This document shows positions 1 through 64,000 of a stretch of 64,000 nucleotides of DNA, in pieces. The DNA is taken from assembly GCA_003278095.1 (NCBI GenBank), contig QCHB01000002.1, positions 1 through 64,000 of the forward strand, given 5' to 3'. The notes below the pieces were generated by a model. The model saw only the letters and a list, made by a program, of their open reading frames with translations, ran no database searches and had not been told where the DNA came from. A program made the position numbers and the translations under genes. Numbering within the stretch: position 1 is the stretch's first letter; each line of letters opens with the position of its first letter. The stretch is from SAR116 cluster bacterium AG-390-L20 (GTDB lineage: Bacteria > Pseudomonadota > Alphaproteobacteria > Puniceispirillales > Marisalimonadaceae).

Positions 1-1158
1 AAATCCTGCATAACAAGAATTAGGTTCAATTAAAGTAATTAAAGTTCTAGATGTAAGGTCTATTCTTTTAAAAACTCTTGTCCAAAAGTATGAAATTTCA
101 TTCATTAACCAAAAGTTTTTATAGGTTTCAAATAACTTGTCATAGGATAAAACTTTAGAGATTTCACCAGACGTTTTGAAAACTATTATTCCAATTTCTA
201 ATTCGTTAAATCTTAAATTTAAGATAGTATCATCTAATTCTCTAGCACATTTCAAAAGCCAAAAATCATCACCTTGGGATAGAATTTCACTTAAATTTTC
301 AGGAGCATCTTCAAGAGGGGCATTAATGGTAATTGTAGCAGATTTTTTTTCTCTATCAATTTGGACAGATAATGTCGAATATGTAATCTCTTCATTACTA
401 ACAGTAGTTTTTTGTAAATTGTTAAGCTGAACACCTACTAAATTTTCATTTTGATTTTTATTGCAAGACTTATTCTTAATCAATGAATTAAGTTCATCAT
501 TTAAAGAAGTTTTTTTAGTAATCGTGTCAACTAAACGCCATTCTTTTGCTTTTTTTGCTTTGACACCTTCTTCCATAGTACAAAACACATCTGCAAGATC
601 TCTTCTGATTTTTCTTTTATCAGTGAGTCTGGTCAAGCCTCCTGTACCTGGAAGTACAGCTAAAAGGGGAACTTCAGGCAACGATATACTTGAAGATCCA
701 TCATCTAATAAAATTATATGATCACATGCCAAGGCAAGCTCATAACCACCTCCAGCGCATACGCCTTCAACTAAACATATAAAGAATTGAGATGCTTCTT
801 TGGAAGAGTTTTCTAAGAAGTTTCTAGTTTCATTAGTAAATTTACAAAAATTTACTTTATGAGCATGATCTGATGATGCAAGCATCTTAATATTAGCGCC
901 TGCACAGAATGCTTTTTCATTACCAGATTTTATAATTATTGAACTAATTTGAGGATGCTCAAATCTTAATCTTTGAACTGCGTCTGATAATTCAATATCC
1001 ACACCTATATCATAACTATTTAGTTTTAATTTATATCCCTCAAAAAAACCCTTATCCTCATCCACTTTCATTATTAAAAAAGCAGTATTTTTTTCAAATT
1101 TTAATTCCCAATGATTATATATTTCAGGGTATGTTTCAAAATTTATTTTAGGTTTCAT
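1..1158 (-). CDS. boxC: Benzoyl-CoA-dihydrodiol lyase, N-terminal part (runs off left edge)
   Basis: The reading frame starts with ATG at 1158 and stays open to base 1, giving 386 residues of a family usually near 550, so the C-terminus lies outside the window. BoxC cleaves the ring of 2,3-dihydro-2,3-dihydroxybenzoyl-CoA (formed via the epoxide made by BoxAB) in aerobic benzoate catabolism, releasing formate. Visible signatures are a crotonase-like core with KAFCAGANIKML, the segment VNFCKFTNETRNF, and GGGYELALACDH followed by LPEVPLLAVLPGTGG. A GAGAAG ribosome site precedes the ATG. It is the last visible gene of a minus-strand run that includes benzoate-CoA ligase and an alpha/beta hydrolase, as expected of a box operon. 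The boxA and boxB genes are expected beyond the left edge but are not seen. Confidence 0.9.
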   Translation of the reverse strand, partial: MKPKINFETYPEIYNHWELKFEKNTAFLIMKVDEDKGFFEGYKLKLNSYDIGVDIELSDAVQRLRFEHPQISSIIIKSGNEKAFCAGANIKMLASSDHAHKVNFCKFTNETRNFLENSSKEASQFFICLVEGVCAGGGYELALACDHIILLDDGSSSISLPEVPLLAVLPGTGGLTRLTDKRKIRRDLADVFCTMEEGVKAKKAKEWRLVDTITKKTSLNDELNSLIKNKSCNKNQNENLVGVQLNNLQKTTVSNEEITYSTLSVQIDREKKSATITINAPLEDAPENLSEILSQGDDFWLLKCARELDDTILNLRFNELEIGIIVFKTSGEISKVLSYDKLFETYKNFWLMNEISYFWTRVFKRIDLTSRTLITLIEPNSCYAGF

Positions 1159-1209
1159 TTATCTTCTCGATTTCCAAAAAACTAACTTATTATTAATGAT
1201 ATGATAAGT

Positions 1210-1983
1210 CTATAAAAGTTTTTTTATGAATTGGTCAATATGTTTGATCGTGGCATCTGGGTATTCATAAAATGGGTTATGTCCACAATTTTTAATAATA
1301 ATTTTTTTTAATGTAGAATTTAATTTGTCTTCCAGTATTTTCACCTGGTTTAGTGTTCCATAGGGATCATTAGTACCTTGTATCACTAAAATTGGAGTTT
1401 TTATTTTTGATAAATGATTTGAAATATTCCATTCTTTAAATTTGGGGCTTAACCAAACATTACTCCAACCAAAAAATGCATTATCTACATCATCATGATA
1501 TTTTTCTAATTTAGATTTGAGTTTCTTATTTTTATATTGATCAATAGTTTCTTCAATAGCTTTAATACTTTCATTTTCAACAAAAAAATGTGGAGCTATT
1601 AAAATTGTCCCTAGCAAATTTTTAGTTGACTTATTAACGCTTCCAATAGCTGCTATGGTTCCGCCATCACTATGACCAACTAAAAAATATTTGTTGATAG
1701 ATAGTTTTTCTAAAATAGTAGGTAAATATTTTTCAGCTTCAATACTCATATAATTAGTTGGTCTAGGTAATTTAGCATTTGACGATTTTCCATATCCAAA
1801 TCTTGAATAAACTAAAATATTTAACTTTGTTTTTTCATGAAGTAATTTTGGTATATTTCGCCACATAGCTATAGAGCCTAAGCCCTCATGTAACAAAATT
1901 AAAACAGGACTATTATTAGAAAAGTTTCCTAAGGTAATATACTCAATCTGTTTTTCTTCGATATCTAAAAAAGATGGTTTCAT
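1210..1983 (-). CDS. Alpha/beta hydrolase of the box (benzoate) operon
   Basis: This 257-residue protein has the alpha/beta-hydrolase fold signatures: oxyanion region LLHEGLGS, nucleophile elbow GHSDGG with Ser105, acid in GTNDPYG (Asp206) and base His235 in NCGHNPF. No signal peptide is seen, so it should be cytoplasmic. It lies 17 bases after the benzoate-CoA ligase stop and 51 bases before boxC, all minus strand, so it is probably cotranscribed. Box operons often carry such a hydrolase, thought to act as a thioesterase that recovers CoA or as an enol-lactonase-like enzyme. The sequence alone does not show which. Confidence 0.8.
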   Translation of the reverse strand: MKPSFLDIEEKQIEYITLGNFSNNSPVLILLHEGLGSIAMWRNIPKLLHEKTKLNILVYSRFGYGKSSNAKLPRPTNYMSIEAEKYLPTILEKLSINKYFLVGHSDGGTIAAIGSVNKSTKNLLGTILIAPHFFVENESIKAIEETIDQYKNKKLKSKLEKYHDDVDNAFFGWSNVWLSPKFKEWNISNHLSKIKTPILVIQGTNDPYGTLNQVKILEDKLNSTLKKIIIKNCGHNPFYEYPDATIKHIDQFIKKLL

Positions 1984-2000
1984 TTAAACTACTTAATAAA

Positions 2001-3551
2001 TTATCTTAATTTAAATCTTTGCACTTTACCGGTAGCTGTTTTAGGAAGTTCACTAACAAAATTAATCCATCTTGGATATTTCCATTTTCCAACTTTGTTT
2101 TTTACGTGCTCTTTCAAAATCTCTTCTTTGTCAGTTTTATTTATATTTTCGTTCAAAATAACAAAAGCACATGGTTTATCTAGTCCTTCATTGTCTTGTT
2201 TAGCAACTACAGCTGCCTCCAAAACTAAATCATGCGAAACTAGGGCCTGTTCCACTTCAAATGGAGAAATCCATATTCCACTTACTTTAAACATATCATC
2301 CGTTCTACCACTATAAATATATTTCTCATTGTTAAGTTTTTCATATTTATCTCCTGTTCTTGTCCACTCTCCTTCAAAAGTATTTCTTGATTTTGTTAGC
2401 TTGTTCCAATAACACATAGCAGATGATTCACCTTTAACAAGCAATTCCCCAATTTCACCAACGGCCACATCTTCACCATTTTCATCAACTAATTTTAAAT
2501 CGTACCCTGGCACAGCACTTCCTGATGTACCATAAGTTATATCGTTAGGTTTATTAGATAAAAATATATGAAGCATTTCAGTAGAACCAACACCATCTAG
2601 AATATCAATTCCTGTAATTTTTTTCCAATCAGTTCCAATCTGGAATGGTAGAGCTTCTCCTGCAGACACACATATTCTTAAATTTTGGTATTTTACTGGA
2701 GTTTTTTTTAGTTTTGCAGTCATAGCAGCATAAATAGTTGGGACAGCAAATAAAATAGATGGTTTCATCAACATCATAACTTCATTCACAGTATCGGGTG
2801 TTGGTCTAAGTGGATATAGTGCAGTTGTTGCTCCAACTCCCATTGGAAATGTCATAGCGTTGCCAAGGCCATAAGCAAAAAAAAGTTTGGCTACTGAGAA
2901 TACAACATCACTTTCTTTAATATCTAAAACTTTAGAAGCATATGTTTCGAAAGTGTTTAGAAGACTTCCATGAGCATGTATTACCCCTTTGGGTTCTCCA
3001 GTTGACCCTGACGAATACAACCAAAAAGCAGATTCATCTTTTGACACAATTATTGGTTTTTTTTCGACACATTTTTTAATTTCTTTTTTAAAATTTTTAA
3101 ACTGTTCATTATTTCTATTTTTACCAATTATAAAAATATTTTCGATTTCACTACAAATTTTGGTTGAACCAGTTATTAATTTAATGAGCTCTTCAGAAAT
3201 AAATATTGTATTAGCTCTGCAATCCTCTAATATTGTTTCGATTACTTCTTTCGATAAAAGAGTATTAATAGGAACTGGAATCACTCCAGCTTTTAAACAT
3301 CCCCAGAAAATTATTGGAAATTCAATTTGATCTAAAACCAACATTAATACCCTTTCTTCTCTTCGAACATTAAACTTTGTTAACAGATCAATAATTTTAT
3401 TTGTTTCTATAGATAATTCTTTATAGGTTATACTTCTTCCGTCAGGTATGGCTTCAACAAAAACATTTTTACTTTCAATTTTTGAGTTTAGATGTCTATC
3501 AATAAAATAATAAGATGCATTTGCTTTATTTATCTCTTTGTTATTTGACAT
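2001..3551 (-). CDS. Benzoate-CoA ligase family protein
   Basis: This 516-residue ANL-superfamily enzyme would activate benzoate or a related aromatic acid to its CoA thioester with ATP. The phosphate-binding loop is YSSGSTGEPKGVIHAH, followed by A5-like DGVGSTEMLHIF, the A7/A8 segment TRTGDKYEKL...YSGRTDDMFKVSG and the C-terminal catalytic-lysine motif PKTATGKVQRFKLR. VSGIWISPFEVE and the ending GKWKYPRWINFV are typical of benzoate-CoA ligases (BclA/BadA type). Its position immediately upstream of an alpha/beta hydrolase and boxC supports benzoate as substrate, feeding benzoyl-CoA into the box pathway. A 117-base gap separates it from the molybdenum hydroxylase genes, so it may have its own promoter. 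Confidence 0.88.
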   Translation of the reverse strand: MSNNKEINKANASYYFIDRHLNSKIESKNVFVEAIPDGRSITYKELSIETNKIIDLLTKFNVRREERVLMLVLDQIEFPIIFWGCLKAGVIPVPINTLLSKEVIETILEDCRANTIFISEELIKLITGSTKICSEIENIFIIGKNRNNEQFKNFKKEIKKCVEKKPIIVSKDESAFWLYSSGSTGEPKGVIHAHGSLLNTFETYASKVLDIKESDVVFSVAKLFFAYGLGNAMTFPMGVGATTALYPLRPTPDTVNEVMMLMKPSILFAVPTIYAAMTAKLKKTPVKYQNLRICVSAGEALPFQIGTDWKKITGIDILDGVGSTEMLHIFLSNKPNDITYGTSGSAVPGYDLKLVDENGEDVAVGEIGELLVKGESSAMCYWNKLTKSRNTFEGEWTRTGDKYEKLNNEKYIYSGRTDDMFKVSGIWISPFEVEQALVSHDLVLEAAVVAKQDNEGLDKPCAFVILNENINKTDKEEILKEHVKNKVGKWKYPRWINFVSELPKTATGKVQRFKLR

Positions 3552-3668
3552 AATTGTGTTGCCCCCTTTTTCCTCTATAAATTTAAATATAACTTATAAG
3601 AAATTCTATATGAATTAATTGATATAAAATTTGATTTTTAATATTTAATAATATTTAAATTATTTTTC

Positions 3669-4493
3669 TTACCTTCTGTACAGAGCAGTCTTTATGGTTT
3701 TTAGACCTATCTCTCTAACAATATCTCTTTTATATCTATCAGTACTGTATTGGTCATTTGTTGTATTAAGATCCCACGCAAAATCGTTTAAACTATCCTC
3801 AATTTGATTTAAATCGGTAGTTGACCATTCTATTGATGTCATTTTTTCACTAACACCGCCAACAACAAATCTAATAAAGTTTTCACCAGCAATAACTGCA
3901 AATGATGCCATTGCAAAGTCACCATATTTTTCTGATATTTCTTTAAATGCATATCCGGTATTTTTTTTTGACTTAGGTATTATTATACTTTTAATAATTT
4001 CATTAGATTTTCTCGATGTTAACAAAGGGCCTAGAAAAAAATCCTCTGCATTTACAATCCTTTGAGAAAATACACTCGATAATTTTAATTTTCCTTGAAG
4101 AGCAATAAAGCATAAAGGTATTTCAGAGCTTGGATCTGCATGACATAATGATCCAACAACTGTACCTCTTGCTCTATGCTGTTGATGACCTACATATGGA
4201 AGACATTCAAATAACAAGGGAAACTCTTCTTTTGTTTCTATTCTTTTTTCTAGTTCAATTTGCCTGTATAAAGCACTAATCTCAATATCAAATTTATTAT
4301 TAATTATTGGAACATCGTTTTTAATAGAATTTATATCTATTAAAATTTTAGGTTTAGCTATCCTCATATTTAACATTGCTATAAGAGATTGTCCTCCTGC
4401 AAGAATTTGTGAATCCTCTCCATATCTATTCAAGCCTTCTAAGGCTTCATGCCAAGTTTCTGGTTGGAGAAGGTCAAAAGAGGATGGTTTCAT
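3669..4493 (-). CDS. FAD-binding (medium) subunit of a molybdenum hydroxylase, HmfB/CoxM-like
   Basis: This 274-residue protein is the flavin subunit of a xanthine dehydrogenase-family enzyme, passing electrons from the 2Fe-2S subunit to the acceptor. The two FAD-binding loops are visible: AGGQSLIAML at residues 32-41 and TVVGSLCHADPSSEIP at about 111-126. The C-terminal CO_deh_flav_C region is present (to residue 274). The start overlaps the stop of the large subunit by 4 bases, so the two are translationally coupled. It lacks the cysteine-rich 4Fe-4S insertion of 4-hydroxybenzoyl-CoA reductase HcrB, which argues for a hydroxylating, not reductive, enzyme. The cognate 2Fe-2S gene lies at 11703-12212 in the same run. 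2-Furoyl-CoA dehydrogenase is a good candidate by context. Confidence 0.88.
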   Translation of the reverse strand: MKPSSFDLLQPETWHEALEGLNRYGEDSQILAGGQSLIAMLNMRIAKPKILIDINSIKNDVPIINNKFDIEISALYRQIELEKRIETKEEFPLLFECLPYVGHQQHRARGTVVGSLCHADPSSEIPLCFIALQGKLKLSSVFSQRIVNAEDFFLGPLLTSRKSNEIIKSIIIPKSKKNTGYAFKEISEKYGDFAMASFAVIAGENFIRFVVGGVSEKMTSIEWSTTDLNQIEDSLNDFAWDLNTTNDQYSTDRYKRDIVREIGLKTIKTALYRR

Positions 4494-7471
4494 TTAAACT
4501 TCCTCAAAAATTTAATAAAACTATACCATAAACTAGATTTTTCATATTTTGGAGAAACTGCCTTATTTAAGCGATCAAAGAATTGATTTATTATAATTTT
4601 TGAAGCTGTATTTAAAAAACGCCCACCAACTGCAGCTATTTTTCCTGAAATATTAATATTATATTCGTATGATAACTTTGTAGTGTTTGTGTTCAGAGAT
4701 TTCAGTTTTACTATACCTTCACCACTAGCTATCCCTAATGGTCCACTAGCCCTTCCAATAATTCTTAAACTTTCAGGTTTTGATAAATCTGTTAATTGAG
4801 CAGAAAAGTGATATTCACCCGTAATAGGACCAAAATTAATTTTAATCTTTCCTTCATATAAACAAGAATCCGTGATTTTTATGTCTTCATAAGTTGGCAA
4901 TGTTTTTGATAAAATTTTAGGATCTAATAAAAATGTCCATACTAATTCACGCTTTTGTTCTATTAAATAATTTCCATTGCCATTAATGAGGTTGTTTTTA
5001 GATTGAGTGGTATTTAAAAAATTACCTTGATTATTTTTTCTACGTTTTTTTTCTGTTTTGTCTATATGTGTATAACCATGTACCTTAGAGTGTGTTAATG
5101 GAAGTGTAACATTATCTAGTTTTAATGCGTCACAGGCAGCGTTTGCAATAGCCACTGGGGTTGACATGCAATTACCTTCACCTAAGCCTTTTGATCCCAA
5201 AGGTGTAAATGGGCTTGGAGTTTCAATATGAATTATTGTTGGTGTGATTATTTCTTTTGTAGAAGCAAGTAGATAATCTGCAAATGTACCTGCTAAAAAA
5301 GAGCCATCAGCCGTATATTTAAACTCTTCATATAGTGCTGCTCCTACGCCATGAGCAAATGCTCCATATATTTGGCCGTTAGCAAGAAGAGGATTGATAA
5401 TTTTTCCAGCATCATGACCTGTAATATACCTGTCAATCTTTGTCTTTCCTGTCATAGGATTTATTCTTAGGCCACATACATCAAAAACAAACCCGTAAGC
5501 TAGTGAACCGTTAATTTGATCTTTATTATTTGGAGGTGAAAGTTGTGGAGGTGTCCAATGAATAGTTTCCCTTAATCCATTTTCACAATTTTCTGGAAGA
5601 TTTCCTGGAGACCAATGAGCAGCGCCTACTAATCTGTTAAAAGATATTTTATTGTCGGAGTTATTTTTGTCTAGAACATAATTATTCTCAAAAATAATAT
5701 TTTCCTCGATAGAATTTAATTTTGAGGATGCAATTTTCAATAATCTTTTCTTAAGTTTTTCTGCTGCCAGAAAAGTTGTACCTGCAACCGCGCCTGCAAA
5801 TCTACTAGAATAGTTTCCTGCCGCAATCGACCATGCATCTTTTTGGGTGTCAAGTTCTCCGTTTACTAGGATATTTTCAATATTTATTCCAAAAACATCA
5901 GCAACAATTTGAGACAAGACTGTTTTATGGCCTTGACCTTGTGGTATACTATCGCACGTTACATAAACGCCACCTGTCGGTCCTATAGTCACAGAAGCAC
6001 TTGTAATAGCTCCTCCTTTATGACCTGTTTTTTCTCTTTCTTTAAAAGGAACGGCTGTTGTTATATAACCCATATTTGATATAGAAGGCTCCACGATGGC
6101 AGAATAACCGATGCCATATAGATCACCTTCTTCAATTGCTTTTTTTTGACGGATTTTTATTTCTTTAAATTGATCAGATTTAAGTACTTTTTCTATTAAT
6201 TTATTATATTGACCAGAGTCTAACAGGGCGCCCGATGCTGATTGATAAGGAAAATCTTTATCATTTACTAAATTTAATTTTATTACTTTCAAACGATCTA
6301 AATTTAATTCTGCAGCGATATTATGAACTAATCTTTCAAGTGCATAATAATGTTGGGGACCACCAAAACCTCTATTTAGCCCTGTGGGTGTTTTATTTGT
6401 AACAACAACTCGATTTCTACAAAAAATATTATCTATTAAATACGCTCCAGCTAAATTTCCATGCATTCTATACAATGAAGCTGGTTCTGGAGCTCTAAGA
6501 TAAGCGCCAACATCATCAATCTGATCATAATTTAATGCTAATATTTTTCCATTTTTTTTAACGGCGGCTCTTATATTTGTAACTCTATTAGTAGCAGAAG
6601 AGGCTGCAGTTAAGTGTTCGATTCTATCTTCAACCCATTTTATATTTTTACCAGATATTTTAGAAGCTAAACTGGTCAAAACCATCATTGGAAGAATTGC
6701 TTGTTTAATTCCAAAACTACCACCAGAATCTTGGTTCGAAATAAGTCTTAGTTTGTTTTCGTCTATGTCTAACGATCTTGATATAACAGAATGAAGACTA
6801 AATGGACCTTGAAAATTTGATTGTATGGTATATTGATTGCTCTCAGGATTATAATTGCTTTGAACAATAAATCCTTCTAAAGGTGTGCAACTATTTCTAG
6901 GGTATTCAATTTTTAACTTTACTATTTTATCTGCTTTTTCAAACGCTTGATTAGGGTTTCCATAACAAAACTCTCTGTCACTTAAAACATTAGTTTTAAG
7001 TTGATTATGTACTTTTGGACTGTCATCTAAAGTTGCTTTATATGTATCAATAATAGGCTCCAATTGTTTATATGAAACCTTAATATTTTCAATTGCATCC
7101 TCAGCTATATACCTATCTTTAGCTAATACTAAAGCTATTGGTTCGCCAACGTATCGAACAAATTCAATAGCACAAGGCCATACCTCAATATCAACACGAA
7201 GAACGGATAACAATGGTTTGGAAATTTTAGCAAACATGTTTCCATCAATAATTGAATGAACTCCCGGAATAGCAAGAGCTCCTGATGTGTCTATGTTAAC
7301 GATTTTACCAGATGCATATGAAGATCTTAGGACTGCCACGTGTAATGTACCTGGTGGATGACCTATATCATCACCAAACTGTCCTTTTCCAGAGATTAAT
7401 GTATCATCCTCTGATCTTTCAATACTTGAACCAATATAACAATCATCAATTTTAGTAATAGTCTTTTTCAT
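4490..7471 (-). CDS. Molybdopterin-binding large subunit fused to a CoxG/SRPBCC domain (HmfA/CoxL-like)
   Basis: A 993-residue protein. Residues 1 to about 780 form the molybdopterin-cytosine-dinucleotide catalytic subunit of the xanthine dehydrogenase family: N-terminal a/b hammerhead, GLNRGFGGPQ near residue 366, QGQGHKTVL and the catalytic Glu765 in GSKGLGEGN. After a basic linker (KKRRKNNQGN) the last 170 or so residues form a CoxG-type SRPBCC domain (GPITGEYHFSAQ, ASGPLGIASGEGIVKL), which in CO dehydrogenase systems is a separate membrane-recruiting protein. The form I CODH motif AYxCSFR is absent, so this is not a CO dehydrogenase. Partners are the FAD subunit (overlap of 4 bases) and the 2Fe-2S subunit upstream. 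It should hydroxylate an aromatic or heteroaromatic acid or acyl-CoA. Crotonase and ligase neighbours suggest 2-furoyl-CoA or a similar ring. Confidence 0.88.
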   Translation of the reverse strand: MKKTITKIDDCYIGSSIERSEDDTLISGKGQFGDDIGHPPGTLHVAVLRSSYASGKIVNIDTSGALAIPGVHSIIDGNMFAKISKPLLSVLRVDIEVWPCAIEFVRYVGEPIALVLAKDRYIAEDAIENIKVSYKQLEPIIDTYKATLDDSPKVHNQLKTNVLSDREFCYGNPNQAFEKADKIVKLKIEYPRNSCTPLEGFIVQSNYNPESNQYTIQSNFQGPFSLHSVISRSLDIDENKLRLISNQDSGGSFGIKQAILPMMVLTSLASKISGKNIKWVEDRIEHLTAASSATNRVTNIRAAVKKNGKILALNYDQIDDVGAYLRAPEPASLYRMHGNLAGAYLIDNIFCRNRVVVTNKTPTGLNRGFGGPQHYYALERLVHNIAAELNLDRLKVIKLNLVNDKDFPYQSASGALLDSGQYNKLIEKVLKSDQFKEIKIRQKKAIEEGDLYGIGYSAIVEPSISNMGYITTAVPFKEREKTGHKGGAITSASVTIGPTGGVYVTCDSIPQGQGHKTVLSQIVADVFGINIENILVNGELDTQKDAWSIAAGNYSSRFAGAVAGTTFLAAEKLKKRLLKIASSKLNSIEENIIFENNYVLDKNNSDNKISFNRLVGAAHWSPGNLPENCENGLRETIHWTPPQLSPPNNKDQINGSLAYGFVFDVCGLRINPMTGKTKIDRYITGHDAGKIINPLLANGQIYGAFAHGVGAALYEEFKYTADGSFLAGTFADYLLASTKEIITPTIIHIETPSPFTPLGSKGLGEGNCMSTPVAIANAACDALKLDNVTLPLTHSKVHGYTHIDKTEKKRRKNNQGNFLNTTQSKNNLINGNGNYLIEQKRELVWTFLLDPKILSKTLPTYEDIKITDSCLYEGKIKINFGPITGEYHFSAQLTDLSKPESLRIIGRASGPLGIASGEGIVKLKSLNTNTTKLSYEYNINISGKIAAVGGRFLNTASKIIINQFFDRLNKAVSPKYEKSSLWYSFIKFLRKFK

Positions 7472-7486
7472 TGAATTTAAGTCTCT

Positions 7487-8272
7487 TTAGTAGCCTTTAT
7501 AAACAGGCTTTCTTTTTTCAACAAAACTCTTAACTCCTTCATTAAAATCATCAGAGCTTCTTAATCTTCCATAAGTTTCACCCTCTAATTCAATTGCTAC
7601 GTGTAGAGGGGCGTCTTGTGATGTATTTAATACTGTTTTAATTGCTCTTTGTGCAAGTGGTGAAACAGAACAAAGTTCATCGACTAATTTCGAAATTGTT
7701 ATCTCAAGTTTATCTTTTTCTACTACTTCAGAGGCTAACCCCCAATTAAAAGCTTCTTCTCCAGAAATTTTCTTACCTCTCATAATCATATCTTTAACAC
7801 GAGATAATCCTATCATTCTAGCTAATCTTACCGAGCCACCTGACCCCGGTATCATACCGATTTTCATTTCTGGAAGTGATAATTGGGCACATTTAGTAAC
7901 AATTCGGAAGTCACACGCTAATGAAAACTCTAAACCAACTCCAAAACAATAACCTTGGATAGCTGCAATAACAGGTTTTCTTATTTTTTCTGGTGTCATA
8001 ACATTTTGAGCAAGCATCGTAAGTGTTTCTGGCGTCTCTTGCATAAAACCTTCAATGTTACCACCAGACGAAAAATGATCTCCATCTGCACGCAAAACAA
8101 CTATTCTAATTTCTTCATTTTTATCTAGATCTCTTAGAGATTGAGCTATTTGAATTCTTTGAGAGTACTGAATTATGTTTAATGGTGGTCGAGATAAAAT
8201 AATGTCACCTCGTCTTTTTTCTTGATTTATTTCTACCCTAAAACCGTCAAATTTACTAATTATACTAGACAA
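7487..8272 (-). CDS. Enoyl-CoA hydratase/isomerase family protein (HmfE-like candidate)
   Basis: This 261-residue crotonase-fold enzyme acts on a CoA thioester. The oxyanion-hole segment is HFSSGGNIEGFM. Both crotonase glutamate positions appear filled, in GVGLEFSLACDF and in LPEMKIGMIPGSGGS. It lies 15 bases upstream of the Mo-hydroxylase large subunit and 17 bases after the HpaB-family gene. In the furoate pathway a crotonase (HmfE) hydrolyses the lactone or 2-oxoglutaroyl-CoA, which would fit this position. An ordinary hydratase, or a ring-hydrolase like those of aromatic-CoA routes, is an equally possible reading. Family certain, substrate inferred. Confidence 0.85.
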   Translation of the reverse strand: MSSIISKFDGFRVEINQEKRRGDIILSRPPLNIIQYSQRIQIAQSLRDLDKNEEIRIVVLRADGDHFSSGGNIEGFMQETPETLTMLAQNVMTPEKIRKPVIAAIQGYCFGVGLEFSLACDFRIVTKCAQLSLPEMKIGMIPGSGGSVRLARMIGLSRVKDMIMRGKKISGEEAFNWGLASEVVEKDKLEITISKLVDELCSVSPLAQRAIKTVLNTSQDAPLHVAIELEGETYGRLRSSDDFNEGVKSFVEKRKPVYKGY

Positions 8273-8289
8273 TTATAACTCCTAATTTA

Positions 8290-9750
8290 TCAATTATGTT
8301 TTGGTGGATCATATTTATCCATTATGTTATCTACTACACCATCAAAATAATCCCATGGAGTTTCTCTGTAACTATGATTTTTAATTATAAAGGAAGCTCC
8401 AGCATAAAATTTTTCATATTGTTGTTGTCTGCCTGCAAATTCTGAACCTACTACATCCCACGCCAATTTGAATAGTTTCATTCTAGAAATTGCATCCATT
8501 TGAGGGGTTTGGAAATATGTTTCAAATTCTTTTTTAAGTTTTTTATTTTTAACAACGTTTATGCTTGCAGGCATTTGAAAGACACCTCCTCCACAAAGTG
8601 TCCTTAATTCATCAATAATTGTAGTATAGTTCTCTGTGCACCAGTTAAGAGCTGCATACATCATTCTTCTGTTAAAAGTCATATGATTTTCCGGCCAATT
8701 TTCTGCAGCTTCAATTTGTCCGTGTATCATGCCGGAAAGGTTTGCTTCCAGAGAAGACATTTTTCCTAGTGTTTCTTTTACTGCGGGCACTTGATCAGCT
8801 CCAGTTGCTTTTGCAACTTTATTACATAAGCCAGTAATTAATTCCATCTTTGACCAATACCTAACGTTGGCTTGGTGATTACCATAGCAATGTGCTGGAG
8901 TTTTTATATAAATTTCTCGAGCTAAAATTGCGTCGTCCATTACAAATATTCTGTCCCAAGGCACAAGTACATTTTCACACATCACCAATACATCTGTTTC
9001 GTCCAAATTCCATGATAAAGGTGAATCAAATTGATTAGCATAGTGGGTTGAAAGAGGTTGACGCATCCATAGTGATAACCCTTTTATGTTACATGGTATT
9101 GCACATGTAATTGACTGTTTTATCTGATCTGGTGCAAGAGGGACTAAATTACCAATCCAAATTTCATTTGCAAAAACAGCACTAGTTGCAAGCATTTTCA
9201 TACCCGATATCACTACACCTTCATCATTCTCATCGATAACAGACAAAGTTGGAATTGGAAGGTTTTGCTTTTGATAAAATTTTGGATTTCTTGCAGCTTG
9301 TGGCGGAACCACAGCATAAGAAGTAAATATATCATTTGATTTAATATGATTATAGTAATTAAGTAGGTTTTTCTTAAACTTATATTTTCCAGTGTCAAAA
9401 ATATCTGGGTTTGTTGACATTCCTGTTACAAAACTTGCAACATGGTCCATAGAACGTCCCATCATTCCAGATGTTTGGTCAGCAATAATTTTATGTGCAA
9501 CAGATCTTTTTCTTAAATCATTTTTACTTTTTGCTTGTAAGAACCAGCTAGAAAAAATTTCTCCATTTTCTTCAAATGTTAATTCATTTTTATATTTATT
9601 TTGATGTTTAATATCATACAATTTAGCTACAGTTTTTGCAGCATTCTTAAATGCAGGATGAGTTGTTACATCATTAATTTTTTTATCACCAATATATACT
9701 ACTCTTCCATCTTTTAATTGATTTAAATGTTGATCTCCTGTCTTAATCAT
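8290..9750 (-). CDS. HpaB-family flavin-dependent monooxygenase (4-hydroxyphenylacetate 3-hydroxylase-like)
   Basis: At 486 residues this matches the HpaB/PvcC family, FADH2-dependent monooxygenases related in fold to acyl-CoA dehydrogenases. The family signature MMGRSMDH lies at residues 96-103 and SYAVVPPQAAR at 144-154. The FAD region WSLDETDVLVMCENVLVPWDRIF-like segment and LCGGGVFQMP near the C-terminus are also typical. As I recall the HpaB active site (Arg/Tyr/His), the Arg is kept (R99), but the Tyr position is His103 and the His position is Tyr145, so the substrate is probably not 4-hydroxyphenylacetate. The cysteines of 4-hydroxybutyryl-CoA dehydratase are absent. Such oxygenases need reduced flavin from a partner. 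No reductase gene is adjacent; the nearest flavin-reductase-like gene is at 45516-46178. It is followed by a crotonase and preceded by a cupin. Confidence 0.85.
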   Translation of the reverse strand: MIKTGDQHLNQLKDGRVVYIGDKKINDVTTHPAFKNAAKTVAKLYDIKHQNKYKNELTFEENGEIFSSWFLQAKSKNDLRKRSVAHKIIADQTSGMMGRSMDHVASFVTGMSTNPDIFDTGKYKFKKNLLNYYNHIKSNDIFTSYAVVPPQAARNPKFYQKQNLPIPTLSVIDENDEGVVISGMKMLATSAVFANEIWIGNLVPLAPDQIKQSITCAIPCNIKGLSLWMRQPLSTHYANQFDSPLSWNLDETDVLVMCENVLVPWDRIFVMDDAILAREIYIKTPAHCYGNHQANVRYWSKMELITGLCNKVAKATGADQVPAVKETLGKMSSLEANLSGMIHGQIEAAENWPENHMTFNRRMMYAALNWCTENYTTIIDELRTLCGGGVFQMPASINVVKNKKLKKEFETYFQTPQMDAISRMKLFKLAWDVVGSEFAGRQQQYEKFYAGASFIIKNHSYRETPWDYFDGVVDNIMDKYDPPKHN

Positions 9751-9768
9751 TTTTGAAATCCTTTGAAG

Positions 9769-10158
9769 TTAAAATTCTTTTGTATTTTTATAATAATGTA
9801 ACTCGAAGAGAATACAGCCATTTTCCGATTTAAATGGTCCATGATAAACACCTGGAGGTCTACATGCATAAGTAGATCCTTTGAATTGTTTACCACCACT
9901 GCCATTTTTATCATTTCCTACAATTAAGTCGCCTGTAACTAAATAGACTTCCTCCCAGTGATCATGAATAAACTGTTCAGTAGTATAGACACCTGGGTCA
10001 AATTTTAATAATCTAGATCTACTTCCTGTTTTTTTAATTTCGTCAATATCAGAGGCTAAAATTTGCTGTTTTATTCCAGATGGATACCCTGTAGGAGTAT
10101 GCCAATTTTTGTCTGATGATATTTTAGTAAACTCAATATGTGGTTTTTGTTTTAGCAT
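9769..10158 (-). CDS. Cupin-domain protein
   Basis: A single-domain cupin of about 129 residues. I prefer the ATG at 10158, preceded by an AGAGGC ribosome site, over the in-frame TTG at 10179. Metal-site residues are visible in the first cupin motif (FIHDHWEEVYLVTG, with His, His and Glu) and in PPGVYHGPF of the second. It resembles ChrR-like or small-molecule-binding cupins. It sits between the CoA ligase and the HpaB-family oxygenase with gaps of 28 and 18 bases, so it likely belongs to the same pathway, perhaps as a dioxygenase, isomerase or ligand sensor. No specific function can be assigned. Confidence 0.75.
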   Translation of the reverse strand: MLKQKPHIEFTKISSDKNWHTPTGYPSGIKQQILASDIDEIKKTGSRSRLLKFDPGVYTTEQFIHDHWEEVYLVTGDLIVGNDKNGSGGKQFKGSTYACRPPGVYHGPFKSENGCILFELHYYKNTKEF

Positions 10159-10186
10159 AACTTTGCCTCTTAGTTTCAATATTTAT

Positions 10187-11710
10187 TTATAAATCTATTT
10201 CATACTTACCTGATAACAATTTTCTTCTTAGTATCTTACCAGTTGGGGATTTAGGGATTTCTTTAACAAAAATATACTCTTTGGGCCTTTTGAAATTTGC
10301 CATTCCAGATTCTAAACAAAACTTATTTAACTCGTTATTTTCAATAGAACCTAAACGTTTTATAAATGCACAAATCTTTTGACCCCATTTTTCATCAGGA
10401 AGTCCAACAACTGCAACTTCTATTACGTTATTATTTAAAGATAATATGTTTTCTATTTCAATAGGTGAAACATTTTCTCCACCTGTAATTATCATGTCAT
10501 CAACTCTTCCAGTAACAAAAAGATCTCCATCATTATCAAAATAGCCTAAATCACTAGTAAAATACCAATTATCTATGATTGATTTTTTATCAGCATCTGG
10601 TCTTTTTAAATAACCAGTAAATGCTTCTTCAGATTGAAGAGACGCTATAATTTCACCTTCAATATTTTTACCAACAGTTTTTTCAGGATTGTTAGAGCCA
10701 ATTTCAACTATCTTAATTCTTTGATTAATTCCTGCTTTACCTGCTGATCCAGGTTTCTTGTTCGCTTTGCGATCAACTGTAAAAGTATATATTTCAGACG
10801 AGCCATAATGGTTGACAAGTTGAGAAGGATTAAAGGCATCCATAACTTTTTTAATAAGACCATTGTTCATAGGAGCTCCTGCAAAACCTAATTTTTTACA
10901 GCTTTTAACTTTGTTTTTTGAAAATTCACTATCTTCTATTAGATCATGGAAAAGGGTAGGTACTAGATATAAACAAGTTATACCAAATTTTTCTATAAGT
11001 GAAATAGCCTCTGAAGATAAGAATTTAGGCTGTGATATAAATGCTCCATTAATTAGAGACATAGAAATTAAAGATCTTATCCCCATTGTATGATAAAGAG
11101 GCATAACCCCAAGTGTCGTTTCACCTTCAATATACATGTTTTGTGCCACATGTGCTAAAGCAGAAGATCTTTCGGCAGAATGTGTTCTTGGGACTCCTTT
11201 AGGCTTACCGGTAGTCCCAGATGTATATAAAATTACAGAGATACTATCATTTTTTGCAGAAGGATAATTTTCACTTTTACCATTTTGTATTAAGTCATAG
11301 ATATTTATAATTTTATTATTTTTATTACCAACAAAAATTTTAATAATTGATTGTGCATTTTTTGATTTACTTGTTTCATATAGACTTTCATCTTGGTAAA
11401 TAATACATTTTGCTTCCGAATTCGTTATACAGAAATCAATTTCTTCAGTTTTCATTCGCCAATTTAAAGGAACTAATATTAAGTCATTTAACTGACAAGC
11501 CCAGTGAATAGTTGCTGCTTCAAAACTGTTTTGAAGTAATGTAATTACTTTATCTTTCTTCTTTAATCCCAAATGTTTTAAAGCACCAGCTAATTTGTCT
11601 ATTTTAGAAAACCACTCTAGATAAGTATGTTTAAAATTATTACCTGCAATTGCAGTTGCTTTTGGATTTCTTTCAGTTGATGCTAAAAAAGATGATCCTA
11701 GATCAAGCAT
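10187..11710 (-). CDS. AMP-forming acyl-CoA ligase (HmfD-like candidate)
   Basis: This 507-residue ANL-superfamily ligase activates a carboxylic acid to its CoA thioester. Motifs are VILYTSGTTGKPKGVPRTHS (A3), VNHYGSSEIY (A5), YFTSDLGYFDNDGDLFVTGR (A7/A8), MIITGGENVSPIEIE and the C-terminal lysine motif PKSPTGKILRRKLL. It overlaps the 2Fe-2S subunit gene at its start by 8 bases, so the two are cotranslated. Because benzoate-CoA ligase is already present nearby, this one should serve a different acid imported by the Liv-type transporter encoded just upstream. 2-Furoate is the candidate suggested by the neighbouring Mo enzyme and crotonase. Confidence 0.85.
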   Translation of the reverse strand: MLDLGSSFLASTERNPKATAIAGNNFKHTYLEWFSKIDKLAGALKHLGLKKKDKVITLLQNSFEAATIHWACQLNDLILVPLNWRMKTEEIDFCITNSEAKCIIYQDESLYETSKSKNAQSIIKIFVGNKNNKIINIYDLIQNGKSENYPSAKNDSISVILYTSGTTGKPKGVPRTHSAERSSALAHVAQNMYIEGETTLGVMPLYHTMGIRSLISMSLINGAFISQPKFLSSEAISLIEKFGITCLYLVPTLFHDLIEDSEFSKNKVKSCKKLGFAGAPMNNGLIKKVMDAFNPSQLVNHYGSSEIYTFTVDRKANKKPGSAGKAGINQRIKIVEIGSNNPEKTVGKNIEGEIIASLQSEEAFTGYLKRPDADKKSIIDNWYFTSDLGYFDNDGDLFVTGRVDDMIITGGENVSPIEIENILSLNNNVIEVAVVGLPDEKWGQKICAFIKRLGSIENNELNKFCLESGMANFKRPKEYIFVKEIPKSPTGKILRRKLLSGKYEIDL

Positions 11711-12212
11711 CTTTAAGCCTGTTCTTTTTATTCTCTATCACTTCTTTAACAGCATTTACAATACCAACATATCCAGTACATCGACAAATATTTCCACTTA
11801 AGATTTCTCTAATATTATTTTCATTGATTTCTTTAGGTGCAGTTTTCAAAAAAGCTGAAATTGTTATAAGAAAACCAGGGGTACAAAATCCACATTGTAA
11901 AGCATGATGTTTCTTGAATGCTTTGCGTAAATGGATAAAATCTTCATCAGTTGATAATCCTTCTACAGTAACTAAGTTGTGCCCATTAAGTTGTGAGGCA
12001 AACATTAAACATGACCTGATAGGTTCTCCATCTAACAAAACTGTACAGGCACCACAAATTCCATGTTCACAACCAACATGTGTTCCCGTTTCTCCAACAG
12101 TATGTCTTATAAAGTCACTTAATAAAGTACGATTATTTGTTTCAGTTGAAACATTTTTTCCATTTAAATTAAATTCTACATTTAATTTTGAATTTGACTT
12201 GTATAAAGGCAT
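11703..12212 (-). CDS. 2Fe-2S (small) subunit of molybdenum hydroxylase, HmfC/CoxS-like
   Basis: A 169-residue electron-transfer subunit. The N-terminal plant-type 2Fe-2S cluster is bound by Cys48, 53, 56 and 68 (HVGCEHGICGACTVLL...SCLM). The C-terminal all-helical cluster is bound by Cys107, 110, 143 and 145 (LQCGFCTPGF, GNICRCTGY). It completes the three-subunit enzyme whose Mo and FAD subunits lie 4-8 kb downstream in the same run, separated from them by ligase, cupin, monooxygenase and crotonase genes. A GAGGAAAT ribosome site precedes the ATG. Confidence 0.9.
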   Translation of the reverse strand: MPLYKSNSKLNVEFNLNGKNVSTETNNRTLLSDFIRHTVGETGTHVGCEHGICGACTVLLDGEPIRSCLMFASQLNGHNLVTVEGLSTDEDFIHLRKAFKKHHALQCGFCTPGFLITISAFLKTAPKEINENNIREILSGNICRCTGYVGIVNAVKEVIENKKNRLKDA

Positions 12213-12279
12213 GATATTTCCTCATTATTGTATAAAGAGTAAAATAATGACAATTATTAGCAATATATTTTTTAGAATT

Positions 12280-12918
12280 TTAGTTTATTTGACCACGTTC
12301 AATTACAAAAGATTTATCTAGCATTCCTTTGTAATGTCCTGCATTACTTTCTGCAATAAGGGTAGTAACACCTTCTTTTTTTAAATCGTTTAATATATCA
12401 ATTATTCTTTTAGCTAAGGCAGGAGCAATTCCTTCCGATGGTTCATCTAATAGCAATAACTTGCTCCCAACCATTAGAGCTCTAGATAATGCTATAAGCT
12501 TTTGTTGACCACCTGAAAGACTTGTTGAAGGTCGATCTTTTAGCTCTAATGCCTCTGGAATAATTTTATAAATCCATTCCAATCTCATTTTCCAATCCAA
12601 AATATTTGTAGCCCAAACTGGTGTTAAAATATTTTCCTCTGCTGACATAGATGGTATCAACTTTCTGTCTTCAGGCATGTATCCAATAGAAAGGTAGGCT
12701 CTTTTTTGAGAAGGAAGTTTTATTAAATTATTCTCTTCAAATATTAACTCACCAGATTTAGTAGGAAGTATGCCCATAATTGCCCTTAATAAGGTTGTCT
12801 TACCCGCACCATTTCTACCAATTAAACCAACCATTTGACCTTTTTGTAACTCTAAAGATACATCTTTTAGAATTTCAATTAATCCAATATTTACATTTAT
12901 ATTATTAATTTTTAACAT
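12280..12918 (-). CDS. livF: Branched-chain-type ABC transporter ATP-binding protein
   Basis: This 212-residue ATPase (a little short for LivF, which is usually near 235) has Walker A GRNGAGKTTLLRAI, the signature SLSGGQQKLIALSRALM and Walker B LLLLDEPSEGIAP. The H-loop position reads IAESN, where the usual His is not seen. It is the second ATPase of a complete Liv/HAAT-type importer. It follows livG by 26 bases and precedes the catabolic genes by 67 bases in the same direction, so the transporter probably imports the acid degraded by the downstream enzymes. Confidence 0.9.
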   Translation of the reverse strand: MLKINNINVNIGLIEILKDVSLELQKGQMVGLIGRNGAGKTTLLRAIMGILPTKSGELIFEENNLIKLPSQKRAYLSIGYMPEDRKLIPSMSAEENILTPVWATNILDWKMRLEWIYKIIPEALELKDRPSTSLSGGQQKLIALSRALMVGSKLLLLDEPSEGIAPALAKRIIDILNDLKKEGVTTLIAESNAGHYKGMLDKSFVIERGQIN

Positions 12919-12944
12919 AATTAAAATCCCAGAATCGTATCCTT

Positions 12945-13694
12945 TTAATGTCCTAAAACGTATTCAATAACCTTTTTATCTGATAATGCTTCCTTCGGAG
13001 GTGCATCACATATAATTTCTCCTTGATAAAAAGCAATAACGCGATCTACATATCTTTCAACAATTTCCATATCATGTTCAACAAATAGTACAGAAGTTTC
13101 AGTTTGTTTTAAGGCTGCAATTACGATATCCATAATCCCAAACTTTTCTTCAACAGAGACACCTGAAGTTGGTTCGTCTAGTAATATGACTTTAGGATTT
13201 CCAACAACAGCCATGGCAATATCTAATAATTTTCTTATACCCTGAGATAGTGTACTAACGATATTGTTACTTTGATCCATAATTTTATATAATTCTAAAA
13301 TTTTATCACATTCTTTAGAAATTTCTTCATCAGCTATTGGATCTAACAGTGCTTTTCCACTTTTCTTTGATAGAGACATGGCTATCATTAGATTCTGCTT
13401 AACTGACATTGTCATAAAAACTTGACTTATTTGAAATGACCTACATAAGCCAATATGAGTTGCGTTTCTGGGCTCTATTCCTGTTATATCTTCTCCTAAA
13501 AACTCTATTTTACCACTAGTAGGTTTCAAATAACCTGTGATCATATTTACAAAAACAGTCTTACCCGCACCATTTGCACCAATTATACCTACAATCTCAC
13601 CTTGATTAATTGAAACATTAATATCTTTAGCAGCAACAATTCCAGAAAAAGATTTGTTTAAGTCAGAAGCTTTTAAAACTGTATCATTTAACAT
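12945..13694 (-). CDS. livG: Branched-chain-type ABC transporter ATP-binding protein
   Basis: A LivG-type ATPase of about 249 residues. Walker A is GANGAGKTVFVNMI, the signature region is TLSQGIRKLLDIAMA, Walker B is VILLDEPTSGVS and the H-loop is VEHDME. I chose ATG 13694 because it is preceded by a GGAAAG stretch and matches usual family starts. An in-frame ATG at 13709 gives five more residues without a ribosome site. The gene overlaps the end of livM by 11 bases. Confidence 0.9.
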   Translation of the reverse strand: MLNDTVLKASDLNKSFSGIVAAKDINVSINQGEIVGIIGANGAGKTVFVNMITGYLKPTSGKIEFLGEDITGIEPRNATHIGLCRSFQISQVFMTMSVKQNLMIAMSLSKKSGKALLDPIADEEISKECDKILELYKIMDQSNNIVSTLSQGIRKLLDIAMAVVGNPKVILLDEPTSGVSVEEKFGIMDIVIAALKQTETSVLFVEHDMEIVERYVDRVIAFYQGEIICDAPPKEALSDKKVIEYVLGH

Positions 13695-14646
13695 TTTTTT
13701 TCTTTCCATAATTGAAAACTTTTTCTATGACGGACCATATACCCCCTGGAAAAAAGAAAATGATTGCAAGCAATGTACCTCCCACAATAGCAGCCCAAGC
13801 TTGTGGTGCCCATTCAAAAGCATAAGTTCTTATAAATTCAAATATAATAGCACCTATAAATGGGGCTAGAATGTTTCCCCATCCAGACATAATTGTAATA
13901 AATACTAACTCACCAGAAACATTCCAATTAACCATGGAATCAGGGTCAACTTGACCTAAGCTTGCTGCCATAAGCCCACCAGCACCACCTGCCAAACAGG
14001 CTGACATTACATATTTAATATGTATCGCTTTTTGGACAGAATAACCTAAGTATTCAACTCTTATTTCGTTATCTTGAATGGCAGTAGTTAGATGTCCTAG
14101 AGTTGATCTTAGATACGCTTGTATAGAAATTGCAGCACAGATAACAAAAAATGTAATTAAATAAAAGAGGTATTGCCTAGTTAATTCCATCCCTAAAAGT
14201 GTTGATGGAGAAATTGACATGCCGTCCGTAGATCCAAGAAATTCAGCTTTTGCTAACAAACCATACAAAACCATAGAAAAAGCAAGAGACAACATCGCAA
14301 AGAATATTTCTCTATATTTTCTTAAAATAAATCCAAGACAAAAACCTAATAGGCCTGCAGCAATTACAGCAATTGCAAATCGTAGTAAAATGTCAGTGAT
14401 ACCAAAATATTTTTGACATAACGCTACCGCATATGCTCCAAAGCCGTAATAGAGTGCATGTCCAAAAGAAACTAAGTTTGTTCTCCATAATAACATAAGA
14501 CCTAAAATTGCCAATCCTCTGGATAAACCATACATAAAGTTGTTTTGCATCCAGTCAGGAAGAACTAAAGAAGACAAAACACACAAAACTACCATAAATG
14601 TGATTAAGATTCTTACACTTGTATCTTTAAAAATACCTGTAAACAT
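13684..14646 (-). CDS. livM: Branched-chain-type ABC transporter permease
   Basis: This 320-residue integral membrane protein has about nine or ten hydrophobic segments starting at residue 11. The family hallmark segment is MVNWNVSGELVFITIMSGWG-like, with GNILAPFIGA. It pairs with LivH to form the pore of an importer for amino acids or, in this subgroup, aromatic and other carboxylates. Start and stop are coupled: the livH stop TAA and livM ATG share a base at 14646. Confidence 0.9.
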   Translation of the reverse strand: MFTGIFKDTSVRILITFMVVLCVLSSLVLPDWMQNNFMYGLSRGLAILGLMLLWRTNLVSFGHALYYGFGAYAVALCQKYFGITDILLRFAIAVIAAGLLGFCLGFILRKYREIFFAMLSLAFSMVLYGLLAKAEFLGSTDGMSISPSTLLGMELTRQYLFYLITFFVICAAISIQAYLRSTLGHLTTAIQDNEIRVEYLGYSVQKAIHIKYVMSACLAGGAGGLMAASLGQVDPDSMVNWNVSGELVFITIMSGWGNILAPFIGAIIFEFIRTYAFEWAPQAWAAIVGGTLLAIIFFFPGGIWSVIEKVFNYGKKKNVK

Positions 14647-15542
14647 TAAATTTTCCTTGGTTTTGGTGGTGCAAACAATCCCTCTGGACGAATAATTAAA
14701 ACAATCGCCATAACAGCAAAAACAACAAAAAGTTCTAATATAGGAGCTTGATGAACTGCAAAAGCTCTTAATATACCAACAATTAAAGAACCTATTAGAG
14801 CACCTGGAATAGACCCCATGCCTCCGATAACCACCACCGCAAAGCTTAAGACTACTAGATCAATAGCAAAACCAGGAGATACAGATGTTGTTGGTGCTAC
14901 ATAAGCACCCCCTAAAGCACCTAAAATAGCGCCACCAATGAAAGTAACAACATATACTTTAGTTACATCAATACCCATTGCCACACTTATTTCTCTGTCA
15001 TATATAACTGATTGAAGTAGCTTCCCCCATTTTGTTTTTGTCAGACCATACCAACATGCAAATGCAACTATTGAAGCAAGAAGTATAAGAGTAAGTTGAT
15101 AAACACCTCTGTTTAATCCGACAATGTCAACCCAACCAAGCATCATTGCAGGTTGGTAGGGAAGATAAGGGTCAACTCCAAAAGTAATAATAATTAAATC
15201 TTCAAAAATTAAAAAAACACCAAATGTCGCTAAGACTATTAGATGTATATCTTGATTATACATTTTTCGAAGTATAAATCTTTCAATTACGTATCCTAGA
15301 ACTACACCAACTAAAATCGCGGAAATTAAAATGGCTGGCAAGAAAAGAGCCTCTGATAATTCATTGTCTGTAATAAATCCAATAGCAAAAGCTGCTGTGT
15401 ATGCCCCCCACGCATAAAAACTTCCGTGAGCAACATTTAAGATTTTCATTACTCCAAAAATAATAGTAAGGCCTAAGCTCACTATAAAAAGATATGAGGC
15501 ATAGGTTAGACCATCTAATAAAACGGTTGCCCAAAATTGCAT
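14646..15542 (-). CDS. livH: Branched-chain-type ABC transporter permease
   Basis: A LivH-type permease of about 298 residues with eight or so membrane spans. Characteristic segments are LNVAHGSFYAWGAY and VVVIGGMGSIPGALIGSL. I chose the ATG at 15542, which has GGAG seven bases upstream. The open frame extends to a TTG at 15563, but that codon sits against a hairpin and has no ribosome site. The gene is separated from livK by a strong hairpin (15565-15596) that may lower its expression relative to the binding protein. Confidence 0.9.
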   Translation of the reverse strand: MQFWATVLLDGLTYASYLFIVSLGLTIIFGVMKILNVAHGSFYAWGAYTAAFAIGFITDNELSEALFLPAILISAILVGVVLGYVIERFILRKMYNQDIHLIVLATFGVFLIFEDLIIITFGVDPYLPYQPAMMLGWVDIVGLNRGVYQLTLILLASIVAFACWYGLTKTKWGKLLQSVIYDREISVAMGIDVTKVYVVTFIGGAILGALGGAYVAPTTSVSPGFAIDLVVLSFAVVVIGGMGSIPGALIGSLIVGILRAFAVHQAPILELFVVFAVMAIVLIIRPEGLFAPPKPRKI

Positions 15543-15564
15543 TTTAAAACTCCAAAACGGCAAT

Positions 15565-15596
15565 AAAAAAGGATGCTTAAATTAGCATCCTTTTTT
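15565..15596 (-). terminator. Hairpin with T-run between livK and livH (partial terminator or mRNA stabiliser)
   Basis: A perfect inverted repeat: A6-GGATGCT, a six-base loop, then AGCATCC-T6. It lies entirely in the gap between the livK stop and the livH start. Read on the minus strand it has the shape of a Rho-independent terminator with a U-tract. Because the permease and ATPase genes follow directly in the same direction, partial termination or protection of the livK 3' end is likely. Either would give more binding protein than permease, as is known for several ABC operons. Confidence 0.75.
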
Positions 15597-15603
15597 ATAA
15601 AAT

Positions 15604-16920
15604 TTATTTACACTTTGCTCCAGGCATTCCAGCATTTATCCAGTCTTCGGATTTAGTTCCTGCAGGAGGATAGATACACTCAGGACCATACATTTTTACT
15701 TTTTCAGCTCCAGGTGTTTTACCTTTCTTGTTATATTTAGTAAGTCCGTAGCCGACAGAGTGAACTGCTTGATGACCGCCACCTCTAGCCATAGAAATTG
15801 TCTCTGTAAAAGATTTAAATTTTATATTCTTCATAGCAGCAATCACTTGATCTTGTGTAGGAAACTTACCTGCTTTTTTCATAGCTTTGTCCATAGCAAA
15901 TTTATAAGCTAATATTGATCTAGCATATTGGTATGATGGGCCTAAAGGAAGTGCGTTAAATCTTTTTTTGTATTCACCAATGAACCACAAGTTAAGAGGG
16001 TCTTTGTTATCTCTAGCTAGAAGTCCAACATTACCTCGTGTTCCCATTACAATACCATCAGGAAATTTTTTACCTAGGGCGTCAACAGCAGAACCACCAA
16101 CTGATGACACAAAGATTTTCTTTTGGAAAAAACCTCTAACCATAGCTTGCAATGTAAATGCTTCTATATCTCCATTCCAGAAACTTGAGTGAACAACTTT
16201 TGCTTTATCAAGTGATAATGCAGAAATTTCAGTACCATATTGACCAACAAAAAGTTTTGGAAATTGAGGCTTGTCAGATCCTTTACTATCTGGCGACATT
16301 TGTTTCATACCTAATTCAAAAAACTTGTATGAATCTTGTCCCCAAGCGTAGTTCTGATTAATACCAGTATAATTTTTTTCATTTGGGTACATGTCAACTA
16401 TGTATCTAGCTGCAGCTAAACTGTCACCAACAGCATTTGCTTGAGTTCTAAAAACATGACTTCTTAATTTTTCTTCATATAGTCTTGGAGTTCCACATGT
16501 TGAGAACACTGTTAACATTTTTAATTCATCAGCAATAGGGCCGATTGCCATACAGTTTCCAGAAGAAATATAGCCAATCATTGCATCTACTTTTTGCTTT
16601 TCTACAAAATCTCTAAATAGACCAACTTGTTTAGTACCACCTCCAGATTCATCACTGAAAACAGGGTTCATTTTAGCCCCTGCGAATCCTTGAGTATTAT
16701 AAGGCGCTGGCATTGTTCCATTATTAATTGCGTCAATAACAATTTGTGCACCTTGTTTTGCAGGAACACCAAAAACACCAGCTGCGGGTCCAGTTAAAAA
16801 AGAGACAACACCAACTTTAACAGTATCTTTAGCCATAGCTGCTCCTGCAAACAAGCAAGAAGCAACAAGCATTGATGCTGATGCTATCTTAGTGGTTTTG
16901 TTAAATATTTTGATTTCCAT
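15604..16920 (-). CDS. ABC transporter substrate-binding protein (Liv/HAAT type)
   Basis: This 438-residue periplasmic binding protein has a Sec signal peptide (MEIKIFNKTTKIASASMLVA then CLFAGAAMA, cleavage near residue 30) and the type I periplasmic-binding core VKVGVVSFLTGPAAGVFGVP. ISSGNCMAIGPIADEL and EKLRSHVFRTQANAVGD are also typical. It belongs to the subgroup of Liv-type receptors that bind aromatic or other organic acids as often as amino acids. GGGAGG lies directly upstream of the ATG. It is the first gene of the long minus-strand run that ends in the box genes, so it should deliver the substrate of one of those pathways. Confidence 0.9.
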   Translation of the reverse strand: MEIKIFNKTTKIASASMLVASCLFAGAAMAKDTVKVGVVSFLTGPAAGVFGVPAKQGAQIVIDAINNGTMPAPYNTQGFAGAKMNPVFSDESGGGTKQVGLFRDFVEKQKVDAMIGYISSGNCMAIGPIADELKMLTVFSTCGTPRLYEEKLRSHVFRTQANAVGDSLAAARYIVDMYPNEKNYTGINQNYAWGQDSYKFFELGMKQMSPDSKGSDKPQFPKLFVGQYGTEISALSLDKAKVVHSSFWNGDIEAFTLQAMVRGFFQKKIFVSSVGGSAVDALGKKFPDGIVMGTRGNVGLLARDNKDPLNLWFIGEYKKRFNALPLGPSYQYARSILAYKFAMDKAMKKAGKFPTQDQVIAAMKNIKFKSFTETISMARGGGHQAVHSVGYGLTKYNKKGKTPGAEKVKMYGPECIYPPAGTKSEDWINAGMPGAKCK

Positions 16921-16948
16921 AAATACCTCCCATCAAAAAAAAAATAAC

Positions 16949-16963
16949 AGTTTAATATAAACT
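16949..16963. promoter_or_regulatory. Dyad AGTTTA-ATA-TAAACT upstream of livK, candidate operator
   Basis: A perfect 6-3-6 inverted repeat lies 29-43 bases upstream of the livK ATG, within the 204-base gap between benE and livK. The dyad includes TATATT/AATATA-like bases usable as a -10 element. A second short repeat (TTTCCA-A7-TGGAAA, 16983-17001) lies further upstream. The position fits operator control of the catabolic operon, but no regulator gene is present in the window and AT-rich dyads arise by chance. Confidence 0.35.
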
Positions 16964-17124
16964 AAGATTTATCATTGGGTCATTTCCAAAAAAAATGGAA
17001 AATCTATATCAATTTAATATTTCCCCAAAGTAATTAAATAAAATTGAACACAGCAATATTGTTAAATCAAGTTATATTTTCTAGTATCAATTAACACATT
17101 AAGTATTGTTTATTAAGAAAGCAA

Positions 17125-18456
17125 TTATAATTTCTGTTCTTTTTTTTCATAGATTTTACAGATCAAAAAACCACCTACTAACCCCCAAAAAGGAGATCCA
17201 ACATTTAGAATAGTTAAGTCTGACATTGTGATTAGAAAAGACACTAATGCTCCAAATGAAAAGCTTCCTGAAAAAGCAGAAATAAAAGTATTTTTTAATA
17301 CTATTAATAATGCAATTCCTCCTAGAGAAGCTATAAAACCTGGAGGACAAGATGAGATAAAGCCTGTAAAGAAAGGAGAAAATGTTCCAAAAGTAATACA
17401 AAGAAAAGCAAATATAATTCCACTAGTATAGTGTCCATTAATTGCTGATTTTTTTTTAAATTCTTTAATACCTTCTATAAAATTTTCTTTACCGTGTTTT
17501 TCAATTAAAAGCTGAACTCTCTCTTTCCCAATTAATTTATTTGCATCAGCAACCTTAACATCATTTTTATTATCATCGTCAGAAACTATAATACCTGTCA
17601 CAGGACCAGTTAAGCAAGATGAGACTGTACCAAAAAAAGAATTTATTATTGAACCAATACCACATGCAACTGTATATGGCTTGATATAAGTTTTATGCCC
17701 AGCAGATTTAAGAATTGCCAATCCTTGACCATTTTGAATGAATAATACAGTTATTGCTAATGGGATTACTAGTTCAATGTTAGCTTTTAAATTAAATTCA
17801 GGAAAAAAAATTGTTGGGATTATAGGGCTAAAGTTCAGGTTATTAAAAACTTCAGGTTGGTTAGAATTAAAAATTATTATAATCCCTACAACTAAAGAGC
17901 CAAGTAGGGGAGGGATTATTCTTTGTAATGAGGGAATTGCATAAATGATAAAATAAGTAATTGTCATTGAGCCTGATAATATGGGCGTTTCTTTTAAAGA
18001 ATATAACCAGTTTAAACTAAATTGAAGAAAAATAGCAGCAACCATTCCCATAACTATTTCAATTGGTATTTTCTTATTTATCCAAGTTAAAATGTTAGTT
18101 AGTCCAAGAAATGTTAAAAAAATACCGGTCACGATATAAGTGCCAACAATTTCGTTAAAAGAATAATTTTCTATTGATGAACCAATTAATATTATTCCTG
18201 GTATACTCCACATAAATACCAATGGTTGTTTATACCAAAAAGAAAAAAAAATACTTATTACGCTATTAATTGCAAATGCCCCAAACAACCAACTGGAAAG
18301 TTCCTGATTTGTTAGATTAGTCTTAGTGCCTACAAGAAGCATTATTGCAACTGGACCAGTAACTGCAAAAAGAAATGCAACGAAGCCGTTAGTAATATTT
18401 TCTTTAGTAATGTCTTTATAAAAATTTTTGACTAAATTCATAGATAATTTACTCAA
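17125..18456 (-). CDS. benE: BenE-family aromatic acid permease
   Basis: This 443-residue membrane protein resembles BenE, the benzoate/H+ symporter, with about 12 hydrophobic segments. Family-type segments are FLFAVTGPVAIMLLVGT at the N-terminus, QPLVFMWSIPG and SPFWGLVGGF near the end. BenE proteins are usually nearer 400 residues. The extra length is a charged stretch at about residues 293-345 (starting SDDDNKNDVKVADAN). It starts 3 bases after the UPF0280 gene ends, so it is the last gene of the 6-hydroxynicotinate-reductase-like operon. Its real substrate may therefore be a heteroaromatic acid and not benzoate. Confidence 0.85.
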   Translation of the reverse strand: MSKLSMNLVKNFYKDITKENITNGFVAFLFAVTGPVAIMLLVGTKTNLTNQELSSWLFGAFAINSVISIFFSFWYKQPLVFMWSIPGIILIGSSIENYSFNEIVGTYIVTGIFLTFLGLTNILTWINKKIPIEIVMGMVAAIFLQFSLNWLYSLKETPILSGSMTITYFIIYAIPSLQRIIPPLLGSLVVGIIIIFNSNQPEVFNNLNFSPIIPTIFFPEFNLKANIELVIPLAITVLFIQNGQGLAILKSAGHKTYIKPYTVACGIGSIINSFFGTVSSCLTGPVTGIIVSDDDNKNDVKVADANKLIGKERVQLLIEKHGKENFIEGIKEFKKKSAINGHYTSGIIFAFLCITFGTFSPFFTGFISSCPPGFIASLGGIALLIVLKNTFISAFSGSFSFGALVSFLITMSDLTILNVGSPFWGLVGGFLICKIYEKKEQKL

Positions 18457-18459
18457 TTT

Positions 18460-19314
18460 TTAATTAAAACTAATTTGTTTTAAACTTGATTCATTTATAA
18501 TATTTAAATCAGTTGAGTTTTTTTGTACAATACAAAAACAATCTGACAATTGTATTAATGCTGTATTAATTAAATCTTTTTGAACATATTCTATTGCTGT
18601 TTGATAGCCATTTTTAAGAGCCTCTTTTATTTCAATTTTTGTTAATTTTCCGACTTCGATTGTAACTGGCAAATTGTTTAAATCACTGTCTTCATAAATA
18701 AAATTAGCGGGTTTTTTTTTTATATTTGGATGATCATATATGTCAACCGCGTTACCTATCATTGTTGCGGCTGCGTCTGCGATTGCAGCATTGTTTGCTA
18801 ATACTGTTACAGAATCAGCGATGCCTCTAGAAAAACTTTTCCCTCTCCATCCAGATGTGGCGATACCTCTTGAAGAATTTTTATATTTTATTTCTGTTAT
18901 CATATTTGGAATAGCAGCTAAACTACCTTTCATTGTTTGGTTTTCATTTAAATAAAATGATATATCCCCTCCATTGTTAACATATGCTTTTTCTAGATGT
19001 GTGTCGTCAATTAGAACTTTTAGAATATTATCTGCAATTGAACCAGCGACAGCGGCCATAGGTGTTATATAAGAGGGTACGAATCGTTCTGCAGCATCTT
19101 GCATGCTTTGAGAAATCCTATTATTAAACTTTCTGTTAAGAACCACTTCCTTTTTCAATAAAGTTAGGTCTAATACAAGTTCTTCTAAAATTGTTTCAAA
19201 ATAATTCTTAGCATTCAGATAAGCTAAATTTTTATCAATTCCTAAAGCTTCAATAACTATATTTGTAGGACCATGTTGAAGAAATAACCTATTATCTTCT
19301 TCTTTAATTAACAT
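18460..19314 (-). CDS. UPF0280 family protein (ApbE-like fold)
   Basis: A 284-residue protein of the UPF0280 family, distantly related to ApbE flavin transferases. Recognisable segments are MAAVAGSIAD, YVNNGGDISFYL, RGIATSGWRGKSFSRGIAD and AAIADAAATMIGNAVD. Members are often encoded beside 6-hydroxynicotinate reductase-like genes, as here (12 bases after that gene). By analogy with ApbE it might attach or process a flavin or other cofactor of the neighbouring reductase. That role is inference. No signal peptide is present, so it is cytoplasmic. Confidence 0.8.
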   Translation of the reverse strand: MLIKEEDNRLFLQHGPTNIVIEALGIDKNLAYLNAKNYFETILEELVLDLTLLKKEVVLNRKFNNRISQSMQDAAERFVPSYITPMAAVAGSIADNILKVLIDDTHLEKAYVNNGGDISFYLNENQTMKGSLAAIPNMITEIKYKNSSRGIATSGWRGKSFSRGIADSVTVLANNAAIADAAATMIGNAVDIYDHPNIKKKPANFIYEDSDLNNLPVTIEVGKLTKIEIKEALKNGYQTAIEYVQKDLINTALIQLSDCFCIVQKNSTDLNIINESSLKQISFN

Positions 19315-19326
19315 TGATTAACTTTA

Positions 19327-20746
19327 TTACAAAAATGATTTTTTTGAGCCATATTCACCACCTTGTTCTATTACATCTTTTTTTGACCTAATATTATCTG
19401 AATGTCCTCCAATTGATTTATATTGATTTTTATCAATTGTAAATTCCAACGGAGCAACAATGGCGGGGGTAGGTACATATCCAAATGAATTGTCGGGCAT
19501 ATCAAAAACATCAACCATTAAAGTAATTCCTCCACCAGGCCATATATATGGTTTTGCTCCTCCACAAGTTATATTTGTTGTTTTATTTTTGACTGATTTT
19601 GTGAGTTTAATGGGGTTTTTTGTTACTCCTGATCGCAATGAACCACCAGCTCCACCAACAAACATCACAGTACAGAGAGCAGGCTCACAATTTTCTTCAA
19701 TCAACTTAACACTAGGTTTTAGATTTTTAGGAATTGTTTTTTTCTGTGGCTTTAAATTTTTATCTAACTGATAGTAAGCAAAATGTTCACCAGTTGTTGA
19801 AACCATTAAAATTGTAAGACCAGGAAAAGCACCTTTTTTTTCATTCCAGTCTCCTAATATTGTTAATGGATCATCTATGTCGGTTCCACCCCAACCAGTT
19901 CCTGGATTTGCAACTTGAAAATATCTTCCAGGTGTAGATCGTCTTCCTTTAATTGAAATCCCAGTACTTTTCCAGTTTAAAACCTTGCCAGCTTGATGCT
20001 CAGATACAACACCAGTAATATGGTCATCTACAACAACAACTTCGTCTACAAGGTCTATCCATTGTGAAGCAAACATTCCAATAGTAGCTGATCCGCATCC
20101 AACTCTCATTTTATTTTCTTTTACACCTTCAATTATTGGTGATTTTCCAGCTTGAACAATTATACTAAGACCTTCATCAATAGACAATTCGACAGCTTCT
20201 TTGTTACACAGTTGCATTAGAGCATTGCAAGTAAGACGGCCTTCTAATTTTGATCCACCAGTTAAATGGTCAACTCCACCCAGAGATAGCATTTGTGATC
20301 CATATTCACTTGTCATAACATGACCTATTGCTTCACCTTTATACCTAACTATTGACCTTTCAGACCCCAGATGCCTATCAGTATCAATTTTAACCTTTAC
20401 TCCACAATATGAAAAAATAGCTTCAGTAACGACAGTTACAAAATCAGCACCTTCTACTTTGCTACTGAAAATAAAGGGGGCAGGTTTATAATCAGGGTAG
20501 GTGGTACCTGAACCAATTGCTGTAATAAATGTATCATCTTCTTGTGTGGTTTCTCCATTCCAATTTGCTTTTAAAAAAAGGTTTAACTTTTTCTCCTTTT
20601 TCGATTTTATTATTTAAAATTATTAGGGGATCCAGCCTTATAATTTTACCGTCTTTATTTGCATATCTATCGCAGGCACCTGATTTGCCGTCTGCTATAA
20701 AGCATAATATTGGACACGCATCACACCTAATTTTTTCAGGTTTCAA
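19327..20746 (-). pseudogene. 6-hydroxynicotinate reductase-like gene with a +1 homopolymer frameshift
   Basis: The frame from ATG 20746 encodes a start typical of 6-hydroxynicotinate reductases: RCDACPILCFIADGKSG with Cys8, 11, 15 and 25, a likely 4Fe-4S site. It stops at 20534 after 70 residues. From codon 57 on, the shifted frame continues without a stop as ANWNGETT, then TFITAIGSGTTYPDYKPAPF, FSYCGVKVKIDTDRHLGS and MTSEYGSQMLSLGGVDHLTG to 19327. The break is at a run of seven A (20573-20579; T7 then A4 in the sense). The whole span is 1420 bases, i.e. one base too many for 473 codons. Everything else looks intact, so this may be a sequencing indel, a fresh mutation or a slippage site. The family reduces 6-hydroxynicotinate to tetrahydro-6-oxonicotinate. 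Confidence 0.85.
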
Positions 20747-23474
20747 TTTCAGCCTCCGAAATAGCCTCTAGTACTCTATGTGGAAGTGCTGGGAGTTTTT
20801 TTATTATTGCACCAGTGCAATTTCTAAGGGCATTTAGAATTGCTGGAGTAGTAGGTATTAAAACATGTTCCCCCAATCCTTTAGCACCCATAGGACCTTC
20901 GGGATCAGTTTTTTCTATAAAAATACTTTCAATTTCAGGCATGTCACCAATAGTAGGTATTAGATAATCGTGTAAATTTTCTGTTCTATCTGGAATATAT
21001 TCTTCCATTAAAGCTAAACCTAAACCTTGGGCAACGCCTCCTTCAATTTGTCCCTCTGCTAAGAGTGGATTAACTACTTTACCTAAATCGTGAACAGCTA
21101 TAATTTTTTCTATTTTGATAGTTCCAAGCTCTTTATTAACCTCAATCTCGGCCATTTGGACACCGTATCCGTACACAGCATAAGGTTTACCTTGTCCGTT
21201 ATCGTCTAATGGGATAGTGGGAGGGTCATATGTTTCAATTGCCGACAAAACATAACCGTCTTTGTTCTTATCCATTTCATTAAGGTTTAAAACTTGTTTT
21301 TTATCTTTATGTCTAACGACGATAGATTTATCTATAAATTCAATTACGGCATCCGAACCCATATTACTTAATCTTAAAATTTTTTTTCTTAGGCTTGTTC
21401 CTGCTAATTCAGCTGCTTTTCCTGAAATATACGTTTGTCTAGAAGCAGATGTTTTTCCACAATCTGGAGTTAAATGTGTATCAGGTCCTATTAATTTAAA
21501 TACGTTAATTGGAACACCTAATGCATCTGCACAAATTTGGGTAATTACAGTATTTGAACCTTGACCAATATCAGTAGCACCTTGATGAAGGAAAAGCCTG
21601 CCAATATTATCTATCCCAATCTTAATAGTTGATGGATTTGGCAAAGCTGTATTGCCGCAACCATACCAACAAGAGCCTAATCCAACACCTTTTTTTATAA
21701 CATCAGAGGATTTATTAAAATTTTTAGTTTTATTCAGACTTTCTTTCCACTTTTGAGAAAGGGCGTCTAAACATTCTAATATACCAACCCCATGAAGTTG
21801 CTGACCACACACAGTTTTTTGACCATCTTGAAGGGCATTAATTTTTCTAAATTCTAACTGATCAATATTACAAATGTCAGCTAATTGGTCGTAAAGTGTT
21901 TCTTGAAGAGCTGCTGCTTGAGGAACACCAAAACCCCTGAATGCTCCTGATATTGGGCCATTACTGTATAATGCGTTACCTGAAGCTTTATAATTTGGTG
22001 TGTAATAAGGGCCGCTTGCATGTATGGGAACTCTTGTGGCAACTGTAGGACCCCAACTTGCATAAGCCCCCGTATTAAAATCTCCATCAAAAATCATTCC
22101 TACAATTTTACCATTTTTATTTGCTGAAATTAGAGCATTCATGTCAGCTGGATGTCTTTTAGTTGTTGACATCATGGATTCATTCCTTGTGTAAGCAATC
22201 CTACATGGCTTATCAGTTTTTAAAGTTACCAACCCTAATAATGGTTGAATTGAAACATCTAATTTTGAACCAAAACCACCACCAGCCGTTGCAGGTATTA
22301 TTCTTACTTGTTCTTTTTCTAAACCAAGAATTTTAGCAGTGTCGTCTCTGTCCATAATTGGTGCTTGAGTACAAGCTTGAATTACGAGTGTATTCCCATC
22401 CATCCAGCTGGCTCCAGCTTCAGGTTCAATGTATGCGTGTTCAACATAAGAAGTTTTCAAGGAGCCTGAAACTTGAAAATCAGAATTTTCTAATACAAGA
22501 TTTGGTTCTCCTGAGACAACTTTGCCAACAGTTAGTACATTGTCTTTTCTTTCAGAATGAATGTTTGCTATATTTTTTTCTTTCGAAGAAGAAATTGTAA
22601 GACTCTCCTGTGAGGGTTTCCAGTAAACAGGAAAAGAACTTATATCTAATTGATTGATAGATTTATAATCACCCGCAATTATAGCGATTGCTTCTCCTTT
22701 AAATTTTGCCTCTGAAACTGCCAAAGCAGGTTGATCAGCAAAGTTTGGAATTACCCCAAATTTATTTTCTCCAGGAATATCTTTTGATGTAAGTATAATT
22801 TCCAGGCCATAATTTTGTTTTTTCCATTTATTTAAATCACCAAACTTAAACTTTGCTCTATGGTAAGGTGATCTAATAATCTTAATTAATAGCGAGTCTT
22901 TTGGCCAATAATCAGCTCCAAAAATTTCTGTGCCTAATACTTTTTTTAGACCGTCAATTCTTGGAATCCTATTGCCTACAGATTTTTCATAAAAATAATT
23001 TTCACTTTCTTCAGCCTTAACGTGCATGACGGCGTTGATTATTTTTTGGTATCCAGTGCATCTACATAAAACTCCTGATAAAGCATCTTCAACTTCTATT
23101 TTGCTTGGTTTGGGTTTTTTTTTGAGAAGCGCTGTTGCAGTAATAAGAAGACCTGGGGTACAAATACCACATTGAGCAGCTCCATGTTTTAGAAATGATT
23201 TTTGTAAATCATTAGCACCATTAGCACTTAATCCTTCTATAGTTTTTATTGTGGTATTTTGTGCTTTTGCAGCAGTCATTAAACATGAGCAAATAGGTTC
23301 TTCGTTAACAAGAATTGTACAAGATCCACAGTCTCCAGCATTACAACCAACTTTTGTTCCTTTTAAGCCTAAATCTTCTCTTAAAACCTTACTAATTCTA
23401 TCTGAAGGATTGACGTTTAAAACTTGTTTTTTGCCGTTTAGTATAAAATCCAATTTAATTTTCGTTACCTTCAT
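20736..23474 (-). CDS. Molybdenum hydroxylase, fused 2Fe-2S and molybdopterin subunits
   Basis: A 912-residue fusion. Residues 1-155 carry both 2Fe-2S clusters (Cys44, 49, 52, 64 and Cys102, 105, 137, 139). Residues from about 165 to the end form the molybdopterin catalytic part, with GAFRGFGVPQ and catalytic Glu869 in GAKGLGEHV. With the FAD subunit one base upstream it would form a two-protein xanthine dehydrogenase-family enzyme. It overlaps the start of the 6-hydroxynicotinate reductase-like gene by 11 bases. Context suggests hydroxylation of nicotinate or a related N-heteroaromatic acid next to the ring nitrogen. This is a different architecture from the three-gene Mo enzyme at 3669-12212, so the two were acquired or evolved separately. 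Confidence 0.88.
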   Translation of the reverse strand: MKVTKIKLDFILNGKKQVLNVNPSDRISKVLREDLGLKGTKVGCNAGDCGSCTILVNEEPICSCLMTAAKAQNTTIKTIEGLSANGANDLQKSFLKHGAAQCGICTPGLLITATALLKKKPKPSKIEVEDALSGVLCRCTGYQKIINAVMHVKAEESENYFYEKSVGNRIPRIDGLKKVLGTEIFGADYWPKDSLLIKIIRSPYHRAKFKFGDLNKWKKQNYGLEIILTSKDIPGENKFGVIPNFADQPALAVSEAKFKGEAIAIIAGDYKSINQLDISSFPVYWKPSQESLTISSSKEKNIANIHSERKDNVLTVGKVVSGEPNLVLENSDFQVSGSLKTSYVEHAYIEPEAGASWMDGNTLVIQACTQAPIMDRDDTAKILGLEKEQVRIIPATAGGGFGSKLDVSIQPLLGLVTLKTDKPCRIAYTRNESMMSTTKRHPADMNALISANKNGKIVGMIFDGDFNTGAYASWGPTVATRVPIHASGPYYTPNYKASGNALYSNGPISGAFRGFGVPQAAALQETLYDQLADICNIDQLEFRKINALQDGQKTVCGQQLHGVGILECLDALSQKWKESLNKTKNFNKSSDVIKKGVGLGSCWYGCGNTALPNPSTIKIGIDNIGRLFLHQGATDIGQGSNTVITQICADALGVPINVFKLIGPDTHLTPDCGKTSASRQTYISGKAAELAGTSLRKKILRLSNMGSDAVIEFIDKSIVVRHKDKKQVLNLNEMDKNKDGYVLSAIETYDPPTIPLDDNGQGKPYAVYGYGVQMAEIEVNKELGTIKIEKIIAVHDLGKVVNPLLAEGQIEGGVAQGLGLALMEEYIPDRTENLHDYLIPTIGDMPEIESIFIEKTDPEGPMGAKGLGEHVLIPTTPAILNALRNCTGAIIKKLPALPHRVLEAISEAEIET

Positions 23475-23475
23475 A

Positions 23476-24327
23476 TCAGCCTTTTAAGTTAAATTTATTA
23501 ATAGTTTTTATTATTGTGTCTTTAACAAGGACTTTCGATGCTTTGAACCTGTAAGTATTAGTTCCTCTTATATCATTAATTGGCGATAGATAATTTTCAT
23601 AATTATAATTTAAAATAATTGATGTTAACTCATCTTTTATACTTTTCCCTATTAACAGATTTTCTAGAGACTTTATTCTTTTTGCAACAGCGCTACAAGA
23701 TCCAACAGAAATAGCAATTTCAGATATAACATCTTTTTTTAGATTTAATTTGCATGCAATCATAGCAATTGAAATAACTAAATATTTGCGTGCACCTAAC
23801 TTTAAGAAAGAGGAGCGTCCTATTTCTGCTTCTTTAGGTATTAGAATTGCTGATAATATTTCATTATTCTTTAATTCGGTCTCTCTAGATCCCTTAATAA
23901 AATCTTCTAACTTTAAAACTCGTTTACCATTTAAAGACAATAATTCTATTGATGCGTCTAATGATAAAAGGCAAGGAACACCGTCAGCTGCAGGAGAGGC
24001 ATTACATAAATTTCCTCCAATAGTGCCTAAGTTTTGAATTTGTTTCGAACCAATTTGTAGGCTGCATTCCTTTAGCATATCATAACATTTGGGTAATTCA
24101 TTATTTTCCACAAGATCTGTCCAAGTAACACCAGAACCAATTTTTCTGAACCCATTTTCAAAGCTAATATGTCTTAGGGATTTTATTCCTGAAATATCCA
24201 AAATATTATTACCAAGATTTTCCTGTTGAGTTGAAGGAAGTAAGTCAGTACATCCAGCAGCTATTGTCAGTTTTTCTTTAGACAAACTATAGAGGGCATC
24301 ATTTATTTTATCTGGTCTATAATACAA
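23476..24327 (-). CDS. FAD-binding subunit of molybdenum hydroxylase
   Basis: This 283-residue flavin subunit shows the FAD loops AAGCTDL at residues 23-29 and LGTIGGNLCNASPAAD at 100-115, and a CO_deh_flav_C-type C-terminus. It is the first gene of the minus-strand operon that runs through the fused Fe-S/Mo subunit, the 6-hydroxynicotinate reductase-like gene, UPF0280 and benE. A 139-base gap separates it from the divergent hyuA gene, so promoters for both directions should lie there. Confidence 0.87.
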   Translation of the reverse strand: MYYRPDKINDALYSLSKEKLTIAAGCTDLLPSTQQENLGNNILDISGIKSLRHISFENGFRKIGSGVTWTDLVENNELPKCYDMLKECSLQIGSKQIQNLGTIGGNLCNASPAADGVPCLLSLDASIELLSLNGKRVLKLEDFIKGSRETELKNNEILSAILIPKEAEIGRSSFLKLGARKYLVISIAMIACKLNLKKDVISEIAISVGSCSAVAKRIKSLENLLIGKSIKDELTSIILNYNYENYLSPINDIRGTNTYRFKASKVLVKDTIIKTINKFNLKG

Positions 24328-24466
24328 TTATCAGCAACTAAAAAAATTAAGCTTGATTAAACTTTCAACAAACATTGATGAAAAATATAATATATGGTCT
24401 AACATTTTTTTGGAAAATATTTAAAGTAAAAATTAATTAATATATATTATGAATTGGTAATAACAT

Positions 24467-26536
24467 ATGAAAGATGATACCTCAATTTATCAAAATTTTA
24501 ATGTTTTAGGGATTGATGTTGGAGGGACATTCACAGACCTTATTTATGTAGATAAAGAAAATAACACTATAGAGTTTGCTAAAGTACCAACTTCACCTGA
24601 AAACCAAGCATTTGGCGTAATGGACGCAATTAATAAGGCAAAATTAAAGCTTAATCATGTTAAATTAATTGTTCATGGAACAACTACTACAACAAATGCG
24701 CTATTAGAAAGAAAATTGTCCAAAACCGGGATGATAACTACTAAAGGCTTTAAAGACGTTATCGAATTAGGGAGAAGAACAAGGCCAAATTCTTACGGAA
24801 TGCACGGAAAATTTGTTCCAATTATATCAAGAGACTTGCGCTTTGAGGTAAATGAACGAGTTGACGCAAGTGGTGATGTAATTACCGTTCTTGACGAAAT
24901 TGAAGTAAAAAAAACTGCTGAGGAACTTCTTAAATTAGGATGTGAGTCTGTAGTAATTCATTTTCTACATTCATACGCGAACAATAATCACGAATTGAGA
25001 GCTTTTGAAATAATATCAGATTTTTGGCCAAATAATTATATCACAATGGGCCATTCATTATTATCTGAAAACAGAGAGTATGAGCGAGGGGTCACTGCTT
25101 CTATTAATGCAAGTGTACAGCCAATTCTTGAAAAATATCTTAGAAAGTTAGAAAATGAACTTTCGATCGCCAAGTACAAAAATGAATTGCTTGTAATGAA
25201 TGGAAATGGAGGAACTATTTCTTCTAGAATGGTAGTTAATGAAGCTGCAAAAACTGTAATGTCAGGACCTGCTTCTGGTGTTATTGCTGCTGCTCATACT
25301 GGTAAATCATCTGGAATTAATAATCTTATAACTTACGATATGGGAGGCACTTCCACAGATGTTGCATTAATTATCGGAAATCAACCGTCTGTTTCAAGTG
25401 ATCTAGAAGTTGAATACGGCATGCCTGTCCATGTGCCTATGGTAGATGTTAGAACAGTCGGTGCTGGAGGTGGTTCAGTAGCTAAATTAAATTTAGCAGG
25501 CTTGTTAGAAGTTGGTCCAGAAAGTGTGGGTTCAGTTCCTGGTCCAATTTGTTATGGTCTTGGCGGAACTGTTCCCACTATTTCAGACGCTAATCTTCTC
25601 TTAGGAAGATTAAATATATCTAAAATTATTTCAGATATTAATAGGGTTTCCGTAGATGATATTAAAAATATATTTCATAATAAATTAAGCAAAGATTTGT
25701 TTATGGATGAAATTAAAACTGCTGAAGCGGTAATTAAGATTGCAAACACAAAAATGGCAGGGGCCATTCGCATGGTTTCAATATCACTAGGTGTTGATCC
25801 TAGAGATTTTACTTTATTTGCATTTGGAGGGGCGGGACCACTTCATGCTAGCTCTTTAGCAAAAGAATTAGGGATTCCAAAGGTATTAATTCCAGCACGT
25901 CCAGGAATAACCAATGCTTTAGGTTGTGTTGTTGCGGATTTAAGACAAGATTTTACTAAAACTTTAAATTTGCCAATAGATAATCTAAACATTCAAAATT
26001 TACATTCTCTTTTTAATGATCAAGAAAAAAAGGGAATTGAATTAATTAAAAAACAAGGACTTGAACTCACAAACATTAGCTCAAGTTTTAGTATTGACAT
26101 GCAATTTATTGGTCAAACTCATATTTTAAGGATTGATTTACCTAATTCTTATCCAGATTTAGAATATTTACAAAAAAGTTTTGAAAAATCGTACCTAAAT
26201 AGGTTCAAAGTTAAATTATCAGAAATTAAGGCTAATATAGTTAACGTAAACACTACGGTTCAAGGACATAAAGTCCCTTTTGATATTTCTTTGTTAAACA
26301 ATAAGTTAGATAAACTTCTCAATTTGAATGATGCATTATTAGAATATAGAAAAGTTTATTTTAAAGATAAATTTTTAAATACTCCTATATATTCTAGGGA
26401 CAGAATGCCATTCGAATTTGAAATTAAAGGACCTGCTATAATTGAACAAATGGATACAACTACACTTATAGAGCCTGAAGACAGAGTGTATGGTGATAAT
26501 TTAGGGAATATGTTTATCGAAGTTGGAGATCTTTGA
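24467..26536 (+). CDS. Hydantoinase/oxoprolinase family protein, subunit A
   Basis: A 689-residue HyuA-type protein: actin-like ATPase fold with the phosphate motif GIDVGGTFTDLIYVD at the N-terminus, HGTTTTTNALLERK, MSGPASGVIAAAH, TYDMGGTSTDVALI and FAFGGAGPLHASSLA. With subunit B it hydrolyses cyclic amides, hydantoins or 5-oxoproline using ATP. Related pairs carboxylate ketones. The gene is divergent from the nicotinate-like operon. The pairing suggests that HyuAB opens the lactam ring formed after hydroxylation and reduction of an N-heteroaromatic acid. That link is inference. Confidence 0.88.
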   Translation: MKDDTSIYQNFNVLGIDVGGTFTDLIYVDKENNTIEFAKVPTSPENQAFGVMDAINKAKLKLNHVKLIVHGTTTTTNALLERKLSKTGMITTKGFKDVIELGRRTRPNSYGMHGKFVPIISRDLRFEVNERVDASGDVITVLDEIEVKKTAEELLKLGCESVVIHFLHSYANNNHELRAFEIISDFWPNNYITMGHSLLSENREYERGVTASINASVQPILEKYLRKLENELSIAKYKNELLVMNGNGGTISSRMVVNEAAKTVMSGPASGVIAAAHTGKSSGINNLITYDMGGTSTDVALIIGNQPSVSSDLEVEYGMPVHVPMVDVRTVGAGGGSVAKLNLAGLLEVGPESVGSVPGPICYGLGGTVPTISDANLLLGRLNISKIISDINRVSVDDIKNIFHNKLSKDLFMDEIKTAEAVIKIANTKMAGAIRMVSISLGVDPRDFTLFAFGGAGPLHASSLAKELGIPKVLIPARPGITNALGCVVADLRQDFTKTLNLPIDNLNIQNLHSLFNDQEKKGIELIKKQGLELTNISSSFSIDMQFIGQTHILRIDLPNSYPDLEYLQKSFEKSYLNRFKVKLSEIKANIVNVNTTVQGHKVPFDISLLNNKLDKLLNLNDALLEYRKVYFKDKFLNTPIYSRDRMPFEFEIKGPAIIEQMDTTTLIEPEDRVYGDNLGNMFIEVGDL

Positions 26537-28287
26537 TGACTATAGATAAAATAACATTGTCAGTAATTCAAGCTGGTTTACAACAAGTATGTGATGAAAT
26601 GGATTTAAGTTTTTCTCGTGCTGCTTTTTCCCCAGTTATTTCAGAAGCTAATGACAGGTCTGATGGTATCTATGCTGCGGATAATGGTGATTTAATTGCT
26701 CAGGGTATAGGTGGCCTGCCTGTTTTTGTTGGTACGATGGAATACTCTACCAGAGAATTAATAAGGTTAATTAATGAAGGAAAAGTTGATCAACCAGAAG
26801 AAAAAGATATTTACATAGTGAATGATCCATATCTTGGAGGCACTCATTTAATGGATGTTAGATTTGTTAAACCTTATTTCAGAAAAGGTAAAATTTTTTG
26901 TTGGCTGTCTAATACTGGTCATTGGCCTGATATTGGTGGGAGTGTACCAGGAGGTTTTTCAGCTTCTGCTACAGCAGTTGAACAAGAAGGTTTAAGATTG
27001 CCACCAGTAAAACTTTTTAAAAAAGGTAAGTTAGATAATGAGATTTACTCAATAATTTGCTCAAATATAAGAGTTGCTGATCAAAGAATTGGGGACGTAA
27101 AAGCTCAAGAAGCTGCTCTTTTAGTTGGAGAAGAGCGATTGGATTTTTTATTAGATAAATATGGTGATGAGGTTGTTCAAAAGAGCATATCATTATTAAG
27201 ACAAACATCATCTAATCAAATGAAATCCTTTATACAAGAAATTCCAAACGGTATTTACAAATCTTCTGCTTGGGTTGACTCTGATGGAGTGGTTAATGAG
27301 CCTTTAGAAATTAAATTGGCAATTACAAAAAAAAATGAAGAGTTAGAGTTTGATTTTTCTGGTTCTTCTAGACCATGTAAGGGGCCGATGAACTCGGTTT
27401 TAGCTACTACTTTGAGTTCTGTTTACCTAGCAATGAGACATATTTTTCCTGAAGTTCCCATAAATGGTGGTGCTTTTATTCCTCTTAAAGTTAAAAGACC
27501 AATAAATACATTTTTAGATGCTCATTATCCTAGACCTGTTTCTGGTTGTGCGGCAGAAGTGTCACAAAGGATTGCTGAAGCAGTATTTATTGCATTAGTT
27601 GAAGTTCTTCCTACAAGAGTTGCTGCGGCACCTGCAGGCACTAGCGGGAATTTTGCTTTAGGGGGTTTTAATGAGAAATTAAATAGTGATTTTGTAATGT
27701 ATCAATTATCGGGAGGAGGTTATGGTGGGAACTCAGATCATGATGGACTAGCTAATGGATGTTCAACTATAGGCATATCTAAAGCACCACCTGTGGAGAT
27801 AATGGAACAGAAATTTCCTGTATTATATCACCATTATGCACTTCATGAGGGTTCAGGAGGTGCAGGTAAACACAGAGGTGGTTTTGGTTTGGATTATAAA
27901 TTAGAGATTTTATGTGAAAATGCTCAAGCAAGTTTTGTTATGGATCATGGTAGATATGGACCCCAAGGGGCTATGGGTGGTATGGATGGTCAAGTAAATA
28001 TTGTAAATGTCGAACAATCAAACAAAGTTTATACGCCTGTCCATTTATCAAAAGAGCAAGATATTCAGCTTACTAAAGGTGATACGGTTCATGTAAAGAC
28101 ACCAGGAGGTGGAGGCTATGGTTTCCCATATGAAAGGAATGAAACACTGGTATTGAAAGATGTAAAAGAAAAAAAATATTCTATAAAAGAAGCAAATGAA
28201 CTTTTTGGTGTAAGTATTAACGAAAATAATCTGGAAATTAATAGAAAAGAAACAAAACTTTTGCGTCAGAATAAAAAAATAATATAG
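26536..28287 (+). CDS. Hydantoinase B/oxoprolinase family protein
   Basis: A HyuB-type subunit of 583 residues. The ATG at 26536 overlaps the hyuA stop (TGATG). The frame also opens with a TTG one codon earlier. Family segments are FSRAAFSPVISEANDRSDG, DIYIVNDPYLGGTHLMDV, GHWPDIGGSVPGG and, near the end, HEGSGGAGKHRGGFG and VKTPGGGGYG. It is the obligate partner of the A subunit. The C-terminal 40 residues are charged and less conserved. Confidence 0.88.
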   Translation: MTIDKITLSVIQAGLQQVCDEMDLSFSRAAFSPVISEANDRSDGIYAADNGDLIAQGIGGLPVFVGTMEYSTRELIRLINEGKVDQPEEKDIYIVNDPYLGGTHLMDVRFVKPYFRKGKIFCWLSNTGHWPDIGGSVPGGFSASATAVEQEGLRLPPVKLFKKGKLDNEIYSIICSNIRVADQRIGDVKAQEAALLVGEERLDFLLDKYGDEVVQKSISLLRQTSSNQMKSFIQEIPNGIYKSSAWVDSDGVVNEPLEIKLAITKKNEELEFDFSGSSRPCKGPMNSVLATTLSSVYLAMRHIFPEVPINGGAFIPLKVKRPINTFLDAHYPRPVSGCAAEVSQRIAEAVFIALVEVLPTRVAAAPAGTSGNFALGGFNEKLNSDFVMYQLSGGGYGGNSDHDGLANGCSTIGISKAPPVEIMEQKFPVLYHHYALHEGSGGAGKHRGGFGLDYKLEILCENAQASFVMDHGRYGPQGAMGGMDGQVNIVNVEQSNKVYTPVHLSKEQDIQLTKGDTVHVKTPGGGGYGFPYERNETLVLKDVKEKKYSIKEANELFGVSINENNLEINRKETKLLRQNKKII

Positions 28288-28336
28288 AGTAAATCCTAAA
28301 TAGCATTTATTAATATTAAATTTTGGAGAGAATATT

Positions 28337-29971
28337 ATGTTAGGTTTAATGCAAGACCATCCTTTATTGATTTCAAGTATTTTTGAACATGCTGTTGGTA
28401 ATTATGGAAAACAAGAAATTGTTTCTAATACAGTTGAAGGTGGGATTCATAGATATAATTATTCGAGCTGGGGAGAGAGAACTAAAAAATTAGCTAATGC
28501 TCTAAAATCATTAAATTTAAACCAAGGCGATAAAGTTGGAACTTTAGCATGGAATGGCTATAGACATTTAGAAATATATTATGCAACTTCTTGTTCTGGG
28601 CTTATCTGTCACACACTTAACCCTAGATTGCATCCTGATCAAGTATCTTATATCGTGAATCATGCTGAAGATAAAGTCTTATGCGTAGATTTGAATATTT
28701 TACCATTGATAGAAAAAGCGTCAGAAAATTTTAAAACAGTCGAAGCTTTAGTTATTATGACTGACGAAAAGAATATGATTAAACCTAATATTAAAGATGG
28801 CATTAAAATTATATGTTATGAAGAGTTTATAAAAGATCAATCAGAAGAATATATCTGGCCGCAATTAGATGAAAAAACAGCTTCATCACTATGCTACACT
28901 TCTGGAACTACTGGCAATCCAAAAGGTGTGCTTTATTCACATAGGTCAACTGTTCTTCATGCATATGGCATGAATTTAAAAGATGTCGTCCCTTATGGTG
29001 CTAAAGATGTGGTAATGCCTGTTGTTCCAATGTTTCATGTGAATGCTTGGGGTACGCCTTATGCAGCACCAATGTGTGGGACTAAAATTGTTTTTCCTGG
29101 TGCTAAGTTAGATGGTGAAAGCATAACAGATCTCATGAATGCAGAAAAGGTTACAATTTCTCTTGGAGTGCCGACTATTTGGCTTTTATTATTAAACCAC
29201 TTAAGAGAATCTGGTAAAAGAATAGATACAGTTAAAAGGTTAGTCATAGGAGGATCTTCTTGTCCAAGGACATTATTTGAAGGTTTTGAAGATGAGTTCG
29301 GAGCTGAGGTGATACATGCATGGGGTATGACAGAAATGAGCCCATTAGGTACTGTAAATATGCCTGCACTTGCGGAAGAGCCAAAAAATAGAAATGAATA
29401 TTATGATCAAAAAATTGCACAAGGTAGAACTATTTTTGGTCACCAAATGAAATTAGTTGATGATGAAGGTAATGATTTACCTGAAGATGGAGAAACTCAG
29501 GGTAGATTACTTTCAAGAGGCTTCTGGGTTCTTAAGGAGTATTATAATGATACTACAGAAAAAGATAGATTTCTTGATGGAGGTTGGTTTGATACGGGCG
29601 ATGTTGCTAAGATAGATGCAGATGGTTTCATGACCATAACGGATAGAACAAAAGATATCATTAAATCTGGTGGAGAATGGATAAGTTCTATAGATTTGGA
29701 AAATATTTGTGTTGGTCATCCGGAAGTAGCTAATGCTGCAGTAATTTCAGTGCCCCACGAAAAATGGGAAGAAAGACCAATAGTTATAGTGCAAGCCATG
29801 CCAGGCAAATCACCTTCGAAAGACGACATTCTAAACATGTATGAAGGTAAGATAGCAAAATGGATGATACCTGATGATGTTCTTTTTACTGATTTAATTC
29901 CTTTAGGAGCTACAGGAAAAATTCTTAAAAATAAACTAAGAGACCAATTTGGAGGTCATAAAATTAGTTAA
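28337..29971 (+). CDS. Fatty-acyl-CoA synthetase (AMP-forming), medium/long-chain type
   Basis: This 544-residue ANL ligase has [66 protein letters not shown] and [14 protein letters not shown], the last typical of the fatty-acyl-CoA synthase subgroup. A GGAGAG ribosome site lies 6 bases before the ATG. It follows hyuB by 49 bases in the same direction and may be cotranscribed, activating the open-chain acid from that pathway, but it could equally serve ordinary fatty acids. Confidence 0.87.
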
Positions 29972-29998
29972 AATTTACTTAATTATTTACTAATTTTC

Positions 29999-30781
29999 TC
30001 ATTCCATGTGTCTTCTTGCTATAAGAGAACCGCCATCCACTGGTATTATAGATCCGGTAATATAAGAGCTGGCTTTCGAAGACAAAAAAATTGAAACTCC
30101 TGCCATATCTTCTGGGATACCAATCCTACCTCTTGGTACAGAAGACTTAATCTTTTCTCCATGCTCCCGTAGCGTATGGGCCATCATATTACTTTGAAAA
30201 GGACCAGGGGCTATTGCATTAACATTAATATTTCTTTTAGCTAACCTATTTGCTAGAACTCTAGTAAGTTGATGAACAGCAGCCTTTGATGCAGGGTAGG
30301 AGTATGTCTCTGCTCTTGGGATGCCTATTCCATCTATCGAACCTACATTTATTATTCTTGATGGATCAGTATTACTAGCAGATTTCTCTAAGATATCTGC
30401 TAGTTTTTGAGTTAAGAAAAAAACTGATTTTACATTGGTATCCATTACTTTATCCCAACCATTTTCAGGAAAATCATCAAAAGATGCGCCCCACGCAGCA
30501 CCCGCATTATTTACAAGAATATTTAGTTTTTCTTCTTTATCTTTTATTCGAGAGACTAATTTATTCATTTCATTCATATCAGTTAAGTCAGCAGGAACTG
30601 AAATACATTCTCCAAATTCTGAAAGTTCCTTCGCTTTAATATCGCAATCTTCTGCTTTTCTAGACGTTATATATGTTTTAACGTTATTTCTAACAAACCC
30701 CTCAGCAATCATAGCCCCTATGCCTCTAGACCCTCCAGTAACAAGCGCTGTTTTTCCATTTAAATCAAATAAATTTTTCAT
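29999..30781 (-). CDS. Short-chain dehydrogenase/reductase
   Basis: A 260-residue classical SDR. The cofactor site is TGGSRGIGAM, the structural motif is NNAGAAWG, and the active-site Ser and YPASK are both present (GSIDGIGIPRAETYSYPASK). The C-terminus ITGSIIPVDGGSL is typical. It is convergent with the acyl-CoA synthetase (27-base gap) and divergent from the phosphotransferase gene at 30908. The substrate is unknown; many relatives act on 3-hydroxyacyl thioesters or cyclic alcohols. Confidence 0.85.
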   Translation of the reverse strand: MKNLFDLNGKTALVTGGSRGIGAMIAEGFVRNNVKTYITSRKAEDCDIKAKELSEFGECISVPADLTDMNEMNKLVSRIKDKEEKLNILVNNAGAAWGASFDDFPENGWDKVMDTNVKSVFFLTQKLADILEKSASNTDPSRIINVGSIDGIGIPRAETYSYPASKAAVHQLTRVLANRLAKRNINVNAIAPGPFQSNMMAHTLREHGEKIKSSVPRGRIGIPEDMAGVSIFLSSKASSYITGSIIPVDGGSLIARRHME

Positions 30782-30907
30782 ACTTTTCCCTGAGTTTAAT
30801 TATAATAATATACTTATTGTACTTTTATTTAACATAATAAGTAGTTATAAAATATAACCAAAATAATTTTAATTTAAAATAATTTAGAATATTGTTAGTA
30901 ACTTGAT

Positions 30908-31975
30908 ATGAATTTAATTGACAAAGAATTAATTGAAATTAGACAAGATGAGCAACTTAATTTAAATAATTTGAGTACATATTTAAAAGATACTTTAAAT
31001 ATGCAATTTAAAAATATTGAAACCCTTCAATTCTCAGGAGGGCATGCAAATCTAACCTATCTTTTAAAAGTAGATGAGACAGAATATGTACTTAGAAGGC
31101 CACCTTTAGGCCCTATAGCGCCTTCGTCACACGACATGTTTAGAGAGCATACTGTCCAATCAAAAATTAATACTATGTTCTCTTTAGCACCAAAAAGTTT
31201 ATATTTTTGCGGTGATGAAAGCGTAATTGGCTCGACTTTTCACATTATTGAAAGAAGAAATGGCTTTGTTATTAGAAAGAAAATGGAACCTTTTATAAAA
31301 CAAACTAAGGAAAATGTAAGAAAATTGAGCTTTCGCATTATTGATGTTTTGGCAGATCTTCATAAAATTAATCCAGAGCTCGTGGGTTTAGGAAATTTAG
31401 GAAGACCTGAAGGGTTTGTGAAAAGACAACTTGATGGATGGGAAGTTAGATGGAAAAAATCAACTGACAACAAAATTCTTAAACCTAAGTTTGACAAATT
31501 AATAAACTATTTGAGATCAACTTTACCTGAGCCACAAGCGACTACTATTTTACACAATGATTTTAAATTAGATAATATTATGTGGAGTAACTCTGAAGAA
31601 ATTACACCTGTTGCGGTGTTTGATTGGGATATGTGCACAAGAGGTGACCCCCTCATGGATGTAGGACATATGCTAAATTATTGGATTGATGAAAATGATC
31701 ATGAAGAATGCAAAAATATTACTTCAATGCCAACAGATAAAATTTATTATCCTACTAGAACTGAAATGATAGATTATTACTCACAAAAAACTGGTTTTAA
31801 TTTACAAAATATTAGCTGGTATTATGCTTTCGGTGCATTTAAGTTAGCTGTTATATTACAACAAATATTTTTCAGGTTTCAAAAAGGACAAACAAAAGAT
31901 AAAAGGTTTGCAAATTTTGGCACTAGAATCGATGCTCTTATAAATAGGGCAAATAATGTTTTTAATTTAACTTAG
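30908..31975 (+). CDS. Phosphotransferase family protein (APH-like, ACAD10/11 N-terminal type)
   Basis: A 355-residue protein of the aminoglycoside phosphotransferase fold. [15 protein letters not shown] and [18 protein letters not shown] at the N-terminus, catalytic loop [14 protein letters not shown] and metal site [16 protein letters not shown] are the marks of the subgroup fused to acyl-CoA dehydrogenases in animal ACAD10/ACAD11. It ends 8 bases before a separate acyl-CoA dehydrogenase gene. In the animal proteins the kinase phosphorylates 4-hydroxyacyl-CoA so that the dehydrogenase domain can eliminate the phosphate, and the same job is likely here. Confidence 0.85.
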
Positions 31976-31983
31976 AGGAAAAA

Positions 31984-33186
31984 ATGGACTTCGAATATTC
32001 TCAAAAAGTAAAAGATCTACAAGAAAAAGTTACAAATTTTATGAACGAAAACGTCTATGAAAATGAAGATGTTTATAAAAATGAAGTTGATAAGGGTGGA
32101 AGATGGTGCATACCAGAAATAATGGAAACATTAAAAGCTAAAGCAAAATCTGAGGGTTTGTGGAACTTATTTCTTCCTGAAAGTAATTTAGGTGCAGGTC
32201 TTACTAATACTGAATATGCTCCTCTTTGTGAAATAATGGGAAGATCTCCAATAGGTGCCGAAATTTTTAATTGTTCTGCCCCAGATACTGGAAATATGGA
32301 GGTTTTGGTAAGATATGGTACTGAAGAACAGAAAAAAGATTGGCTAACTCCTTTATTAAGTGGAGAAATTAGATCTTCTTTCGCGATGACAGAGCCAGAT
32401 GTAGCGTCTTCAGATGCTTCTAATATTCAAGCTAGCATTGTCAAGAATGGAGATCACTATGTAATTAATGCCAAGAAGTGGTGGACCTCAGGTGCAATGG
32501 ATCCGAGGTGTAAGATTATGATTTTTATGGGTAAAACAGATCCTAGTGCAGATAAGTATAAACAGCAGTCCATGATACTTGTTCCTTTTAATACCCCTGG
32601 TGTTAAAGTTTTAAGGCATTTGCCTGTATTTGGTTATGATCATGCACCACATGGACATGCTGAGGTAGAGTTTAAAGACGTAAAAGTTCCAGCCTCTAAT
32701 ATTCTTCTAGGTGAAGGAAGAGGGTTTGAAATAGCTCAAGGTCGTCTGGGACCAGGTAGGATTCATCATTGTATGAGATTAATTGGTCAAGCCGAAAGAG
32801 CATTAGAATTGATGATTTCACGAGCAAAGTCTAGAGTTGCTTTTGGTAAACCTATTGCCCAACAGGGTGTTGTTATGGAGGCAATAGCAGAAAGTAGAGC
32901 TGAGATTGAACAAGCTAGATTGTTAGTATTAAAGACCGCTCATATGATGGATACAGTTGGAAATAAAATTGCAAGAAAAGAAATTTCAATGATTAAAGTT
33001 GTAGCACCTAATATGGCTACCAGAGTGATTGATAGAGCAATTCAGATTCACGGAGGCGGTGGTGTAACATCAGATTTTCCATTATCTTATGCATACGGTT
33101 ATGCTCGGGCTTTAAGGTTGGCAGATGGTCCAGACGAGGTTCATAATATGAGCGTTGCAAAATTAGAGTTGAGGGATAAAAATTAG
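31984..33186 (+). CDS. Acyl-CoA dehydrogenase (ACAD10/11 type)
   Basis: A 400-residue flavoprotein of the acyl-CoA dehydrogenase family. Visible are [18 protein letters not shown], the flavin-side segment [35 protein letters not shown] and the C-terminal [20 protein letters not shown]. These match the dehydrogenase half of ACAD10/ACAD11. Together with the kinase-like gene just upstream it would process 4-hydroxy fatty acyl-CoAs. A short inverted repeat overlaps the stop codon. Confidence 0.88.
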
Positions 33187-33199
33187 GATTTTTCCTAAT
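33182..33199 (+). other. 7-bp inverted repeat at the end of the acyl-CoA dehydrogenase gene
   Basis: ATTAGGA-TTTT-TCCTAAT overlaps the TAG stop codon and fills most of the 26-base gap to the next gene. It is short and only A/T-flanked, so it could be a weak terminator or an mRNA 3'-end stabiliser. Confidence 0.4.
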
Positions 33200-33211
33200 A
33201 TTATTAATTCT

Positions 33212-34468
33212 ATGCATATAAGTAATTTAGAAACTTTTAAGGGGCTTATCAAAAAGTTCGATTTGGACGATAGCAACCAACTTAAAGTATCTTCTATTTA
33301 TAACTTTTTTGAAGAGGCGACAGGTTTTACTTCTTCATTATTAAATAAAAAAATAGATTCTAATTTTGATGAGAAATTAGAAATAGATGATCTAGTTTTA
33401 AGTTATCAAGAATTTCAAACTATTTACATTTTAACAGATTTAATACAACAAAAAGATGATATTCAAATTATACATAAATTGCATCTCACCAACTTAAACA
33501 ATGGTTCAAAAGATCAATTAATGGTGGTTAAAAAAGTTATAGTAAATGATATAAATTTAGATAGTATTTCAAAAAATAAACCAGTAATTGAAAAAGACAT
33601 TTTTTCAGCTTTTAAAGGATTAGTTAGAAAAAATGATTGTGATCAAATGTCTCACATGAACGTTCAATATTACTTTGGAAAACACAATGATGCTATAAAA
33701 ATTCTTTTCAATAAAATTTCAAGTAAAACTTCAGATAATTTAATTTTTAAAATTGTTAATGAAAGATGTATTTTTAGTAAAGAAGTAAACCTTGGGAATG
33801 CCTTAGAATTTATTTTTACTATAAAAAATATTGATGATGATAAAATAATTTTACTCACTAAAATTTACTGTATTGATAACCAAGATGTATCAGCATATTT
33901 TGAAACTAATATTTCATTTAAAATTGATGAAAAAATAAAAAAAATAATAAATGAAATTTTTTCTATTAAAAGCTCTACTTATCTTAACGAACCACAATTT
34001 AAAGATTTACGTCCACTATCTGACAAGAGACCTTCAAATAAACCATCCAAAAAAGCTTTCATATCGTGTAAAAAAGCCGTAAATACATGGGATTTAGATT
34101 ATGAATTAGTGGGTTCCAGTCAGTTTAAAATTGGGTGCGTCTCTGATGCGGCAACTCATTTATTTACTTATTGTGGGGCAGATTACAATTGGAGGACTGA
34201 ATATAGTATTGGTTCAGCCGCTCTCGATTATTCAGTTAGATATTTTAAAAAAGCACCTCTTGGTATGGCTGTTACCATGCATACTAACTTCACTAAAATT
34301 GGTAATAAATCCCTTAAATTCATCCATCATATGGTTGATGATGCCTCTGGTGATATTTTAATGGATATTGAAGTAGTCGCAGTTTTATTTGACTTAAAAA
34401 AGAGAAAATCTATTGAAGTTCCAAAAGATTTTAAAAGTAAGGCATCTATTTTGTTAGTTAATAATTAA
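33212..34468 (+). CDS. Thioesterase-like protein, apparently three hotdog domains
   Basis: A 418-residue protein without signal peptide. Three segments resemble hotdog (4HBT/YbgC) thioesterase units: residues about 1-115 (VSSIYNFFEEATGF), 125-235 (VRKNDCDQMSHMNVQYYFGK, close to the family D-x-x-x-H-x-N pattern) and about 290-410 (LDYELVGSSQFKIGC and a core ending LMDIEVVAVLFDLKKRK). Hotdog enzymes hydrolyse acyl-CoA or act as acyl carriers' partners. It follows the ACAD10/11-like pair by 26 bases, so it may release CoA from their products. Its stop overlaps the convergent acyl-CoA dehydrogenase gene by 4 bases. Domain count is my reading of weak repeats. Confidence 0.65.
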   Translation: MHISNLETFKGLIKKFDLDDSNQLKVSSIYNFFEEATGFTSSLLNKKIDSNFDEKLEIDDLVLSYQEFQTIYILTDLIQQKDDIQIIHKLHLTNLNNGSKDQLMVVKKVIVNDINLDSISKNKPVIEKDIFSAFKGLVRKNDCDQMSHMNVQYYFGKHNDAIKILFNKISSKTSDNLIFKIVNERCIFSKEVNLGNALEFIFTIKNIDDDKIILLTKIYCIDNQDVSAYFETNISFKIDEKIKKIINEIFSIKSSTYLNEPQFKDLRPLSDKRPSNKPSKKAFISCKKAVNTWDLDYELVGSSQFKIGCVSDAATHLFTYCGADYNWRTEYSIGSAALDYSVRYFKKAPLGMAVTMHTNFTKIGNKSLKFIHHMVDDASGDILMDIEVVAVLFDLKKRKSIEVPKDFKSKASILLVNN

Positions 34469-35583
34469 GAGTTGCTTAAAAGTTTAAATCTGTCTCTGTG
34501 ATAATCGCTATCACCCATTAAATGATCTATCATTATAAGTCTTTTTGCATAATGTGCTGCAGAATACTCCCAAGTCATTGCAATTCCCCCATGTAATTGA
34601 ATTGTTTCTTCAGCAATTAATTTACCAACTCTACCGACCAAATTTTTTGCTGCTGAAATATTTTTATCTCTTGTTAAATCATCTGTCTCAAAAGTGGATG
34701 AAGCTAACATTACTGCTGATTTTACTTGTTCTATCTCAAGCATCATATCAACCATCCTATGTTGAATACTTTGAAAAGCTCCAATAGATTTACCAAATTG
34801 TTTTCTTGTCTTCAAATAATCAAGTGTTAAATCAAAACAAATTTGCATAATACCTAAAGCTTCTGCTGACAAAGCTAGGGCACCTGCAGAATTAGCTTTG
34901 ATAATGCATTTTAGAGCATTTTCATCTTTTGCAAGTAATTCACCTTTTAAATCTTTAAAAGTTAGCTCTGTCGACCTATAACCATCTATTGTATTATAAG
35001 GTCTTTTTAAAGTTTGGTCATTATCAATCAAAAATAGTCCTATTCCATTCCTGTCATTTACATCACCATTTATTCTTGCTGAAACAATGATTTTGCTAGC
35101 ATCATCTCCATTCATGACAAATGATTTAGTTCCATTAATATTCCATTCATCATTTTTTAAATAAGCGTTAGTCTCAATGTAATGATCTTCATACCTATTA
35201 TTCATTTCACAATGAGCAAATGATATTAATAAATTACCTTCTATTATGTCAGTAATTAAATCATTTCTTGGATTTGATATTGAAGATAATACAGTACTAG
35301 ATAACACAGCTGATGACAAAAAAGGCTCTACACATAGTGATTTTCCTACAAGTTCAAATATAATTGAAATGTCTTCTCCACTTCCACCTAATCCACCAAA
35401 CTTTGGAGATACTAAAGCACTAATTACTCCTAAATCTGAACTTTCTTTCCAAAATTCTTTTGAATAACCTTCAGGTAAATTTACATTTTCGCTTCTTTTT
35501 TCTATATTTTTATAATTACTGTTAAAAAACTTTCCGACAGTCTCCTGAAGCATTTTTCTTTCTTCAGATAATGTAAAATCCAT
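34465..35583 (-). CDS. Acyl-CoA dehydrogenase, small subunit (PimD-like)
   Basis: This 372-residue acyl-CoA dehydrogenase starts MDFTLSEERKMLQETVGKFF and resembles the small subunit of pimeloyl-CoA dehydrogenase. Segments GLGGSGEDISIIFELVGKSL, SFVMNGDDASKIIVSA and IQLHGGIAMTWEYSAAHYAK are typical. It is encoded 8 bases after its larger partner, as pimC/pimD pairs are. Such pairs desaturate dicarboxylyl-CoA esters or ring-derived CoA esters. Confidence 0.85.
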   Translation of the reverse strand: MDFTLSEERKMLQETVGKFFNSNYKNIEKRSENVNLPEGYSKEFWKESSDLGVISALVSPKFGGLGGSGEDISIIFELVGKSLCVEPFLSSAVLSSTVLSSISNPRNDLITDIIEGNLLISFAHCEMNNRYEDHYIETNAYLKNDEWNINGTKSFVMNGDDASKIIVSARINGDVNDRNGIGLFLIDNDQTLKRPYNTIDGYRSTELTFKDLKGELLAKDENALKCIIKANSAGALALSAEALGIMQICFDLTLDYLKTRKQFGKSIGAFQSIQHRMVDMMLEIEQVKSAVMLASSTFETDDLTRDKNISAAKNLVGRVGKLIAEETIQLHGGIAMTWEYSAAHYAKRLIMIDHLMGDSDYHRDRFKLLSNS

Positions 35584-35591
35584 ATTTGTTC

Positions 35592-36788
35592 CTATAAGCC
35601 AAATGATGCTTTTGCTACTATATTTTTTTGGATCTCGTTAGATCCGCCATATATAGATATCTTCCGCATATTAAAATATTGTTTTGCTATTGGGCCAGCA
35701 TAACTAGGTCCAACTGGCATCTCATTCCATCCTTCATCAAATTGCTCTGGTAAATAAGGAAGCGCTTGTGGTCCTAGTGCTTTTCTGAGTAACTCGGTTG
35801 TTTTTTGTCTTACAAGCGTCCCTTTGATTTTAAGTAATGAGCTTTCCATTCCAGGAGCTTTTCCTTCTGCGGCAGCACTTACTGTTCTTAAATTGAAAAT
35901 TTCCATAGCTAATAAATCTATTTCTAGTTCAGCAATCTCAGAAGAGAAAATAGGATCTTCAATTAAGGGTTTGCCATTTTTTAAAGATCTTTTAGATATC
36001 ATTTTTAAGTGATTTAATGCTGATTTTGAATAAGGGACACCTGCGATACCAGTTCGCTCAAAAGTTAATAAATATTTTGCATAAGTCCATCCTTCATTTT
36101 CTTTTCCAACAATATTTTTTTTAGGAACTTTTACATTTGTAAACCATACTTCATTCACTTCATGTTCACCATCTAAGGTGATTATTGGTTTTACTTCGAC
36201 CCCAGGAGTATCCATATCAATCAATAAAAAAGAAATCCCAAGTTGCGGTTTTGCATTTAAATCTGTTTTAACTAAGCAAAATATTTTATCAGCATGATGA
36301 CCAAGAGTAGTCCAAGTTTTTTGGCCATTAACTAGATAGTGATCACCTTTATCTACTGCTGTTGTCTTTAAACTAGCTAGATCCGAACCAGCACCTGGTT
36401 CAGAGTAACCTTGTGCCCACCAATCCTCATTACTTAAAATTCTAGGAAGATAATAATTTTTTTGTTCTTCAGTTCCAAATTCTATCAATACTGGACCCAG
36501 CATATTAACTCCAAAAGGTACAATCCTAGGAGCAGAAGCCTTAATTATTTCTTCTTCAAAAATATGTTTTTCAATTGCGTTCCAACCTGTTCCCCCATAT
36601 TCTTTAGGCCAGTGCCATGCTAACCAACCTTTAGCAGTTAGATTGTTCATGAATATTTCATAATCCTCTTTCGTTAGTCTTTGATATTTCTTTACTTTTT
36701 CGGAAAGAGATTTAGGAAGGGTTTCATCAAGCCAATCTTTCACTTCTTTTCGAAAGTTTTCATCTTTTTCGGAGTATTCAAAATTCAT
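35592..36788 (-). CDS. Acyl-CoA dehydrogenase, large subunit (PimC-like)
   Basis: A protein of 398 residues from ATG 36788, the start matching family N-termini (MNFEYSEKDENFRKEV) and with GGTAA upstream. An in-frame ATG at 36800 adds four residues. The segment GGTGWNAIEKHIFEEEI, then APRIVPFGVNMLGPVLIEFG, and QGYSEPGAGSDLASLKTTAV are strongly like the pimeloyl-CoA dehydrogenase large subunit. The C-terminal ISIYGGSNEIQKNIVAK is typical of acyl-CoA dehydrogenases. It is divergent from the pcaIJ genes and paired with the small subunit. Confidence 0.87.
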   Translation of the reverse strand: MNFEYSEKDENFRKEVKDWLDETLPKSLSEKVKKYQRLTKEDYEIFMNNLTAKGWLAWHWPKEYGGTGWNAIEKHIFEEEIIKASAPRIVPFGVNMLGPVLIEFGTEEQKNYYLPRILSNEDWWAQGYSEPGAGSDLASLKTTAVDKGDHYLVNGQKTWTTLGHHADKIFCLVKTDLNAKPQLGISFLLIDMDTPGVEVKPIITLDGEHEVNEVWFTNVKVPKKNIVGKENEGWTYAKYLLTFERTGIAGVPYSKSALNHLKMISKRSLKNGKPLIEDPIFSSEIAELEIDLLAMEIFNLRTVSAAAEGKAPGMESSLLKIKGTLVRQKTTELLRKALGPQALPYLPEQFDEGWNEMPVGPSYAGPIAKQYFNMRKISIYGGSNEIQKNIVAKASFGL

Positions 36789-36874
36789 TTTTATTACCAT
36801 TCAGTTTAATTTATTTTTAGTGTATAAATGATATTATATATTTAAAAAGAATTTAAACAACATGAAAGCTCAAA

Positions 36875-37589
36875 ATGCAAATCAACAAAATAAAAACAGA
36901 AATTGCAGAAATGTTATCAGATGTTTTTGATGGAGCCACAATTATGGTTGGAGGTTTTGGAGAAGCGGGAAGCCCAATAGAACTTCTTCATGGTTTGATT
37001 GATCATGGAGCTAAAGATCTCACTATTATTGCTAATAACTCTGGAAATGGACGAGTTGGCCTTGGTGCATTAATCGGTCAAAAACAGGTTAAAAAAGTAA
37101 TTTGTTCATTTGCTAGATCAGCCAAAGGTATAACTTTTCAAGAACTATACAACAAGGGTGAAATAGAATTAGAAGTTGTCCCACAAGGCACTTTAGCAGA
37201 AAGAATTAGAGCTGCGGGATCAGGTATACCTGCATTCTATACTGCAACAGCGGTTGGAACTCCTTTAGCAATTGGAAAAGAAGAAAAAATCTTTAATGGC
37301 AAAAAGTATATTTTGGAAGAGGCCCTCAATGCAGATTTTGCACTAATAAAGGCTGATGTATCAGATAGATATGGTAATCTGACTTTTAAAAAAAACTGCA
37401 AGAAATTTTAATCCTATAATGTGTATGGCAGCAAAACAATCTTTAATTCAAGTAAGAAAACTTATAGAACCTCATCAAACTAATCCAGAAAATGTTATAA
37501 CCCCAGGTATATTTGTAAAAAAGATAATTGAAATTGATAATCCTATTATTGAAACAAATGCAATTGAGGAGGGAATGATATATCCATGA
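36875..37589 (+). pseudogene. pcaI: 3-oxoadipate CoA-transferase subunit A with a +1 homopolymer frameshift
   Basis: The frame from ATG 36875 encodes a normal CoA-transferase A subunit (MVGGFGEAGSPIELLHGLID, VVPQGTLAERIRAAGSGIPA, NADFALIKADVSDRYGNLTF) but stops at 37411 after 178 residues. The shifted frame then gives TARNFNPIMCMAAKQSLIQV, NPENVITPGIFVKKIIEI and ends at a TGA (37587-37589) that overlaps the pcaJ ATG in the usual ATGA coupling. The break is a run of eight A at 37388-37395, with seven restoring the frame (715 bases, one too many). The preserved coupling and otherwise intact code suggest a sequencing indel, a very recent mutation or slippage, and not a decayed gene. Confidence 0.87.
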
Positions 37590-38242
37590 CAAAAAAAAAT
37601 TTTACGAATGCAGAAAAGGGATGGGAAAGGGGAGTTATCGCTTCCAAAATAGCAAATGATCTTCCACACGCATCATATGTAAATTTAGGGATAGGAATGC
37701 CAGAACTAGTTTCACAACACATCAAAGATGATCGTGAAATCATTTATCATTCAGAAAATGGTCTTTTGGGAATGGGACCAACTCCTAACGAAAATGAAAT
37801 TGATTTTGATTTAATTAATGCAGGCAAAAAACCAGTTACAATTTTACCTGGTGGTAGTTTTTGTCACCATGCAGATAGTTTTTCCATGATAAGAGGTGGA
37901 CATATTGATTATTGTGTGCTCGGAGCTATGGAGGTTTCCATAAATGGTGATTTAGCAAATTGGTCCACCGGCAAAGGTATTCCAGCTGTTGGTGGAGCAA
38001 TGGATTTAGTAGCTGGAGCCAAAAACGTCTTTGTAATGACTCAACATTTAACTAAAGAAGGGAAACCTAAGCTAGTTGAAAAATGCACATTGCCATTAAC
38101 GGGGTCAGGAGTGGTATCCAGAGTTTATACAGATTATGCTGTTATAGATATTACTAAAGAAGGTTTTAAAATTGTTGAAATAAATGAAAATCTATCAATA
38201 GAATATTTACAAACGGTTACTGAAGGCAGAGTTTATCAATAA
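37586..38242 (+). CDS. pcaJ: 3-oxoadipate CoA-transferase subunit B
   Basis: This 218-residue beta subunit has the catalytic glutamate in HSENGLLGMGP (the Glu forms the covalent CoA ester in this family). Other markers are DLINAGKKPVTILPGGSFCH, SMIRGGHIDYCVLGAMEVS, GDLANWSTGKGIPAVGGAMD and TGSGVVSRVYTDYAVID. These match PcaJ/ScoB transferases that move CoA from succinyl-CoA to 3-oxoadipate or a related 3-oxo acid. The product would be thiolysed to acetyl-CoA and succinyl-CoA. The start overlaps the restored frame of pcaI. Confidence 0.88.
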   Translation: MTKKNFTNAEKGWERGVIASKIANDLPHASYVNLGIGMPELVSQHIKDDREIIYHSENGLLGMGPTPNENEIDFDLINAGKKPVTILPGGSFCHHADSFSMIRGGHIDYCVLGAMEVSINGDLANWSTGKGIPAVGGAMDLVAGAKNVFVMTQHLTKEGKPKLVEKCTLPLTGSGVVSRVYTDYAVIDITKEGFKIVEINENLSIEYLQTVTEGRVYQ

Positions 38243-38249
38243 TTTTGTT

Positions 38250-38954
38250 TTAATCGTAATAAACAACTTGACCACTATTTAAATAATCTAAAGCTTTTTG
38301 AGATATCTTAAGTCCATTAGACACTTTAACATCCATAGCATTTTCAACCTCAACAATTCTTTCAAGCTTTTTAATTACTTCATCAATTTTATCAAATGGA
38401 ACAACTGTAACTCCATCGGTATCAGCAACAATAATATCACCACTATTTATAGTTTTTCCTCCTATATCGATAGAAAAACCAATTTTTGAAGGACCACTAT
38501 TATAAGGTGAGTTTGGATTTAATCCTGTACAAAAACAATCTAAACCAGTTTCAATAATTCCATTTAAGTCTCTCATAGGTCCATCAGTAACAAGTCCTAC
38601 TCCTCCATTATTTTTTATCATTCCAGCTATTCTATCGCCGACCGCGGCAGTTCCTTGAAAACCACTTACACTATTAACAACAATGTCGCCTTCTTGTATT
38701 TCACTTAAAGCTATAGCCATTCCTAAAACGTCAGCAGCCCCAGAAAAAACAGTCAATGCTGGCCCCACAATATGATTTACAATCTTTCCAGGAATTAAAA
38801 GGGGTTTTATCGAAGGGTCTAATGCAGCGTAACCATCTAGCGCATCACAAATAAAACCGGTTGGAACATCCTTGAAATAATTGAGTTGTTCTTTGTTGGG
38901 TCTGTTTCTGCTAGCAGGTTTTTTGATTTGTATCAAAGGAGGATTTTCAATCAT
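38250..38954 (-). CDS. RraA-like family protein (HMG/CHA aldolase-like)
   Basis: A 234-residue RraA-fold protein. The family segment GDIVVNSVSGFQGTAAVGDR and GGVGLVTDGPMRDL contain the metal/substrate-binding residues seen in 4-hydroxy-4-methyl-2-oxoglutarate/oxaloacetate aldolases. GDIIVADTDGVTVVPFDKID is also typical. These aldolases cleave 4-carboxy-4-hydroxy-2-oxoadipate-type intermediates to pyruvate or decarboxylate oxaloacetate. It is convergent with pcaJ (7-base gap) and divergent from the 2-hydroxy-acid oxidase gene. Confidence 0.82.
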   Translation of the reverse strand: MIENPPLIQIKKPASRNRPNKEQLNYFKDVPTGFICDALDGYAALDPSIKPLLIPGKIVNHIVGPALTVFSGAADVLGMAIALSEIQEGDIVVNSVSGFQGTAAVGDRIAGMIKNNGGVGLVTDGPMRDLNGIIETGLDCFCTGLNPNSPYNSGPSKIGFSIDIGGKTINSGDIIVADTDGVTVVPFDKIDEVIKKLERIVEVENAMDVKVSNGLKISQKALDYLNSGQVVYYD

Positions 38955-39047
38955 TAATTATACTCACTTAATTTTATTTTTGATTTAATTAATAATTTAA
39001 CTATAAAATATTTAATACACAACTTTTATAAACTTCAGGAGAAATCT

Positions 39048-40229
39048 TTGTCTAACCTAGTTGATAAATATCCAAGAGTTAGTGATATGGTTAATGTTGC
39101 AAAAAGGAGAATGCCATATTTTGCTGCAGAATACTTATTTGCAGGTACTGGTTATGATGAGGCTTTAGAAAATAATAGAAAGATCTTTAACCGGATTTTT
39201 TTAGTTCCTCAGTATTTAAAGGGGACCGTAAACCCAAATTTAAAAACTAAATTATTTGATTATGAATATGACGCACCTTTTGGTATGGCTCCTGTGGGAA
39301 TGACTAGTTTAATGTGGCCGGGTGCAGAAATAGCATTATCAAAAATGTCCGTTAAAAATAACATTCCTTATTCATTATCGACAGTTGCGTGTGCTTCAGT
39401 TGAAGATGTTGGTAAACATCTTAATGGTATGGGTTGGTTTCAGTTATATCCTCCTGCGGACAAAGCCATAAGAAATGACTTATTAAAAAGGGCAAAAAAT
39501 GCTGGCTTTAAAACCTTAATCGTTACTGCCGACATACCCGCATCTAGCAGAAGAGAAAGGCTTAGAATGGCAGGAGTATCAGTGCCTCCTAAAAATAATT
39601 TAAGAACTTTCTTTCAAGCAGCAATATGTCCATCATGGTCAATTGGGACGCTTATAAATGGTATTCCAGCATTTGGGACTATGGATCAATATAGTGATGG
39701 TAGTTGGCATGGAAACGCAAAGTCTAAAGCAGGATTTGCTGGAAGTCAGATGCAACGTTATTTAGATTGGGATTATCTAAAAGAAGTTAGGGATCTATGG
39801 AGTGGTCCAATCATCCTAAAAGGCTTAATGGATGTAAACGACGCAGTTCAAGCAAGTAAAATTATTGATGCTATTTATATTTCAAATCATGGAGGAAGGC
39901 AAATTGATATTGCTCCAAGTCCATTACAAGTATTACCAGAAATAAGAAAAAAAATAGGGTCAAAATTTCCAATAATTATAGATTCAGGCTTTTATTCTGG
40001 CCAAGATATAAGTAAAGGCTTAATGCTTGGCGCTGATTTTATAATGACTGGTCGACCATTTATTATTGGACTTGCTGCATTAGGAGGCAAAGGAGCTGAT
40101 CACGTACATGATATATTAAAAGACGAACTATCAAATGTAATGGAACAAATTTGTTCGAAGGATATAAAAGAATTGAAATCACAAAAGGTAGTTCTCGGAA
40201 ATGATTTTTATTTAAGAAATCCTAATTAA
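39048..40229 (+). CDS. Alpha-hydroxy-acid oxidising FMN enzyme
   Basis: This 393-residue FMN-dependent enzyme of the LldD/glycolate oxidase family starts at a TTG preceded by AGGAGA; no ATG lies in a better position. Family sites are APFGMAPVGMTSLMWPGAE, TLIVTADIPASSRRER, catalytic His and Arg in ISNHGGRQID, and the FMN phosphate site IIIDSGFYSGQDISKGLMLG then ADFIMTGRPF. It oxidises 2-hydroxy acids (lactate, glycolate, mandelate type) to 2-oxo acids. It faces a ThDP-dependent enzyme gene with 3 bases between their ends. Confidence 0.85.
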   Translation: MSNLVDKYPRVSDMVNVAKRRMPYFAAEYLFAGTGYDEALENNRKIFNRIFLVPQYLKGTVNPNLKTKLFDYEYDAPFGMAPVGMTSLMWPGAEIALSKMSVKNNIPYSLSTVACASVEDVGKHLNGMGWFQLYPPADKAIRNDLLKRAKNAGFKTLIVTADIPASSRRERLRMAGVSVPPKNNLRTFFQAAICPSWSIGTLINGIPAFGTMDQYSDGSWHGNAKSKAGFAGSQMQRYLDWDYLKEVRDLWSGPIILKGLMDVNDAVQASKIIDAIYISNHGGRQIDIAPSPLQVLPEIRKKIGSKFPIIIDSGFYSGQDISKGLMLGADFIMTGRPFIIGLAALGGKGADHVHDILKDELSNVMEQICSKDIKELKSQKVVLGNDFYLRNPN

Positions 40230-40232
40230 TAA

Positions 40233-41897
40233 TTATAATGAGTTGAAGCGCTTCCCAGGTAATACCATCTCAGACCCAGTTTTAATATGAAGTAAAGCTG
40301 GAAGTTTATTCTTATTTGCCCAATTATTAGCTTCTACAAATAATTCATAAAAATCTTCGGTGTTTTCAACTGTATAACCTTTACCACCCATGGCGTTTGC
40401 TAAATCAGAAAAGTTTGGGTTGACTAATCCAGTATGTTTATAATTTCCTTTATAATTTTTATGCTGATGCATTCTAATTGTTCCGTACATCTCATTATCT
40501 ACTACTAATACAATTACAGCAGCATTATATTGAACGGCTGTGGCATATTCATTTTCAGTCATTTGAAAACACCCATCACCTGCAAGAGCTATAACCATAT
40601 TGTCAGGAAATCTTAATTTAGCTGCTATTGCAGCTGGCAGTCCGTATCCCATTGAACCAGAAATTGGCGCAAGTTGCGTCTTAACTTTTGTAAACCTAAA
40701 TAATCTATGACCCCAAACAGCATAGTTACCAGCCCCATTAGTAATAATTGTATTAGGATCTAAATGTTTTCTGAGAGTTCTAAAAGCTGATGTTAGGTCA
40801 ACACCTGAATTAGGAGCTTCTAAAGGCATATCGCCCCATTCAATATATTCTTCGTGAGATTTAACTGCATTAAGTTCATTATTAGAATTGGGTTTTGTAT
40901 TTAGACCCTTCAATGCGTTGTTAAGTATGTTCACAAATGCTATTGGATTTGACACAATTCCAAGATGAGGTTTATAAATTCTTCCTATTTCATCTGAACC
41001 TGGATGAATATGGATAAACTTTTTATTATGTTCTGGAATACCCAACAATGTAAAACTTTGCGAAGGGTTTTCGCTTAATCTACCACCTAACAATACTAGA
41101 TAATCACTATTGTTAATTCGATTGATTAATTTTGGATTTACACCAAGCCCGAGATCACCACCATAATTTTTATGTAAATTATTATAATAACTTTGTCTTC
41201 TATGAGATGTAATTATTGTTAATCCAAGCATTTCAGAAATAGATACTAAATCTTTTTCAGCTTCTTGAGACCATATTGATCCCCCTAAAACAACAATTGG
41301 GTTTTTAGCTTCTTTTATTTCTTCAATAAATTGTGCAAGATCCTTTGTTGTAGGAGCAGACATCAATTGATCAATGAACTCTAATGGTTTTTTATCTGTT
41401 TTTTCAGTCAGCATGTTTTCTGGTAGTGCTATTATAACAGGTCCAGGTCTTCCTGACATAGCTGTGTGATAAGCTCGTGAGAAGATTTCTGATAATCTGT
41501 CAGATTGCTGAACTTCAATTACTAATTTTGCCATACCACCATAAAATTGTTGATAATCAACTTCTTGGAAAGCATCTCGGCCATACATTTCCTTACCAAT
41601 TTGGCCTACAAATAATATCATAGGAGTACTATCTTGCTGCGCAATATGTATTCCTGATGCAGCATTTGTAGCTCCTGGGCCTCTAGTTACAAAAGCAATA
41701 CCAGGCCTGCCAGTAAGCTTACCATCGGCTTCAGCCATCATTGACGCCGCACCTTCGTGTTTACAAAGAATTGTTTCTATAGATGTTTCTTGGAGACCAT
41801 TCATTACCGAAAGGTAGCTTTCGCCTGGAACGCAAAACACTCTATCAACTTTTTGTTTTTCAAGTAATTTTACTAAAAGTGATCCAGCTTCTTGCAT
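40233..41897 (-). CDS. Thiamine diphosphate enzyme, acetolactate synthase-like large subunit
   Basis: A 554-residue ThDP enzyme with the three usual domains: the N-terminal Pyr domain with catalytic Glu in ILCKHEGAASMMAEADGKLT, a central domain, and the C-terminal PP domain with the metal motif GDGCFQMTENEYATAVQYNA ending in VVDNEMYGTI. Such proteins are annotated as acetolactate synthase, but many are 2-oxo-acid decarboxylases or lyases. The pairing with a 2-hydroxy-acid oxidase suggests action on 2-oxo acids. It is 3 bases after the small AtuA-related gene, thus in one operon with the AtuA pair. Confidence 0.83.
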   Translation of the reverse strand: MQEAGSLLVKLLEKQKVDRVFCVPGESYLSVMNGLQETSIETILCKHEGAASMMAEADGKLTGRPGIAFVTRGPGATNAASGIHIAQQDSTPMILFVGQIGKEMYGRDAFQEVDYQQFYGGMAKLVIEVQQSDRLSEIFSRAYHTAMSGRPGPVIIALPENMLTEKTDKKPLEFIDQLMSAPTTKDLAQFIEEIKEAKNPIVVLGGSIWSQEAEKDLVSISEMLGLTIITSHRRQSYYNNLHKNYGGDLGLGVNPKLINRINNSDYLVLLGGRLSENPSQSFTLLGIPEHNKKFIHIHPGSDEIGRIYKPHLGIVSNPIAFVNILNNALKGLNTKPNSNNELNAVKSHEEYIEWGDMPLEAPNSGVDLTSAFRTLRKHLDPNTIITNGAGNYAVWGHRLFRFTKVKTQLAPISGSMGYGLPAAIAAKLRFPDNMVIALAGDGCFQMTENEYATAVQYNAAVIVLVVDNEMYGTIRMHQHKNYKGNYKHTGLVNPNFSDLANAMGGKGYTVENTEDFYELFVEANNWANKNKLPALLHIKTGSEMVLPGKRFNSL

Positions 41898-41900
41898 TTT

Positions 41901-42275
41901 TCATTCCTTAAAATTTTTTAAATATGGTGAATTAGAGGGTATCATGTCTTCACTAATAGGTAAAATTAGCTCGTGAAGTAGATGTGAAGATAAAGTTTTA
42001 CCGTGTCTATCAAGTCTTAAGGAGCTATTAACACCACCCCCAAGAGCACTTTGAATTACAAAATTTAATGCTTTTAGAGATGGGAGTTCAAATCTTTTAA
42101 CTTGAGTTGCACCTAAATGACTGAAAATATCCAATACTCTTTCTTCAGTAGCAAGATCATTTATTACCTTCCATCCACTATCTAAATAAGCAATAAGTGA
42201 AATATTAGATACATCTCCTTTATCACCAGCTCTAGCATGAGCAATTGCATGAACAGGTAAGTCTAATATAATCAT
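41901..42275 (-). CDS. AtuA-related small protein (AtuA C-terminal ferredoxin-like domain)
   Basis: A 124-residue protein with the family opening VHAIAHARAGDKGDVSNISL and the mid segment LNFVIQSALGGGVNSSLRLD. It corresponds to the C-terminal part of longer AtuA proteins and is encoded here as a separate gene directly after the AtuA-like gene (18-base gap). The molecular role is unknown. In Pseudomonas the Atu proteins serve acyclic terpene utilisation together with a carboxylase. Confidence 0.8.
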   Translation of the reverse strand: MIILDLPVHAIAHARAGDKGDVSNISLIAYLDSGWKVINDLATEERVLDIFSHLGATQVKRFELPSLKALNFVIQSALGGGVNSSLRLDRHGKTLSSHLLHELILPISEDMIPSNSPYLKNFKE

Positions 42276-42293
42276 AATTGCCTCAAAAGAATT

Positions 42294-43658
42294 TTATATA
42301 ATTTTAATTTGAATGTTGGGGTCAACAATGTCTCTGTTAACTAAAATAGATGCAGTTGATGATTGAGGTGTTACATATCCACGTCCTCCACCTCCAGCAG
42401 CAGGTCCACAACAATATAATGACATGACTTCATCAACCATTTGTTGTGCTTGATCTTTTTTAGGATATATTGCGGAAGTTCTTACTCTGTAATCACCATT
42501 TTCAGGAAGATGATAAGAAGATGTTTCATCCATAGAATAATGAACTGATCCAGCACCAATAATTTCAACTCTCAACTGTCCTTGTAATCCTAAAATTTGA
42601 ATTCTTTCACTAATTACTTCACCTGCAAGCTTTGCTCGTGCAAGTGCATTCGGTCCCGCATAGCTTATTTCAGCTTCACCCATAAATCCATTATCACAAC
42701 AAATAGTAGCTTTTAGTTTTTCAGGAGATTTTTTACCTCTACCTCCTTTAACTAAAATTCTATTTTCTCCATTGTTTTCTAAAGTTAAACTTGTCATGTC
42801 AGCCGTTACATCTGGGACTAAGTAATTAGAAGGATCATGTGTCTCGTACAACAATTGTTCTGTAACCGTTGCTTGACTGACTAGACCACCTGTTCCGTCA
42901 GGTTTTGTAATAATAAATGAACCATCTTGATTAACTTCTGCTATGGGAAAACCAACGTTAGCCAGATTAGGTACGTCTTTGAAGCCAGGGTCAGCAAAAT
43001 AAGCTCCAGTTACTTGGGCTCCACATTCTAGAAGATGGCCACAAATTGTACCTGAGCCAATCAAATTTAATTCATTTTCTTTCCATTTAAATTCGTATAA
43101 CAAGGGTCCTAAGGCAAGAGCACTGTCAACTGTCCTACCAACAATTACAATGTCAGCACCCATCTCTAAAGCTTCAGCAATGGGTTGAGCTCCAAGATAT
43201 ACGTTAGCTGCAGTAATTTTGTTATTAGAAAAATCCAAACCTTCCATTGTTGGACTATTTAGTATTTCATCGTTAGACATGTATTCTAATAAATCATCAC
43301 CTAAAACAACACCAATTTTAGGTTTTTTAGTATTTTGTTTTTTTGCTATTTTAAGTATTCTTTTAGCCGCACCCATAGGATTTGCAGCACCAATATTTGA
43401 AATTATTTTTATATTATTTTCGAGGCAATCATCAAGAATTGGACTTATATAAGAATCTAAAAATGGTGAATAACCTTCCTCAGGATTTTTTAATCTAAAT
43501 TGTTGGGCTATAGCAAGGGTTCTTTCTGCAAGGACTTCAAACATTAAATATTTAGGAGCATTTATTTTTTTTTTAAATTCGTTTATAATTGGAATTGATG
43601 CATCAAATCTATCACCTGAAAATCCAGCGCCACAGCCAATAAAAACTTTTTCTGTCAT
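42294..43658 (-). CDS. AtuA family protein (acyclic terpene utilisation, DUF1446)
   Basis: A 454-residue protein with FIGCGAGFSGDRFDASI at the N-terminus, LMFEVLAERTLAIAQ, NIGAANPMGAAKRILKIA, DIVIVGRTVDSALALGPL and LAYGPNALARAKL-like segments (here ISYAGPNALARAKLAGEVIS). These identify the AtuA/DUF1446 family. The biochemical activity is unknown. It forms an operon with the small AtuA-related gene and the ThDP enzyme. No biotin carboxylase or carboxyltransferase (AtuC/AtuF) is near, so terpene use is doubtful. Confidence 0.83.
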   Translation of the reverse strand: MTEKVFIGCGAGFSGDRFDASIPIINEFKKKINAPKYLMFEVLAERTLAIAQQFRLKNPEEGYSPFLDSYISPILDDCLENNIKIISNIGAANPMGAAKRILKIAKKQNTKKPKIGVVLGDDLLEYMSNDEILNSPTMEGLDFSNNKITAANVYLGAQPIAEALEMGADIVIVGRTVDSALALGPLLYEFKWKENELNLIGSGTICGHLLECGAQVTGAYFADPGFKDVPNLANVGFPIAEVNQDGSFIITKPDGTGGLVSQATVTEQLLYETHDPSNYLVPDVTADMTSLTLENNGENRILVKGGRGKKSPEKLKATICCDNGFMGEAEISYAGPNALARAKLAGEVISERIQILGLQGQLRVEIIGAGSVHYSMDETSSYHLPENGDYRVRTSAIYPKKDQAQQMVDEVMSLYCCGPAAGGGGRGYVTPQSSTASILVNRDIVDPNIQIKII

Positions 43659-43773
43659 AATAAAATCTTCTAATAAAAAACTTTGATTTTTGTATTTATA
43701 TTTAACTTAAAATGATAAGATTTTAATAAATTTTTAATAAATATACCTAGTCTAATTAAAAAAGGAAATAAAA

Positions 43774-44514
43774 ATGTCAAAAATTGCAATGGTTACAGGA
43801 GCAGGAACAGGAGTTGGCAGGAGAGTTTCTGAAGTATTATCAAAAGAAGATTTCATTGTTTATTTAATAGGAAGAAGAAAAGATAAATTAATTGAAACAC
43901 AACAGAGATGTACTGGCATAACTGAAGTAATGTCGTGTGACGTAAGTGATCAAATTTCGGTAGAAAATGTATTCAAAATTATAGAAAAAAAGCACGAAAG
44001 AATTGATGTTTTATTTAATAATGCAGGGATAGGTGTGCCGGCACAATCAATAGACGAAATGCCATTTGAAAACTGGAAAAGTGTCGTAGACATTAATTTA
44101 AATGGAATGTTTCTATGCGCTAAATATGCTTTTGCTCTGATGAGAAAACAAAAACCTCAAGGTGGTAGAATAATAAATAATGGCAGTGTGTCTTCAGTTA
44201 CTCCCAGACCAGGAAGCATACCATATACAGCAACCAAACACGCTGTTACAGGAATGACTAAGACAATTTCATTGGATGGAAGAAAATATGACATTGCATG
44301 TAGTCAAATTGATATTGGAAACGCTGAAACGCCAATGACACAGAGAATGAAAGAGGGGGTTCCTCAGGCCAATGGTAATATGGATATTGAGCCAGTTATA
44401 GACTCTCTGCACATAGCAGAAGCAGTTTTATACATGGCTAACTTACCTGTAACGGTAAATGTTCTAAATATGACTGTAATGGCAAATAAAATGCCATTTG
44501 TAGGTAGAGGTTAA
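43774..44514 (+). CDS. Short-chain dehydrogenase/reductase
   Basis: A 246-residue classical SDR with VTGAGTGVGRRVSE (cofactor), NNAGIGVPAQS and active-site Ser and YTATK in SVSSVTPRPGSIPYTATKHA. Substrate unknown. It is convergent with the 3-hydroxyisobutyrate-dehydrogenase-like gene, 3 bases apart, and divergent from the AtuA gene. Confidence 0.85.
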   Translation: MSKIAMVTGAGTGVGRRVSEVLSKEDFIVYLIGRRKDKLIETQQRCTGITEVMSCDVSDQISVENVFKIIEKKHERIDVLFNNAGIGVPAQSIDEMPFENWKSVVDINLNGMFLCAKYAFALMRKQKPQGGRIINNGSVSSVTPRPGSIPYTATKHAVTGMTKTISLDGRKYDIACSQIDIGNAETPMTQRMKEGVPQANGNMDIEPVIDSLHIAEAVLYMANLPVTVNVLNMTVMANKMPFVGRG

Positions 44515-44517
44515 TCT

Positions 44518-45402
44518 TTAACTAAAATATTTTTTCATTACCGGAAAATATAAGTCTTTGTCACCATTTTTAATTGAAGTTTTTAAGAGATTTTCTGCTG
44601 ATAATGCTCCAGGCATTTTAACATTGAGTTTTTGACCTAACTCTAAAGCGTAAGATAAATCTTTGAGAGCATATTCTGAGGAGAACGCCGGTGAAGGAAA
44701 ATTATTTTTAGCAATACTTTTTAACCCATGGTTTCTAAGAGCAAAACTATCTCCAGAACATTTTGTAATATTTTCATATAAATTTTCAACGTTCATGCCG
44801 TATTGCTCAGCAATATTAGCTGCTTCACTTAATGCTACAACTGTTTCAAAAAGTATCATGTTATTCAATATTTTGGTAAGTTGTCCTGTTCCTGATTTTC
44901 CACAATGCAGAATATCCTTACCCATATATCTTAACACGGGCAGAATTTTATTATAAACATCTTTATCAGCCCCAACCATTATAGCTAAAGTTCCGTCAAT
45001 AGCAGCCTGTCTTGTTCTTGCAATGGGAGCATCAGCAAAATGGGCACCTTTTATTTTAATCTCATTTTCTAATTTAATCATTAAATCTGGTTGCGATGTT
45101 GACATATCGATAATAAACTGATTGATTTTTATATCAGAAATATATTTATCTTTACCATAATATAGGTCTCTAACAAAATCTCCTCCTGGTAAACATGTAA
45201 TAACCAAATCTGATAAAGTAAAAATTTCTCTAGTATCACTGGCTATTTTAGCACCTTGATTTACTAATTCTTTTTCTTTGTTGGCATTCAAATCTTTAAC
45301 TAAAACATTCCAATTTTTATTTTTAAGTAAGTTTTTACTCATGGAACAACCCATGACACCTAGTCCAATAAAACCTATAACTTTAATTTCTCTATCAATC
45401 AT
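44518..45402 (-). CDS. 3-hydroxyisobutyrate dehydrogenase-family NAD(P)-dependent oxidoreductase
   Basis: A 294-residue beta-hydroxyacid dehydrogenase. The cofactor site is IGFIGLGVMGCSMSKNL, the substrate motif is DAPIARTRQAAIDGTLAIM, and the catalytic Lys lies in GTGQLTKILNNM. Family members oxidise 3-hydroxyisobutyrate, tartronate semialdehyde or glyoxylate-related substrates. The neighbourhood (2-hydroxy-acid oxidase, ThDP enzyme) would fit tartronate semialdehyde-like chemistry. That is a guess. Confidence 0.85.
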   Translation of the reverse strand: MIDREIKVIGFIGLGVMGCSMSKNLLKNKNWNVLVKDLNANKEKELVNQGAKIASDTREIFTLSDLVITCLPGGDFVRDLYYGKDKYISDIKINQFIIDMSTSQPDLMIKLENEIKIKGAHFADAPIARTRQAAIDGTLAIMVGADKDVYNKILPVLRYMGKDILHCGKSGTGQLTKILNNMILFETVVALSEAANIAEQYGMNVENLYENITKCSGDSFALRNHGLKSIAKNNFPSPAFSSEYALKDLSYALELGQKLNVKMPGALSAENLLKTSIKNGDKDLYFPVMKKYFS

Positions 45403-45515
45403 ATTTCACCGTTAAATTGGGATTTTAATAAAATAATTAATTTAATAATATTCTATACATTTAATTTATATAGTTTATTTTAATCTACATTTTTTGTTAT
45501 AAATAGGAAAATATA

Positions 45516-46178
45516 ATGCACTACGATACCTTAAAAAATGAGCATGGTCTACCACATGACCCTTTCAAAGCAATTGTAGCCCCGAGGCCGATTGGTTGGA
45601 TTGGAAGTCGTTCTATAACAGGTGTTTATAATTTAGCTCCATATAGCTACTTTAATGCAATTGCAGATAAACCTCATTTTGTAATGTTTTCTTCGGTAGA
45701 TATTAAAGATTCAGTTAAAAATATAGAAGAAACAGGAGAGTTTACTGTTTCTTTGGCAACTGAAGATTTGTTTGATCATATGAATGGTAGTTCTGTTCCC
45801 GCAGATTCAAATATTGATGAATTTCAATTAGCAGGTTTAAAACCACAAATAGGTAAATTTGTTTCAGCACCATTTGTTTCTGAAGCATCTGCTGCTCTTG
45901 AATGCAAACATTGGAAAACAATAGACCTCCCAAATGTAGATAGAGACAAAGGAACAGGAAACTATGTAATATTTGGGCAGGTTGTTGGTATTTTTATAAA
46001 CGATAAGTTTATTAAAGATGGGCTGTTTAATGCTAGCGCAGCTAGGCCTTTGGTAAGGTTAGGTTATATGGATTACGGTGTTGTAGGTTCAGAAAACACA
46101 TTTACTAGGAACAGACCAAGATTAGGTAAAGATGGTAAATTACAACCTGTGGAAGAATGGGATGGAGTTTATAGATAA
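45516..46178 (+). CDS. Flavin reductase-like domain protein (DIM6/NTAB family)
   Basis: A 220-residue FMN-binding split-barrel protein with IVAPRPIGWIGSRSITGVYN and LAPYSYFNAIADKPHFVMFS, the FMN-binding core of the flavin reductase-like family. Members either reduce free flavin for two-component monooxygenases or are small flavoproteins of unknown role. It is the only such gene in the window and hence the only local candidate partner for the HpaB-family oxygenase, though 36 kb away. The next gene begins inside its end. Confidence 0.82.
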   Translation: MHYDTLKNEHGLPHDPFKAIVAPRPIGWIGSRSITGVYNLAPYSYFNAIADKPHFVMFSSVDIKDSVKNIEETGEFTVSLATEDLFDHMNGSSVPADSNIDEFQLAGLKPQIGKFVSAPFVSEASAALECKHWKTIDLPNVDRDKGTGNYVIFGQVVGIFINDKFIKDGLFNASAARPLVRLGYMDYGVVGSENTFTRNRPRLGKDGKLQPVEEWDGVYR

Positions 46179-46959
46179 TACATTAATTGAGGATTTTTCC
46201 ACTGAGGGTGCAGTTTTATTTAAAGGAATATTTTTAGATTGGCTTGACCCACTTAGAATTGGTGTTGATAAATTAATTCAAAATCCTAGTGTTAGAGAAA
46301 GGTCATATACTCCTGAGGATGGAACGGCTTCATTTTTTCAAGATTTAGTTAATTGGGATAGAATACCGGAATTTAAAGATTTTATTTTTAAATCAAAAAT
46401 TGGATTTTATGCTGCAAAATTAATGAAGTCCAAAAAATCAAGATTTTTTCATGATCATGTTTTAGTTAAGGAACCTGGTTCGTCTATTGTAACTCCATGG
46501 CATCAAGATAAACCATATTATTGTGTTGATGGTAAACAGAGTGTCAGTTTTTGGATTGCTCTAGATGACATTTCAAAAGAAGGTTGTTTAGAGTGCATAG
46601 CCGGCTCACATTTATCGAATATATTACATAAGCCCAAAAGATTTAATGGGAATGATTTGTACGAAAATGATAACTCTAAGGAAGTACCGGATATTAATTC
46701 AAATAGAAAAGATTACAAAATATTAAGTTGGGACATTAAAGCAGGTGACGCTGTTGCTTTTGACTTTAGAACACTTCATGGAGCTTCAGAAAATATTAAC
46801 AAAAATAGCAGAAGAAGAGTGTTTTCAGCAAGAATTGTTGGTGATGATGCATTTTTTGTGGATAGACAAGGTAAAGGCTCACCACCCTTTGAAAATATTA
46901 AGCTTAAAACTGGTGATAAATTAACAGGAAGAGAGTTTCCTATTATTTATAAAGTCTGA
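46162..46959 (+). CDS. Phytanoyl-CoA dioxygenase family protein
   Basis: An Fe(II)/2-oxoglutarate-type dioxygenase of 265 residues. I chose ATG 46162 (GGAAG just upstream), which overlaps the flavin reductase gene by 17 bases. The ORF extends further upstream without family similarity. Metal ligands are visible as His-x-Asp in TPWHQDKPYY and the distal His in RTLHGASEN. The 2-oxoglutarate-binding Arg is likely in SRRRVFSARIVGDD. The substrate is unknown. Its 3' end overlaps the convergent BtuF-like gene by 39 bases. Confidence 0.83.
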   Translation: MEFIDNTLIEDFSTEGAVLFKGIFLDWLDPLRIGVDKLIQNPSVRERSYTPEDGTASFFQDLVNWDRIPEFKDFIFKSKIGFYAAKLMKSKKSRFFHDHVLVKEPGSSIVTPWHQDKPYYCVDGKQSVSFWIALDDISKEGCLECIAGSHLSNILHKPKRFNGNDLYENDNSKEVPDINSNRKDYKILSWDIKAGDAVAFDFRTLHGASENINKNSRRRVFSARIVGDDAFFVDRQGKGSPPFENIKLKTGDKLTGREFPIIYKV

Positions 46960-47847
46960 TTTTTTACAATGAAATTTTGGGTTTGTATCTGAAATGGCAT
47001 TACTCAACTGAATTACACCGTCTAAAACTCTTAAAGACGGTCGGCTGAAGTAAGAATTAGAATCAAATGCATATACTCTTTGTTTTTGAATTGCTTCAAT
47101 ATGATTAATCCTTTCATCAAGATAAATATTTTCTGCAAAAGATTTATTTTCTTCAAGGTTATAACCACAACAAATTATCCCAATAAAGTCTGGATTTAGA
47201 TCTGCTATATCTTTAGGTGTGATTTCTATAGATTTTTCTCCTTTATTACCTATACATGACAAAAATCCTGCCATTTCTATTTGTTCAGGTATCCAGTGCC
47301 CTGGTGTAAAATAAGGGTCTATCCATTCAAGTAGAAGAACAGTTTTATTTGTTCTTTTCCTTGTAACTTGTTTTTTTTTGAGTTTCGCTTCAGCAATTAT
47401 TTTTTTAGCAGTTTCCTCTTTATTGACTGCTATGCCTATCATCAAAATATCTGAACAAATTTCGTCAAAGGTTGTTCCATTTAGTGAGATAATTTTTGTC
47501 TTAGATTTAAGAGTACATAAGTTGTTTTTTAATGTTGCTTGAATAACGTTTTCTGAGATAGAGCAAACATCACATAGTCCTTGAGTAATTATTAGGTCGG
47601 GATTGATTTTAAGTATTTCATCGTTATCCACTTGATAAAGAGGAATGTCATTCTTAACAGCCTTTTTAACTAATTTATCAATTGAACTTTGGTTCAAATT
47701 GTTTGGTATAATACTTGAAGTGACTTTTTTAATTCCTCTAATTAAGTCTGGATAATCACACTCATGACTTACTGCGTATAAATAATTAGATAATCCCATA
47801 TCACAAATAATTTCTGAAGCTGAAGGAAGTAAACTAACAATTTTCAT
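46921..47847 (-). CDS. BtuF-like (cobalamin-binding/periplasmic-type) protein without signal peptide
   Basis: A 308-residue protein of the helical-backbone substrate-binding fold. It starts MKIVSLLPSASEIICDMGLS, typical of the BtuF-like cobalamin-binding subgroup, and contains LIITQGLCDVCSIS, WIDPYFTPGHWIPEQIEMAG and NPDFIGIICCGYN. No signal peptide is seen and no BtuC/BtuD genes are near, so export and transport are uncertain. It follows a 75-residue hypothetical gene by 2 bases. Confidence 0.8.
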   Translation of the reverse strand: MKIVSLLPSASEIICDMGLSNYLYAVSHECDYPDLIRGIKKVTSSIIPNNLNQSSIDKLVKKAVKNDIPLYQVDNDEILKINPDLIITQGLCDVCSISENVIQATLKNNLCTLKSKTKIISLNGTTFDEICSDILMIGIAVNKEETAKKIIAEAKLKKKQVTRKRTNKTVLLLEWIDPYFTPGHWIPEQIEMAGFLSCIGNKGEKSIEITPKDIADLNPDFIGIICCGYNLEENKSFAENIYLDERINHIEAIQKQRVYAFDSNSYFSRPSLRVLDGVIQLSNAISDTNPKFHCKKSDFINNRKLSSC

Positions 47848-47849
47848 TT

Positions 47850-48077
47850 TTATTTAAACCAAACAATAGTTTTCTTTGCGTCATGATAAGCATCGTCTTT
47901 ATTTGAAAAAACCTTATAATCATAATTACCAATTCTATACCATTCTGAAGTATTTTCTGGATCTTTTCTATATTCTTGATAACCAAAGGTTTTATTATTT
48001 CTAATAAAGAAATCAATGCATAGATTATTGTCATCATTATTTATTGAATTTATTACAACTTGATCCTTAATTTTCAA
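47850..48077 (-). CDS. Small hypothetical protein (75 aa)
   Basis: A soluble 75-residue protein with several aromatic and acidic residues (SEWYRIGNYDYKVFSNKDDA). No family recognised. It is probably real because it ends 2 bases before the BtuF-like gene in the same direction and is divergent from tauE. The function is unknown. Confidence 0.6.
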   Translation of the reverse strand: MKIKDQVVINSINNDDNNLCIDFFIRNNKTFGYQEYRKDPENTSEWYRIGNYDYKVFSNKDDAYHDAKKTIVWFK

Positions 48078-48188
48078 TTTGAAAGTTCTCTCTTTTGTTT
48101 TTATTTGTTTTATAATTTGATTTTATCAAATAATGTCACAGCTTTACAAATTAAATTTATTCTAAATTATTTAAACTAGGCATCTTAA

Positions 48189-48920
48189 ATGCTTGAACTA
48201 TCTTTATCAGAAAATATTATTCTAGCAGTTCTATCATTTTTTACAGCCTTGATGACATCAATAGCAGGGGCAGGTGGAGGTTCGGTACTATTAGCTGCCA
48301 TGCTTCAGTTTATGAATCCAGCAGAAGCAATACCAGTACATGGAGTTATTCAATTTACCTCAAATATAACAAGAACATGGCTTTTAAGGAAATTTGTAAA
48401 TTGGAATATAATATTTAAGTTTTCATTATTGTTACCTATTGGAATATTTATAGGTCTTAAAATTTTTCAAAATATAGATGGTGATAATATTAAAAATTTA
48501 ATTGGATTTTTTATATTACTTGCACTTGGAATTCAGAATTTAAAAATTATAAACAGTTTAAAAGTTCCTACAAATTTATATTTAATAGTTGGTTTTTTTA
48601 CAGGTATTCTAAACATATTAGTGGGCGTAATTGCTCCTCTTTTAGCTGTTATTGTAAAACAAAGCATTTTAGAAAAAAAATCTATTGTGGGCACTTTAGG
48701 TTATTTTGGATTAATCGGTAATTTAATAAAAACAATAGGGTTTACATTTATTGGATTCTCTTTTTTTGAATATATAGACACTTTTTTAATGATATTACCA
48801 GCAACGTTAATTGGAAGTAGAATCGGTCAGTTATTACTTTTGAAAATTAGTAACAAAATATTCATGAGAATTTTCCAATTAGTATTAATCTTTTTAGCAA
48901 TAAGACTTCTTATTATTTAA
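48189..48920 (+). CDS. TauE/SafE-family sulfite exporter-like membrane protein
   Basis: This 243-residue membrane protein has eight or so hydrophobic segments. The first repeat motif TSIAGAGGGSVLLAAML with PVHGVIQFTSN and the second repeat starting TGILNILVGVIAPLLA mark the TauE/SafE family, which moves sulfonates, sulfite or other organic anions. It lies upstream of the TAXI TRAP genes in the same direction but 86 bases away from them. Confidence 0.85.
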   Translation: MLELSLSENIILAVLSFFTALMTSIAGAGGGSVLLAAMLQFMNPAEAIPVHGVIQFTSNITRTWLLRKFVNWNIIFKFSLLLPIGIFIGLKIFQNIDGDNIKNLIGFFILLALGIQNLKIINSLKVPTNLYLIVGFFTGILNILVGVIAPLLAVIVKQSILEKKSIVGTLGYFGLIGNLIKTIGFTFIGFSFFEYIDTFLMILPATLIGSRIGQLLLLKISNKIFMRIFQLVLIFLAIRLLII

Positions 48921-49006
48921 TTAATTAAAAATTTACTAGTATCAATTTGATTATTTAAAAAGAAGATGTAATCTTGTACTTAATATTAAAACAAGGAGGA
49001 ATTAAT

Positions 49007-50155
49007 ATGAAAAAATTTTGTTTTTACTTTTCTTTTTTAGCTTTAGTAATTTCTTTTAATGTATCAAATTCTATTGCTGATAAATTACCTAAAAACATTT
49101 CTTGGACCGCATACGGAACAACTTCATCAGGTTATGCTCAATCTGTTGGTATTGGTCAAATGCTAAAAAAAAATTACGGTACGGATTTAAGAATAATACC
49201 TGGTAAAAATGATGTTTCTAGAATGGTCCCACTTAAAGCGGGACAAGCAGAAATATGCGCATGTGGAATAGCAAGTTTATTTGCGCAAGAGGGCGTGTTT
49301 ATGTTTGCAGATAAAAAATGGGGACCAATGAAAGTTTACAATATGTTCAATAATATTGGAAGAAATGGTCAAACAGTAGCTACTGCTGCCGATGCAAACA
49401 TTAAAACAATGGCTGATCTAAAAGGGAAAAGAGTTACTTGGGTAAAAGGATCTCCAGCTCTTAACGGGAACATGGCAGGTTTTTTAGCGTTTGGTGGCCT
49501 AACATGGGATGATGTTATTAAGGTAGAGGTTTCTGGTTACGGAGCATCGGCTAATGCAGTTATAAATGGTCAAGCAGATGCAAGTATGGGTTCTTCTGTA
49601 AGTAGTATTTTTAATAAAACAAATGCTTCACCTAGAGGTCTTTTCTTTCCACCAATGCCACATAACGATGAAGTAAGTTGGAAAAGAGCAATAGCTACAG
49701 CTCCCCATTTTGCTAAAGCAGTTGTAACAAACTTTGTAGGATCTTCCGATAGTAATAAATCTTTTGAAGGAATGAATTACCCTTATCCAATTTTTGTTAC
49801 ATTGGAAACAACCTCTGAAGATTTATCATATCATCTGACTGAAGCTGTTATGAATAATTACGACCAATTTAAAGATTCTGGACCAGGAATGGATGGATAT
49901 CAATTGTCAAATCAAAATTTTAGTTGGATTTTTCCATATCATCCAGGAGCAGTTAAGTTTTACAAAAAGAAAGGTGTTTGGACATCAAAGCATGACAAAC
50001 ATAACGCAAACTTAATAAAAAGACAGGATATCTTAGCTAAAGCTTGGCAGAAAACTCTAAAGACAAATTTATCTGGTGATGCTTTTAAGAAAAAATGGCT
50101 TGAAAATAGAGCATCTGGTTTAAAAGCTGCTGGTATGCCAAATGCATATAATTAA
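49007..50155 (+). CDS. TRAP transporter solute-binding protein, TAXI family
   Basis: A periplasmic receptor of about 382 residues. ATG 49007 has an ideal AAGGAGG 8 bases upstream. The longer open frame to 48974 is not used. The N-terminus is a Sec signal (FYFSFLALVISFNVSNSIA). The mature protein has the TAXI-type opening ISWTAYGTTSSGYAQSVGIG, then RMVPLKAGQAEICACGIASL and DLKGKRVTWVKGSPALNG. It is followed by the fused permease gene and the pair forms a sodium-driven importer, probably for an organic acid. Confidence 0.9.
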   Translation: MKKFCFYFSFLALVISFNVSNSIADKLPKNISWTAYGTTSSGYAQSVGIGQMLKKNYGTDLRIIPGKNDVSRMVPLKAGQAEICACGIASLFAQEGVFMFADKKWGPMKVYNMFNNIGRNGQTVATAADANIKTMADLKGKRVTWVKGSPALNGNMAGFLAFGGLTWDDVIKVEVSGYGASANAVINGQADASMGSSVSSIFNKTNASPRGLFFPPMPHNDEVSWKRAIATAPHFAKAVVTNFVGSSDSNKSFEGMNYPYPIFVTLETTSEDLSYHLTEAVMNNYDQFKDSGPGMDGYQLSNQNFSWIFPYHPGAVKFYKKKGVWTSKHDKHNANLIKRQDILAKAWQKTLKTNLSGDAFKKKWLENRASGLKAAGMPNAYN

Positions 50156-50166
50156 AAAATAAATCT

Positions 50167-50195
50167 GATAAGGTAAAACTAAGTTTTACCTTATC
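50167..50195 (+). other. 13-bp perfect hairpin between TAXI binding protein and TRAP permease
   Basis: GATAAGGTAAAAC, loop TAA, then GTTTTACCTTATC. It lies 11 bases after the receptor stop and 17 before the permease ATG. There is no T-run after it, so it is more likely an mRNA stabiliser for the upstream gene than a terminator. Confidence 0.7.
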
Positions 50196-50211
50196 AAAAT
50201 CGGAATTAATT

Positions 50212-52179
50212 ATGTCCAAAAACCAACTAGAAGATTCTTTAATTAGAAACAGGGCTCCAAACAATATCTCCAATTATATTTTAAGGTTTGCCGCCATATT
50301 ATCTTCTTTTCTTTCAATTTACATGTTGTTCGGTGTTGGTAATTTTTTAAATACTTATGTGCTGCTGGATACTGAGTATCTCTATGCTATGATTGCTTTA
50401 TTATTACCTTTACCATTTATTGTATATCATCCCACTCCCAGGAGAGGAAATAAAATACCCTGGTATGATATAATTTTTGCCGCCTCTACGTTTATAATTG
50501 CAAGTTATTTTTGTTACAGTGGTTCATTAATTTTAGAAGAGGGGTGGGAATATCTTGCACCAACATATGCAAAAATAATGGCATTTATTTTATGGGGTTT
50601 GGTTTTAGAGGCTAGTAGAAGAGCTGGTGGAAATGCAATTTTTATTATTTGTTTAATTATTTCTATTTACCCAGCAATTTCAACTTTTCTACCTGGGTTT
50701 TTAAGCGCGCCAGCCCAACCATGGGATACTACCGCTACATTTCATATTTTTGGTACAGAAAGCATTATGGGCATACCAATGACTGCATTTGCAACCCTAG
50801 TTGTTGGTTTTTTAATTTTTGGAGTAGCTCTTCAGCATACTGGAGGTGGGTCTTTTTTTTTAAATTTAGCTTTTGCACTTTTGGGTACTAGAAGAGGTGG
50901 ACCTGCAAAAGTTTCAATTTTTTCTTCTGGTCTAATGGGTTCAATGAGTGGAAGTGTAATTACAAACGTTTTAACTACTGGTGTCCTTTCTATCCCCGCA
51001 ATGAAAAAAACTGGCTTCAAATCCTCTTATGCAGCAGGTGTCGAGGCATGTGCATCTACAGGTGGAGTATTAATGCCTCCAGTCATGGGAGCAACTGCTT
51101 TTGTGATGGCAACTTTTTTAGAGGTCCCATACTCTGAGATTATTATTGCAGCTGCTTTTCCTTCTATATTGTATTATTTTGGTCTTTTTATGCAAATAGA
51201 CGCGTACGCAGCAAGAAATCACCTTAAAGGTTTACCTGCAAAAGAACTTCCATCCATTAAAAAGGTTTTAAAAGAAGGTTGGTATTTTGTATTTGTATTT
51301 GTAATGTTAATTTTAATGTTATTGTATATGCAAAGAGAAGCACAAGCTCCTTACTATGCTACAGCTACATTATTAATAATCAATCAAATTGTAAAAATAC
51401 ACAGGTGGAACTCCAAAAAATTTCTTCATTTCATAGAAAGCGTAGGTAGATTATTTGCGGAACTTGCTGGTATTCTAGTTGCAATTGGCCTCATTATTGG
51501 TTCACTAACTTTTACTGGTAAAATTGGTACTATTACATACGCGCTTGTAGATTTTGCAGGTGATTCTATAATTATTTTACTTATTATGGGTGCTCTTACT
51601 AGTTTTATACTAGGTATTGGGATGACAGTAACTGCAGCTTATTTGTTTCTGGCAGTAACTCTTGCTCCTGCACTAACAGGTAGTGGATTAGATAAAGTAG
51701 CTGTTCATTTATTTATGTTATATTGGGGAATGATATCATTTATAACTCCGCCAGTTGCTATAGGTGCATTTGCCGCTGCATCAGTTGCTGGTGCAAATGG
51801 AATAAGAACAGGCGTAGAAGCAATGAAATTAGGTAGTGTTATTTATTTCATTCCATTCTTTTTTGTTCTAAATCCTGCACTAATAGGTAGAGGATCGGTG
51901 CTCGAAATTTTTACTGTTTTCTTTTCTGCTATTGCTGGAATTATTCTTATTTCAAGCTCTTTACAAGGATATTTAGTTGGAATAGGAAATCTTAAAAACT
52001 CAAGATACTTAGAATGGCCAATAAGAATCATGCTTGGATTTTCAGGTATATTAATGGCCCTTCCAGGTGGAGATGTTACAGGGTATTCAAATTATGAAAT
52101 TAATTTTTTTGCGATTTTATTATTTTCTATACCAATCACGTATTTATTATTTTTAAAGTTTAATAATAGATTTAATTAA
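50212..52179 (+). CDS. TRAP transporter permease, fused DctQ/DctM subunits
   Basis: A 655-residue membrane protein. The first 200 residues carry the small-permease-like region (about four to six spans), and the rest is the large DctM-type pore with ASTGGVLMPPVMGATAFVMA and GIGMTVTAAYLFLAVTLAPA. Segments LMGSMSGSVITNVLTTGVLS and SFITPPVAIGAFAAASVAGA are hallmarks of the 4TM/12TM TRAP fusion that partners TAXI receptors. Confidence 0.9.
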   Translation: MSKNQLEDSLIRNRAPNNISNYILRFAAILSSFLSIYMLFGVGNFLNTYVLLDTEYLYAMIALLLPLPFIVYHPTPRRGNKIPWYDIIFAASTFIIASYFCYSGSLILEEGWEYLAPTYAKIMAFILWGLVLEASRRAGGNAIFIICLIISIYPAISTFLPGFLSAPAQPWDTTATFHIFGTESIMGIPMTAFATLVVGFLIFGVALQHTGGGSFFLNLAFALLGTRRGGPAKVSIFSSGLMGSMSGSVITNVLTTGVLSIPAMKKTGFKSSYAAGVEACASTGGVLMPPVMGATAFVMATFLEVPYSEIIIAAAFPSILYYFGLFMQIDAYAARNHLKGLPAKELPSIKKVLKEGWYFVFVFVMLILMLLYMQREAQAPYYATATLLIINQIVKIHRWNSKKFLHFIESVGRLFAELAGILVAIGLIIGSLTFTGKIGTITYALVDFAGDSIIILLIMGALTSFILGIGMTVTAAYLFLAVTLAPALTGSGLDKVAVHLFMLYWGMISFITPPVAIGAFAAASVAGANGIRTGVEAMKLGSVIYFIPFFFVLNPALIGRGSVLEIFTVFFSAIAGIILISSSLQGYLVGIGNLKNSRYLEWPIRIMLGFSGILMALPGGDVTGYSNYEINFFAILLFSIPITYLLFLKFNNRFN

Positions 52180-52221
52180 AATTTATTATTAAAAATAAAA
52201 TATTATATTTATAAACTATTT

Positions 52222-53094
52222 TTAAATTAAATTGTTCTTTTCGATTTTTTTGGCGACGGCTAAGATTCTATACATTTCTCTTAAGACAGGTTTTTCAATA
52301 AGTTTTCCTTCAATAACTACAAGCCCAGTATTTGCTTTCTCAAAAGTTGAAGTAATTTTTTTAGCTCTTTGAATAATTTCCTCTGAAGGAGTAAATACTT
52401 CATTTAAGATTGGAATTTGTTTTGGGTGTATTGACCCTTTGCCGCTAAAGCCTAGTCCCTTTGCTTTAATTGCTTCTTGTTTCATTCCTTCGGGGTCATC
52501 TAAGTCTAGAAAAGGAACGTCTATGGCATCAATTCCAGCAGATGAAGCTGCATGTACTATTCTTGACCTGGCATATAGTAAAGGTTCCCATTTATTTTCA
52601 CACCTTAATTCAGCTGACATGTCTACTCCACCAAAAAATAGAGCATCAATTCTGTTAGAGCAATTAGCTATATCGTATGCTTTTTCAAGTCCTTCATTAG
52701 TTTCAATAATAATGTGTAGTCTACAATTATGCCTTTTTTCAGTGAGCAAACTATCTAATAGGACGATTTCCTCAGAACTTTTAACTTTCGGGATCATTAA
52801 AGCAGGGGGAGGGGTCTTTGTATTTAAGATAGCTTGTACATCGTCTATACCAAATTTTTCTCTAAGGGAATTAATTCTAAGTATCCTCTCTATACCATCA
52901 TGATTTTGTTTTGTTTCAAATAACTTTATCGCTAATTCTCTAGCTAAATTTTTGTCTTGGGGAGCAATTCCATCCTCTAATTCAACACACACCATATCTG
53001 TCCCAGATTTAATAGCTTTTGGAAACATTTCTGGTTTTAGACCCGGAGTGAAGATAAAACTCCTTCTCGATTGAATTAAGTTATGACTATCCAT
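52222..53094 (-). CDS. CitE-like CoA ester lyase (HpcH/HpaI aldolase family)
   Basis: A 290-residue TIM-barrel enzyme starting with RRSFIFTPGLKPEMFPKAIK. The metal/substrate residues sit in VCVELEDGIAPQDK, IIETNEGLEKAYDIA, FFGGVDMSAELR and SGKGSIHPKQIPILNEVF. These identify a citrate-lyase-beta/malyl-CoA-lyase type protein that cleaves or forms 3-hydroxyacyl-CoA esters such as malyl-, citramalyl- or beta-methylmalyl-CoA. Convergent with the TRAP operon; overlaps the upstream methyltransferase gene by 8 bases. Confidence 0.85.
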   Translation of the reverse strand: MDSHNLIQSRRSFIFTPGLKPEMFPKAIKSGTDMVCVELEDGIAPQDKNLARELAIKLFETKQNHDGIERILRINSLREKFGIDDVQAILNTKTPPPALMIPKVKSSEEIVLLDSLLTEKRHNCRLHIIIETNEGLEKAYDIANCSNRIDALFFGGVDMSAELRCENKWEPLLYARSRIVHAASSAGIDAIDVPFLDLDDPEGMKQEAIKAKGLGFSGKGSIHPKQIPILNEVFTPSEEIIQRAKKITSTFEKANTGLVVIEGKLIEKPVLREMYRILAVAKKIEKNNLI

Positions 53095-53758
53095 TTTTCA
53101 CCTTTCTTAAATAAATCGCGTGATATACTTTTTGCTCATTCTTTGAATCTACAAATTCTGTATTAACCAAAAAACCAACCTTTTCAAATGCTCTAACTAC
53201 TTCGTTTAAGTCTTTATTAGGAGCAACTTTATCATCAAAATTTTTAATTCCTTTAAATTTACATGCTAAGAGACCAACTCCATCAAATTTCAAAATCCTA
53301 TAAAATTCTTTTGCATATTCAGAAAGTGGATATAAAAAATAAATTACATTGATAGCTAGAAGTTTTGTAAATGTGTTATCTTTTATAATGTCTCCCAATT
53401 GCTTCGCATCGTTTGAAAAAAAAACTACTTTTTGATTACTAAATTTTTGAATTAATTGATTACGAAACTTTTCGCTGACTTCTATGGAAGTAATTTTTTT
53501 ATTAGTTAGTTGAAGTATTTTTTCAATTGCTTGTCCGTTTCCAGATCCTATCTCTATAACTTCGTCATTATTTCTTACATCAAGCTTTTTAACTGAGTCA
53601 TTAATTATAAACTCGTTAAAATTGATCATTAAATGTTTTGCAATGTTACCAAGAAATCCATCGCTGGGACTTCTCATATTTTTTGTCATCAATTTTGTGT
53701 GTTTTATTTGAGAGTAGATTAATAAATAAACATAAAATTTAATTTTATTTATTTTCAT
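53087..53758 (-). CDS. Class I SAM-dependent methyltransferase
   Basis: A 223-residue protein with motif I VIEIGSGNGQAIEKIL, post-I ITSIEVSEKF and TKLLAINVIYFLYPLSEYAK. The ATG at 53758 follows GGAGAG and sits directly after the hydrolase stop, so I keep it. An internal ATG at 53689 (MTKNMRSPSDGFLG) would match the usual family length better. Substrate unknown. Confidence 0.78.
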   Translation of the reverse strand: MKINKIKFYVYLLIYSQIKHTKLMTKNMRSPSDGFLGNIAKHLMINFNEFIINDSVKKLDVRNNDEVIEIGSGNGQAIEKILQLTNKKITSIEVSEKFRNQLIQKFSNQKVVFFSNDAKQLGDIIKDNTFTKLLAINVIYFLYPLSEYAKEFYRILKFDGVGLLACKFKGIKNFDDKVAPNKDLNEVVRAFEKVGFLVNTEFVDSKNEQKVYHAIYLRKVKNG

Positions 53759-54556
53759 TCAACTCTCCAAAAATGACCTTAAATTATGGTTGAATAATTC
53801 TGGTTTCTCAATATTTATTAAATGACCAGCCTCTGGAATAATTTTGATATAACTATTTTTAATTTCTTTCATAATTTCCTTAGACATTGAAGGAGGTGTT
53901 AGACTGTCAAGTTCACCAACCATTATTAATGTAGGTACATTAATTGTTTTAAAAACATGACGATGTTCTGTTCTCATAGAGGTATCAATTGTTTTTAAAT
54001 AACTGTCTTTATGAAGTAGAGACATTGAATCAACTAGTTGCTTAAAAGCAGAAGAATTTTTCATGTCACCAATCAATGTTTTAGCAACTATAGGAGCTAT
54101 ATCTTTAGGTTCTTTTCCTTTTAATAGGGGCTCTTTTCTTAAATTTATAAATCTTTCCATATCTTTTTTACTAAGGTTTGATAAACCAAAATGTGTGTCA
54201 CACAAAGTAAGTGTTTTGACATAGTTAGAATATTTTTCATAAAATAAAGTTGCAATTTGTCCACCCATTGAAAGTCCAACAATATGAGCTTTATCTTTAT
54301 TAAAAAAATCTAAAACTTTTTTTAAGTCGTCTAATATGTCATCAAATTTTAGTGCCCCCTCATAATCATCGCTTTCACCATACCCTCTTGTATCCCATGC
54401 AACTGACAAAAACTTATCAGAAAAAAAATAAAGGTTATCTTCCCAGTTCTTTTTATTTCCTCCAATTCCATGAAGAAAAATTAACATTTCCCCCTCACCA
54501 GCATAGTCAACTGAGATTGAAGGGCTTTTACCAATTTTAATACTCTTGACGTTCAT
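53759..54556 (-). CDS. Alpha/beta hydrolase (3-oxoadipate enol-lactonase-like)
   Basis: A 265-residue hydrolase with FLHGIGGNKKNWE, WDTRGYGESDD, nucleophile Ser96 in VGLSMGGQIA, Asp217 in VGELDSLTPP and His245 in EAGHLINIEKP. The pattern resembles PcaD/carboxylesterase-type enzymes of aromatic catabolism. It sits in a chain of five minus-strand genes (DUF924, hydrolase, methyltransferase, CitE-like). The substrate is unknown. Confidence 0.83.
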   Translation of the reverse strand: MNVKSIKIGKSPSISVDYAGEGEMLIFLHGIGGNKKNWEDNLYFFSDKFLSVAWDTRGYGESDDYEGALKFDDILDDLKKVLDFFNKDKAHIVGLSMGGQIATLFYEKYSNYVKTLTLCDTHFGLSNLSKKDMERFINLRKEPLLKGKEPKDIAPIVAKTLIGDMKNSSAFKQLVDSMSLLHKDSYLKTIDTSMRTEHRHVFKTINVPTLIMVGELDSLTPPSMSKEIMKEIKNSYIKIIPEAGHLINIEKPELFNHNLRSFLES

Positions 54557-54561
54557 ATAAT

Positions 54562-55104
54562 TTAAAACCTACTTCCAGGCGATTTTAGAAACTCTATTTC
54601 CGATTCACTTGATTTTCTACCTAATATTTTATTTCTGTGAGGAAACCTTGAAAATTTTTCTATAATTTTTTTGTGTTTCAAAGCGTATTTGAATGTATTT
54701 TCATTAGTAAACTTTTTAAAAAAAGGCAAGCCAAGTTCATGGTCAATTATATTTTCACTATGCATAATTGGCATTAAAAAAAAACTATTATAGTGAAATT
54801 TACATTCTATAAGAAAATTATTTTCAATAGCAGTTTTAGATAATTCTAAAGCTTTTTTATCACCCTCAAATGCCTTAGGATTATTTCTGAAAACATTTCT
54901 TGTGAACTGATCTAGAACAAGAATATAAGAAAGATAATTATCATAAGATATTGAAATTTGTTCGATATTAATCTTCAAACATATTTCTATATTTTTTTTA
55001 AATTTTGTCCTTAACAGTTGATCAAAACTATCACTTTTTTTGAACCACATATTAGGTGTACATTGAACGAACCAAAAATCTAGAATTAATTTGGTATCAA
55101 TCAC
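54562..55104 (-). CDS. DUF924 family protein
   Basis: A 180-residue protein starting at GTG 55104 and opening ILDFWFV. It contains MWFKKSDSFDQLLRTKF and LSYILVLDQFTRNVFRN, then FFLMPIMHSENIIDHELGL and FPHRNKILGRKSSESEIEFL. These are the markers of DUF924, a widely distributed alpha-helical family of unknown function. The start overlaps the end of the small upstream gene by 8 bases. Confidence 0.82.
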   Translation of the reverse strand: MIDTKLILDFWFVQCTPNMWFKKSDSFDQLLRTKFKKNIEICLKINIEQISISYDNYLSYILVLDQFTRNVFRNNPKAFEGDKKALELSKTAIENNFLIECKFHYNSFFLMPIMHSENIIDHELGLPFFKKFTNENTFKYALKHKKIIEKFSRFPHRNKILGRKSSESEIEFLKSPGSRF

Positions 55105-55255
55105 TATTTAAACTTCTTAAAATTTTACCAATCTCTTTTCCCATTTCTTCTTGACCAAAAAAAGGAGCCTTTTCACAAGCTTCTGCAAGATAATTAAAAT
55201 TTTTTGTTTCTAGGTATTTTGTCCATAGAAGACGCATTTGATTTTCAATATTCAT
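55097..55255 (-). CDS. Small hypothetical protein (52 aa) between MFS carrier and DUF924
   Basis: An ATG frame at 55255 encodes 52 residues (MNIENQMRLLWTKYLETKNF...). It overlaps the MFS stop by 11 bases and the DUF924 start by 8 bases, filling the gap exactly in the same direction. The peptide has no membrane segment and looks alpha-helical. The tight coupling argues that it is real. No family recognised. Confidence 0.5.
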   Translation of the reverse strand: MNIENQMRLLWTKYLETKNFNYLAEACEKAPFFGQEEMGKEIGKILRSLNSD

Positions 55256-56483
55256 ATTTATCCACGCTTTTTATTGACTGTTTATATTTTAAAAAAAGAT
55301 AAAACATTATTAATAAATTAATTAAATTCCAAAAAATTCCATTTAAAAATGCCATCTGATAAGAGTTAGTATAATCATAAATTTCCCCTGACAGCCATCC
55401 TCCAAGTGACATCCCAACTATAGTCGCAAAAATTAATAAACCAACTCTTTCAGCGACTTCATTTTCTGGTAAAAACTTACTAATTATAACTGCGTAAATT
55501 GGAACAATACCACCTTGAGATAAACCAAAACAAATTGCTACTATATATAGCGATAATTGGCTATTAAAGGGTAAAAACATCGACAGAGAAATTGCTTGTA
55601 AAGTTGACCCAAGTATCAAAGTTTGAATTGGACCTATTTTGTCAGATAAGAAACCAAATAGTACTCTACTAGTTACAGCGGCAAATAGCATAAAGGATAA
55701 TATTTCAGTTCCTACAGCTAAACCAAAACCATTATCAATGCACAAAGGAACAATATGCACCTGTGGCATTGACATCGCAACGCAGCAAAAAACACCTGCA
55801 AACATAAGTAAAACTTGAATTTTCTTGTTACTAATTGATAATTTTAAATTAGAATTCACATTTTCTTCTTTTTTTATTTTAGAGAAATCATTTTTTAAAT
55901 TTGGTGACTTTTCCCCAAGAAAATAAAATAATATAGGGATAAAAATACTACAAACTAATGCAATAAAAAGATGAGCCTCTCTCCATTCACCATCTAAAAG
56001 AAAATCCTTAATTACAAAAGGCCAAATTGCTCCACAAAGATGTTGACCACTCGCAACTAAAGATACTGCAAGCCCTTTTCTTTTATAAAAAAATCTTGAA
56101 ATATCAGCCATCATTGGCCCAAAAAATGCGGCAGCAGAAAAACCTAAGAAAAATTGAATTATTGAAAGCCACATGACATTATTAGCTAGTGTTGAAATTA
56201 AATATGAAAAAACCAAAAGAGTTAAAGCAAATATTATAGGTTTTGTAATTCCTATTTTATCTAGCATTCTCCCTATAATGACATTACCTATTCCATATCC
56301 AAACATAGTTGCTACATAGGGGTATGTAGATGCAGCTCTATCAAGGACAAATTCACTTTGGATATTAGGCATTATAATTACTACTGACCACATTCCTGCA
56401 GTGCCAATAACGCTCATTATAAAAATTATTATTAATCTAATCCATGCCTGATTACTGTCAAGGTCAATCAAATTTTTGTTCAT
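55245..56483 (-). CDS. MFS transporter (oxalate/formate antiporter or monocarboxylate type)
   Basis: A 412-residue, 12-span carrier. MFS signatures are GYGIGNVIIGRMLDKIG after span 2 and RVLFGFLSDKIGPIQTLILG in the second half. A lysine-rich loop (IKKEENVNSNLKLSI) separates the halves. The arrangement resembles MCT/OFA-type organic anion carriers. It is divergent from a PhyH dioxygenase gene. Confidence 0.83.
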   Translation of the reverse strand: MNKNLIDLDSNQAWIRLIIIFIMSVIGTAGMWSVVIIMPNIQSEFVLDRAASTYPYVATMFGYGIGNVIIGRMLDKIGITKPIIFALTLLVFSYLISTLANNVMWLSIIQFFLGFSAAAFFGPMMADISRFFYKRKGLAVSLVASGQHLCGAIWPFVIKDFLLDGEWREAHLFIALVCSIFIPILFYFLGEKSPNLKNDFSKIKKEENVNSNLKLSISNKKIQVLLMFAGVFCCVAMSMPQVHIVPLCIDNGFGLAVGTEILSFMLFAAVTSRVLFGFLSDKIGPIQTLILGSTLQAISLSMFLPFNSQLSLYIVAICFGLSQGGIVPIYAVIISKFLPENEVAERVGLLIFATIVGMSLGGWLSGEIYDYTNSYQMAFLNGIFWNLINLLIMFYLFLKYKQSIKSVDKYEY

Positions 56484-56567
56484 TTGTAGTTGCTCTTCAT
56501 GTTTATTTGATTAACATATTTATAAGATTAAACAACATGATATGTTCTTAGTTTAGGGAGGTTGTTG

Positions 56568-57458
56568 ATGATATTATCCAAAGGCGAGGTGAATTTTTAC
56601 AACGACAAGGGATATTTACTGGTTGAGGATGTAATTACGGAAGATCAACACAAGGAAATGTTAGCTCTGGTAAAAGATTTTTTTGAAAGATCTAAAAATG
56701 TAAAAAACAATGATAATATTTTTGATCTTGAAGATGGACATTGCTCAACTAATCCCAGACTAAAAAGAGTTAAACAGCCTCATCAACATTCTCAATTTTT
56801 TTGGGATATAATAAAACAATCTAAAATTGAAGGGATACTTATTGATCTTCTTGGAAAAGATATTTCTCTAAAAACAAGTAAATTGAATACTAAGGCTCCT
56901 GGAGGTGGTGCTGCAGTTGAATGGCATCAAGATTGGGCCTTTTATCCACACACAAACGATAATGTTTTAGCATTAGGTTTAATGCTTAATGATGTGGATA
57001 TTGATAACGGACCGTTAATGGTTATACCCGAAAGCCACAAGGGTCCAGTTCTAAGTCATAACAATAATGGAGTTTTTTGTGGCGCAATTAATCCAGATGA
57101 TAAATTTTTTGATATTGACAAGGCTGTTACACTTACAGGAAAAGCCAGATCCATGACAATTCACCACGCTAGAACTCTTCATGGCTCAGCACCAAATAAT
57201 AGCCAAAAAGATAGATTAATGCTGTTTTATGAGTGTAATTCCGCCGATGCATGGCCTTTAGTAGGTGTGGGTGCCTATTTAAAAAATAATGATCCAATAG
57301 AGTTATGTAAACAATTAGAAAAACAAATGGTTTGTGGTGAAGTGAGTTATCAACCTAGAATGGAGAGTGTTCCTGTAGTAATACCATTGCCACCAGCTCC
57401 AGATCATGGATCAATTTTCACAACACAAAAAACTGGAGGTGCAAAATCAGCTTTTTAA
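56568..57458 (+). CDS. Phytanoyl-CoA dioxygenase family protein
   Basis: A 296-residue Fe(II)/2-oxoglutarate-type dioxygenase. I chose ATG 56568, 6 bases after GGGAGG; two in-frame TTG codons lie just before it. Metal ligands are in VEWHQDWAFYPHTND (His-x-Asp) and TLHGSAPNNS (distal His), and the likely 2-oxoglutarate Arg is in KDRLMLFYE. The gene is similar in type to the one at 46162 but not a close copy. Its stop overlaps the convergent aldolase gene by 4 bases. Confidence 0.85.
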   Translation: MILSKGEVNFYNDKGYLLVEDVITEDQHKEMLALVKDFFERSKNVKNNDNIFDLEDGHCSTNPRLKRVKQPHQHSQFFWDIIKQSKIEGILIDLLGKDISLKTSKLNTKAPGGGAAVEWHQDWAFYPHTNDNVLALGLMLNDVDIDNGPLMVIPESHKGPVLSHNNNGVFCGAINPDDKFFDIDKAVTLTGKARSMTIHHARTLHGSAPNNSQKDRLMLFYECNSADAWPLVGVGAYLKNNDPIELCKQLEKQMVCGEVSYQPRMESVPVVIPLPPAPDHGSIFTTQKTGGAKSAF

Positions 57459-58222
57459 TTTTTGTAATCCGGTGATTGTCTCTCGAGTTTTCTTAATAAA
57501 GCTGGCCAAGCAAGTCTGTCTCTTCCCAAATCAAACATGCCAATGGATTGATTTTGCGTTGTTTTTATAGCTTCTTTTGAAGGTAAATTAATAGACCCTG
57601 CTGATTGAGCTCTTATCTGAGCAGAACATGCTCTTTCAAGAAAATATATACCCATAAATGCAATACCGCATGTTTGGCCAACTGACAAAGTACCATGGTT
57701 TCTTAATATAAACAGATTTTTGTTACCTATATCTTCAACTAATCTTTCTTTTTCAGTATGATCTAAAGCTAGACCTTCATAATCATGATAGGCTATATGA
57801 GGATGTATCAACATTGATGTTTGACTTATTGGTAACAAACCATCTTTCTGAATAGATACCGCAACACCGTCATTAGTATGTAGGTGAAGAACACACTGCG
57901 CATCTTCTCTTGCTGAATGTACGGCACTATGAATTGTAAATCCTGCAGGATTGACTTCATATGGAGTATCTATAACTGAATTACCGTTAAGGTCAATTTT
58001 AACTAAACTTGATGCTGTAATTTCATCAAACATTAACCCATAAGGATTTATAAGAAAATGGTGTTCTGGACCCGGTATTCTTAATGAAACGTGTGTATAT
58101 ATTAAGTCATCCCACCCATAGAGTGCAATAAGTCTATAGGTTGCAGCGAGATCTAGTCTAAGTTGCCATTCTTCTTCAGTAATCTGACTTTTTAATTTAT
58201 TAGTATCGATCATATAGTTCAT
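57455..58222 (-). CDS. Class II aldolase/adducin family protein
   Basis: A 255-residue zinc-dependent aldolase-fold protein. Metal-binding residues appear in CVLHLHTNDGVAVS (His-x-His) and FILRNHGTLSVG, and the family opening is TYRLIALYGWDDLIYTHVSL. Family members cleave sugar phosphates or decarboxylate. This branch (with LINPYGLMFDEITASSLVKI) is often linked to organic acid use. Function unknown. Confidence 0.84.
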   Translation of the reverse strand: MNYMIDTNKLKSQITEEEWQLRLDLAATYRLIALYGWDDLIYTHVSLRIPGPEHHFLINPYGLMFDEITASSLVKIDLNGNSVIDTPYEVNPAGFTIHSAVHSAREDAQCVLHLHTNDGVAVSIQKDGLLPISQTSMLIHPHIAYHDYEGLALDHTEKERLVEDIGNKNLFILRNHGTLSVGQTCGIAFMGIYFLERACSAQIRAQSAGSINLPSKEAIKTTQNQSIGMFDLGRDRLAWPALLRKLERQSPDYKN

Positions 58223-58277
58223 GACATATTACCCTTCATTATATTTCCAAATATTTAAGAACAAACATATAATATTA

Positions 58278-58694
58278 TTATTCTTCTATAATTTCTATTT
58301 CTCTCTTTAATTTTGTTTTCGTTTCTTTTTTATGTAATTTAATTTTAAGTATCCCACTTACTAATTCTGCATCATCAACTTCTATATTTTGTTCTAACCT
58401 AAAAGTTTGTTTAACCGAGTTTGTACGAATACCTTTATGAATAATACCTTCAAAAGGTGTTTTTGTTTTTTCTTTCACTTCTAACATCAAAAAATTATTT
58501 AATTGTTCAATAGTTATTTGATCCTGAGTTACACCAGCTAGAGCAATATTTATTTCATAATTATTATTGTCATATTTTAGAATATCGAAAGCTATATTGG
58601 TTTGAGGTTTAATATTAGATAAATTTTCTATTTCGTTAAAAATATCGTCATAACCAACATAAAACTTAAATATTTGTTTTTGTTCAAGGCTCAT
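58278..58694 (-). CDS. Hsp20-family small heat shock protein
   Basis: A 138-residue protein with the alpha-crystallin domain: FDILKYDNNNYEINIALAGV, then ITIEQLNNFLMLEVKEK and GIIHKGIRTNSVKQTFRL with GILKIKLHKKE near the end. It is an IbpA-type holdase that binds unfolding proteins. It lies 1 base after the upstream 94-residue gene and may be cotranscribed. Confidence 0.87.
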   Translation of the reverse strand: MSLEQKQIFKFYVGYDDIFNEIENLSNIKPQTNIAFDILKYDNNNYEINIALAGVTQDQITIEQLNNFLMLEVKEKTKTPFEGIIHKGIRTNSVKQTFRLEQNIEVDDAELVSGILKIKLHKKETKTKLKREIEIIEE

Positions 58695-58695
58695 A

Positions 58696-58980
58696 TCATT
58701 GATCTATTCTAAAAACTCTTTCACCTTCAATTAATTTAATCTTAGTATTACCTTTAACTTCATTGAGTTCGTCGGCCATTATTTTCATAACTTTGGTAGC
58801 ATCATTTTTGTTTTTAAAAGATGAAATAACAAAACCTGTAGTATCTGAAACTCTGTAAACCTCACAACTCAACTGACCGTTTTTAATATTTCTAGGTATC
58901 ATAACATTTTGAAAAAATGCTATTATCATATCACAATTGACTTTAGAAGTTGACTGAAATTCTGCTATTCGAGAGTACAT
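58696..58980 (-). CDS. Hypothetical protein, possible dimeric alpha/beta-barrel domain
   Basis: A 94-residue soluble protein with alternating strand/helix pattern (CEVYRVSDTTGFVISSFK, then DATKVMKIMADELNEV). It resembles small ferredoxin-like alpha/beta-barrel proteins such as antibiotic-monooxygenase-like ones, but I cannot assign a family. It is cotranscribed with hsp20. Confidence 0.6.
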   Translation of the reverse strand: MYSRIAEFQSTSKVNCDMIIAFFQNVMIPRNIKNGQLSCEVYRVSDTTGFVISSFKNKNDATKVMKIMADELNEVKGNTKIKLIEGERVFRIDQ

Positions 58981-59053
58981 TTTTACCTCTTGTTAATTAC
59001 ATAACTAATATGTAATTGTATATTATTAATTTAATTTAAAAAAAAGTAACAAT

Positions 59054-59335
59054 ATGAAGATTTTTTATTTTTTATTTTTTATTTTTATTTATTCTCAAAC
59101 TCAAGCTCATGAATGTGTTTTAAAAGGAACATCTGCTAAAGACATAACTATTTATAATACCTGTAAAGCTGATGACAAGAATAAAAAGCCTATAAATAAC
59201 GATTTAAATAATACTCTATTAAAAGCAAAAATTAAAAAATTGAAAAATGAAAACAACAATCTCAAAAATCAATTATTAGATATTAAAATCAGATTAAATT
59301 CATTATTAGCAAGAGTTAATTCATATATTAATTAA
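59054..59335 (+). CDS. Small secreted protein with signal peptide and coiled coil
   Basis: A 93-residue protein: a hydrophobic signal sequence (FYFLFFIFIYSQTQA) with likely cleavage before His/Glu near residue 19, two cysteines in the mature N-terminus (ECVLKGTSAK, NTCKADDKNK) that may form a disulfide, and a C-terminal lysine/asparagine-rich coiled coil (LLKAKIKKLKNENNNLKNQL). No family recognised. It lies 22 bases before an SDR gene. Confidence 0.6.
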   Translation: MKIFYFLFFIFIYSQTQAHECVLKGTSAKDITIYNTCKADDKNKKPINNDLNNTLLKAKIKKLKNENNNLKNQLLDIKIRLNSLLARVNSYIN

Positions 59336-59357
59336 CAAAGAAGGCATATTATATAAA

Positions 59358-60077
59358 ATGAAAAAAGCTTTAGTCATAGGTGTTGGACCTCTTATTGGTC
59401 TTGGTGGACAACTTTGTAAAAAAATTGCTCAAAACAACTTTGAAGTATTTGTAGCGGGTAGAACAATTAAGTCATTAAATAAAGTCGTAGAAAGTATTAT
59501 CGAAGAAGGTAATTACGCTAAACCAATAGTTGTTGATACAACAGATGAAAATCAAATCAAAATGATGATTAGAGAAATTGGTTCTGGTTTAGATTTTGCT
59601 GTCTACAATGTCGGGAATAGTACACCTGGCAAAATAATTGACATGGAGCCAAGTTATTTTAGGCAGAGTTGGGAAACTGGATGCTATGGTGGATTTTTAT
59701 TTGCCAAAGAAGTCATAAAAGTATTTTTAAAAGAGAATACCCCTGGCACACTTTTGTTTACAGGTGCTAGCGCGTCTTTAAGGGGTAAATCAAACTTTGG
59801 AGCATTTAATTCAGCAAAAGGTGCTCTTCGTAATTTAGCCCAAGCAATTGCAAAAGAATATGCTGAAAACTCAATTCATGTAGGTCATATTATTGTTGAT
59901 GGAGGTTTGGCAGGTGAGAGGATAAAACAAAGAGTGTCTGATTTTGATGAAAGAGTAAAAGATGGAAAATTAATAGATATAGATAGTGTCACTGATGCTT
60001 ACATGTATTTATATAATCAAAATAAAAATGCGTGGACTTTTGAATTAGATATTAGAACATCTAAAGAAAATTGGTAA
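59358..60077 (+). CDS. SDR-family protein with Tyr-to-Phe active-site change
   Basis: A 239-residue Rossmann protein. The cofactor site is IGVGPLIGLGGQLCKKIA. The active-site region reads FTGASASLRGKSNFGAFNSA, so Ser138 and Lys154 are kept but the catalytic Tyr position is Phe150. It may still bind NAD(P) but classical proton transfer would be impaired. Other SDR subgroups are known to carry such a change. It is followed 16 bases later by a normal SDR. Confidence 0.8.
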   Translation: MKKALVIGVGPLIGLGGQLCKKIAQNNFEVFVAGRTIKSLNKVVESIIEEGNYAKPIVVDTTDENQIKMMIREIGSGLDFAVYNVGNSTPGKIIDMEPSYFRQSWETGCYGGFLFAKEVIKVFLKENTPGTLLFTGASASLRGKSNFGAFNSAKGALRNLAQAIAKEYAENSIHVGHIIVDGGLAGERIKQRVSDFDERVKDGKLIDIDSVTDAYMYLYNQNKNAWTFELDIRTSKENW

Positions 60078-60093
60078 TAGGAAGGAAATTGAA

Positions 60094-60858
60094 ATGAAAC
60101 TTTTTGATCTAAGAGGAAAGGTTGCTCTAGTTACTGGTGGAAATGGAGGTATCGGTTTAGCGATGTCAAAAGCTATAGGAGAAGCTGGAGCTAAAATTAT
60201 AATAGCTGGTAGAAATGAAGAGAAAAACACTCAATCAATTAAAATTTTAAATTCTCAAAATATAGAATGTAAATCCTTTCAAGTTGATGTTGTTGAAGAG
60301 AACTCATGCAATAAACTGATTGAGAATGTCATTAGTAACTTTGGCAAATTAAATATATTAGTAAATAATGCAGGGACTAATATTAGAAAGAGACCTGAGG
60401 AATACGAACTTGATGAGTGGAAAGGAATAATAGACACAAATTTAATAAGCATGTTTACATGTTCCAAAGCTTCTTTTAAGCATTTTAAAGATGCTAATGG
60501 TGGAAAAATTATAAACATTGGTTCAATGCATTCTTTGTTTGGTGCCCCACTCGGTAGTGCCTATTCTGCTAGTAAAGGTGGAGTTGTTCAATTAACAAAA
60601 AGTCTTGCTAATGCTTGGGCAAAAGATAATGTTCAAGTTAACGCAGTACTTCCAGGTTACATAGATACATCACTAACTCGACAGGCGAGGATAGATATTC
60701 CAGAACTTCAAAGTAGAGTTGAAGAGAGAACACCAGTAGGTCGATGGGGAGAGCCAGATGATTTAGGTGGCATAGCTGTGTTTTTATCAAGTGAGGGATC
60801 TAATTATATTACTGGAACAGCTATACCCGTAGACGGCGGTTATTCTATAAATGGATAA
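60094..60858 (+). CDS. SDR-family oxidoreductase (gluconate/deoxygluconate dehydrogenase-like)
   Basis: A 254-residue classical SDR with TGGNGGIGLAMSKAIG, NNAGTNIRKRPEEYELDEW, active-site Ser and YSASK in SMHSLFGAPLGSAYSASKGG and C-terminal ITGTAIPVDGGYS. The NIRKRPEE stretch is typical of gluconate 5-dehydrogenase/2-deoxy-gluconate 3-dehydrogenase-like enzymes. It precedes a DapA-like aldolase by 56 bases, which would fit sugar acid use. GGAAGG lies upstream. Confidence 0.85.
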   Translation: MKLFDLRGKVALVTGGNGGIGLAMSKAIGEAGAKIIIAGRNEEKNTQSIKILNSQNIECKSFQVDVVEENSCNKLIENVISNFGKLNILVNNAGTNIRKRPEEYELDEWKGIIDTNLISMFTCSKASFKHFKDANGGKIINIGSMHSLFGAPLGSAYSASKGGVVQLTKSLANAWAKDNVQVNAVLPGYIDTSLTRQARIDIPELQSRVEERTPVGRWGEPDDLGGIAVFLSSEGSNYITGTAIPVDGGYSING

Positions 60859-60914
60859 ATTTTAATTATTAAAATCTTTCTTTAAAAAATAGTTCTTTAT
60901 GTTAGGGGGATAAA

Positions 60915-61847
60915 ATGAATAATGTGTTCAAAGGGTGTATGCCAGCGCTTATGACACCTTGTAATAATGATTATTCTCCAAACTTTGAATTACTTCTTGG
61001 TAAAGCTAAAGAATTAATCGACACAGGAATGTCAGCAGTGATTTACTGCGGCTCTATGGGTGATTGGCCACTCCTTTCAGACGAGCAGAGGCAACAAGGT
61101 GTTGCTAAATTAGTAAATGCAGGTATTCCCACAATTGTAGGGACAGGAGCTATTAATTCAAAAAAAGCAACAGCTCATGCACAGCACGCCCAAGAGGTAG
61201 GAGCGCTTGGTCTAATGGTTATACCAAGAGTACTCTCAAGGGGACCGTCATTAATAGCTCAAAGATCTCATTTTGCTTCGATATTAAGCGCAGCACCAGA
61301 CCTACCAGCAGTAATCTACAATAGTCATTATTATGGTTTCTCAACAAAAGCAGATCTATTTTTTGATTTGAGGCGAGAATTTCCAAATTTGGTTGGATTC
61401 AAGGAATTTGGAGGCTCAAAAGATTTAACCTATGCAGCAGAAAATATTACATCGCAAGATGAAAATATATCATTAATGATAGGTGTTGATACAACAGTTT
61501 TTCATGGTTACGTCAATTGTGGTGCAGTAGGTGCAATAACTGGCGTTGGTAATGCTTTCCCGAATGAAGTGTTGCATTTAATAAATTTATGCGAAAAAGC
61601 TGCTACAGGTGACCCTGTTTCAAGATCAAAAGCTAGAGAACTTGAAGATGCGTTGGCTATTTTATCATCATTTGATGAAGGTCCCGACTTAGTTCTTTAT
61701 TATAAATTTTTAATGGTTCTTAACGGGGATAAAGGTTACGATTTACATTTTAATCCAACAGACAAATTAAGTGACAGTCAAAAAATGTACGCAAAAAAAC
61801 AATATGATTTATTTGTAAAGTGGTATTCAAGCTGGAAAAATAGATAA
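60915..61847 (+). CDS. Dihydrodipicolinate synthase/N-acetylneuraminate lyase family protein
   Basis: A 310-residue TIM-barrel aldolase of the DapA/NAL family with AVIYCGSMGDWPLLSDEQR, the Tyr in VIYNSHYYGF and the Schiff-base Lys in LVGFKEFGGSKD. It forms or cleaves bonds next to pyruvate. An AGGGGG ribosome site lies upstream. The neighbouring SDRs suggest a keto-sugar-acid or hydroxyproline-like pathway and not lysine synthesis. Confidence 0.84.
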   Translation: MNNVFKGCMPALMTPCNNDYSPNFELLLGKAKELIDTGMSAVIYCGSMGDWPLLSDEQRQQGVAKLVNAGIPTIVGTGAINSKKATAHAQHAQEVGALGLMVIPRVLSRGPSLIAQRSHFASILSAAPDLPAVIYNSHYYGFSTKADLFFDLRREFPNLVGFKEFGGSKDLTYAAENITSQDENISLMIGVDTTVFHGYVNCGAVGAITGVGNAFPNEVLHLINLCEKAATGDPVSRSKARELEDALAILSSFDEGPDLVLYYKFLMVLNGDKGYDLHFNPTDKLSDSQKMYAKKQYDLFVKWYSSWKNR

Positions 61848-61870
61848 GTTAAAAATGTATTTTATTTGTA

Positions 61871-62041
61871 TTATTTTTCGTCAACACCATTTACTTCAGA
61901 AGTGTCAGCTGTTGAATTATTGTTAATTGTATGATTTTTTTTATTTTTCATTTGTTTACATGCTTCTTTGATCACTAAACCAATTACGATACCGCCAGTT
62001 AATCCTATTGCTGTTCCTTTTAATAAACCTAATCCAAACAT
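61871..62041 (-). CDS. Small membrane protein (56 aa)
   Basis: A frame from ATG 62041 preceded by GAGGTGAT encodes 56 residues: a glycine-rich transmembrane helix (LLKGTAIGLTGGIVIGLVI) and then a charged hydrophilic tail. No family recognised. The strong ribosome site and the well-formed TM/tail pattern support it as real. It lies downstream of the tRNA-Arg gene on the same strand (20 bases). Confidence 0.6.
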   Translation of the reverse strand: MFGLGLLKGTAIGLTGGIVIGLVIKEACKQMKNKKNHTINNNSTADTSEVNGVDEK

Positions 62042-62061
62042 TAAATCACCTCAAAAATAAA

Positions 62062-62138
62062 TGGTGAACGCGAGAGGATTCGAACCTCTGACCTACTGCT
62101 TAGAAGGCAGTTGCTCTATCCAGCTGAGCTACGCGTCC
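62062..62138 (-). tRNA. tRNA-Arg (anticodon UCU), CCA encoded
   Basis: The minus strand folds as a cloverleaf. The acceptor is GGACGCG paired with CGCGTTC, followed by discriminator A and a genomic CCA. The D region is TAGCTCAGCTGGATAGAGCA, the anticodon loop CTTCTAA gives UCU, and the T arm has GGTTCGAATCC. The UCU anticodon reads AGA, an abundant arginine codon in this AT-rich genome. Confidence 0.95.
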
Positions 62139-62233
62139 ATAATAATAAATTTATTATTTATTACTTAAAAATACTTAAGTCAAAACAAAAGTATTAAAAA
62201 TTTGTACAAATTAAATATAAAAACTATCAAAAA

Positions 62234-62641
62234 TTAGTAATAAAATATTTTTTGCATACAGGTCATTGGTTTAGGTATCTTATCTAATTTTTCGATCCCA
62301 AGGCCGACACTTAGTACCATAGATGACAGCTTTGAGGTAACCTTGTCAAAAGTCCATGCAAAATCAGTTGTTTTAAAAAAATCTTTATCTTCCCAAATCA
62401 CGTAAGCACCTTGTTTTTCAGCTAAAAGATTTCCTATTTCAGTAAACTTACCATTAATCCGTCTATATACTTTTGGATTATCCATATCTTTTGATCTATC
62501 AAAAAGAAATTCAAATTTGTAATTATCATCACTGCAGTCAAAGCCAGCCGATGGTAAATAAATATCATTTGCTATTAATTTAAAGGGAAATAAAAAAATA
62601 ATAAAAATTGCTAAAATAAAATTAAATTTAAAAAATTTCAT
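62234..62641 (-). CDS. Secreted hypothetical protein (135 aa)
   Basis: The N-terminus is a signal peptide (FFKFNFILAIFIIFLFPFKL, cleavage near residue 24). The mature domain has two cysteines (GFDCSDDNYKFEF and MTCMQKIFYY at the end) that may bridge, and tryptophans in YVIWEDKDFF and FAWTFDKVTS. No family recognised. It is monocistronic between a tRNA and a pseudogene on the other strand. Confidence 0.65.
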   Translation of the reverse strand: MKFFKFNFILAIFIIFLFPFKLIANDIYLPSAGFDCSDDNYKFEFLFDRSKDMDNPKVYRRINGKFTEIGNLLAEKQGAYVIWEDKDFFKTTDFAWTFDKVTSKLSSMVLSVGLGIEKLDKIPKPMTCMQKIFYY

Positions 62642-62720
62642 AAATTATACTTTCTATTTATTTCCAAATGTTATTCTATTAACTTAAAATATTATGTAAA
62701 ATATTTATTGTAGGAAATTA

Positions 62721-63112
62721 ATGACACTTTTTATTGATCACGTTGTAATAACAGTAAATGACATAAATTTATCTATAGATTTTTACGCTAATATATTAGG
62801 AATGGAACTAAACGAGTTTACATCAACTTCTGATAATATCAGAAGAAAATCACTCAAGTTTGGTAAATAAAAAATTAATTTACACGAAAATTTAAAACCA
62901 TTTGAACCACATGCATCAAATCCAACACCTGGATCTATGGATATTTGTTTTGTGAGTATGAAATCATTAGTTCAATGGATGAAGATTTTAAAAACTCACA
63001 AATTCAAATTGAAGAAGGCCCAGTAATCAAAACAGGAGCAAATGGCCCGATAAAATCTATTTACATAAGAGATCCTGATAATAATTTAATTGAAATCTCT
63101 AATGAAATTTAA
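62721..63112 (+). pseudogene. Decayed VOC/glyoxalase-fold protein gene
   Basis: The ATG frame at 62721 encodes FIDHVVITVNDINLSIDFYA and a LGMEL segment typical of vicinal-oxygen-chelate proteins. It then has an in-frame TAA at 62868-62870, probably from CAA, and continues INLHENLKPFEPHASNPTPG. A frameshift near 62951-62955 follows. The last part, in another frame, is QIEEGPVIKTGANGPIKSIY and IRDPDNNLIEISNEI to a stop at 63112. A stop plus a frameshift not located in a homopolymer indicate a true pseudogene. Confidence 0.85.
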
Positions 63113-63122
63113 AATTAAAGAT

Positions 63123-63425
63123 TTATATAATTTGAGTTAAACTGACTAATTCACGTGTTCTGGTAACTTTAAAATTCCATTTTTTATCAAATTTTTTTAT
63201 AAGTGATTGTAACTTTTTTGAATCCATTGCATTTTTTGCTTTTTTAATATTTTCAAATTCATATATAGCAAGATGAAAATTTGAATTTTCTACCCACCCT
63301 CTTTTTGCATTTTTAGCCATAAACTGTTTCTTAGCTTCATATAAATGTTCATTTTCATACCAATAATCAAAATCTTTACTATCTATCTGACTAGTATCAG
63401 ATTTAACAATAAGGTAAGCTGACAT
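63123..63425 (-). CDS. Small hypothetical protein, dimeric alpha/beta-barrel-like
   Basis: A 100-residue protein. YLIVKSDTSQIDSKDFDYWY, ENEHLYEAKKQF and RGWVENSNFHLAIYEFENI resemble EthD/DUF-type small alpha/beta-barrel proteins in which a YW-x-x-EH pattern is common. Function unknown. Convergent with the VOC pseudogene. Confidence 0.65.
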   Translation of the reverse strand: MSAYLIVKSDTSQIDSKDFDYWYENEHLYEAKKQFMAKNAKRGWVENSNFHLAIYEFENIKKAKNAMDSKKLQSLIKKFDKKWNFKVTRTRELVSLTQII

Positions 63426-63498
63426 GTTTTACTCCTCATAGACTATAACAACTTCAGTAATATTAATTTATATCAACTCAATATTAAAAATAAAATTA

Positions 63499-63530
63499 TT
63501 GACAAAAACTTATTATAGTTCTGTTATAAT
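63499..63530 (+). promoter_or_regulatory. Sigma-70-like promoter of the hibernation factor gene
   Basis: TTGACA at 63499-63504 and TATAAT at 63525-63530 are both perfect consensus boxes, though the 20-base spacer is longer than the usual 17. They end 23 bases before the ATG at 63554, with TAGGAG as the ribosome site. Confidence 0.6.
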
Positions 63531-63553
63531 AATTAGGTATTTAGGAGTTATAT

Positions 63554-64000
63554 ATGAACTTTAAAATATTTGGAAAGCAAGTTAAAGTTGGTGAAACTTT
63601 TTCCAAATATGCAGAATTAAATCTCTTAGAATCAATCCAAAAATATTTTCCTAATCCAATCTCATCAATAATAAGTGTTTCTAAAAATAATAAATTATTT
63701 CATATAATTATTGTACTTCATATTAATAAAAAAATGGAGTTTACAGCTCAATCCTCTGGACAAACTGCTAAACTAGCATTCAGTGAAACCTTAGAAAAAT
63801 TATCTAAACAATTAAGAAGATATAAAAGAAAAATTAAAAATTATAAAAATAATGAAAATAATAATAAAGCAAACTCCTTAAAGGCTCACTTTCACATAAT
63901 TAATGAACCTCCGACATCAATTTCAAAACAAAAAGAAACAAATTATGAAGAACCACTTATTTTTGCAGAGTTGGATACTGAAATTGAAGAATTGACTGTT
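63554..64000 (+). CDS. hpf: Ribosome hibernation promoting factor, N-terminal part (runs off right edge)
   Basis: The frame starts at ATG 63554 and is open for 149 codons to the window end. It opens MNFKIFGKQVKVGETFSKYA with ESIQKYFPNPISS, the HPF/YfiA beta-alpha-beta domain. It continues with the basic helix (KQLRRYKRKIKNYKN) and an acidic linker, which suggests the long form with a C-terminal dimerisation domain. Long HPF dimerises 70S ribosomes in stationary phase or starvation. Confidence 0.8.
   Translation, partial: MNFKIFGKQVKVGETFSKYAELNLLESIQKYFPNPISSIISVSKNNKLFHIIIVLHINKKMEFTAQSSGQTAKLAFSETLEKLSKQLRRYKRKIKNYKNNENNNKANSLKAHFHIINEPPTSISKQKETNYEEPLIFAELDTEIEELTV

Follow-up and report, generated by a model that had tools for sequence, protein, structure and literature searches.

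A predicted furoyl-CoA operon variant with an HpaB-type monooxygenase and a small cupin is conserved in marine SAR116 bacteria

Bacteria of the SAR116 clade are abundant in the surface ocean. The window analyzed here, a 64,000-nucleotide stretch of DNA, belongs to a 2.2 Mb genome whose nearest named relative is SCGC AAA536-G10 (97–100% over the genes compared); further near relatives fall mostly within SAR116. The genes under study are as follows.

15604–16920, minus strand: Liv-type periplasmic binding protein (SBP; Pfam Peripla_BP_6)
14646–15563, minus strand: LivH-type permease (translation and position; named by synteny and by eye)
13684–14646, minus strand: LivM-type permease (translation, position and synteny; named by eye)
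12945–13709, minus strand: LivG-type ATPase (translation and synteny; named by eye)
12280–12918, minus strand: LivF-type ATPase (translation and synteny; named by eye)
11703–12212, minus strand: 2Fe-2S subunit, HmfC homologue (Fer2/Fer2_2; 49–54% to hmf clusters)
10187–11710, minus strand: AMP-forming CoA ligase, HmfD homologue (AMP-binding; 49–52% to HmfD homologues)
9769–10158, minus strand: small cupin, conserved partner of HpaB-type genes
8290–9750, minus strand: HpaB-type (group D) flavin monooxygenase of the R99/H103/Y145 clade (HpaB_N and HpaB)
7487–8272, minus strand: crotonase family protein, HmfE homologue (ECH_1; 50–55% to HmfE homologues)
4490–7471, minus strand: Mo large subunit with a C-terminal CoxG domain, HmfA homologue (MoCoBD_1/2, COXG)
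3669–4493, minus strand: FAD subunit, HmfB homologue (FAD_binding_5; 36–40% to hmf clusters)

The cupin frame was listed to 10179 with a TTG start; an inner ATG was adopted, which sets its start at 10158. Transcription order is SBP-LivH-LivM-LivG-LivF-FeS-ligase-cupin-HpaB-crotonase-MoL-FAD. A sequence-only reading had placed these genes here in one direction, with a Liv-type importer heading the run and the Mo subunits split by the ligase, cupin, HpaB-type gene and crotonase. The positions bear this out: all genes lie on the minus strand, the SBP and LivHMGF (12280–16920) precede the rest on the same strand, and the split is apparent in the order of transcription. Intergenic gaps from the FeS to the FAD gene range from −8 to +28 bp, and the LivF–FeS gap is 67 bp. 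With overlaps and gaps this short, one transcript is likely.

Below 3551, outside 3669–12212, the same strand carries three more genes, which form part of a box (benzoate) cluster. Directly after the operon, positions 1–3551 encode a member of the benzoate-CoA ligase family (669.7 bits to TIGR02262, against a cut-off of 375), an alpha/beta hydrolase and BoxC, the last truncated at the window end. In a near-identical relative (L043), BoxC scores 807.7 bits against a cut-off of 712, and the gene after it is a partial BoxB reaching 485 of 499 bits; the same ligase, hydrolase and BoxC lie downstream in each of the three genus relatives (L043–L045) for which that flank is available. The ligase and hydrolase at 1210–3551 were considered as operon members and rejected as box genes on the BoxC and BoxB of L043, and the genes below 3551 look like a separate benzoate pathway.

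All five HmfABCDE homologues are present in a single run, as the sequence-only reading had proposed in invoking Hmf-like logic. In the passages of PMC6678421 on the described Hmf pathway, a ligase step is followed by C5 hydroxylation and by a lactone opening given without an assigned gene, with HmfE proposed for thioester release. The HmfABCDE system of Cupriavidus basilensis HMF14 likewise combines a ligase, a three-subunit Mo hydroxylase and a crotonase in one operon; PMC6678421 gives ADE20399–ADE20403 as the accessions of its HmfA–E. Its order is A-B-C-D-E, whereas SAR116 has FeS-ligase-cupin-HpaB-crotonase-MoL-FAD, and the SAR116 run adds the cupin and HpaB. As references we used hmf clusters from Dinoroseobacter shibae, Paraburkholderia, Caballeronia M1242, Caballeronia NK8, Cupriavidus and Geobacillus. 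UbiD and UbiX lie near the D. shibae cluster, and UbiD, UbiX and GMC near those of Paraburkholderia and Caballeronia M1242; the NK8 cluster has HmfABCD only. Neither UbiD nor UbiX was found in the SAR116 operon run. The Mo large subunit is 46–49% identical to its counterparts in these clusters, alongside the identities listed above for the ligase, crotonase, FeS and FAD subunits.

A 67-row tree places the SAR116 Mo large subunits inside the HmfA clade (SH-aLRT 100), with the genome’s own CoxL outside it. The proposed phylogeny of the Mo subunit thus groups it with HmfA and not with CoxL, where HmfA is represented by genomic hmf clusters rather than by the assayed C. basilensis protein. The tree came from a quick search with long-branch warnings and included one stray row (L061_11424, just a CoxG fragment, 15% filled) and duplicate rows of three of the genome’s own paralogues. 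Although the subunit shares the Mo hydroxylase superfamily with CoxL of aerobic CO dehydrogenase, it scores 394.2 bits against the CoxL profile TIGR02416 (cut-off 991.15), and a CO-type dehydrogenase was rejected on this score, a CoxL above the cut-off being encoded elsewhere in the genome. That gene (G000:C4:171588-173903) reaches 1370.9 bits against the same cut-off of 991.15, and since it clears the threshold this SAR116 cell may oxidize CO.

The HmfA clade also holds Mo subunits from several operons in which no HmfD-type ligase was found in the stretch read, so an HmfA-like subunit alone does not mean furoate. Homologous operons lacking the ligase had been named beforehand as a sign against the furoate-type reading. 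This sign is partly seen, in those operons of the wider HmfA clade whose stretch read showed no HmfD-type ligase; within SAR116, the ligase is kept in 14 of the 14 relatives whose ligase stretch remains uncut (16 fetched).

On this point the ligase is more informative. At the 132 positions constant in 17 HmfD homologues, SAR116 ligases keep 116–124 (88–94%; window ligase 118), as compared to 110–117 in four deep relatives, 106 in a second Geobacillus ligase and 53–69 (40–52%) in four unrelated ligases. SAR116 crotonases keep 70–73 of 76 HmfE-invariant positions (window crotonase 70), deep relatives 59–62 and another crotonase 33. Since nearly all HmfD-invariant residues are kept, the ligase substrate is probably still furoate-like. 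The Hmf-like logic of the sequence-only reading therefore stands, and its suggestion of a modified substrate fares less well for the core, where the ligase residues argue that the activated acid stays close to furoate. Most likely, the core would take 2-furoate, or a very close analogue, through furoyl-CoA to 2-oxoglutarate. The Mo enzyme could instead act on another ring thioester, such as a substituted furan or thiophene, with the whole operon shifted in substrate, ligase included. The loss of twelve positions, invariant in 17 HmfA rows, from all eight SAR116 rows would agree with such a shift, as would the HmfA-like operons in which no HmfD-type ligase was read, which loosen the tie between this Mo clade and furoate. 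Only 3 of the 132 HmfD-invariant and 2 of the 76 HmfE-invariant positions are lost in all eight SAR116 rows, however, and we consider the shift distinctly improbable.

A second Mo module lies directly upstream of the operon in eight relatives (L044, L046, L048, L049, L051 and L053–L055) and comprises FAD and FeS subunits, a metallo-beta-lactamase-fold protein, a Mo large subunit, an SDR-like gene and a ligase. A similar second set of Mo subunits comes after hmfABCDE in one other genus (three genomes, L199–L201), and the second Mo subunits of the two groups pair in the tree (SH-aLRT 99). Two unrelated families have this module beside hmf, where it might act as an aldehyde oxidase that supplies furoate.

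Within the order, the Mo subunit was found at 59% identity or higher in 16 of 136 genomes, the window’s included, and an HpaB orthologue accompanies it in 16 of 16 (136 searched). A seventeenth genome (G061) has only an HpaB fragment at a contig end, and one further fetched locus (L058) carries an HpaB of only 35–36% in a different setting. Of the 16 fetched SAR116 relatives, 11 have all seven genes in this order; in the other five a contig end truncates the run, and the visible part agrees. In every SAR116 copy that is not contig-cut, the cupin and HpaB sit between HmfD and HmfE. The importer travels with the core: LivH is 93–100% identical in genus relatives and 73–76% in family relatives, and SBP relatives at 75% or higher occur in 14 other genomes of the order, every one with the Mo subunit. 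Judged from its sequence, this is a furoyl-CoA operon variant conserved within a marine clade.

The SBP (15604–16920) is 100% identical to that of G046, while the Mo subunits of the same two operons are only 72% identical, a discrepancy that suggests operon mosaicism or recent exchange.

The HpaB-type protein has the same two Pfam domains as 4-hydroxyphenylacetate 3-monooxygenase, HpaB_N and HpaB, and aligns with Thermus HpaB (2yyg) at 216.5 bits. It differs in scoring below both curated cut-offs (TIGR02309, 316.0 versus 480.2 bits; TIGR02310, 212.7 versus 885.2), in a Tyr/His swap and in the makeup of its operon, where no flavin reductase gene was found in the run. Residues R100, Y104 and H142 of Thermus HpaB, which we take to be its substrate triad, correspond to R99, H103 and Y145. 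The swap is present in 45 of 45 rows of the clade (rows of at least 400 aa kept, shorter ones dropped), the window protein and a dozen or so SAR116 near-copies being among them. Fourteen other HpaB-like rows of the order, from six-frame scans of 14 loci, comprise five R/Y/H (L024–L028), eight R/E/S (L029–L036; another subfamily or a misalignment, and counted for neither side) and one with the swap (L023), near a contig end with no cupin seen. A canonical 4-hydroxyphenylacetate hydroxylase was rejected on the cut-offs and the unkept Arg/Tyr/His triad, and so was a 4-hydroxybutyryl-CoA dehydratase/isomerase (1u8v, 70.6 bits; 6vjr, 51.5 bits), both scores lying far under the HpaB match. The enzyme would need reduced flavin, perhaps supplied by one of two PF01613 (flavin reductase family) genes elsewhere in the genome, one of which is at 45516–46178 of the window.

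Six plasmid loci have a cupin next to HpaB; the SAR116 cupin is 52–62% identical to those of five and 37% to that of the sixth. Residues H65, E69, E70, H106, E119 and H121 are invariant in 51 of 51 rows and H67 in 49 of 51; from the alignment, a metal site could be formed by His65, His67, His106 and His121. No relative was found by sequence in the PDB up to E = 1. The structural model (mean pLDDT 92.8) has a plain cupin fold, for which acetylacetone dioxygenase Dke1 ranks first by Foldseek E-value and 29th by VIA Z, with many cupins tied. The small cupins Dke1, KdgF, TM1459 and ChrR are 21–24% identical to the SAR116 protein, and the predicted fold alone gives no function.

A profile scan of bacterial genomes confirmed at least 551 relatives of the cupin, of which the best 80 were kept (13 from SAR116 and 67 others). 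Flanks of the 67 were of very unequal length, 27 of them covering at least 20 kb (both flanks about full). By tblastn in this best-80 set, DUF2848 was detected at 48 of the 67 non-SAR116 loci, an HpaB-family gene at 28 (11 of these at 59–74%), an amidase at 15, a flavin reductase at 9 and any match to the ligase queries at 6. In the stretches covered, none of the 67 has a full HmfABCDE set of the hmf type; ten have a distant Mo hydroxylase, its large subunit up to 34% identical to HmfA, and L136 carries, close to a contig end, an HmfD-like ligase (59%). These gene neighbors indicate that the cupin is widespread and normally found in another setting, often without HpaB.

At the non-SAR116 loci among L074–L145, the cupin and DUF2848 are accompanied by either HpaB or a FAD monooxygenase of group A, and at times by an amidase. 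The cupin–DUF2848 loci are a lead to a putative catabolic unit. One of the ten loci with a distant Mo hydroxylase, from an alphaproteobacterium (L096:1-14132), places a cupin and an HpaB (37%) beside a crotonase, a ligase and a three-part Mo hydroxylase; the last three are only distantly Hmf-like (25–50%), and the arrangement is possibly a second, separate merger of like enzyme types.

Neither an amidase nor DUF2848 was found beside the cupin–HpaB pair in the SAR116 operons. Amidase-family matches occur elsewhere in the window’s genome, away from the operon, and a search of that genome for DUF2848 gave no match, nor did it give a positive control match.

One reading of the pair is that it hitch-hikes, having entered by a single insertion in a SAR116 ancestor with a function unrelated to the Hmf core. 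That its relatives elsewhere mostly sit apart from hmf genes would fit; its retention in all 16 genomes with the Mo subunit argues against it, as does the proximity of pair and core in three other places. G328, from another family, has Liv genes, HmfABCDE, the cupin and HpaB within about 20 kb of one contig. In Caballeronia NK8 and Cupriavidus P-10 the pair lies on a plasmid about 5 kb from HmfABCD and about 25 kb from HmfABCDE, respectively. We judge hitch-hiking very unlikely.

The G328 importer is related to the window’s (SBP 50%, LivG 59%), and its SBP relative lies beside HmfABCDE. A DHDPS-family gene in G328 is 60% identical to one beside the SAR116 operons. As this gene also accompanies the same importer with no hmf nearby (L308–L311), it tells more about the importer than about the cupin and HpaB.

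Co-occurrence points in the same direction as the linkage, with limits. Among 385 genomes of the class, HmfA was scored in 26 (on at most two candidates per genome) and the cupin in 26, with both in 15 as compared to 1.8 expected. As a control, the unrelated gene BoxC overlaps HmfA in 21 of the 26 genomes (5.4 expected). Split by BoxC, the overlap of HmfA and cupin is 12 versus 3.4 expected in the positive stratum and 3 versus 0.2 in the negative; counted by genus, the only count here that considers kinship, it is 9 versus 1.2. The co-occurrence is thus in good part an effect of catabolic generalism, and an excess remains within the BoxC strata. Because the BoxC control overlaps HmfA too, we take these counts only as support.

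From gene content, gene order, clade and linkage we infer the reactions, the substrate and the sequence of the HpaB and cupin steps. The Liv-type importer would take up a small ring acid for the HmfD-type ligase to convert to its CoA thioester, the HmfABC-type Mo enzyme would hydroxylate the ring at C5, after which the ring would open, and the HmfE-type crotonase would release 2-oxoglutarate. HpaB would act by hydroxylating a five-membered ring, either substituted or related, and a metal-bearing cupin might cleave or isomerize the HpaB product, which would then enter the furoyl-CoA core or bypass it. Most likely, we infer, the pair handles a ring acid, substituted or related, that it either readies for the core or breaks down by a parallel route. 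Our leading interpretation, to which we give a probability of about 0.5, is a SAR116 variant of the furoyl-CoA pathway, with HpaB and the cupin as an added oxidative branch of that same pathway.

The substrate of this branch is perhaps a substituted furan or pyrrole-2-carboxylate. Degradation of pyrrole-2-carboxylate is CoA-free and ends at 2-oxoglutarate. Table 1 of PMC6165268 lists pyrrole-2-carboxylate monooxygenase (EC 1.14.13.130) as a group D flavin monooxygenase, and the title of its paper, as referenced there, calls it two-component. That listing makes pyrrole-2-carboxylate a fair candidate; the enzyme acts on a five-membered ring acid, and its likeness to the SAR116 HpaB is one of class and not of sequence. 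The cupin’s partners elsewhere, DUF2848 at most loci and an amidase at some, are absent from beside the SAR116 pair, which weighs against this candidate.

The same candidate underlies a reading with two parallel routes served by one importer and one operon, HmfABCDE acting on furoate and HpaB with the cupin acting on pyrrole-2-carboxylate without CoA. The shared group D class favors it, and so do the seemingly unchanged HmfD residues, by which the core needs no modified substrate, and the cupin loci outside SAR116, mostly without a CoA ligase nearby and in some cases with an amidase. Nonetheless, the lack of an adjoining amidase or DUF2848 in SAR116 and the interleaving of the pair between HmfD and HmfE, which suggests one pathway, make two routes rather unlikely. 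A bolder form of the one-pathway interpretation is possible, though on balance doubtful: the swapped-triad group D monooxygenase and the histidine-rich metal cupin could be an undescribed pair for oxidative cleavage of a ring or side chain, the first hydroxylating a five-membered heteroaromatic and the second cleaving the enol or dicarbonyl so formed. Grafted into the SAR116 furoyl-CoA pathway, the pair might provide a marine route for substituted furans or pyrrole-2-carboxylate, and elsewhere the cupin would work with DUF2848 and, in some loci, an amidase.

In the part of the open-licence literature covered, we found no paper on SAR116 use of furan-type acids (papers elsewhere are possible) and nothing relevant on furoic acid together with a cupin gene cluster. 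Open-licence searches likewise returned no paper on DUF2848 and none on a cupin with 4-hydroxyphenylacetate 3-monooxygenase and an amidase in degradation. In excerpts of PMC8941161, 2-furoyl-CoA appears for sponge symbionts only as a KEGG label. A gene set resembling the known one for furoic acid, found in ocean bacteria with an importer and two additional oxygen-handling enzymes, points to a pathway variant; the fixed SAR116 gene set offers a concrete substrate list for testing, and the wide occurrence of the cupin alongside HpaB or DUF2848 could guide the search for a catabolic unit.

Several further genes lie upstream of the importer. Positions 17125–24327 encode a BenE-family permease, a protein close to PRK04334 (UPF0280) and a fused FeS-Mo hydroxylase with a FAD subunit; the gene at 19327–20316 has no Pfam or NCBIfam match and is perhaps 6-hydroxynicotinate-reductase-like by eye. 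Parts of this block adjoin the importer in several SAR116 relatives. A hydantoinase A/B pair at 24467–28287 is nearest caprolactamase CapA/CapB, under the cut-offs, and the contig of G328 described above also carries a pair nearest the CapAB lactamase, again under its cut-offs; hydantoinase A/B-like pairs recur near hmf and cupin–HpaB loci. Finally, the ligase at 28337–29971 is close to 3-methylthiopropionyl-CoA ligase (787.5 of 822 bits), which suggests possible DMSP metabolism near the operon.
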